A model generated the notes under the pieces. It saw only the letters and a list, made by a program, of their open reading frames with translations. It ran no database searches and was not told the DNA's origin. Positions 1 to 28,227 of a DNA stretch of 28,227 bases are shown here, in pieces. The stretch's first letter is position 1. Each line of letters opens with the position of its first letter. Made by a program: the position numbers and the translations under genes. The stretch is from a virus. The stretch spans positions 1 through 28,227 of the IMG/VR virus record IMGVR_UViG_3300020436_000063; one strand, 5' to 3'.

Positions 1-194
1 ATATCTCCCTGTGTAATTTCATATTTAAGATACATCCTTTCAACACCATCAAAGTGTCTTTCATTGAAAAGTTGTATCGCATCATCCACTAAATCATCAA
101 CTTGATCATCATCAACGTTTATCTCCAAGACAGGAGCACCCAACTTCCTTAAACAGTAGTCTATTAATTGTTGTCTAGTCGCTGGTTTCGCCAT
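1..194 (-). CDS. 13: Neck protein gp13 (N-terminal part, cut by window edge)
   Basis: The first 64 codons of a minus-strand gene are present; the rest lies beyond base 1. The peptide begins MAKPATRQQLIDYCLRKLG and continues with an acidic stretch (INVDDDQVDDLVDDA) and NERHFDGVERMYLKY. I recognise this as the N-terminus of T4-like neck protein gp13, which helps close the filled head and connect it to the tail. The match is from memory and was not searched. The position fits: in T4, gene 13 follows the baseplate and fibre genes. The start at 194 lies inside the end of the upstream coiled-coil gene (20-base overlap) and is preceded by the purine-rich GAAGAGGAAG, which touches the start codon. 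It is the last visible member of the late unit starting near 2618. Confidence 0.7.
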   Translation of the reverse strand, partial: MAKPATRQQLIDYCLRKLGAPVLEINVDDDQVDDLVDDAIQLFNERHFDGVERMYLKYEITQGD

Positions 195-402
195 CTTCCT
201 CTTCGATATCTGCTAGTAGATTTTCGTATTTTTCTTGCAGTTCCATTTTTTCTGCAAGTAATTCTTTTTGTGCGTCTAAATGATCTTGTACAATCGTTTG
301 TAATTTTGCCTCAAGAAGAATATTTTGGTTTGTTAATGTAGAAATCTTTTGGTTATAGATTTTTATCAATGCATTCACATCAACATCATTATTTTGGTTC
401 AT
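175..402 (-). CDS. Small coiled-coil protein (75 aa), function unknown
   Basis: This 75-residue protein is predicted to be almost entirely alpha-helical. Residues about 8 to 68 show heptad-like spacing of Leu, Ile and charged residues (IKIYNQKISTLTNQNILLEA, then KELLAEKMELQEKYENLLAD), typical of a coiled coil. The tail is very acidic (IEEEDGETSD). It has no signal peptide or membrane segment. It lies between a fibre-type protein and neck protein gp13, roughly where T4 carries wac (fibritin), which is also a coiled-coil protein. At 75 residues it is far too short to be fibritin, so I do not transfer that name. A scaffold, chaperone or minor neck or fibre role is only a guess from position. A GGAGGT ribosome-binding site at 415-420 supports the start. 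The acidic tail codons double as the ribosome-binding region of gp13. Confidence 0.75.
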   Translation of the reverse strand: MNQNNDVDVNALIKIYNQKISTLTNQNILLEAKLQTIVQDHLDAQKELLAEKMELQEKYENLLADIEEEDGETSD

Positions 403-405
403 GGT

Positions 406-2022
406 TTAGAATTGACCTCCATCAATTGTTGTTGTCCATTTTGGTATGCCAGAAGCATCTGTTGTTAACACAAAGTTAGAAGTAGTTATACCAGCAGCAG
501 TACCTGCAGCACCAACTTGTTTACCTGTTGAATCAAAGTAAACAATACCATTTCCAGTTGTGTCAAAATCACCATTCTGGAAATATATTCCTTTAATATC
601 TAGGAAACCTTTTGTACCACCTACAAGATTATTTACGATTGAGGCATCTGGTATAAAGGTAAATGAACCTTCTGGTGCGTTACTACTTTCACCACCTAAA
701 TCATGAAATCCAAAGAATCCTTTTTTATTATTACCAGGACCTGAACTTGTATTATAGTTAAATGCAACACCTCGATCAGTGTTTGTGTCAACATTTGAAG
801 TAACTGTTAACTGAGTTGTTGTTGCGATACCACCAACTTGAACAGCATTACTAATTGTGATGACTTTTTGAGTTAAATCATATGAAGAAATTGTCGTGCC
901 TGATGCTACATTAGTACCAGAAATCGAATCTCCTGTATTAATACCAGCAGCTGTATCAATTTTTATTGTGCTTACACCAGCAAGTGCTGTTTGCATAACA
1001 GTTCTTGCACTAGTTGTAATACCTAAATTAATAATTGGATCATTTAAATTAACAGTAAATGAGTCAACTGTTGTAGTTGTTCCATCAACTTGTAAGTCAC
1101 CTTTAACAATAACTGTACCTTCATTACTCAAACCATCTGGATATGGATCAATGAATAGTTGACTTCCACTACCTGATCTTGTAGAAATAATATTTGACGC
1201 AATATTTACACTTCCAATTCTTGCATCAAGAGCGGAAAAAACTCCTCCTGTTTGATCAATATTACCTTGAAAAGTTGAAACACCAGTAACTTTAAGGTTA
1301 CGCATAGTTGCTTCGTCAAAGAAGATATCATCTTTAACATGAAGGTCTCCACCGACAAATAAATCACCAGTTGTTGTAACAACACCGACAAATGTGGATA
1401 CACCCGCTACTTTGATATTTGCACCAATATTAACACTCTTCTCTATACCAACTCCACCTTCGACTGTAAGAGCACCTGTATCTTTTGTAGCAGAATCAGT
1501 CACATCTGCCATAACAATTGCTACACCGTTCTCATATACCCAATCAGCACCAGTTACATTAATTCTATCATCACCATTTTCATCATATTCAATCTTAGCA
1601 TCTTTACTATCACCAAAGGTTAAAAATATATCATCTCCAATAACTACTTCACCAGATCCATTAGGTTCAAAGAAAATATCTCCATCAGTATTTGTAGATG
1701 AAAGGACATTTGCATCTAATCTTAAATTATCTACATTCCATTGATCTACTTTACGATCAGAGTTAAGAACAGGAACAAATCCATTTGAAGCAGTAGATGG
1801 GTTTGCTTGTCCTGCGACTAAACCTGGTCCAATACTTAATAAATCTGTAAAATATCTACCACCAACAACTTGTGGATTTCCAGCATTATCTCCAACAAAT
1901 AATCTATCACCCTTATTACCTACCGTACCACTACCACTCAGTGTTACACCAACTTCACCAAAATTTAATGATGATGGTGCTGATGTACCAGTAGATCTTT
2001 TTACTCTTATAATACTTGCCAT
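406..2022 (-). CDS. Tail fibre-type virion structural protein (538 aa)
   Basis: Probably a fibre or tail-surface structural protein. The N-terminal 60 residues (FGEVGVTLSG, GDRLFVGDNAGNP, VVGGRYFTDLL) form a module that I recall from marine T4-like phage fibre proteins. The central part is Gly/Thr/Val-rich beta sequence, with VAGVSTFVG (about 205-213) and VTGVSTFQG (about 245-253) as repeats. A motif of the type GDLQVDGTTTTVDSF...DPIINLG (about 308-334) is also common in such proteins. There is no signal peptide or membrane segment. The C-terminus, W-TT-IDGGQF, matches the end of the upstream 75-residue protein, suggesting a shared fold or common descent. The start is 2 bases after the upstream stop and has GGAGGT at 2034-2039. 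I cannot say whether it binds the host or only builds the shaft. Confidence 0.82.
   Translation of the reverse strand: MASIIRVKRSTGTSAPSSLNFGEVGVTLSGSGTVGNKGDRLFVGDNAGNPQVVGGRYFTDLLSIGPGLVAGQANPSTASNGFVPVLNSDRKVDQWNVDNLRLDANVLSSTNTDGDIFFEPNGSGEVVIGDDIFLTFGDSKDAKIEYDENGDDRINVTGADWVYENGVAIVMADVTDSATKDTGALTVEGGVGIEKSVNIGANIKVAGVSTFVGVVTTTGDLFVGGDLHVKDDIFFDEATMRNLKVTGVSTFQGNIDQTGGVFSALDARIGSVNIASNIISTRSGSGSQLFIDPYPDGLSNEGTVIVKGDLQVDGTTTTVDSFTVNLNDPIINLGITTSARTVMQTALAGVSTIKIDTAAGINTGDSISGTNVASGTTISSYDLTQKVITISNAVQVGGIATTTQLTVTSNVDTNTDRGVAFNYNTSSGPGNNKKGFFGFHDLGGESSNAPEGSFTFIPDASIVNNLVGGTKGFLDIKGIYFQNGDFDTTGNGIVYFDSTGKQVGAAGTAAGITTSNFVLTTDASGIPKWTTTIDGGQF
415..420 (-). promoter_or_regulatory. Shine-Dalgarno GGAGGT for the 75-aa coiled-coil gene, inside the upstream gene
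   Basis: The minus strand reads GGAGGT, 12 bases before the ATG at 402. The six bases are the two Gly codons of the C-terminal D-G-G-Q-F of the 538-residue upstream protein, so the site is read as protein by one gene and as a ribosome-binding site by the next. Confidence 0.6.
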
Positions 2023-2024
2023 TT

Positions 2025-2252
2025 CTAGAAGCTACCTCCATTTATGTCCAGATTCTGTGTTGCACCTGGAGTTAATTCCAAAGTTCCAGTCCACTGCTGT
2101 GTCGTGCTATTATATACTAAAACCATACCATTTTGTGGATTACTAACATTCACATCACTTAGTTCACCAAGAGATCCTGCTGACGCACCAGATAATGAGG
2201 ATGTGACCTTAATGGCATTTTTTTGACCAACTCTAACTTTGATATCTGCCAT
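2025..2252 (-). CDS. Small virion structural protein (75 aa) with fibre-like C-terminus
   Basis: This 75-residue protein begins MADIKVRVGQKNAIKV. It then carries the motif LGELSDVNVSNPQNGMVLVY followed by NSTTQQW, a short beta module seen repeatedly in phage fibre proteins (L-x-DV, then G-x-x-L-V-Y-N and Q-x-W). It ends in INGGSF, very like the IDGGQF end of the next gene. Its start codon overlaps the upstream stop by one base (TAATG), and a GAGGGAG stretch lies about 10 bases upstream. A structural role as a small adaptor or fibre-associated protein is inferred from these motifs and from its place between two structural genes. The exact role is unknown. Confidence 0.75.
   Translation of the reverse strand: MADIKVRVGQKNAIKVTSSLSGASAGSLGELSDVNVSNPQNGMVLVYNSTTQQWTGTLELTPGATQNLDINGGSF
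2034..2039 (-). promoter_or_regulatory. Shine-Dalgarno GGAGGT for the 538-aa fibre gene, inside the upstream gene
   Basis: GGAGGT on the minus strand, 11 bases before the ATG at 2022. It consists of the two Gly codons of the N-G-G-S-F end of the 75-residue protein. The same arrangement recurs at 415-420. Confidence 0.6.
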
Positions 2253-2590
2253 TATCTTGTAACTCCCTCTCTAACTAAAACAGCACCTTCTAAAACTCTA
2301 GTAACTTCACCAGATGTATCTGTAATCAGAACATCATACATAAATCTACCAGGTTTTAATGCTGCTGTCTGACTTGTTGTTAAACCAACTCTTATTCTTC
2401 CACCAGCTGCATTTATAATAGAAGTTTGAAAATTAGTCGCTGAACTGCTACCAGGATGCTTACGCATCTGTGCAGTTGCAGTAAAACCAGTCAAATCTGT
2501 AGCAGAATTAGTAGCTGCACTTTCTAAAGTAAATATTTGAGAAAATGTAGTTCCAGTATTAACAGTTAGATTACTTACATAAACTGCCAT
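2252..2590 (-). CDS. Small Ig-like virion structural protein (112 aa)
   Basis: This small, beta-rich protein has the layout of a single Ig-like domain of the kind found at the N-terminus of phage baseplate upper proteins. Residues 16-22 (FSQIFTL) form the first strand. TDLTGFTATAQMRKHPGSS (31-49) is followed by GGRIRVGLT (63-71), then LKPGRFMYDVLITD (78-91) and a closing segment ending LVREGVTR. The pattern of a tGyt-x-x-x-q-x-R strand, a Ser/Thr-rich turn, and PGr-x-x-YD-x-x-x-td-x-sG is the visible basis. No enzyme motif, signal or membrane segment is present. It is the first gene after a perfect late-promoter octamer at 2618-2625, so it probably heads the unit that runs through the fibre genes to gp13. 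The family assignment is from recognition, not from a search. Confidence 0.75.
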   Translation of the reverse strand: MAVYVSNLTVNTGTTFSQIFTLESAATNSATDLTGFTATAQMRKHPGSSSATNFQTSIINAAGGRIRVGLTTSQTAALKPGRFMYDVLITDTSGEVTRVLEGAVLVREGVTR

Positions 2591-2617
2591 TTAAAAACAA
2601 TATCAGGATTCTAGATA

Positions 2618-2625
2618 TATTTATA
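2618..2625 (-). promoter_or_regulatory. T4-type late promoter TATAAATA (unit of 112-aa protein to gp13)
   Basis: The minus strand reads TATAAATA exactly, 27 bases before the ATG at 2590. It lies in one of the few true intergenic gaps (2591-2640), just after the stop of the 64-residue gene. In T4-like phages this octamer is recognised by the phage sigma-like gp55 with the gp33/gp45 late transcription system. Exact match plus position make this convincing. Confidence 0.8.
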
Positions 2626-2640
2626 TTTCCAGTAACCCGT

Positions 2641-2835
2641 CTATTTTTCTACTATCATTCTAAGTAAATTTTTTATTTCTTCAATATCTTTTTTCATATC
2701 GTCCAACTCCTCTCTCTGAGTTAATTTTAAATGTCTTGACTTCTTATACTGAGAAAATCCGTGACTATCAGTATTAATGATAGCCCCAGATTTTTCATCT
2801 CTGTATAAGTGTTTGTGTCCTTCGACTGGTATCAT
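2641..2835 (-). CDS. Small protein with C-terminal coiled coil (64 aa), function unknown
   Basis: This protein has two parts. Residues 1-30 (MIPVEGHKHLYRDEKSGAII then NTDSHGFSQY) form a short conserved-looking segment. Residues about 37-63 (LKLTQREELDDMKKDIEEIK onward) form an amphipathic helix likely to be a coiled coil. I recognise the GHxxLYRDExSGAIIN type of N-terminus from small proteins of marine T4-like phages, but I know of no assigned function. The start codon overlaps the stop of the 2367-residue gene (ATGA), with only a weak ribosome-binding site visible, which fits termination-reinitiation. It is the last gene of its late unit, since a late promoter follows directly after its stop. 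A minor virion or assembly role is possible from context only. Confidence 0.72.
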   Translation of the reverse strand: MIPVEGHKHLYRDEKSGAIINTDSHGFSQYKKSRHLKLTQREELDDMKKDIEEIKNLLRMIVEK

Positions 2836-5800
2836 GCTAATGCGATTGCTCTAAAGTCCTTAAATCTAGGAGGGAATGCTTCATTGGTTCCACTCATAAC
2901 TATTTTAAATTTGAATCCAGTGAATTCATCTAGATCATCAATACTAAATTGATACTCTTTAAATTCATCAAAGTCACTTGGGGATACAAATGCATCTGGT
3001 CTACCACTATTCTTAGCAGGATCTATAACTTTATTTCCAAAACCATCACCATCAGTATCTTCAAGATTATCAAATCCAGGAAATAGTTCATAAGACAATT
3101 CTGTTTCTGCACCATCCTCTCTAAACAATTGATAAAGAACTCTAAAGTCTGCAGATGGATGTCTATATGCACCAATTAACACTTTCAGTGATGTTGCAGG
3201 ATTTTTAAGATCGACACGATTACTTATATAAACTGATGCATGGGGATCCCCAGATGTTTTGTTTGATCTATCATCTTTAACATAATCAGAAATAGGATTA
3301 TTAAGTCTAGATCTCTCTAAGATAACATTTGCATCTTGTGTATCAATCATAGGTGATAAATTCACATCTGTAGTTGCTAATCTGAAACCTAAAGTAAATG
3401 ATTTATTTTGTGGAAGAGTTGTTAATCGAGTGTTTTCATTAACCTTTGAACAAATTATCCTTGGTGAATCAAGTTTATTTGGTGAAGAAATACTTATATC
3501 TTCAAAACCTTGGTCAATAAATGGTATCTCACTTCCACCAGCACTTGTTCCACTAACAGTTCTAATTTGGCCATCAAGTGTTGTATTAGAACTTGGAATC
3601 AAAGTATTTAAATCAACAATTATATTATCAAATTGATAGTTTTGTGATGCAAATATATTATCACCCCCAAGAGTTTGTTCATTAGTAAAACTGGTTTGAT
3701 TATCACCACTAGGGTTTGGTCTATCTAATTCAAGATGATATTCATCAATTTTTCTATATCCAGATAGAGTTGCATTATTAGGCATATTATGATTAGTATT
3801 GATCTTTCTTAGATCAAAACCATTTAATTCATACTTACGTGCAATATCATCCACATTGTGTGTTCTAATGACTGTGCCATCAATACCTCTTGTACCAATA
3901 CCTAATTGATTGACACCTATACTGCTATAATAAATTATTTCACTGTTTATTTTAACATATCCTTGAGATGTTGAAATACCATTTGCAGTTGCGAAAGGTG
4001 CTGTGCTAGCGACTGATATAATTTGATCATCAACAGCAAGAGCATCAGTAACTGTTACGGGAGTTGTGCTTGGTTCAATATCAGCAAGTGTAACTAAATT
4101 AGTGTCAGCTTGCATTCCATGATTGTAATGATTTACTTTTATTACGTTACCAGTAAATCTTTCGTCAAATGTATTAGATGATGTGATAGTTGTACTAGCA
4201 TAAGATGTAGCAGTTGCTCCTTCATAAACAACGATTGGTTGTCCTGTTGTAAATTCCTCACCCTGAACGTTATTCAGATATAAAGTGCTAGTTCCATTTG
4301 TACCTGTAACTGCGATCTGAACACCAGAACCTTGAGCAACAGTGCTTGTGGTAATTCCTAAAACATCTCCCAGAACGTATCCACTACCACCTGTATTGGA
4401 AGTTATGCTGACAGATGATACTTGCCCTACATTATTAGTAGCAACCGTTGCAGTCGCACCTGTGCCTCTTCCTGTAATGGCATATAGTGGAACATTATTA
4501 TAAGTTTGACTTGCTTTAAATCCAGTTCCACCCGTTGTTAAACCAACAGTATTAACTGGACCACCAATTTGTTCAATAAAACCTTGAACAGCAGTTGCAG
4601 ATGTTGAATCACTTACCTTAACACCTATACCCATTTTAGCAATAGACTGAGCGTGGGTTGTGGTTGTAAGTCCTACTTTTAATTTTCTAGGTAACGTAGT
4701 AATTGCATTTGGAAGTAATCTCTCTATATTTGAAGATCTAGTATCTAATTTTGGATTATAGAAAAATGCTGTTCCTGGTGTTGTTGAGAACTGTGCTTTA
4801 TATAATGTAAATTTCAAATCTTCAAATTGAGATGCAGTCCAAATAGTACCATTTTGCGATTTAAATAAACTACCACCAACATACTGTTTTGTAACAATAA
4901 CTGATTCTGCATCAGGTAAACTTTGAGAGTTTACAGTTTTTTCACCCATTTGGGCAATCCATGCTTCGTAATTATCAGTTGTTGGTGCTAGTAATACAAC
5001 CGCATATTCAGTATCAGGTTCAAGGTAAATAGGTGATGGGAAAGTTACACGAGTTGCAGCTGATGCATCAGAGGAAACATTTATATCATCAGGATTTAAT
5101 GTTACTTGAGAAAATGGATTAACTAAAAGATTAGTAGGGGTTCCCAGTTCCATTGTTCTAAGTTCAACGGTTAATCTTTCAACTGGGTCTTTTGTTCCGA
5201 AGAAAAGATCTACTGATGTTATGGTCATACCTGATTCATCAGTAGTAAATGATTGTGCTAATGGATCTCTTCTCCCTCTTGGTCTTCGACTATTACCCAT
5301 GAAAGCTCTGCGACTTCTCCTTCTTGGAGGTGCAGTTTCAACTATTGTAGTTGATCTAATTGTCTGAACTTGTCCACCCTCAGTATTGTAAGTTGTTTCA
5401 GCATCACTTATTAAAAGACTACCAGGTAAACCTTCAGTGTTAGTTGGACTAGAAGTTAATTTAAAACTACTTGTTCCAGTTCTAAATCTTAAAGGAGGTG
5501 GTGGACTTGCGAGAGGATTTCTAAAGAAGAATGATCCAAAAACTTGACCAACTTCATCGGTAACTAATCTTAGTGTTGTAACTGTTGCTTGTGCACCACT
5601 ACTTTGTCCCAAAATTGTTGCACTATTTTTACTAATAAATCCAAAAAATAATCCCTGTGCTTCATCAGATACAGAATTAGTATCAATATTTAAAACAGTT
5701 GAAGATGCAGAGTATCTTACTCCAAAACTACTTGAAGTGTCATATGGATTACTTGAAAAAGTTTGTGATGGACTGTTTATTGAACCACGTTTATGATCTG

Positions 5801-8800
5801 GTCTTGCTAATCTAAGAACAGCAGTAATATTTCCTAGATTATCTAAAACGTTTATTGTTTCACCCGTTTGGAATATACCATTGACCATTGAAATTTCAAG
5901 TAATTTTGGAATAATATCAATTCCACTAGTACTATCAAAGAAAGAATAATATCTTGTATTTGGTTTTAGACTTGCTGCTTCAAACGATACGTTTCTTGAT
6001 CTTATATGAGTATCTCTTTGTGAACTTGTTACTTGTCTTTCAGTAAATGTTCTATTTCTTGCGCCAGTCCTTCTAATTACACCACCACTAACTTGAATAG
6101 TTCTTACCCATGAATCAGCATCGGGATTTAATAAAATAGTTCCATTAAAATCAATCATATTAAATGGATTTACATTTTCAACTCTTGATGCTAATGGTTG
6201 ATTTAAAGCAACTACTTCATCATAATTCAATGTTATGACATCGCCTGTTTTTCTGCAATTATTATCTAATAGAGGTAAATTTTGAGAAAAATCAGCAGTA
6301 TCTGAATTTATTGATAAATCTAAAGCTATTTGGGGTGTAATTGACCAAAGATCTATTGGAACATTAAGTTCATTTAATTGTGTATCAATAGTAACTCTAC
6401 AATCTGGATCAGTGATATCTAATAAATCATTATTTTTAAAATCATCTACAAAAAATCCACTCTTGAAACGTGATAATCCATCAGCGTCTTGTACTTGTAA
6501 AGTTTTAGTATCAAGTTCAAGTAAACTTAATGATGTTGTTGTTTCTAAATTTTCAATTCTCTCCTCTAATCCACCAATATCCCTCATTGTATATCTAACA
6601 TTATCAACCGATTTTATTTCTGCATCATCTGGATCATAAAGATATGCTGGCAACGTTATTGTTGCAATATCCATATTATTTGCATCATGTATTGGTTCTT
6701 TGGGATTAATATTTGATTTTCCTTTTAATATTGATAAAACACCATTACGATCTAATACAATTTTATCAATTCTTGGTAAATAATAATTGTATCCTAATAT
6801 TGAACTTTCATTTGGAGTTACAATAAATGAAGGATTAATAGAATTTGCAAAAGTTCTATTTTGGAAAGCAAAAGGTGACTCATCTCCATTATAAGTAGAA
6901 ACTCTGGGTCTAAAATCAATTGTATCGGATGCTCTAACGGTTTTATTACCAATAGATGGTATGTCTTTACCATATCTCTCTTCATCATATGATTCTATAG
7001 TATAGAAATCACCATTATCATTTGTAGGAACATCATATTTATCAAACACTATCGTTAATTTTCTTGTTGGAGGTGCAAAATTTTGTTTTCTAACAATTCT
7101 AGAGTAATCATAGAATTGATCTCTTTGACCTTTATCAAGATCAAAAATGCTAGTTATATTCAAACTACTAGTTGCATCAATAGATTGAAGTGTGCTAGAA
7201 ATTTTTGATTCATCAAAGTTTACAACTTCACCAATGATAAATTTATCACTAGTTAAATAGACGATTTCAACTTGAGTAGCAGATATAAGTCCACTTATTT
7301 GAGCAATTGCATCACTTGTTGAACCTGTAATTTTTTCTCCAAGAATTGCATTTGTATTTAAACCTAATCCACTTGGTAAAGTAATTTTATCTAATATTGG
7401 TGCATCACTGTTTATAGATTCAAAAACTCCGATAATTTTTACGACATCGGGATCATTTAGTGATATTTCTTTATCTTCTACTCTTAATCCATATCCAGTA
7501 GCTTTTGTCATACCTGTTAGATCTGTATTAATACCAACTGCAGTCTTATCTACTGTTAATTTTTGACTTCTAATATAATTTTTTTGTTTGCTCTTTAGTG
7601 ATTGTTTTTTGACAGTTGTGCTAATTACAACATTACTTTGACTTGCAGTTAATCCTTGGAAAGTTATTGATTGTCCATTTGATCCAAGAGTAAACTGATC
7701 GTTAGTTAAATCTTCAATAGTTCCATCACTATAATGAATAGCATATTTTTCTTCATCAAAAGCATCATAAAATGCACTAGAAATTCCAGTATCAGATATA
7801 GCCAAACTAAGTGTACCACTACCACTTGTAGATTTACCTGTTATATTTTTACCTACAACTAAATTTGCATTTGATAAATTAATATCAGATACGTTTGGAT
7901 TACCTAATTTTGCAAATAATCCTTTATTATCATTCAAAGCAACGTTTGTAACACCAAATGAGAATGTTGTTGTAGTATTTTGAGCAGTTGGCAGAGCACC
8001 ATTACATATACCAGTTACACTTGCAACAGCAGCCAATGAAATTGAACCATTAGGCAATACTGATGTGACCCTGTTAAATCTTTCTACAGATTCATTAGGT
8101 AATTGATATCTAACGATTGTATCAGTTTTTATGCCAACAAAATTACCGCCAGCACAAGTAGCAATACCTACTGAGTTTATATCAATTTTATCAGTGATAC
8201 TAAAACCAGTTGGAACTCTTTTTTGTAAAACAGTATCAGCAACAAAATCAGCAGCATATCCAGTTAAAGATGAAGCATCTTGATAAACTGATTTAATATC
8301 CTGTATTCCAAATGTTTTAACGGTTGTTATTGATCTTGATATTTCAGAATCTTCGTTAATAATTACCTGCTCACCTTCCATGAAAATGCCAGTAACTTCA
8401 GTTAATTTAATTATTGTACTATTACCACCTGATGCTGTAGCGTAACCAATGGCACCACTACTTACACCTCTTACACGAGATGCATCTGGCAATTGAGTGT
8501 TACTGACTGCAGAATTAATAACAATGCGAGTAAATGTTTGTACATCAAATAGATGCAAGTCCCATTCGGTGCTATCACCAGTATATGATGCACCAGATAC
8601 TGCAAATGAGTAAACTCTTGCCTGTCCTACTAATTCACCAGTTCCAGCAGTGTTTGATCCAGTTCTTTGATTATATAACTCTACAAATTTAGTATCATCA
8701 TTAATATTTGGAGCAGGAACTCCAAAAACATTATTTACCTTTAGTATAGTTCCCATTTCATATGGAACTAAAGCTGATGGTACTTCTTTTTTATCTCTAG

Positions 8801-9935
8801 GTTTTTCAACATCTAAAATTTGTGTTCCACTTAGATCTATATCATAACCTTTTACGTAAGCTGTACCTGCAGATACCTTAACACACATAAGGTCATCTGA
8901 GGGTGTATTACCTTGATCTGTAGTTTCATTAGATTTGAACGCACCTTCATTTGATATACCATCATTTAATGAATTTACAACTTGAACATCAAATGGATTA
9001 AGTGAATAATGCCCTGATTCATCAAAAGTTCTTTTTGCAAAATAATCTTTTATAAGATTATAGTCAGTTTTAGTAATAATTTTTTTGATTTCACCCTCAT
9101 CCACCCTTAAAAGTTCAATGAAGTTTGTATCATTAAAATCTGTCAAACTTTTCTTTGCTAATGAAGTTGTAATCTTTAATCTATCTGCACCTGGAGCTGC
9201 ATAATTAGAAAATCCTCTTGCATTATCATACAAAGAATCATCATCCTTTGCAGTGATTAGTTGTTCATCTATGTTTAAACCAACTCTGTAAGATGGTGTG
9301 TTAGTATATGGATCTAATACAATCTTATCTGTTGATACATCTACAAATGTTCCTCTAATAAAGTATGTTCCTGATGATATACCAACTGCTGATCCAACTG
9401 TTGATGCATCTGTATCAACTAGTGTTAAAATAGTTTCTCCCTCATTTACAGCAGTATTACCATAAACAAAAGATTCTAAAGTTATTAATTGTTCTCCATC
9501 TGTTAAATATGATAATTCATTACTATCTCCAGATTGTAAATATGAAACATAAATTGTTAAATCATTTATTTCTGTGCTTGTACCTGCTAACTCATAACTG
9601 TCAATCTTGACTGTGATACCAGATGATTGTCCTTTTAAAGTTAAACCTTTTAATTGATTTAGATATAATGTTACTGGAATTCCTAAATGCTCATCTTTAA
9701 TTTTTACTGAATAATATTGTGAATCATAATTTATATTACCAGGTATGACCATAGACCCATCTTTAAAGATGTGACTACCAAAAGATTCAATTTGATTTTG
9801 TAAAGAAGATTGTAAAGTTGTTAATTCTCTTGCTTGTACAGGAAAACCTGGTTTAAACAGGACTCTGTAAAACTTATCTTCCTTATCAAAATCATCATAA
9901 TAAGGACTTATATTTAAATTCGTTTTTTGTGGCAT
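2832..9935 (-). CDS. Very large virion structural protein with N-terminal DUF4815 region (2367 aa)
   Basis: Likely a baseplate or tail-fibre component. Residues 1-70 carry PYYDDF (11-16) and FKPGFPVQARELTTLQ (27-42), which I recognise as the start of DUF4815, a region found in large phage tail proteins. The remainder is beta-rich and low in Cys. Notable segments are a Pro run (near 1478), an Arg-rich stretch with 10 Arg in 19 residues (about 1534-1553), directly followed by DPLAQSFT and SVDLFFGTKD. There are also G-x-GY modules (about 1800-1870), an RG-x-x-GT-x5-H module (near 2020), and a DTDGDGFGN loop (about 2292-2300) resembling calcium-binding loops. It begins 3 bases after the gp8 stop and occupies the T4 gene 9/10 position, but I see no convincing similarity to gp9 or gp10. 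Structural role is likely; exact position in the virion is unknown. Confidence 0.82.
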   Translation of the reverse strand: MPQKTNLNISPYYDDFDKEDKFYRVLFKPGFPVQARELTTLQSSLQNQIESFGSHIFKDGSMVIPGNINYDSQYYSVKIKDEHLGIPVTLYLNQLKGLTLKGQSSGITVKIDSYELAGTSTEINDLTIYVSYLQSGDSNELSYLTDGEQLITLESFVYGNTAVNEGETILTLVDTDASTVGSAVGISSGTYFIRGTFVDVSTDKIVLDPYTNTPSYRVGLNIDEQLITAKDDDSLYDNARGFSNYAAPGADRLKITTSLAKKSLTDFNDTNFIELLRVDEGEIKKIITKTDYNLIKDYFAKRTFDESGHYSLNPFDVQVVNSLNDGISNEGAFKSNETTDQGNTPSDDLMCVKVSAGTAYVKGYDIDLSGTQILDVEKPRDKKEVPSALVPYEMGTILKVNNVFGVPAPNINDDTKFVELYNQRTGSNTAGTGELVGQARVYSFAVSGASYTGDSTEWDLHLFDVQTFTRIVINSAVSNTQLPDASRVRGVSSGAIGYATASGGNSTIIKLTEVTGIFMEGEQVIINEDSEISRSITTVKTFGIQDIKSVYQDASSLTGYAADFVADTVLQKRVPTGFSITDKIDINSVGIATCAGGNFVGIKTDTIVRYQLPNESVERFNRVTSVLPNGSISLAAVASVTGICNGALPTAQNTTTTFSFGVTNVALNDNKGLFAKLGNPNVSDINLSNANLVVGKNITGKSTSGSGTLSLAISDTGISSAFYDAFDEEKYAIHYSDGTIEDLTNDQFTLGSNGQSITFQGLTASQSNVVISTTVKKQSLKSKQKNYIRSQKLTVDKTAVGINTDLTGMTKATGYGLRVEDKEISLNDPDVVKIIGVFESINSDAPILDKITLPSGLGLNTNAILGEKITGSTSDAIAQISGLISATQVEIVYLTSDKFIIGEVVNFDESKISSTLQSIDATSSLNITSIFDLDKGQRDQFYDYSRIVRKQNFAPPTRKLTIVFDKYDVPTNDNGDFYTIESYDEERYGKDIPSIGNKTVRASDTIDFRPRVSTYNGDESPFAFQNRTFANSINPSFIVTPNESSILGYNYYLPRIDKIVLDRNGVLSILKGKSNINPKEPIHDANNMDIATITLPAYLYDPDDAEIKSVDNVRYTMRDIGGLEERIENLETTTSLSLLELDTKTLQVQDADGLSRFKSGFFVDDFKNNDLLDITDPDCRVTIDTQLNELNVPIDLWSITPQIALDLSINSDTADFSQNLPLLDNNCRKTGDVITLNYDEVVALNQPLASRVENVNPFNMIDFNGTILLNPDADSWVRTIQVSGGVIRRTGARNRTFTERQVTSSQRDTHIRSRNVSFEAASLKPNTRYYSFFDSTSGIDIIPKLLEISMVNGIFQTGETINVLDNLGNITAVLRLARPDHKRGSINSPSQTFSSNPYDTSSSFGVRYSASSTVLNIDTNSVSDEAQGLFFGFISKNSATILGQSSGAQATVTTLRLVTDEVGQVFGSFFFRNPLASPPPPLRFRTGTSSFKLTSSPTNTEGLPGSLLISDAETTYNTEGGQVQTIRSTTIVETAPPRRRSRRAFMGNSRRPRGRRDPLAQSFTTDESGMTITSVDLFFGTKDPVERLTVELRTMELGTPTNLLVNPFSQVTLNPDDINVSSDASAATRVTFPSPIYLEPDTEYAVVLLAPTTDNYEAWIAQMGEKTVNSQSLPDAESVIVTKQYVGGSLFKSQNGTIWTASQFEDLKFTLYKAQFSTTPGTAFFYNPKLDTRSSNIERLLPNAITTLPRKLKVGLTTTTHAQSIAKMGIGVKVSDSTSATAVQGFIEQIGGPVNTVGLTTGGTGFKASQTYNNVPLYAITGRGTGATATVATNNVGQVSSVSITSNTGGSGYVLGDVLGITTSTVAQGSGVQIAVTGTNGTSTLYLNNVQGEEFTTGQPIVVYEGATATSYASTTITSSNTFDERFTGNVIKVNHYNHGMQADTNLVTLADIEPSTTPVTVTDALAVDDQIISVASTAPFATANGISTSQGYVKINSEIIYYSSIGVNQLGIGTRGIDGTVIRTHNVDDIARKYELNGFDLRKINTNHNMPNNATLSGYRKIDEYHLELDRPNPSGDNQTSFTNEQTLGGDNIFASQNYQFDNIIVDLNTLIPSSNTTLDGQIRTVSGTSAGGSEIPFIDQGFEDISISSPNKLDSPRIICSKVNENTRLTTLPQNKSFTLGFRLATTDVNLSPMIDTQDANVILERSRLNNPISDYVKDDRSNKTSGDPHASVYISNRVDLKNPATSLKVLIGAYRHPSADFRVLYQLFREDGAETELSYELFPGFDNLEDTDGDGFGNKVIDPAKNSGRPDAFVSPSDFDEFKEYQFSIDDLDEFTGFKFKIVMSGTNEAFPPRFKDFRAIALA

Positions 9936-9938
9936 TTT

Positions 9939-11501
9939 TTAAAATTCCAAGATGATTTTAATGTCTTCCTTTTGTCTAGAGTTTCTAGTTATCAATGGAC
10001 GATTATCTAAGTAAATAACATCCCCTGATCCTTTATTTATCTCAGGAGAAGCAAGACCATTTGTGAAGTTCACTCCAAGTGAAATAACTTTGTTACCAGT
10101 TGGGTTTGTGCTTATACCTGTAAAGTTTTGATCTACTGAGGCAGAAAAATTAGTTCCAGTTATAACTTCTGCTGATGATTCAAATGCAAAAACTTTTGCT
10201 GCAGTTGTAACACCAACGTAATCTGTTTGATCTGCACTGGTTTGATTAAAGTATAAAGATCTATCTTGGTAGTATTTAATCACATTTGTATCAGTATCGT
10301 AAGAAACAATGTAACCTTTTGCTGTGCCACCAGTGACAGATTGTTCAATTTTACCACCAATAGTTGGAGTGCCTGTTGGTGATACAACCTTAATAGCATT
10401 CACAGATGAAAATTCATTCGCAGTATAAGTTGCTGTAGATCCGATAGATGTTGGATTTTTAACTATACTTATCTGTGCAAATTTTGTATCTGTTGGAAAA
10501 TCTTTTGTTGAATCATCAAATCTTGCATACACTAAGAGTTTGTCAGTTCCTAATTCTTTATATAAATCAAATCCATGACCTCTAGATGGTGGGATGATTG
10601 GTATAAGTTTTGCCTTATTACCCACTGAAACTGCTGAATTACCAAGAGGACCTAAATCAACCATACCATAAGTATATCCTTGTCCACCAGATGAAACAAC
10701 TGTTTTTGTAATTTTTCCATTACTATCAGTGTCTATAACAACTTTTGCACCAGTTCCATCACCGATAATGTCAACCTCTCTACCAACTATATTCTGTGAA
10801 TATCCAAATCCTTGATTATCAATATAAACTTTTTTAATTTGATTGTTATTAATGGTAGAATCACCATTCTCTCTTACTGATTGAATTTGAGATTCAGTTG
10901 AGGTCGGCCAATCACCAGGAACTGAAATATACTCAGTTGAATCAAATTTTATAATATCACTTGGTGGAACTGTAAAAAGATATTTCCAAATATATCCATC
11001 ACCACTCTCACCTGCTCTAGATGGTTCCAAATCAGTAAATAAAGGTTCGTCCTGTGACGCATTACCTGTTGTACTTATACCAGAAGAACCATTATCAATA
11101 CAAACATAAACATCAAAGTTTTTGTTCATCACATAATAATTTGCAGCATATAATCTTGTGGAATTAGTCACAGGGGATGGACTGGTCACACTATAGTCAT
11201 GACGAAACATTTCATATCTTGTACCTTGTGTCCAATTTCTTCTTGTTATTAGTCTTCTTACGTTTGCACTTGTTACCTTCTTTCCAAAAATTTGAGTATC
11301 ACCAGTGTGATCTAAGTAATTAAAATTATCAACTGGATTAGGAGTATTAGTATTCCAATCAGTGGTTCTTCCAAAACCAACAGCAAGTGCTGGATTGGCT
11401 AGTCCAACCACAACATAATATGAATTTGCAGAGTTATCCACTGTCTCTACAAAATTATTTGCATTTAGAATTCTAAATTGATCTGTTACAATTGCAGCCA
11501 T
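9939..11501 (-). CDS. 8: Baseplate wedge subunit gp8
   Basis: Homologue of T4 gp8, which with gp6, gp7, gp10, gp11, gp25 and gp53 forms the baseplate wedge. Supporting motifs are the N-terminal AAIVTDQFR, VGFGRTTDW (41-49), RRNW (87-90), the strongly conserved GDGYIWKYLFTVPP (167-180; T4 has GDGYVWEYLFEIPP), EYISVP (190-195), and the C-terminal YLDNRPLITRNSRQKEDIKI (T4 has ENRPPI then EEINILFTF). At 520 residues it is much longer than T4 gp8 (334). The extra length includes residues about 224-305 with two GxGY motifs (GFGYSQ and GQGYTYG) and GDGTGAK, like modules in the neighbouring giant protein. It begins 19 bases after a perfect late octamer and has no clear Shine-Dalgarno, so translation may start on a very short leader. 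Confidence 0.93.
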   Translation of the reverse strand: MAAIVTDQFRILNANNFVETVDNSANSYYVVVGLANPALAVGFGRTTDWNTNTPNPVDNFNYLDHTGDTQIFGKKVTSANVRRLITRRNWTQGTRYEMFRHDYSVTSPSPVTNSTRLYAANYYVMNKNFDVYVCIDNGSSGISTTGNASQDEPLFTDLEPSRAGESGDGYIWKYLFTVPPSDIIKFDSTEYISVPGDWPTSTESQIQSVRENGDSTINNNQIKKVYIDNQGFGYSQNIVGREVDIIGDGTGAKVVIDTDSNGKITKTVVSSGGQGYTYGMVDLGPLGNSAVSVGNKAKLIPIIPPSRGHGFDLYKELGTDKLLVYARFDDSTKDFPTDTKFAQISIVKNPTSIGSTATYTANEFSSVNAIKVVSPTGTPTIGGKIEQSVTGGTAKGYIVSYDTDTNVIKYYQDRSLYFNQTSADQTDYVGVTTAAKVFAFESSAEVITGTNFSASVDQNFTGISTNPTGNKVISLGVNFTNGLASPEINKGSGDVIYLDNRPLITRNSRQKEDIKIILEF

Positions 11502-11519
11502 ATCATTAGCTTTTTTCTA

Positions 11520-11527
11520 TATTTATA
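11520..11527 (-). promoter_or_regulatory. T4-type late promoter TATAAATA (unit of gp8 to 64-aa protein)
   Basis: The minus strand reads TATAAATA exactly, directly after the stop codon of the giant gp7-position gene (stop at 11528-11530) and 19 bases before the gp8 ATG. If initiation is at the usual T4 late distance, the leader is only about a dozen bases. Confidence 0.78.
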
Positions 11528-14500
11528 CTACCCAAGATCCTTTCTTAATGAACCTGTGTCCCTAAGACCGAAATCTCTTCTCTGGATAGATGGGTAAGTT
11601 GTTAATCCAGAGTCAATTGTTAAACCAGTGACTCCAATAGATATTGGATTTATGCCTCTAGTAAATCCAGAAAGTCTTCCCCAAGAGAATTCTCCTGTAC
11701 CAAAACCTACTGACGCACCATTAATACCTGTTGTATTTACACCAGTATCTATATTACAAGTAATAATACCAACTGCAGCATTATAATCATTTATAATGTA
11801 AATATTATCAAGACAGGTTGTACCTGTTGCAACAACAGTGCTATTGCTACCGTCAACAGAGGTAACACCATGACCTACTTTTGTTCCAAATATGAATATT
11901 GGATAACCAACTTTTAGTTGAGTTGCAGTTGAATTAGCATTATTTACAAAATCAGGTTCAAGTGTAAATTTGAGTGCTAAAGGATGACTTCCAGTACCTT
12001 CAGTCACTGAAATTCCACTAATAATGCCATCGTAACCCTCAACAGTTGTTATCACATCCACATCTTCTTTTATTGCTCTAGGAAGTTGAGCAAGCACTTG
12101 AGGAACTGCAGCAATGGTATATCCAAAACCAGGATTTACTATTGTAGTGTTAGTTATGACACCGTTTGTTATTGTAGCAGTCGCAGTAGCAGTGGATCCA
12201 ATTCCTACACCAATAGATTGAGGAGCAGATATTGAAATTGAAGTTGTTGATCCAACATATCCACTTCCACCATTTGTTATGGTAATTGCTGAAATTGTTC
12301 CACCTATTGAAACAGTTGCGGTGAATCCAGCAGATACAGGTTCTCCAGCACCCACAATTAATCCACCAACACTACCTACACTTAAAGCAGAATTGTCTTC
12401 TTCATAGTTAAAGAACCTTGCATTATCAACAAATAACTCATTATCAGTAGAGGATAGATCACCAATAATTTTTGAAGTTGGATAAATTTGAGATTCGAGA
12501 GAGTCTCTTGTCTTGAAAACAATTTCACCATTTACTTTTTTATCAACTTTTTGTTTGATCCAACTTAAAGGTTTAAAGTTTCTTTCATCGACTCCTAATT
12601 GTGTGTATAAATCTGTTTCAACTTCATCTGAGGATTTAATTGCATAAATTGTTCTTTGTTTTTGGGTTGTTGTAATTCCAGAAGTATTTTTAAATACTTG
12701 AACAACATCACCTGTTTTGATTGTAGGTGAAACTGAGGAACCAGCCGAAACTTGAACTGCGTCAACTCCAGTTGTTCCTTTATAAAAGAATATGTCAATT
12801 ATATCATCTGCATCAGGTGCAACTGCAAATTCAAAAGAAGTACCACCATCGAATGTATATGATTCACCAGGATCTTGAATTACACCATTTACAAATATCA
12901 ATAATAATGCATCAAGATTTATGAGTGAAGAATCTGGATTATCTTCATCAACTTCAAAACTTAATAAACTTGCATTATAAATTAATGGGAATCTTTTTCT
13001 CTCACCATTTTGCAATTCTTTAATAGAATCTATAAAGTCAAAGTCACCAAAATTCCAAGATGAATACTGATCTCTGAATACTTTTGTTACTGTTAATTCA
13101 AAATCGCTTATTAATTGTGAGGTATTTAAAAATCTATCTGTGACTAAACCAACTGGTTTGAATACATCACCAACTTTGAAATTGTATCCATTATTATCTA
13201 ATGAAAAACTCTTAACTTCAAAAGATGTTGATCCTAAACCAACCGTTGTATCTGCCGCTCCAACTCCTATAGTTAATGTGGCACCTGTGCCTGTATCCGT
13301 AGTTGATCCAATTCCTCTTCTAGATACACCAATAATTGGAAGATTTTCATATGATGGTGAAGAAACTTGAATTTGTGGTTGAGTATAACCAGTCCCTGCA
13401 TTATTAATTGTGAATTTTAACGCTCCGCCTGTTCCAGTGTTGGTAATACCTACATTAACTGTAAATGTATTAGTTGTAACTGCAGTAATTGCTAACGTTG
13501 CATTGTGTGCTGGATCTCCACCTGCTGAACTTGGGGTAGGACCAGATCGTGGATACGCATGATCAGTCGAGAAATTATCTTGTGCACATCTAAACACAAA
13601 TGAATTTGTAGCAAGACCGACTGTATTACTTGTTGTTAATCCATGAGATGCTTTAGTAATAACTAAATTACCTGTTGCTGGATCATATGTGGCACCTGTG
13701 GGTGTAAGAGGAGAACCTCCAGTAACTGATACAGCATTAGTTGATGCACTTATGAAAACGTGAGTATTAGAGACAACCTCTGCTGAAATATCCGCACTTG
13801 ATCCATTTCCAGATAAATCCGTAACAGCAACAGAAACTGGATTTCTATACCCAGATCCAAAACTTAAGTCTGACAAGAACTCAACTGCATTACCACCACT
13901 TGAATAAGCATGAGTAACAGTGCTAGTTCCTACGTTTGTTGTAAATGTTGTTGCGGATAATATTCCTGTTACACTAAATGAAGTAGTTGTTGATATACTT
14001 AATGTTGGACTGAATGTTAAACCATTTAATCTAACAAACTCATTTATATTTCTAAATCCATGATTACCAGATGTGGTAATTTGAAGTTCACCTGTGGTAT
14101 TATTAAATGATGCATCACTAACAGTAAATGAATTTCCTGTTGTTGCAAGACCAACAATTCCTACAATCGCACCACTACCGTTCGTTGTTGCTTTTACTTT
14201 AGCTGGTGCTAAATTAGCAACTCCTAATCCCCCAGTGGAACCTAAAGAAACTATCACACCTCCTCTTGGAAGTTGATTTTGATTTACATCAGTCTCACTA
14301 ATAATTTTTGTACCATTAGCTGATGTAATTCCTGTAAATGTTACTTCACTAACACCTGCAGTTTCTGAGAACTCATAATTATTACCAAGATTATTAAATG
14401 TAGTTGGTGTTTGGAATATACCGTTTAATAATAAAATACTACTTCCTGTTTGTATTCCTGTAGTATTTGCTCCACCCACTCTCAAATCAAAAGTTTGTCC

Positions 14501-17500
14501 AATACCAGTAAAATCTCCTGATATATCATCAAATATAGTATTAGTTGCGTAACTTTGTCTTAAATATACTCTACCGTTAAATTTAGATCTAACAGGATCT
14601 AAGTTTGATGATGTTTTTTGTGTAGAATTAGTTCCTCTTGGAGGATCTGTAAAATGAACAGTGCTATCTACAATATTATATCCACCAGAAAATAATCTTG
14701 CAGTATTGCCTGAACTATGATTTGTTGAAGCAGATCCTATTGCTCCTCTCTCAACTTCAAATAAATTAACACTACCAGTGTTAGTTATCGGACCTACTGA
14801 TGTAGTTCCCAAACCAACATTAGTGACTTTCATAAATTCATCATTAACCTTAACTATATCATTAGAATTAATAGATGATATTCCAGTAACACTAAAAGTA
14901 GTTGCACTACTAGAAATATTATATTCTAGATTAGTTGTGATTGGTGTAAATGCAATTGGAGATTGAATAACACCATCAATAGACATTAATGCTTTTTCAA
15001 CCTTTTTAAACATTTCAAATTCGTGTGCATTACCTGTACCAGTTCCAGTAAATGTAACTGCTATTCCTGCTAATGCGTCAGGACGAGATTTTGAAATTTT
15101 GAAAGTATCTTTATTAATTCTTATTGCATATACTTCTGATCCTAATGTGCCACCTGCAGTTGCTATTCCTGATAACGAAATTCCAGTAAAAGTTGAACCA
15201 GGTGTATAAACTAGTCGTTCACCAGTTTCAAAGAAATGATCAATGATTGTAAATACACCAGTTGCAGCATTCAATGTGCTTACATCTGATGGATTAAATT
15301 GTTTTTGGAATATAGGTTTAGAATCACTTTGTAATTTAAAACTTGTTTTATTTGATCTTGTTCCATTAACTGCATCATACTGTGCAAATGATAATGATTC
15401 AGTAACTGTCCCGTATTGTAAATCAGGTGGAATATTAAGTAAGTCAGTTTCTGAATAAAACGCCTCTGTAAATGATTGAACCTCAACACTATTAGTTCCA
15501 CCACTGTATAGTGGATCTGGGTGGAAGTTAAGACATAGATCATTACCAACTATAGTTGATGAGAATGTCCCTATACCTGATGTGCTTCCAATGGAGATGA
15601 ATGGATATTGTGTTGTATGAGTATCTGTTGAATCATGAGCAACTAATACTTGATGTAGTGAACTTGTTGATCCACTTGATACTCGAACAACTCCTTTAAG
15701 AGAACTAATTTCATTTTCAGTGAATGTTGCAATTGTGGATGCAGATGAAACATTATGGAATTTAGATTCAAATATCGTTGTTCTTTCAGTGCCATCTAAT
15801 TGTCCAGGTAATTTAAATCTATATGTTCCTATACCAGCAGCAGTGGTTCCAATACCAATAATTCTTGATCTAACTAAAACATCATTTGATTGATCATTTT
15901 CAAAGTTTAATGATAATATTCCAGATTCTATTTCAGATTTAAATGTTCCAATAAAATTAGATGTAGGACCATCTTCAGTATCTGCATAAAATTCAGATAT
16001 GAAAGAATTTGTTCCATCATGAGTTAGATATAAATCTACAAAGTTTGTTTGTTCTGTGGTTGTATTATTGACTTCAATTGAAGCAAAGAAAGCATCAATA
16101 TCATTTACGTTTGTTGAAATAATATTTGATGTGCTTGCTACAGATACTGAAGTATTAATACCAGATAAATTTACAAACCCTATTGATTGAGTTCCAATTC
16201 CTGTTAAATTAGTATTATAAAATGTTTTTAATATTTTTAAATCATAATCATTATTATCAGGATCATCAGGTGTAAATTTCAAACTTACATTTCCTGATAT
16301 GTCAATTTCACCCTTAAGTTCTCCTAACTCAGAGGGTGTAGTGTGAATTTTTGCTTTTTCAGCAGTGAATACATCAGTATCATCTTTGTACAAAATAATA
16401 TCTGATAATTGAGTGTTATTATTATTTGGATTTCTTATTTGAACTAAAAACGTCGCATATCTAGTATTAATAGATAAATCTAAAAATTCGGTTAAAGTGC
16501 TTGCTGTGTTTGAAAATAAACCACTTATATCATCTATTTCAAGAACTCTATTAGTTCTACACTCAATATATGGTGATAACTTTGTGTTTTTTAACTTTAG
16601 GAATTTAGATTTACCGTCTACAGTGTCAATATCTAAAGCAAAGTCAAAATTATTAATTGTATCTACTCTTTTTTGATCAATAAAATCTAATGCAAGAGTA
16701 TCTGTAAAACTAGATGTTGTAACACCTGCGTTTGTGACAGATGTTATGCCAACATCAGCAAAATTTTTCAATCCTGTTGTATGAAGTAATCTGTTAACTG
16801 GATTTATTAAATCTTCATATGTAATTCCACTTTTTACACTATACGATAAATTTTGATAATAGTCATTATCTGGAGTAACTTGATAATCTTGACTTAATTT
16901 ACCGATATCATCATTCCAACCTTGATCCTGTCTTAACGAATAACTAATTTCAAAAACACCAGTATTTTTAGATATGGAATTTATTTTTGCAATATTACCA
17001 CTGTTAAAACCTTTTATCAATTGTCCAGCAGTTAAATTAAATGCACCAGGTGATAACTCTTCAATTTTTATTAAATTATTTGATGATTCTGATATCACTA
17101 AATCAACAGCAACGTAAGATGTGCCAACGAATGATAGCAGTTTCTCACCGACACTAAATTTTGATGTTACTTGTGTTACTTTAAAAGTTGGATAATCATT
17201 TTTGCTTATGACTATACCAAATGAATTTTGATTTGTTTTTGCTATCCCAGCATTAGTAGTAATTGAAGATAAATCAAATTCAATTGTAGCTGGATTGGTA
17301 TTGTTTACAGCACTTATTTTAAAGAATTTAAATCCATTATCTCTTGAATTAAATCCTGTGCCTGTTGAACCATCTTTTTGCAATCCCTCAACAAATATTT
17401 CTTCATCAACAGTGAATGGAGCAGTTGTAAATCCTAAAACTGGAGTTACTAATGTGCAAGTTACAATACCAACTGCTTGATTATACTCTAATTTACTTAC

Positions 17501-20500
17501 AGTTGATCCATTAGTATTGTTAAGGGCAAATACTTCATGAGTGATTGACTGTAAACCTTTAGGTGCTACGATAACTTTTACATCTGCTAACGAACTTCCA
17601 TTTAAACTAGCACCAATTATCGCACCAGAAGTATCCTCTTGTCCAGTTAGTGGATTAACAATCACTAAATCTGGGATAGTTGTATAATTTCTACCACCAT
17701 CTACTACTTCAACAGAAGTAATAGTATTTGAATCAATTATTGAAATAACTGGTGAAACAAATGCCTCTGGTTTAAGAGTTGGATCTGAAGAATATTCAAA
17801 ACCAGGATTAAGTATTCTTACATCATCAAGTCTATTAATTGTTGTTGAATCTGGAAGTAAAGTAGCATTAGTTCCTTGAGTTGATGCAATACTTACAAAT
17901 GATGGTAAATTATCATATCCTACACCACCAAAATTAAGATTAACACTTTCAACAGGACCTCTTGCTCTAGGTGATTTGGTAGAATATTTTAAAACACTAG
18001 TCTCAGTGGACGCATATGATAATTTTTCTGGAACTTCAGAAATAGAAATATTAAACGTTGTATAAGAAGCACCGACAACTGGAGGAACGTTAAAAATACT
18101 ATATTGACCACTGTATTTACTATCAAGATAATGAATTTTATTATAATTGAAAACATCAGTATCCGAAGTGCTTATAAAACCAGATTTTTTAATATTATAA
18201 TAAAGATTTGATGGATTATCTTCATAAAAATTAAGTGTTACGGTTGCAGTTGAAGTTACACCAACAGTTCCAACTCCTGTAACTTGAAAATTAGTAGTGT
18301 TGCCAACGGATACGAATTTATTTTTAAAATCTTTATCATAGTAAATTTCTAATTCATATCCTAACAATGAAGTGTGTCCTACTCCAAAAACTAAATTATT
18401 ATTTTTGTAAACAGGAATAGGTGGATTTACTAATGAAAATTCATGATTATTTCCAATTGAACTTAACTCAATAATATTTGCAGGATTATTTGTTACATCA
18501 GAATATGTTTCACCTAATTTAAAATTATTATCATCAACTTTGTAAACGTAATATGACTCTTGATTTGCAAGACCTTCTGATATTGAAGTAGAAATATACT
18601 GTACTTTACTTCCAGTGGTAAAATTATGTGAATTAAAATTAAAATTATTTGTTGAAGTAGTTACACCACTAGATGGTATTATAATTGGATTTATTAGTAA
18701 TTTATGTGTATTTGAATCAAATTTTAAATTAATAGAGGTTGATACACCAATACCTACGGATTGACTTGGTTTTAAGTCAAGATTAATAACATCACCATTC
18801 ACTAAATTATGTGCGGTTGATAATGAAACGACAGAATCAATTCTTTGTAGTTTACCTGTTACTTGAGTAGGATTAGATTCAAGTAAATATTCAAAACTAC
18901 TTGATCCTACTCTGTTATGTCCAACAAATGCTAAACCTGGTGTAGATGTTGTTAACCCAACTTGAGTAACTATACCGACATAATCTTTTGATCTTTTAAT
19001 AATAAAGACATCTTGAGTATTTCCTGAGCCAGGTATAGTGAATGTTGTTACACCATCATCTTTTGACACGGTTAATCCATAACCTGCTGCAGGTTTTGTA
19101 AGTGTTACTCTTTGATTTGTTTCAAATGGGTGATTAGGTAAGAAAACACTATGGGTTGGTATATTAACAACTTTAGATATATCACCTAATGTGGAGAGAG
19201 TTGTCGTACCTAGTCCAACAACAGTTCCAACACCTATACTCTCATGAGGATTAAAATATACTAAATCCTTTAATTCAGAATCAAAATATGTTGTATCTAA
19301 AGAAATATCAAATAAACTAGGAGTTAAACTTAATTTAGTTGATACTGTATGAACCCCAGAAGATATACCTCTTTTTACTCTTATAATATTATTACTATTA
19401 AATGTGTTTAGAACTAATAATTTTTCTGTTCCTATTCCAATGCTACTACCTGCACCAATTCCTGTAGGTATATTTGTTACGTAAATATCAGTTACAATGC
19501 CAGTTGTTGATGAATTTGGAATTTCTTTGTAAACTACAGTAGATGCTGTTTGTATACCAATTACATGAGAACCCGTTAAACCTTTAATTCCAGTTGTGCT
19601 CAATCCAGAAATAACTACATTATCATTATCATTCAATGAAGGTGCTGTTGAAATAAATGCTGATACAGTGTTTGAATCTTTCCAAACAAAAACTGTATCT
19701 TCAAACGTATCAATTGTAGTGTTTATTGATGTTATATCTTTTCCAGTTATACTGTTTACAGATACACTTAATCCACCACCATTAGTTCCAGTGTTATCAA
19801 ATATAGCACTATCTCCAACTTCGTAATTATCACCACTATTGATAATATCAATTGAATTTATGGAACCTGAAGTTGTGCTTTCTACAACTGATGACTGTAA
19901 TGTAATTTCATTTGATTCAATAATGAAATCATTATCAGCAAACTGATCAGAAACTTTATAAGGATAACTATTACGGACTAAATCAGAATCACTAAAATTA
20001 AATGTGTTTTGGTTTATATTGAAGTTTTCATCGGTGGGATTTGATCTATAACTATTTCCTATAAAATAAGGAAAAGATGGTAAAAGAGAGTTAGTTGTTA
20101 TACCAACAAAATATGCATACGTTCCATTAGGATACTCAGGTGTTCTACCATATCTTCCATTATGTACATCTAAATCACCAGAGTTATTAAACTTATAATC
20201 TTCTACGAAAAATCCATTACTAAATCCAGATGGTCTATCAATAATACTTGAAGTATCAAGAACATATCCACTATTTAATATTCTAACTGGTGAGTTTTGA
20301 TCAGTTGAATCACTGTAACCATAAGGACCATAAATTGGATTACCATCATATGCCCAACCTATTATTGGTGAATGACCATTTCCAGAATCACCGAATGAAT
20401 CATTACCTATTTGAGTTGAATAACCAACTAAAGAATAAGCTAATTTATTATTTGTTTCTACAAGTGCTTCATTACCGTATCTATTAAATGTGTTTACAGT

Positions 20501-23500
20501 TAATCCCCTTGTAACTGCCTCTAATTTTGCACCACTGCCTGGTGGGGTTATTTTTATATCAATTTTATCTTGTTGATATTGTAAACCTCCTTCAAGAATA
20601 ATAACATCAACTATCTTACCTCCTTCTACTACTGCTCTCAACTTAGCACCAAGTCCTGTACCAATCCCAACTACCTCTAAATTAGGTGCAGATGTGTATT
20701 CTTGACCCTTTGTTTGTATTTCTACAAAAGTGACTTTTCCGTCTGTTACAATCGGTTTTAGTTGTGCTTCTTTTCCAGTTTTTACGTTAACTGTAATTGA
20801 TTTTTCAAGGTTTAAAATATCAGATCCGTAACCAGTTCCTTTTTCATACAGAAGTATATCTGTAATTGAACCTCTTACAACAGGAGTTGCAGTTATCACT
20901 CCTACAGAGGTATTTGATAGTTCATATTTAAGATTTAATTTAATGTCTGGATATTTAAATACTTGGAATCCTGTTCCTTGATCTGAAAATTTAATATAAT
21001 CATTTCTCTCAAACTCTGATGTGATTGTTCCCCCTATTCCAGCATTTGAAATCCTAAATGAATCATCATCTAACTTAATTATTTGATAAAAATTAGAAGT
21101 GGATGTTATACCAGTATATGTTGATAATCCTGTGATTGAAACAGGGGTTGTAGACCCTAAACCTACAGCAGTGGAGTAAACTACTTTTGCTCCGTTAGCA
21201 AATCCATGATTACTAAATTTAATTACATCTGTAATCGTGTTTATATCTGATGGATTAACAAATATTTGCCTATTTTCATAATTTGAACCACTATCAATAA
21301 CTCTTATATTTTTTAAATTATTTTGACCATCTAAAAGTTTAAATTTGTGAATACCTACCTTATTAGTTGTAGTAAAACCTACTGTGTTTATACCTGAATT
21401 GTAATCAGATAATGTTTGATATAATTGAACTGTTGTTGGGTCTAATACTGATGGATAATATGTTGCAGCATTAATTAAAGTAGTTGTACCTACACCAACC
21501 ACCGAGGTTCCTGCATCATTACCAACAGTTCCAATACCAAGTGGTGGGTTATTATTTCTATCGTAAACAATTGGTTGACCACTTACAATATTATGATCAG
21601 TGCTAAAAGTTAATGTTTCATTTACGTTGTCGATGCCACCAGAATCACTGACTAGTCTTGCATCGAATGATATTTCTCTTCTCCTTTCTTGAAGAACAGG
21701 TTCTAATACAGTTCCAGAACCATTACCACCTTCAATCGTTGCGGAAATAACTCTTTTTATATCAAAATCTTGAGGATCAACTTGAATGTCAGTAATTTTT
21801 CCAGTTACAACTGGTCTGATTAATGCAGTGGTATTATTTGCACCAGATCCAGATAATTGTATGTTTGGTGGATTTATAACGTCATAATCTTTACCACCAT
21901 TTAATAAACTAATGCTTTCAAGAGGACCAAAAAATATTTTATCATTTGACTTGTAATTTCTTATCTCAACACCATTAATTAACATACCTGTTGTTCCAGG
22001 TGTAGTTAATATATTTGTAGAATTTGTTAAACTTGGATTTAATGGAAATTTCTTAAATAATTTTTGTGGTGCAATTTCTTGTTCTTTTATACCAACCAAT
22101 GAAAATGTATGAGTGCCTGATCCTGCAACTAGAGGTTCAAACTCTTCAAAATCACCTATGGGAATAAATGATCTAGATCTGTATAATCTTATTTGGTTAG
22201 TGCTTGTTAATACTTCAACGAAATAGGCAGATTGAGTTAATCCTGGTATAATTGATCCTTGTGCAGTGTAAAATACTTCATCACCAGTAATAAATGGAAC
22301 TGGATTTGGAAATGATAGAATACTATACTTTAAAGTGTTTGGATTATATCCTGATTGTGGAAGTTGATTTCCACCTATGGCATTCGGTAATATTGATTTA
22401 GGTAAAGATGATGTTACTTGGTAAGATGGTAATGAATTAGAAGCAACATAAAAATTATTATTTGACTCATTATACACGTTGGTGACATCAGAAGTTAAAA
22501 TATTATTACCAAACTCCATGTCAGTATTTGTACTAGAGGCACGGTTTATAACTCTTCTCATATCATATTCCCTATTTGGATCAGGGAATAGTGTAATTCC
22601 TGGTTGATTGGTTAAATTATTAATTGTAATAGTTCCTGTTGGTACATCAATATTACCCACAGTTCCAGTTGCTATCTTTGTTTCCTCATTTCTAAATAAA
22701 ATTTCTATGTTATCTCCAAGTTTCAAACTAGACTTATCAATATCTCTAGTGAATAACACTAAGTTTGAACCAGACACACTTTCAACTTTAAATCTAGAGG
22801 AGGTATTATAAATCCAAGAATTAGCAAAAATTTGTTTTCTTGTTTTATTATCCGTTGGATTTAATATTTTTTCACCAACATTACTGACGCTTATTTTTTC
22901 TCCTTCTACCAATAATCTTATATCAGATGTTGGAACAAATTTAGAAAGAACTCCTGTTAGTCTTAATTCAACTTTTTTACTTAAATCACCACCTTCATAT
23001 CCAAAATAAAATTCATCAGATCTAATATCATCAGTGCTTGATATATTATCAATAATATTTTCACAACCAAAGAATTGATTGACAGATTTATCACTGTAGT
23101 AAATATTTGTACTTATTCCAGATATCAAAGTACCAGTTTGTCCAAAACCAACTGTAGAATCTACAGTAATTACTGATGAACCTATAGAAACATCACCAAT
23201 AACTTTAGTTTTACCAGTAATATTAAATGTTCCTTCTATTAAATCTATTTCATTAAAACCTACAAACAATCCAATTTTATAATATACCTTTCCTTTTCTG
23301 GTTAAAGGTTCAACTTCTGATATTGCTGCTCTCGTTTCGCTATCAGTTGATTTAATTATTGTTTGTCCGACTAAATTTATAGGATTTCCTGAAATTGCCT
23401 CTGCTAAAACTATTTCTCTTCTGATATACTCTGCTGATGAAGGTTTTATTAAATATTTCTCTAAATCTATTATTGATGGTGTTTCATTATACAAAATATT

Positions 23501-24142
23501 AAATAATATTCTAAAAGACTCCTCAGTTCCTTTTGACTGGTATAATGATTTTGAATTTTTTATAAAATTACTAACATCAAGATTATTAACAAAGGTAGAG
23601 TTTTCTAAACCAGGTGTGAGTAGTTTTTTTGTCTTTTTATAAAATTCTTTTAAAAATAATGCACTAAGATTAACAACAGTTGCATCAGCATCATGATTTG
23701 TAGATGAAGAATCAGAGAATACTAGTTCTGTAGGATCATTATCTGCATGATATGTCGTTATACCACTAAAACCACGAATACAACCAGTAAAAGTATTTGT
23801 AGTTATACCAGTGTATGTGATTACTTCGTCTTCAATTTTAAAAAGACCATACTCATTAGGAAATCCTTTTGTGGATGTGACAGTTACTGTTGTATCACTT
23901 GTACTTATTCCACTACTTAGTTTAGTTTCACCAACTACTACTTCTGGTGTTAAATTATCTAATTTAATATACTGATCTAGATTATCAGTTAGGTCAATCG
24001 TACCTCCCTGATATTCTTGCGAGATATAATACTGCTTAAGAAAATCAACTGCTTTCGGACTTTCAGATACTAAAAACTCTGGTAGTTGGTTTTGTATTAT
24101 CTGATGGACTTTGACTCTTTTATCAATTCCAGTGGTTATCAT
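11528..24142 (-). CDS. 7: Giant baseplate wedge protein in gp7 position, with YHYH domain (4204 aa)
   Basis: It lies exactly between gp6 and gp8, the place of T4 gene 7 (1032 residues), and probably serves as the gp7-like wedge protein; I infer this mainly from synteny. N-terminal residues 1-65 (KRVKVHQIIQNQLPEFLVSE, FLKQYYISQEYQGG) and the helical part to about 260 look like a docking region. At about 1240-1362 is a YHYH-type domain, with IIGWAYDGNPIYGPYGYSD, HNGRYG, TPEYPNGTYAYFV and FPYFIG. Elsewhere the chain is a mosaic of modules: G-x-GY units, H-x-F-x-x-G-x-x-V-x-Y units, RG/H units, an HAYPR segment near 3527, and three NG-x-x-Q-x-P units (near 3054, 3239 and 3751). The C-terminus (FKTRDSLESQIYPTSKIIGD, then a GFTRGINP segment) looks conserved. 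AGAGGA at 24147-24152 supports the start. No frameshift is visible. Confidence 0.83.
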   Translation of the reverse strand: MITTGIDKRVKVHQIIQNQLPEFLVSESPKAVDFLKQYYISQEYQGGTIDLTDNLDQYIKLDNLTPEVVVGETKLSSGISTSDTTVTVTSTKGFPNEYGLFKIEDEVITYTGITTNTFTGCIRGFSGITTYHADNDPTELVFSDSSSTNHDADATVVNLSALFLKEFYKKTKKLLTPGLENSTFVNNLDVSNFIKNSKSLYQSKGTEESFRILFNILYNETPSIIDLEKYLIKPSSAEYIRREIVLAEAISGNPINLVGQTIIKSTDSETRAAISEVEPLTRKGKVYYKIGLFVGFNEIDLIEGTFNITGKTKVIGDVSIGSSVITVDSTVGFGQTGTLISGISTNIYYSDKSVNQFFGCENIIDNISSTDDIRSDEFYFGYEGGDLSKKVELRLTGVLSKFVPTSDIRLLVEGEKISVSNVGEKILNPTDNKTRKQIFANSWIYNTSSRFKVESVSGSNLVLFTRDIDKSSLKLGDNIEILFRNEETKIATGTVGNIDVPTGTITINNLTNQPGITLFPDPNREYDMRRVINRASSTNTDMEFGNNILTSDVTNVYNESNNNFYVASNSLPSYQVTSSLPKSILPNAIGGNQLPQSGYNPNTLKYSILSFPNPVPFITGDEVFYTAQGSIIPGLTQSAYFVEVLTSTNQIRLYRSRSFIPIGDFEEFEPLVAGSGTHTFSLVGIKEQEIAPQKLFKKFPLNPSLTNSTNILTTPGTTGMLINGVEIRNYKSNDKIFFGPLESISLLNGGKDYDVINPPNIQLSGSGANNTTALIRPVVTGKITDIQVDPQDFDIKRVISATIEGGNGSGTVLEPVLQERRREISFDARLVSDSGGIDNVNETLTFSTDHNIVSGQPIVYDRNNNPPLGIGTVGNDAGTSVVGVGTTTLINAATYYPSVLDPTTVQLYQTLSDYNSGINTVGFTTTNKVGIHKFKLLDGQNNLKNIRVIDSGSNYENRQIFVNPSDINTITDVIKFSNHGFANGAKVVYSTAVGLGSTTPVSITGLSTYTGITSTSNFYQIIKLDDDSFRISNAGIGGTITSEFERNDYIKFSDQGTGFQVFKYPDIKLNLKYELSNTSVGVITATPVVRGSITDILLYEKGTGYGSDILNLEKSITVNVKTGKEAQLKPIVTDGKVTFVEIQTKGQEYTSAPNLEVVGIGTGLGAKLRAVVEGGKIVDVIILEGGLQYQQDKIDIKITPPGSGAKLEAVTRGLTVNTFNRYGNEALVETNNKLAYSLVGYSTQIGNDSFGDSGNGHSPIIGWAYDGNPIYGPYGYSDSTDQNSPVRILNSGYVLDTSSIIDRPSGFSNGFFVEDYKFNNSGDLDVHNGRYGRTPEYPNGTYAYFVGITTNSLLPSFPYFIGNSYRSNPTDENFNINQNTFNFSDSDLVRNSYPYKVSDQFADNDFIIESNEITLQSSVVESTTSGSINSIDIINSGDNYEVGDSAIFDNTGTNGGGLSVSVNSITGKDITSINTTIDTFEDTVFVWKDSNTVSAFISTAPSLNDNDNVVISGLSTTGIKGLTGSHVIGIQTASTVVYKEIPNSSTTGIVTDIYVTNIPTGIGAGSSIGIGTEKLLVLNTFNSNNIIRVKRGISSGVHTVSTKLSLTPSLFDISLDTTYFDSELKDLVYFNPHESIGVGTVVGLGTTTLSTLGDISKVVNIPTHSVFLPNHPFETNQRVTLTKPAAGYGLTVSKDDGVTTFTIPGSGNTQDVFIIKRSKDYVGIVTQVGLTTSTPGLAFVGHNRVGSSSFEYLLESNPTQVTGKLQRIDSVVSLSTAHNLVNGDVINLDLKPSQSVGIGVSTSINLKFDSNTHKLLINPIIIPSSGVTTSTNNFNFNSHNFTTGSKVQYISTSISEGLANQESYYVYKVDDNNFKLGETYSDVTNNPANIIELSSIGNNHEFSLVNPPIPVYKNNNLVFGVGHTSLLGYELEIYYDKDFKNKFVSVGNTTNFQVTGVGTVGVTSTATVTLNFYEDNPSNLYYNIKKSGFISTSDTDVFNYNKIHYLDSKYSGQYSIFNVPPVVGASYTTFNISISEVPEKLSYASTETSVLKYSTKSPRARGPVESVNLNFGGVGYDNLPSFVSIASTQGTNATLLPDSTTINRLDDVRILNPGFEYSSDPTLKPEAFVSPVISIIDSNTITSVEVVDGGRNYTTIPDLVIVNPLTGQEDTSGAIIGASLNGSSLADVKVIVAPKGLQSITHEVFALNNTNGSTVSKLEYNQAVGIVTCTLVTPVLGFTTAPFTVDEEIFVEGLQKDGSTGTGFNSRDNGFKFFKISAVNNTNPATIEFDLSSITTNAGIAKTNQNSFGIVISKNDYPTFKVTQVTSKFSVGEKLLSFVGTSYVAVDLVISESSNNLIKIEELSPGAFNLTAGQLIKGFNSGNIAKINSISKNTGVFEISYSLRQDQGWNDDIGKLSQDYQVTPDNDYYQNLSYSVKSGITYEDLINPVNRLLHTTGLKNFADVGITSVTNAGVTTSSFTDTLALDFIDQKRVDTINNFDFALDIDTVDGKSKFLKLKNTKLSPYIECRTNRVLEIDDISGLFSNTASTLTEFLDLSINTRYATFLVQIRNPNNNNTQLSDIILYKDDTDVFTAEKAKIHTTPSELGELKGEIDISGNVSLKFTPDDPDNNDYDLKILKTFYNTNLTGIGTQSIGFVNLSGINTSVSVASTSNIISTNVNDIDAFFASIEVNNTTTEQTNFVDLYLTHDGTNSFISEFYADTEDGPTSNFIGTFKSEIESGILSLNFENDQSNDVLVRSRIIGIGTTAAGIGTYRFKLPGQLDGTERTTIFESKFHNVSSASTIATFTENEISSLKGVVRVSSGSTSSLHQVLVAHDSTDTHTTQYPFISIGSTSGIGTFSSTIVGNDLCLNFHPDPLYSGGTNSVEVQSFTEAFYSETDLLNIPPDLQYGTVTESLSFAQYDAVNGTRSNKTSFKLQSDSKPIFQKQFNPSDVSTLNAATGVFTIIDHFFETGERLVYTPGSTFTGISLSGIATAGGTLGSEVYAIRINKDTFKISKSRPDALAGIAVTFTGTGTGNAHEFEMFKKVEKALMSIDGVIQSPIAFTPITTNLEYNISSSATTFSVTGISSINSNDIVKVNDEFMKVTNVGLGTTSVGPITNTGSVNLFEVERGAIGSASTNHSSGNTARLFSGGYNIVDSTVHFTDPPRGTNSTQKTSSNLDPVRSKFNGRVYLRQSYATNTIFDDISGDFTGIGQTFDLRVGGANTTGIQTGSSILLLNGIFQTPTTFNNLGNNYEFSETAGVSEVTFTGITSANGTKIISETDVNQNQLPRGGVIVSLGSTGGLGVANLAPAKVKATTNGSGAIVGIVGLATTGNSFTVSDASFNNTTGELQITTSGNHGFRNINEFVRLNGLTFSPTLSISTTTSFSVTGILSATTFTTNVGTSTVTHAYSSGGNAVEFLSDLSFGSGYRNPVSVAVTDLSGNGSSADISAEVVSNTHVFISASTNAVSVTGGSPLTPTGATYDPATGNLVITKASHGLTTSNTVGLATNSFVFRCAQDNFSTDHAYPRSGPTPSSAGGDPAHNATLAITAVTTNTFTVNVGITNTGTGGALKFTINNAGTGYTQPQIQVSSPSYENLPIIGVSRRGIGSTTDTGTGATLTIGVGAADTTVGLGSTSFEVKSFSLDNNGYNFKVGDVFKPVGLVTDRFLNTSQLISDFELTVTKVFRDQYSSWNFGDFDFIDSIKELQNGERKRFPLIYNASLLSFEVDEDNPDSSLINLDALLLIFVNGVIQDPGESYTFDGGTSFEFAVAPDADDIIDIFFYKGTTGVDAVQVSAGSSVSPTIKTGDVVQVFKNTSGITTTQKQRTIYAIKSSDEVETDLYTQLGVDERNFKPLSWIKQKVDKKVNGEIVFKTRDSLESQIYPTSKIIGDLSSTDNELFVDNARFFNYEEDNSALSVGSVGGLIVGAGEPVSAGFTATVSIGGTISAITITNGGSGYVGSTTSISISAPQSIGVGIGSTATATATITNGVITNTTIVNPGFGYTIAAVPQVLAQLPRAIKEDVDVITTVEGYDGIISGISVTEGTGSHPLALKFTLEPDFVNNANSTATQLKVGYPIFIFGTKVGHGVTSVDGSNSTVVATGTTCLDNIYIINDYNAAVGIITCNIDTGVNTTGINGASVGFGTGEFSWGRLSGFTRGINPISIGVTGLTIDSGLTTYPSIQRRDFGLRDTGSLRKDLG
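20057..20425 (-). other. YHYH-type domain region inside the giant wedge protein
   Basis: Codons for residues about 1240-1362. The diagnostic elements in order are VGYSTQIGNDSFGDSGNGHS, GWAYDGNPIYGPYGY, an aromatic-rich stretch with FVEDYKF, DVHNGRYGRTPEYPNGTY, and FPYFIGNSYRS. This order matches the YHYH protein domain, which is found in bacterial extracellular proteins and in marine phage tail proteins. Its biochemical role is not established to my knowledge. Domain limits are estimated by eye. Confidence 0.75.
20511..20841 (-). repeat. Three tandem GxGY-type protein modules within the giant wedge gene
   Basis: Three consecutive copies of a roughly 35-40 residue unit: GTGYGSDILN, GQEYTSAPNLEVVGIGTGLG and GGLQYQQDKIDIKITPPGSG. 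Each is followed by A-K-L or A-Q-L, a short variable strand, and a V-x-x-G-K-I/V turn. The copies are divergent at the protein level, and no close DNA repeat is evident. Further single or paired copies lie elsewhere in this gene and in both neighbouring large genes. Confidence 0.6.
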
Positions 24143-24143
24143 A

Positions 24144-26081
24144 CTATCCTCTTATCAACGCTCCATTTGAATAACTTGATGTGACCTTATAACCGACACC
24201 TGATATCTGTTCTCCAGAAGTAATTGTGTCCTTAACCATATTTATGGTACTATTAGATACAGAAAAACTCAAATATAAGTCTTTAAGACCAACTACATCA
24301 TTTGACTCTGGAAAAGCTTGAATTTCTATAATATTATTAGTTTTTATAGTAGAAGTAATATTAATTGTTGACAAAATGATCTCACCATGAATATAATCAA
24401 CTATTCCAGCAGAAGCAACAACAAGACGATTCTCCTCCTGTTCGACATTACCTTTTACAATAGCTAATATTCCCTTACCACTACCATCAAGTGTTCCATC
24501 ATTATTCTTATTTGGAATATCAGTAAGATAAACAGTATCAGATTGACCCTGTATAGTAAATCCAGTGCTTTTAATATTACGACCTTCTGGATTTATATGA
24601 AAATTATTTCCAAAACATAATTCATACTGTGCAAACTGGTTTACAAGTGCTCTTAAATTTCTTCTTATAATAACTCTTGATATATTTGATGTTATTGCAT
24701 CATCAATATTATCAATAACATTCAAAACCTTACTATATTTAAAACGACCACCAAATTTGTTAAGATCAGTAGATGAAGCATAGTTAAGAAGACCATTTGT
24801 TACATTTGTCTTCAGGTCTGATGCGGTTGTTACCTTTGATTGATCATAATATACAAATGAGTCAAGTTCAACATAAAGTAACTTAAGATCTAGTAGTTTT
24901 TGGTTTATACCTGCTAATGTGTAACTTTTTAAATTAGACAATATTGATTGTTTATCAAAATCTGAAACAAATTCACCATTTTTTGGTTTTATTGTTATAA
25001 AAACGGTTCCAAACTCAGGTGGATCTAACTCCTCACCACCAACTACTGAAACAGATTCTGTATTTGGGTATATTTGTTGTATTACTGATTCGTAGTCCCT
25101 TGCTGTAACTGCTCTGTACTGTGATGAATACAATCTAGGTGCAAAATACTTAATTGAATCAATTGACTCGATATTACCTCCATTGGCTGCAGAGGAAACA
25201 GTTGTGATAGTTGGAGTTGCAGTTGGTAATACTATTTGATTAATAGAATTTGCAATACTACCTGCGTATGTAAATGATGCAGGTCCATTACCCTCTGTTC
25301 CGTCGGTCACTATGTATGATACTGTGATAATTGCATCATTTTCAAGTTTTTTGCCAAAAACACCATCACCAAATAGTATCTCATACCTCTCATCAGTAAC
25401 TTCTTGTATTAAATATGTTTCAGATATATCAGTGATATTGATAATGTTGTCTACTTTACGATATTCCCTTCCCAATCCAGTATCTGAAGCACCTTTTACG
25501 TAAACTTTAAGAGTTGAAGTGTCAATAAATGAATTATCAATCAAAAATCTCTGATCTAATGACCCATCAACAGTATATGTCTTTGTTAAATAAGTTCCTT
25601 GATAAACAATTATATTACTAAATGATCCTGTGCTTGAAATTATATTACCATTGGCATCAGTTGCCTGTGTTGTGGTAGTTGTAATTGTTTCTGGTACGGA
25701 AAATACAAAAGATGAGTCATTATTTGTACCTACACATACTAATCCTGCTTGTAAAGTGAGTGATGGTGTATTTGAAGCAGTTGTTATGTCAAAGGAAACC
25801 ACCGCTTGAGCAGAAGTTCTTGATCTTGGTACATATCCTATGTTTCGTGCAAGTGAAACTACATTTTCACGAAGTGTTGCTGAGTCTAGAAAGGACTCAT
25901 TTACAATCATGTTTGAATTAAATGCTGTAATATAGGTATTGTATGCTAAAGTATCAATTAAAACAGAAAAATTTGATCCCTCAAAGTCAAAATCAGTAAA
26001 ATCTGAGTTAGCACGAATATAATCTTTAATTGATGACTTAATTTGATCGAAATCAAGGTTTGTAAACTTAGTAAAAGGCAT
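24144..26081 (-). CDS. 6: Baseplate wedge subunit gp6
   Basis: Homologue of T4 gp6 (660 residues; here 645), which forms the inner ring of the baseplate wedge and holds gp7 and gp25. The N-terminus shows FDFEGSNFSVLIDTLAYNT (31-49) and NESFLDSATLRENVV then IGYVPRS (61-87), the most conserved gp6 stretch (T4 has DYDFEGSRLNVLCDLLAYNT). Near 236-245 is FGDGVFGKKL followed by TDGTEGNGPASF, the FGDG-x-G signature shared with baseplate J-type proteins. Residues about 317-357 carry YRAVTARDYESVIQQIYPNT, also typical. The start lies directly at the gp25 stop with only a weak ribosome-binding site, so translation probably depends on coupling to gp25. It is the second gene of the late unit that begins upstream of gp25. 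Confidence 0.94.
   Translation of the reverse strand: MPFTKFTNLDFDQIKSSIKDYIRANSDFTDFDFEGSNFSVLIDTLAYNTYITAFNSNMIVNESFLDSATLRENVVSLARNIGYVPRSRTSAQAVVSFDITTASNTPSLTLQAGLVCVGTNNDSSFVFSVPETITTTTTQATDANGNIISSTGSFSNIIVYQGTYLTKTYTVDGSLDQRFLIDNSFIDTSTLKVYVKGASDTGLGREYRKVDNIINITDISETYLIQEVTDERYEILFGDGVFGKKLENDAIITVSYIVTDGTEGNGPASFTYAGSIANSINQIVLPTATPTITTVSSAANGGNIESIDSIKYFAPRLYSSQYRAVTARDYESVIQQIYPNTESVSVVGGEELDPPEFGTVFITIKPKNGEFVSDFDKQSILSNLKSYTLAGINQKLLDLKLLYVELDSFVYYDQSKVTTASDLKTNVTNGLLNYASSTDLNKFGGRFKYSKVLNVIDNIDDAITSNISRVIIRRNLRALVNQFAQYELCFGNNFHINPEGRNIKSTGFTIQGQSDTVYLTDIPNKNNDGTLDGSGKGILAIVKGNVEQEENRLVVASAGIVDYIHGEIILSTINITSTIKTNNIIEIQAFPESNDVVGLKDLYLSFSVSNSTINMVKDTITSGEQISGVGYKVTSSYSNGALIRG
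24147..24152 (-). promoter_or_regulatory. Shine-Dalgarno AGAGGA for the giant wedge gene, inside the end of gp6
   Basis: The minus strand reads AGAGGA followed by TAGT and the ATG at 24142. The six bases are the final Arg and Gly codons of gp6 and abut its stop. This fixes the start of the giant gene and suggests translational coupling with gp6. Confidence 0.65.
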
Positions 26082-26483
26082 TTATCTTGTTGCTTCTAAT
26101 ATGAATGTAAATTCTTGTGCAGGAACTTGTTGTCCGACAATATTAAAGAAGACCGTAACCTCAAAATCGTTCAAATCTGGTCTTGGATTTACTTCAACTG
26201 ATACATTATCAATTCTAGGTTCAAAATTTTCAAGAGTTATTTCAATTTCACTCTGAATTACAGATGCAGTTCCGTAATCTACAAAGTCAAACAAACTATC
26301 TCTTACCTGAGAACCTAAAACTGCATTAAAAAATCTTTCAGTTGGTATAGTTTGCACTAAATTTCTAACGGATGCCTTAATTGCATTCTCATTCTTAAGA
26401 ATTGGGAGATCTTTTGTGATAGGATGAGGGGTAAAGGACAAAGAAATGTCCTTAAATGCTCTTGATATCCGTTTTATTGCCAT
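26082..26483 (-). CDS. 25: Baseplate wedge subunit gp25
   Basis: Homologue of T4 gp25 (132 residues; here 133), the lysozyme-like-fold wedge protein that nucleates sheath assembly together with gp6 and gp53. The family's EPR signature is present as FEPRI (87-91), after QTIPTERFFNAVLGSQVRD (44-62; compare GER-x-F in relatives), and the C-terminal segment VPAQEFTFILEATR closes the domain. T4 gp25 is no longer thought to act as a lysozyme, and nothing here suggests enzymatic function. It is the first gene after two late-promoter-like octamers (26505-26512 and 26534-26541), so it heads the gp25-gp6-gp7 unit. AGGA lies 13 bases upstream of the ATG, with a 12-base palindrome between them. The next gene starts at the base after its stop. 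Confidence 0.95.
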   Translation of the reverse strand: MAIKRISRAFKDISLSFTPHPITKDLPILKNENAIKASVRNLVQTIPTERFFNAVLGSQVRDSLFDFVDYGTASVIQSEIEITLENFEPRIDNVSVEVNPRPDLNDFEVTVFFNIVGQQVPAQEFTFILEATR

Positions 26484-26484
26484 G

Positions 26485-26496
26485 AAACAATTGTTT
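26485..26496 (-). repeat. 12-base perfect palindrome in the gp25 leader
   Basis: AAACAATTGTTT reads the same on both strands and lies between the AGGA ribosome-binding site (26497-26500) and the gp25 ATG (26483). It could form a small AAAC/GTTT hairpin that shortens the effective spacing, or it may be chance in AT-rich DNA. Confidence 0.35.
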
Positions 26497-26504
26497 TCCT
26501 GTTT

Positions 26505-26512
26505 TATTTATG
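26505..26512 (-). promoter_or_regulatory. Late promoter CATAAATA upstream of gp25
   Basis: The minus strand reads CATAAATA, 21 bases before the gp25 ATG, in the 53-base gap 26484-26536. One mismatch to TATAAATA; marine T4-like phages are known to use relaxed forms ending in TAAATA. It heads the gp25-gp6-gp7 unit. Confidence 0.65.
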
Positions 26513-26533
26513 ACACTTTTTTGTAAATGTTAT

Positions 26534-26541
26534 TATTTATC
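26534..26541 (-). promoter_or_regulatory. Second late-promoter-like octamer GATAAATA overlapping upstream stop
   Basis: The minus strand reads GATAAATA, 29 bases upstream of the 26505-26512 copy, and it overlaps the stop codon of the CPYA protein gene. It may be a tandem late promoter for gp25 or a chance match in AT-rich DNA. Confidence 0.4.
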
Positions 26542-27037
26542 CTAATTCTTGTTCAATATTGATTTTAACGACTGGATAATCCTCTTCTAGAACCTCTTTT
26601 AGATAAGATTTGTCCCAATATTTGTAATAATCTGTTTTTGAAAGTTTTTTTCTTGCCTCTGTTAACTCATTTCTTGGTTGACAGAGCACTAAATTGTATT
26701 TTCCGTTACTTGTTTGAACTCCTTGTATGTAAGTTTTCTTTTTTTGATGATCTGCAATGAATTTAAAGTCAGAATAGTTACGATTATAGTCATCAACCGC
26801 ATCATATAGAAAATTTTCACTAATATTATCTTCTACAACGTAAATAACCACATCATAATTAGAATCTGGCATGATTTGGCTTAATTTTTCATCAATAATT
26901 GCAAAATTTGCCTTTGATGCATAAGGACATATTGCAAAATTACCTAATTCTGGTCTAACTTTTGATAATTGACCAATCCAATGTAAAATATATCTACTCT
27001 TCTCGTCTTTCATCGGGTGTTGTCCAGAAATAATCAT
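26537..27037 (-). CDS. Protein of unknown function with CPYA motif (166 aa)
   Basis: No assigned function. From the chosen start, residues 12-46 read KSRYILHWIGQLSK, then ELGNFAICPYASKANFAI, with a possibly functional Cys in CPYA (37-40). After this come a beta strand (YDVVIYVVED, 61-70), DDYNRNYSDFKFIADH (82-97), YNLVLCQPRNEL (114-125) and a charged helical end. The W-x9-x-CP-[FY]-A arrangement faintly recalls the DUF1415 family, but the rest does not clearly match. Three starts are possible: GTG at 27046, ATG at 27037 and ATG at 27013. I chose 27037 because AGGTGA (27043-27048) lies 5 bases upstream; 27013 is a fair alternative, as it begins just before the conserved-looking part. The gene overlaps the 3' end of the 218-residue gene by 44 bases. 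Confidence 0.68.
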   Translation of the reverse strand: MIISGQHPMKDEKSRYILHWIGQLSKVRPELGNFAICPYASKANFAIIDEKLSQIMPDSNYDVVIYVVEDNISENFLYDAVDDYNRNYSDFKFIADHQKKKTYIQGVQTSNGKYNLVLCQPRNELTEARKKLSKTDYYKYWDKSYLKEVLEEDYPVVKINIEQELG

Positions 27038-27650
27038 CACAATCACCTAATCGACCCCAATTGACATCATTCTCAACCTCAAAAATACGTGTTGATACCT
27101 TAAAATCGGGTATTTTAACATTTTGAGGTGTCATTGAGGTGTCATAGATGCGACATCGGTTGTTTGGATAGAGTGCAAACTGTCCATTTCTCAATTGAAT
27201 GAGGTTAAATGACTTATGTTCATCAGGCATTTCACTTGTAGAGGCATCTATTTGGTCAAAATCACCATGATAGTTGTCTAAAGTGCAAATATACTGTCCT
27301 TTTTGATTGCCAAAGTGTCTTGTACGTAGTTCCCACTCCATTGGTGCGACAAATTGCTTCACAATTACAGTAAAATCATAGTCCATACAGTTCCAAAACT
27401 GTAAATTGACCAAATCCATGTCAGGATCAGGTGTTTTTGGAGATGATAAAAACGCAGATATTGGTAATTTATCGTACATTGCACCATATTCTGGTAAATA
27501 TGTCTCAAAATAGAAGGCACGACCTTGTATTGATTTAGCAGTAACCCATAAACCCTCTACAAATTCACCAAAACCTGATTGAAAGTCAGTTAAATATTCT
27601 TTTCTTACCCATACTTTCTTTGTAGGTAAATTTGCTATGTAGTTTGCCAT
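26994..27650 (-). CDS. Conserved-looking phage protein of unknown function (218 aa)
   Basis: I recognise the style of this protein from marine T4-like phages but know of no function. It is soluble, rich in aromatics and mixed alpha/beta. Residues 12-20 are KVWVRKEYL, 34-66 include LWVTAKSIQGRAFYFETYLP, EYGAMYDKLPISAF, and 80-100 hold LVNLQFWNCMDYDFTVIVK. The middle contains an acidic stretch with ICTLDNYHGDFDQIDAS, and the end holds PNNRCRIYDTS and GDCDDYFWTT. The four Cys are scattered and do not form a zinc-knuckle pattern. There is no signal peptide or membrane segment. The start overlaps the upstream acyltransferase-like gene by 16 bases, and its end overlaps the CPYA gene. No strong ribosome-binding site is visible, so it is probably coupled. 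A late or assembly role is only suggested by location. Confidence 0.72.
   Translation of the reverse strand: MANYIANLPTKKVWVRKEYLTDFQSGFGEFVEGLWVTAKSIQGRAFYFETYLPEYGAMYDKLPISAFLSSPKTPDPDMDLVNLQFWNCMDYDFTVIVKQFVAPMEWELRTRHFGNQKGQYICTLDNYHGDFDQIDASTSEMPDEHKSFNLIQLRNGQFALYPNNRCRIYDTSMTPQNVKIPDFKVSTRIFEVENDVNWGRLGDCDDYFWTTPDERREE
27043..27048 (-). promoter_or_regulatory. Shine-Dalgarno AGGTGA deciding the start of the CPYA gene
   Basis: The minus strand reads AGGTGA, 5 bases upstream of the ATG at 27037, within the coding end of the 218-residue gene. It favours 27037 over the GTG at 27046, whose codon it overlaps, and over the ATG at 27013, which has only a weak TGGA upstream. Confidence 0.45.
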
Positions 27651-28078
27651 GTATCAAAAAAGTTTGAAATTTCGTATCCGTCTAATTTTGCTTTGTAGTT
27701 TGATGATTCTCCCAAATAGAAGTAATCAAACCCAAGTCTTTTATATAGTGCAATCTCATTCTTATTAGCAATATGTCCAAGACCTAACTTTTTATTCTTA
27801 TAATCCCATGCGAACTGATCTGCCCATACACTGTTTACACTCTTAAAACGATATGCAAGAGTAAAGGCAACTAATTCATTACCATCATAATATCCAATCA
27901 CATCAGAATGAGGAAGTTCAAACTCCTCAACGAAGATTGGCACAATATCTTTAAACTTCTTATAAGTTACATATTGCTTGTATATCTCTAAGCAACGGTT
28001 AAAAGAAGAACCATCAAGAATACGATAGTTATGGTACTCTTGATAGTTTGTGTCTTTTAATCGAATGCGACAAAACAT
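27635..28078 (-). CDS. GNAT-fold protein resembling arginyl/leucyl-protein transferases (147 aa)
   Basis: The C-terminal half (about residues 58-145) looks like a GNAT-type acyltransferase: VIGYYDGNELVAFTLAYRF, then VWADQFAWDY, LGLGHIANKNEIALYKRLGF, DYFYLGESSNYKAKLDGYE and a final FDTW. The order F/Y-x-YLG, then YK-x-K/R, then E, then W resembles the C-terminal domain of ATE1/Bpt aminoacyl-protein transferases, which move Arg or Leu from tRNA onto protein N-termini. This is a by-eye similarity, and the N-terminal Cys-rich domain of ATE enzymes is absent, so activity and substrate are not established. No signal peptide is present. The start overlaps the upstream stop by one base (TAATG), and its end overlaps the next gene by 16 bases. 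Role in the phage is unknown. Confidence 0.7.
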   Translation of the reverse strand: MFCRIRLKDTNYQEYHNYRILDGSSFNRCLEIYKQYVTYKKFKDIVPIFVEEFELPHSDVIGYYDGNELVAFTLAYRFKSVNSVWADQFAWDYKNKKLGLGHIANKNEIALYKRLGFDYFYLGESSNYKAKLDGYEISNFFDTWQTT

Positions 28079-28215
28079 TATTTGCCTTGTCCTTTGTATC
28101 TTTTACGAGCCGAGTTACGGGATGTTGCCGAGTATTTGGAGTGTTTTCCTTTTCCTTGACGAGTTTTTTTCGGACGACTTTCAATCGTGTTGCCCATACT
28201 AAATGTTTTTGCCAT
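28078..28215 (-). CDS. Small very basic protein (45 aa), function unknown
   Basis: A complete 45-residue gene starts at ATG 28215, after an in-frame TGA at 28222-28224, and ends in TAA overlapping the next ATG (TAATG). The product begins MAKTFSMGNTIESRPKKTRQ, continues GKGKHSKYSATSRNSARKRY and ends KGQGK. It is strongly basic (15 Lys/Arg, one Glu, no Asp), rich in Ser and Gly, and has no hydrophobic core, so it is probably unstructured alone and may bind nucleic acid or an acidic protein surface. I recognise this type of small protein from marine T4-like phages but know of no function. An internal ATG at 28197 (MGNTIESR) is an alternative start. Confidence 0.7.
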   Translation of the reverse strand: MAKTFSMGNTIESRPKKTRQGKGKHSKYSATSRNSARKRYKGQGK

Positions 28216-28227
28216 TGTTTGTCATTG

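Follow-up and report, generated by a model that had tools for sequence, protein, structure and literature searches.

The baseplate of phage T4 contains six copies of gp7 (PMC3004832), a wedge protein of 1032 residues (5hx2/5iv5) encoded between gp6 and gp8. In pelagi- and cyanomyophages T4 gp7 is said to be absent and apparently substituted by VrlC (PMC7029224), and gp10, gp11 and gp12 have been reported absent from cyanomyoviruses (PMC2984593). Proteins of the kind considered here are already known, among them those gathered in PHROG 2885 ('baseplate wedge subunit') and the gp7 of P-SSM2 (PSSM2_111, 'baseplate wedge initiator', T4-GC 107). A further counterpart, likened by function and not by sequence, is the gp7-like part of AlgoCIS Alg12, a fibre-binding component at the wedge periphery that evolution has re-engineered but that is fused to a gp6-like part (PMC8894135).

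The stretch of DNA analysed here (the window, 28,227 bases) is a complete IMG/VR virus record, a metagenomic fragment of 28 kb, and encodes a protein of 4204 residues termed here giant gp7 (Table 1). The reading that we consider likely combines orthology to T4 gp7, a split core, arms that would take a peripheral role and a tail that lengthens and shortens module by module. The split core, the switching of tail modules and the identity of a gene mutated during coevolution appear to be undescribed in the open-licence literature searched.

Table 1. Features of the giant gp7 gene and its neighbours; positions are those of the window and residues those of giant gp7.
Feature	Residues	Position	Strand	Evidence or remark
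Giant gp7 gene, 4204 aa	1-4204	11528..24142	(-)	PHROG 2885 over residues 2-4189, E=0
gp7 N-core: two helical stretches flanking beta module, then LVGQTI strand region	1-310	23213..24142	(-)	Profile search of PDB; hhalign
Beta module ('FP..G..I.DE.I.Y...RGFSG'), inside N-core	66-131	23750..23947	(-)	Profile and self-comparison
Internal insert, all-beta where modelled	311-2367	17042..23212	(-)	No T4 counterpart; AF2; collinear in relatives
YHYH domain	1253-1351	20090..20386	(-)	PF14240 E=1.4e-28
gp7 C-core (YYQNLSYS.K ... H.G)	2368-2486	16685..17041	(-)	Profile A2; T4 genome; hhalign
C-terminal tail (~1700 aa)	2487-4204	11528..16684	(-)	In relatives, tails of 7 to ~3134 aa
Three consecutive related units of ~129 residues	~2539-2877	15512..16528	(-)	Self-comparison
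Copy-number-variable 'YPR' module, one copy	3457-3581	13400..13774	(-)	0 to 8-9 copies in relatives
VrlC/DUF4815 baseplate protein, 2367 aa, not a gp7		2832..9935	(-)	PF16075; solved relative 9euf E=7.8e-46
gp8, baseplate wedge, 520 aa		9939..11501	(-)	Pfam Phage-Gp8
gp6, baseplate wedge, 645 aa		24144..26081	(-)	Pfam Gp6-like_1st; 5hx2 gp6 E=6.6e-36
gp25, baseplate wedge, 133 aa		26082..26483	(-)	Pfam GPW_gp25 E=6.5e-12

Gene context and length

The giant gp7 gene is a single uninterrupted ORF of 4204 codons with an ATG start, which begins 1 base past the end of gp6 and stops 26 bases before gp8, so that it lies directly between these two genes, in the same order as in T4. This agrees with the first-pass annotation, which had described an uninterrupted 12.6-kb gene between gp6 and gp8 about four times the length of T4 gp7 (4204/1032 aa, a ratio of 4.07). 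The gene contains no tandem repeats at the DNA level. PHROG 2885 covers 4177 of 4179 positions, and the protein shares with P-SSM2 gp7 the position between gp6 and gp8, the architecture and this full-length profile match. Upstream of the baseplate genes, a 147-aa ORF (27635-28078, minus strand) matches Pfam ATE_C (arginyl-tRNA-protein transferase C-terminus) at E=1.7e-5, barely above the cut-off.

A comparison of lengths across marine T4-like phages, proposed as a check in the first-pass annotation, gives orthologues from 1016 to 6737 aa with one architecture throughout (HTVC008M, 1016; S-CREM2, 1937; S-H34, 1942; S-PM2, 3048; S-CAM4, 3494; ACG-2014e, 3495; ACG-2014h, 3533; S-SRM01, 3895; DSL-LC03, 4107; the window, 4204; ACG-2014f, 4225; Sf-CH5, 4878; S-SCSM2R, 5172; P-SSM2, 5195; syn9, 6076; and S-WAM1, 6737 aa).

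The two core segments

An N-core profile, built from the N-terminal regions of ten marine proteins (residues 1-310 in giant gp7), was compared with 177,635 distinct PDB sequences and retrieved, at E<0.1, only T4 gp7 (5hx2, E=1.2e-5) and a T4-type gp7 (9f4a, E=1.6e-4). In the six-frame translation of the T4 genome it has one match at E<=0.01, which falls within gp7 (E=4.6e-8), and profile-profile comparison with 16 T4-type gp7s using hhalign gives a probability of 95% (P=3.5e-8; reversed control, P=0.19). The relation to T4 gp7 that had been anticipated for the N-terminus is thereby found.

The second segment, the C-core (DNDYYQNLSYSVKS...LLHTTG), has the consensus YYQ..SY.IK...W....HP.G, and each of 13 complete marine genomes has one strong match to it, in every case within the ORF that carries the N-core. 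Against the T4 genome its profile has one match at E<=0.01, again within gp7 (E=0.0046), and hhalign places it at T4 gp7 residues ~866-905 (P=6.7e-5, probability 64%; reversed control, P=0.61). The C-core assignment is the weaker of the two, its match to T4 being weak taken alone; the N-core and C-core matches to T4 gp7 are collinear. The sole PDB match of the C-core profile at E<=1, an mRNA maturase (E=0.011), was read as chance.

Both cores occur once in each of the 13 complete marine genomes, in the ORF after gp6 and between gp6 and gp8. No second gp7 core was detected in these relatives or elsewhere within the 28-kb window, and the separate gp7 gene that would have spoken against the first reading of the locus was not found in any of the 13 relatives. 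We regard homology of the ORF to T4 gp7 as almost certain, and these profile matches make it very probable that its core consists of two separate pieces, residues 1-310 and residues 2368-2486. Between the matched core parts lie ~70 residues in T4 gp7 and ~2170 in giant gp7. Because the marine protein begins at the core, the first ~640 residues of T4 gp7, which form its N-terminal peripheral part, have no counterpart in it, so that giant gp7 qualifies as a gp7 through its core and does not match the T4-type protein over its full length. What the two proteins share is the gene order, the core helices, a KG(T/I)..S motif and the C-core helix with HP.G.

The same plan is recognized in orthologues of very different size. 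HTVC008M gp055 (1016 aa) resembles giant gp7 in its N-core (1-316), C-core (710-831) and gene position, but has an insert of just ~390 aa, a tail of 185 aa and no YHYH domain; an AF2 model of this protein was too low in confidence (pLDDT 44.6, pTM 0.23) to show how the two cores pack. The 3048-aa protein of S-PM2 (S-PM2d081/S-PM2p084) is an orthologue by position and both cores, but its insert measures ~1480 aa and its C-terminal end is unrelated. In the gp7 of Synechococcus phage S-SRM01 (3895 aa), N-core, insert, C-core and tail are all collinear with those of the window.

Internal insert and recurring modules

With the cores placed by profile, insert sizes fall into classes by clade: ~390 aa in pelagiphages, ~1450-1520 aa, ~2030-2110 aa in the window's clade and ~2600-2690 aa. 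Within the clade the insert remains collinear at identities between 91% and ~43%, and AF2 predicts residues 311-1510 as an all-beta structure (pLDDT 83.0, pTM 0.70). This collinearity, together with the confident all-beta model, argues for a structure that has long been in place, most of the insert being ancient, and against a recent accumulation of modules. Searches of the insert sequence against the PDB, by single sequence and by profile, returned no match, and a Foldseek comparison of the 311-1510 model with the PDB returned nothing at E<=0.001, so that the role of the insert is not readable from structure. Its top viral Foldseek matches are cyanophage gp7s and YHYH proteins.

One YHYH domain had been noted in the first-pass annotation, and PF14240 finds it with a score of 100.6 bits against a curated cut-off of 25. 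The match comprises the second half of the profile only (positions 89-185 of 193) and hence less than a complete domain. A YHYH domain is present within the gp7 of every cyanophage tested and absent from pelagiphage HTVC008M and from T4. In place of the terminal YHYH-like motif, six gp7s have YAYF or YCYF, YAYF being the form in giant gp7; the yardstick here is the motif after which the family is named, with its histidines.

Recurring modules, also claimed at first reading, are borne out by self-comparison of giant gp7. Residues 963-1034 pair with 2950-3019 (E~1e-6), residues 1083-1188 are related to 2043-2198 and 3940-4013, and a run of three related units lies just behind the C-core (Table 1). 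The beta module of the N-core has relatives at residues 308-368 and in the neighbouring VrlC/DUF4815 protein, which holds one copy at its residues ~1961-2027 (E=4.5e-6). Since modules recur in giant gp7 and one type is common to the VrlC neighbour, exchange within the baseplate operon is likely, as judged from sequence comparison. In syn9 and S-WAM1, ~510 extra residues at the beta module mark a third growth site, inside the N-core.

The C-terminal tail

The tail is the most length-variable part of the protein across marine relatives (Table 1). The C-terminal end is clade-specific in sequence, S-PM2, ACG-2014e and syn9 each ending differently, and it has no PDB match in single-sequence or profile searches. 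Both ends of giant gp7 had been thought to look conserved; this is true of the N-terminus, whereas residues ~3690-4204 are unrelated to gp7 or any solved structure (0 PDB matches at E<=1 for their profile), so that the segment 3700-4204 proposed for comparison is not gp7-like, and the second gp7-like stretch is internal.

The YPR module, of ~105 residues, was surveyed in the full tails of 16 metagenomic relatives, S-SRM01 and P-SSM2. It is lacking in 5 of the 16 relatives and in S-SRM01, present as a single copy in the window and in 9 of the 16, and found twice in one relative, three to four times in another and about 8-9 times in P-SSM2. Among relatives of the same group, the sequences flanking the site are 70-94% identical. 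ORF lengths of the window's near relatives rise in corresponding steps, from 4092-4117 aa with no module to 4205-4236 aa with one and 4307 aa with two. On a tree of the flanking sequences, a contig with two copies (L312) and one with none (L315) are sisters, and parsimony over 19 sequences requires at least 5 switches between presence and absence. Comparison of these sequences shows a tail that gains and loses whole modules of ~105 residues, and places the recent gains and losses, as far as the alignments tell, at one tail site. Recombination between relatives could be an alternative source of the switching. A hypervariable receptor-binding block at residues 3300-3600 was also considered and dropped, the full-tail alignment showing module presence or absence.

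The proposal that a wedge protein has grown by module gain accordingly stands in part. The protein is a gp7 homologue, and gain and loss are seen between close relatives, but growth between conserved ends is not supported: the core is split by an insert of ~2060 residues, a tail of ~1700 residues follows and the N-terminal ~640 residues of T4 gp7 are missing.

Virion detection and coevolution

Mass spectrometry of purified virions identified S-CREM2 gp122 by 91 unique peptides, at a coverage of 27.2% (PMC10665884). This protein of 1937 aa carries an N-core (5-310) and a C-core (1835-1930) and has no tail. In a 500-day chemostat coevolution with Synechococcus, S-PM2d081, described as hypothetical and exceptionally large (3048 aa), showed non-synonymous changes on days 39 and 500 (PMC9910659); by position and both cores, this locus is the gp7 orthologue, and a 'hypothetical' protein mutated in coevolution is now identified as gp7. 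Both the detection in S-CREM2 virions and the S-PM2 mutations fit a baseplate role, and they lend indirect support, from relatives, to the decoration or host-contact function that the first-pass annotation had suggested and that giant gp7 may have. As a sign of host contact the mutations are only suggestive, because many ORFs were mutated: the early mutations struck 18 ORFs, and many of them, according to the authors, equal alleles already in a deposited stock (PMC9910659). When the two deposited S-PM2 genomes were compared to place the coevolution mutation, their gp7 was identical.

Proposed arrangement and alternative explanations

In the arrangement that we propose, the core of giant gp7 would pack against the gp6 dimer in the way known from T4. 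With the core halves ~2170 residues apart, the chain should leave the core, return and leave again: it would exit the wedge core into a large, beta-rich arm bearing the YHYH domain, come back to complete the core and, past the C-core, exit once more as a second, C-terminal arm. At the baseplate rim the two arms may connect wedges to one another, anchor fibres and the VrlC/DUF4815 protein, and perhaps make contact with the host. Since the N-terminal gp7 arm of T4 is absent, and gp10, gp11 and gp12 are reported absent, the arms most likely do the peripheral job. A baseplate with six giant gp7 molecules, the number known from T4, would be heavier by an estimated ~2 MDa, given ~3200 additional residues in each.

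That the ORF might be an assembly or frame artefact comes to mind because the window is one metagenomic record only, but 16 independent contigs carry comparable ORFs (3967-4507 aa) and isolates carry ORFs of 3895-5195 aa, which already refutes this explanation. We consider it very improbable that the VrlC/DUF4815 protein replaces an absent gp7 and that the 4204-aa ORF encodes a fibre or other virion protein. The published statement on VrlC (PMC7029224), the annotation of syn9 gp101 as 'putative fiber' and the naming in ACG-2014h, where the label VrlC is given to the ORF after gp6 and the label gp7 to the gene after gp8, would agree with such a replacement, but in the 13 complete marine genomes both gp7 cores are found solely in the ORF after gp6. 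The VrlC protein of the window has just the mobile beta module (hmm 72-132) and none of the gp7 helices, the KGT helix or the C-core, and the solved structure related to it belongs to a DUF4815 protein and not to gp7. Conversely, giant gp7 has no DUF4815 match, only the neighbour matching. With the gp7 cores located in the ORF before gp8 and VrlC a separate DUF4815 protein, the statement in PMC7029224 is contradicted, and placement of the cores corrects the claim of a missing gp7 in cyano- and pelagimyophages.

Accepting the ORF as gp7, the function of its extra mass may be viewed in several ways. YHYH proteins are predicted to be Zn-binding hydrolases with a histidine triad (PMC7824862), and the presence of the domain in the gp7 of all tested cyanophages could suggest that the arm is a tail-associated metal-dependent hydrolase opening the cell wall. 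We find this improbable: the half-profile match and the YAYF or YCYF motif make it likely that gp7 is an exception to the predicted Zn-dependent hydrolase activity. An explanation with only slightly less than an even chance is that the additional residues mainly provide a structural scaffold, strengthening or enlarging the baseplate and linking wedges and fibres without direct host contact. The collinearity of an insert conserved across the clade argues for it, as does the finding that gp7-like parts of contractile injection systems bind fibres and are a 'hotspot' for re-engineering (PMC8894135), but the gain and loss of tail modules between near relatives would suit an exposed surface better than a packed scaffold, and the coevolution mutations in S-PM2 gp7 point the same way. 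For the two-armed gp7 proposed above, a peripheral scaffold role of the arms is the moderately favoured reading, and direct host contact by them, plausible but unproven, we hold to be rather doubtful. Still more speculative, and on balance unlikely, is a general scheme for marine T4-like phages in which gp7 would serve as an arm of adjustable length and the copy number of YPR-type modules would tune reach or host contact at the rim, replacing separate fibre genes. The ~105-residue module nevertheless offers a small, testable variable element in one of the ocean's most abundant phage groups.

Gene names and related loci

Two defined core segments supply one rule that unites proteins long filed in databases as 'gp7', 'VrlC' (the label 'VrlC protein' in ACG-2014h), 'putative fiber' (syn9), 'head closure Hc2' (HTVC008M) and 'large exoprotein' (S-SCSM2R). 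Two of these labels are misannotations in deposited genomes: the gp7 of pelagiphage HTVC008M (NC_020484.1, 33435-36485) is entered as 'head closure Hc2', and in ACG-2014h (KF156338.1) gp7 is named VrlC, the gene after gp8 being named gp7.

Three further loci depart from the common plan. The 3151-aa ORF of contig L237 (from 4961, plus strand) has its C-core at 2719-2837 versus ~1771-1890 in its relatives L236 and L240, which are of similar length, and may be a rearranged gp7 or an assembly chimera. A pelagiphage gp7 in L194 (4751-7786, plus strand) is broken by a stop or frameshift into pieces of 223 and 788 aa, each with its own core part, probably as a sequencing error or pseudogene. Finally, one T4-type contig (IMG/VR record 2974739009) contains two gp7 loci, L102 and L103, 13.5 kb apart, possibly reflecting a duplicated or misassembled baseplate region.

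Follow-up and report, generated by a model that had tools for sequence, protein, structure and literature searches.

Organisation of the locus

The window analysed here is a stretch of viral DNA of 28,227 nucleotides (IMG/VR record IMGVR_UViG_3300020436_000063, positions 1 to 28,227), in which four open reading frames, all located on the minus strand, precede the gene of the baseplate wedge protein gp25. We could confirm these reading frames where a preliminary description of this DNA had placed them. They encode a 45-aa basic protein (28078..28215; phrog_516), a 147-aa stand-alone GNAT domain of the ATE_C type (27635..28078; Pfam PF04377), a 218-aa protein (26994..27650; phrog_3704, which is T4-GC 171 in P-SSM2) and a protein referred to as CPYA (26537..27013; phrog_10325). 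The gp25 gene (26082..26483, minus strand; Pfam GPW_gp25, 45.5 bits) opens the unit gp25-gp6-gp7.

The coordinates bear out the overlaps of 1 and 16 bases previously given for the first two junctions. The third overlap exists as well, but its length depends on the start of CPYA: the longest reading frame (26537-27046, minus strand) begins with a GTG at 27046 and overlaps the 218-aa gene by 53 bases, the start at 27037 assumed earlier gives 44 bases, and a start at 27013 gives 20 bases. Since a methionine equivalent to 27013 is present in 123 of 134 loci bearing the motif, compared to 60 of 134 for 27037 (two further loci were not assessable), the start at 27013, chosen by this comparison and giving a protein of 158 aa, is probably the correct one, and 20 bases are the most likely length of the overlap. 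With the methionine start, the overlap amounts to 20 bases in 122 and to 17 bases in 9 of the 133 non-contained loci with both genes, window included (two more could not be placed). Because one of these two lengths is found in 131/133 loci, the junction between the 218-aa gene and CPYA appears to be kept closely, more than by chance.

Position of the block relative to the late promoter

The heptamer ATAAATA, which we take to be the core of the T4-type late promoter, occurs twice on the minus strand between CPYA and gp25, at 26505..26511, as the late-promoter core before gp25, and at 26534..26540, at the end of the CPYA gene, and was not found in 26541-28227. It separates the block from gp25 in 126/131 related loci; only 3 copies were counted in the 175,247 bases examined inside the block (from the start of the 147-aa or the 218-aa gene to near the end of CPYA), and the 120 bases preceding the 45-aa gene, examined in 128 loci, contain none. 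From its presence between block and gp25 and its near absence from within we conclude that the block is probably located outside the late baseplate unit. As to the earlier statement that no promoter lies between the genes, a simple sigma-70 scan of 24000-28227 is uninformative either way, since it returned 24 sites compared to 23.0 in shuffled sequences.

Divergence and occurrence of the genes

Across 47 loci, pairwise distances of the 45-aa gene follow those of gp25 and gp6 (Spearman 0.84 and 0.82, respectively) nearly as closely as gp25 and gp6 follow each other (0.90), whereas for the 147-aa, 218-aa and CPYA genes the coefficients with the same two genes lie between 0.25 and 0.44. Among themselves these three correlate at 0.25-0.47, which is not close. 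Phages with a gp6 divergence of 45-47% have 218-aa proteins that differ by 0-2%, and low divergence of this gene by itself depresses its correlations. Synonymous divergence of the block was below that of gp25 and gp6; we give this observation no weight, as the loci had been selected for resembling block genes, and the set of 99 loci used for it contains overlapping copies.

All six genes are found in one order in 82/194 loci, the window's own copy among them, a proportion that is no frequency because retrieval of the loci was based on similarity. Among loci with several of the genes, the order is constant with one exception. The genes also occur apart: 45 of the 194 loci carry the 45-aa and 218-aa genes without a detected 147-aa or CPYA gene; in P-SSM2 the 218-aa family is located at 144 kb and gp25 at 72 kb; in HTVC008M and in the pelagiphages HTVC023P and HTVC033P the 218-aa family lies between the two ribonucleotide reductase genes. 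S-SCSM2R, Syn1 and S-PM2 have CPYA just before gp25, with one small reading frame intervening and no 218-aa gene within about 3 kb on either side of CPYA. Near gp25, the 218-aa gene is found in the isolates S-SKS1, Sf-CH5, S-8S56 and S-B05. The expectation that the four genes stay together across relatives was therefore largely contradicted, in that they are to a large extent scattered or independently lost. Since only the 45-aa gene tracks gp25 and gp6, while the other three do not and also occur apart, we read this pattern as one backbone gene next to an accessory cassette that looks swappable.

The 45-aa and 147-aa proteins

The 45-aa family, phrog_516, is present in 443 phage records and, judged by its occurrence and divergence, is a backbone gene of T4-like cyanophages. 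The 147-aa protein scores 25.8 bits against ATE_C (PF04377; curated cut-off 25), the C-terminal half of arginyl-tRNA-protein transferases, and ATE_C was matched by 19/19 aligned family sequences at E ≤ 0.01. Its residues 62-132 align to solved arginyltransferases. Besides ATE_C, the only other domain hit was to GNAT, in a single family member. While ATE_C is shared with the ATE1/Bpt arginyl- or leucyl-tRNA-protein transferases, the phage protein differs from them in size (147 aa compared to 503-518 in the solved chains) and in lacking ATE_N, which Pfam detected neither in the window protein nor in the 19 aligned sequences. By analogy, the probable activity is an aminoacyl or acyl transfer resembling that of these enzymes. 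With this and the family links described below, the claim that three of the four proteins have no known function needs revision.

The 218-aa protein family

In many phages, phrog_3704 is named PurM or ferredoxin, the latter being its label in PHROG and RefSeq. A purM or phosphoribosylaminoimidazole label lies under the match in 34 of 60 listed records, among 114 found, and papers count such genes as purM. That the protein is a genuine AIR synthetase, encoded by an auxiliary purine-synthesis gene, is nevertheless extremely improbable. Searches of the window protein, six other members and an alignment of 46 sequences detected neither AIRS nor AIRS_C (PF00586, PF02769), whereas the control PSSM2_176 matches both. 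P-SSM2 carries the family and this true PurM side by side, and comparisons of the family with true phage PurM gave E 0.66 in BLASTP and 0.24-0.39 in hhalign. In length the protein amounts to two thirds of PSSM2_176, and its predicted fold differs as well; the two have only the name in common. Ferredoxin was rejected as well: the same window protein, six members and 46 sequences lack a Fer2 domain, and the ferredoxin of S-8S56 (Fer2, 84.5 bits) is a separate gene upstream.

The AF2 model of the 218-aa protein consists of two SH3/Tudor-like barrels, with barrel matches reaching a Z of 7.4 at most, over 65 residues, and entries of T4-like phages annotated as transcriptional regulator among the weak matches. 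Based on this model, the protein is probably built of tandem SH3/Tudor barrels and would bind either nucleic acid or a protein of the host. T4 MotB, a DNA-binding protein with predicted KOW/OB domains, is likewise a small two-domain, beta-rich phage protein; as sequence support for homology is lacking (hhalign E 0.34, 0.18 and 0.2), we keep MotB as an analogy only. The baseplate protein gp53 was considered and discarded, since the protein matches phrog_3704 instead. CARDS-D2_trefoil (PF22509) matches 21/46 family sequences (best E 2.7e-5), but was given no weight because the window protein remains below the cut-off (19.3 bits, cut-off 26) and the matching stretch is for the most part modelled with low confidence. 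Searching solved structures with profiles returned nothing useful for this family.

The CPYA protein

Profile comparisons clearly identify CPYA as a homologue of bacterial CP[FY]A proteins, which are linked to DUF1415 (PF07209) and DUF6875 (PF21780). Its hhalign comparison with eight CP[FY]A proteins from the cyanobacterial phylum gave a probability of 98.7 (E 1.8e-16, 138 columns), and these eight reached DUF6875 with a probability of 85.8 (E 5.3e-6). The direct comparison of CPYA with DUF6875 gave a probability of 43.4 (E 2.4e-4) over 28 columns including the Cys motif; its score of 32.8 compares to at most 16.6 in 40 shuffles. True DUF6875 proteins thus have the motif around the CP[FY] cysteine in common with CPYA, whose motif Cys and Pro are invariant in 14 sequences. 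The bacterial relatives match both families weakly: two that were scanned scored 24.0 and 24.8 against DUF1415, just below the cut-off of 26. CPYA itself is shorter and matches neither Pfam model, as none of the 14 CPYA sequences reached either at E ≤ 10, with nine other families matched weakly, and DUF1415 was found neither in the window nor in 14 control genomes.

DUF6875 proteins are described as heme-binding in PMC13307353, and PMC12866846 names Cys44 as the heme ligand of AglA, a heme-thiolate N-hydroxylase of the YqcI/YcgG heme enzymes, which also include DcsA. Among 995 solved chains AglA was the first, though weak, match of the CPYA model (Z 5.4, below the safe level; rmsd 3.8, 132 residues aligned), and AglA entries made up the top five (Z 4.3-5.4; next 3.4). 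Both proteins have an early single cysteine, and AglA Cys44 and CPYA Cys29 could be equivalent; residues 25-33 of the model, the Cys loop, have a pLDDT below 50. A plain Foldseek search with the model gave no match at E ≤ 0.001, and profile searches of solved structures nothing useful. At the sequence level, a link of CPYA to YqcI/YcgG was not significant (E 0.21-0.3), and the window gave no PF08892 match at E ≤ 10. The CP[FY]A proteins reached YqcI/YcgG with a probability of 7.6, an unrelated gp25 profile being nearly as high; the weak signal was lost with the merged CPYA and CP[FY]A profile, which scored 17.0, within its shuffles, and DUF6875 scored 23.0 against YqcI/YcgG with shuffles of up to 23.2.

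Cellular relatives of CPYA were recovered by DNA pattern in two contigs only. One genome from the cyanobacterial phylum encodes a CP[FY]A relative within a cluster for oxidative tailoring: a PhyH dioxygenase gene is adjacent, a YqcI/YcgG gene lies nearby, and Rieske, SDR and sulfotransferase genes follow. From its family links and the match of its model, CPYA is a putative heme-type oxygenase. Defence genes were rejected as an explanation, as the PADLOC search gave no match except that of CPYA to JetC1 at E 0.015.

Interpretation of the locus

We favour, with a probability of roughly 0.55, the reading that the locus combines the backbone 45-aa gene with a three-gene accessory cassette and does not form a single assembly module. 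The 45-aa gene would belong to the inherited T4-like backbone, and the 147-aa, 218-aa and CPYA genes would occupy a variable site between it and the late promoter of gp25. Transcription of the cassette would most likely enter from upstream and take place earlier than, or separately from, that of the late baseplate genes, with the gene overlaps leading to coupled translation. The products would probably act within the infected cyanobacterial cell. There, the 147-aa protein would transfer an aminoacyl or acyl group as arginyl-tRNA-protein transferases do, the 218-aa barrel protein would bind nucleic acid or a host protein and work like a host-takeover protein of the MotB type, not as PurM, and the 158-aa CPYA would be a small oxygenase-like enzyme of the DUF1415/DUF6875 type, with heme on the cysteine of the CP[YF]A motif and electrons from a ferredoxin. 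Our data establish the family links, the order of the genes, where the late promoter lies and the discordance with the backbone, from which the timing of expression, the heme, the substrates and the binding partners are inferred. A constant gene order and a kept junction between the 218-aa gene and CPYA would also be expected of a true module and to that extent speak against the cassette reading.

The alternatives are not mutually exclusive, and their odds need not sum to one. Gene overlaps are usual in phages, and small variable-region genes with unrelated tasks might be adjacent merely by tight packing, with no functional link. The weak mutual co-divergence of the genes agrees with this, the constant order and the narrow range of overlap lengths at the 218-aa/CPYA junction do not, and we regard pure packing as possible but doubtful. 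The preliminary description had proposed, from the tight coupling, that the four proteins are co-produced and perhaps jointly act in assembly or modification. Co-production remains plausible given the order kept in close relatives and the conserved junction, and the block does lie directly before gp25 in the window's clade and near it in some isolates. A joint task in baseplate assembly or modification, however, is highly unlikely: the late promoter core intervenes before gp25 in nearly all related loci, the genes occur apart in other phages, their distances are only loosely correlated, and none of the four matches a structural-protein family in Pfam or PHROG. Somewhat less remote, though still improbable, is a tailoring set for small molecules or peptides, in which the CPYA oxygenase would act together with the GNAT/ATE and barrel proteins to modify one peptide or amino-acid product; the tailoring cluster around the CP[FY]A relative would fit, but the three cassette genes are not obligately together in phages.

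A bolder reading, which we put forward tentatively, is that CPYA, encoded by the phage, could be an oxygenase-type enzyme of the DUF1415/DUF6875 kind whose heme is ligated by a cysteine and whose electrons come from a ferredoxin of host or phage, that DUF1415, DUF6875 and YqcI/YcgG might form one heme-thiolate superfamily, and that the widespread cyanophage 'PurM' might be a Tudor-barrel host-takeover protein, so that published purine-gene counts would include another function. If true, a phage-carried heme enzyme of the CPYA kind would represent a new type of auxiliary gene. If confirmed, the assignment of the 218-aa family would leave a common, strongly conserved phage protein as an open target, and published phage purM claims would change, because the labelled family lacks PurM domains. 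Such claims treat purM as an auxiliary metabolic gene and include its presence in 45% of 82 genomes of pelagiphages, given in PMC9599517, and the purM reported for cyanophage CL131 in PMC6293099. In the records of HTVC023P and 023Pt_psg01, of the lineage treated in PMC9599517, and in that of CL131, a member of the 218-aa family is present under the purM label.

Overlapping genes upstream of gp25

Judged by its genes, the window, a virus record of 28,227 bases, is part of the genome of a relative of T4-like cyanophages, with phage S-SKS1 as the best annotated match (68.2% DNA identity, 78% of the searched stretch covered). On the minus strand, four ORFs encoding a 45-aa basic protein (28078-28215), a 147-aa protein (27635-28078), a 218-aa protein (26994-27650) and a protein termed CPYA (26537-27013) are followed by gp25, gp6 and a gp7-like ORF that is very long. 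The preliminary description of these genes as an overlapping block was largely right: the first two overlaps of 1 and 16 bases were borne out, and the third overlap exists as well, but the CPYA start assumed there (27037) has to give way to the better supported position 27013. A Met equivalent to 27013 was present in 123 of 134 loci, compared with 60 of 134 for 27037 (two further loci were not assessable), and some relatives contain in-frame stops upstream of 27013. With this start, CPYA comprises 158 aa and overlaps the 218-aa gene by 20 bases, which is also the overlap in 122 of the 133 loci holding both genes (17 bases in nine; two not placed). At the position of gp7, the baseplate wedge initiator, one ORF of 4204 aa (11528-24142) was found, which is about four times the size of T4 gp7; very long ORFs at this position also occur in P-SSM2 and S-SCSM2R.

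Gene order and divergence among relatives

IMG/VR was scanned with the 147-aa, 218-aa and CPYA proteins, keeping the best 80 loci per scan, and the resulting loci were pooled with that of the window and three from annotated phages, with contained copies removed (n = 194). The full order 45aa > 147aa > 218aa > CPYA > gp25 > gp6 was present in 82 loci, 45aa > 218aa > gp25 > gp6 in 45, 218aa > CPYA > gp25 > gp6 in 24, 147aa > 218aa > CPYA > gp25 > gp6 in 11 and 45aa > 218aa > CPYA > gp25 > gp6 in 10, and the remaining 22 show fewer genes, except for one in which the 45-aa gene follows the 218-aa gene. These counts should not be read as frequencies, as similarity decided which loci were retrieved and many of them are the ends of contigs. 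The block genes occur separately in annotated phages. The 218-aa gene is located near gp25 in S-SKS1, Sf-CH5, S-8S56 and S-B05, while in P-SSM2 it lies at 144 kb and gp25 at 72 kb, in S-SSM5 it lies near gp5 and tRNA genes, and in HTVC008M (3471-5744 of the fetched locus) between the genes for the ribonucleotide reductase alpha and beta subunits, separated from the first by one ORF. Further members of the family come from pelagiphages HTVC023P and HTVC033P as well as from phages of Flavobacterium and Pseudanabaena. In S-SCSM2R, Syn1 and S-PM2, CPYA precedes gp25 with one small ORF in between, and no 218-aa gene was found around it within the stretch fetched. The 147-aa protein had no match at E ≤ 0.01 among 50,697 phage records and 86 relatives in IMG/VR.

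Pairwise protein distances were compared for the 47 loci holding all six genes at adequate length (1,081 pairs). Distances of the 45-aa gene track those of gp25 (Spearman 0.84) and gp6 (0.82), which correlate with each other at 0.90, whereas the 147-aa, 218-aa and CPYA genes reach only 0.25-0.44 against gp25 and gp6 and 0.25-0.47 against one another. Since the tiny 45-aa gene still tracks the backbone, these weak correlations are not due to size alone. In 26 pairs the 218-aa protein differs by less than 3% while gp6 differs by more than 38%. Among the six genes compared, dN/dS was lowest for the 218-aa gene (median 0.065, n = 98, compared with 0.241, n = 99, for gp25; loci include overlapping copies), and the low divergence of the 218-aa gene may add to the weakness of its correlations. 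Taken together, the joint task in assembly that had been proposed from the tight overlaps is not supported. The 45-aa protein is a common cyanophage protein inherited with the baseplate backbone; it was found in 443 phage records, whose names all refer to Synechococcus, Prochlorococcus, cyanophages or marine viruses. Among the 40 of these matches listed, the annotations are hypothetical, unknown or absent, with one under a 'ferredoxin' feature (S-CAM9).

Late promoter motifs

ATAAATA, the core motif of T4-type late promoters, was counted seven times in the window, compared with an expectation of 19.8 from shuffles. All copies lie on the coding strand, and four are located just upstream of gene starts (ORFs starting at 2590 and 11501, and gp25 with two copies); none lies in 26541-28227. 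Among relatives and the window's own copy, 126 of 131 loci have the motif between block end and gp25 (4.01 per kb), whereas block sequence totalling 175,247 bases contains three copies (0.02 per kb). None of the 128 loci with sufficient sequence has it in the 120 bases preceding the 45-aa gene. These positions suggest that a late unit begins at gp25 and that the block lies outside of it. We infer that the block is expressed earlier than this unit; read-through transcription is a possible alternative.

The 218-aa protein is a widespread phage protein under a wrong name

The 218-aa protein matches phrog_3704, labelled 'ferredoxin', over nearly its full length (351.7 bits), as well as 114 phage records. 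In a manual tally of the 60 records listed, where some matches span two features, 34 are labelled purM or phosphoribosylaminoimidazole at the matched feature (five of them with the product 'ferredoxin'), seven more 'ferredoxin' alone, three 'transcriptional regulator' and 16 another hypothetical label or none. The PurM name may originate from a gene pair of P-SSM2, in which PSSM2_175 (222 aa, T4-GC 171), a member of the 218-aa family, overlaps the neighbouring PSSM2_176 (331 aa, T4-GC 172) and both genes bear the name purM. Of this pair, only PSSM2_176 has AIRS (80.6 bits) and AIRS_C (87.1 bits); PSSM2_175 and five other family members gave no Pfam match at E ≤ 1, AIRS had no match in any of the 46 aligned family sequences, and no similarity was found between the two P-SSM2 proteins. 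We therefore reject the 218-aa protein as a PurM, given that AIRS was not found in the family members searched and that PSSM2_175 is not similar to the true PurM, PSSM2_176. Sullivan et al. 2010 (PMC3037559) place purM among the non-core genes of cyanophages, and P-HM1, named there, carries the 218-aa family under the purM label. No printed correction of the name was found in the open-licence literature searched. In S-8S56, a plant-type [2Fe-2S] ferredoxin gene (2711-3001 of the fetched locus) shares one base with the start of the 218-aa-family gene, and the 'ferredoxin' label may stem from this neighbour.

An AF2 model (46 sequences, mean pLDDT 78.0, below 50 at residues 131-144 and 185-204) suggests two beta barrels, judged from matches, at about 4-72 and 97-174. 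The best solved matches were Tudor and related SH3-like domains (SETDB1, Z 7.4; UHRF1, 6.3; 53BP1, 5.9), none significant in plain Foldseek. Among viral models, four matches were significant (20-54% identity), and two T4-like phage 'transcriptional regulator' entries matched weakly (E 0.031 and 0.11). T4 MotB, described in PMC7827196 as a predicted KOW plus OB protein with nonspecific DNA binding, offers an analogy, to which sequence comparison gave no support. Based on the model and this analogy, we propose that the 218-aa protein may be a barrel protein binding nucleic acid or a host protein.

The 147-aa protein

The 147-aa protein scored 25.8 with ATE_C (cut-off 25), which was matched at E ≤ 0.01 by all 19 aligned family sequences, and its profile aligned with solved arginyltransferases (E 2.1e-4, residues 62-132 on 237-311). 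From these matches its predicted fold is GNAT, nearest to the C-terminal half of arginyl transferases, and no ATE_N was found. In a single-sequence search, two spermine/spermidine acetyltransferase chains ranked first (E 1.2e-4 and 1.5e-4).

CPYA and its bacterial relatives

CPYA matches phrog_10325 (107.7 bits; function not assigned in PHROG) and no credible Pfam or NCBIfam family; single relatives gave weak scattered family matches (best E 0.0016). A DUF1415 search of 292 genomes of the cyanobacterial phylum yielded four weak matches, and the two inspected both contain the motif CPFA, one ending in KTEYYKNW where CPYA has KTDYYKYW. This family, CP[FY]A, is present in eight of the 292 genomes, and the phage CPYA profile matched its eight proteins with a probability of 98.7 (E 1.8e-16, 138 columns). 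Two of them, when scanned, matched DUF1415 (E 3.8e-5 and 2.1e-5) and DUF6875 (E 0.0028 and 0.0022) below cut-off. Against six DUF6875 proteins from six of 244 genomes, the probability was 85.8 (E 5.3e-6) for CP[FY]A and 43.4 (E 2.4e-4) for CPYA, the latter over 28 columns covering a helix and the CP[FY] cysteine; scores were 44.1 and 32.8, compared with at most 21.7 and 16.6 in shuffled targets (40 each). This points to a relationship of the phage protein to the DUF6875/DUF1415 proteins. DUF6875 proteins are stated in PMC13307353 to bind heme and oxidise L-tryptophan. No phage papers, by title, were found in the open-licence literature searched for either family.

Using an AF2 model of CPYA (15 sequences, pLDDT 78.6), VIA-align 2 placed AglA, a YqcI/YcgG enzyme whose heme is bound at Cys44 according to PMC12866846, in the top five positions (Z 5.4 to 4.3; next 3.4), and plain Foldseek gave nothing significant. 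Sequence comparison with YqcI/YcgG proteins gave no secure link: the score was 26.2 for CP[FY]A (at most 20.1 in 60 shuffles, 24.2 for a gp25 profile), 17.0 for a profile merged from CPYA and CP[FY]A and 23.0 for DUF6875 (shuffles up to 23.2). With the DUF6875 link and the AglA model match on one side and no secure YqcI/YcgG link on the other, heme binding by CPYA is put forward as a reasoned hypothesis; no phage heme enzyme of this kind was found in the open-licence literature searched. One locus of the cyanobacterial phylum (4689-12045) contains FG-GAP, YqcI/YcgG, CP[FY]A, PhyH, Rieske, SDR and sulfotransferase genes; a 279-aa ORF with no Pfam match separates the CP[FY]A gene from the YqcI/YcgG gene, and the CP[FY]A gene adjoins PhyH, followed by the Rieske, SDR and sulfotransferase genes, a group that looks like an oxidative tailoring cluster.
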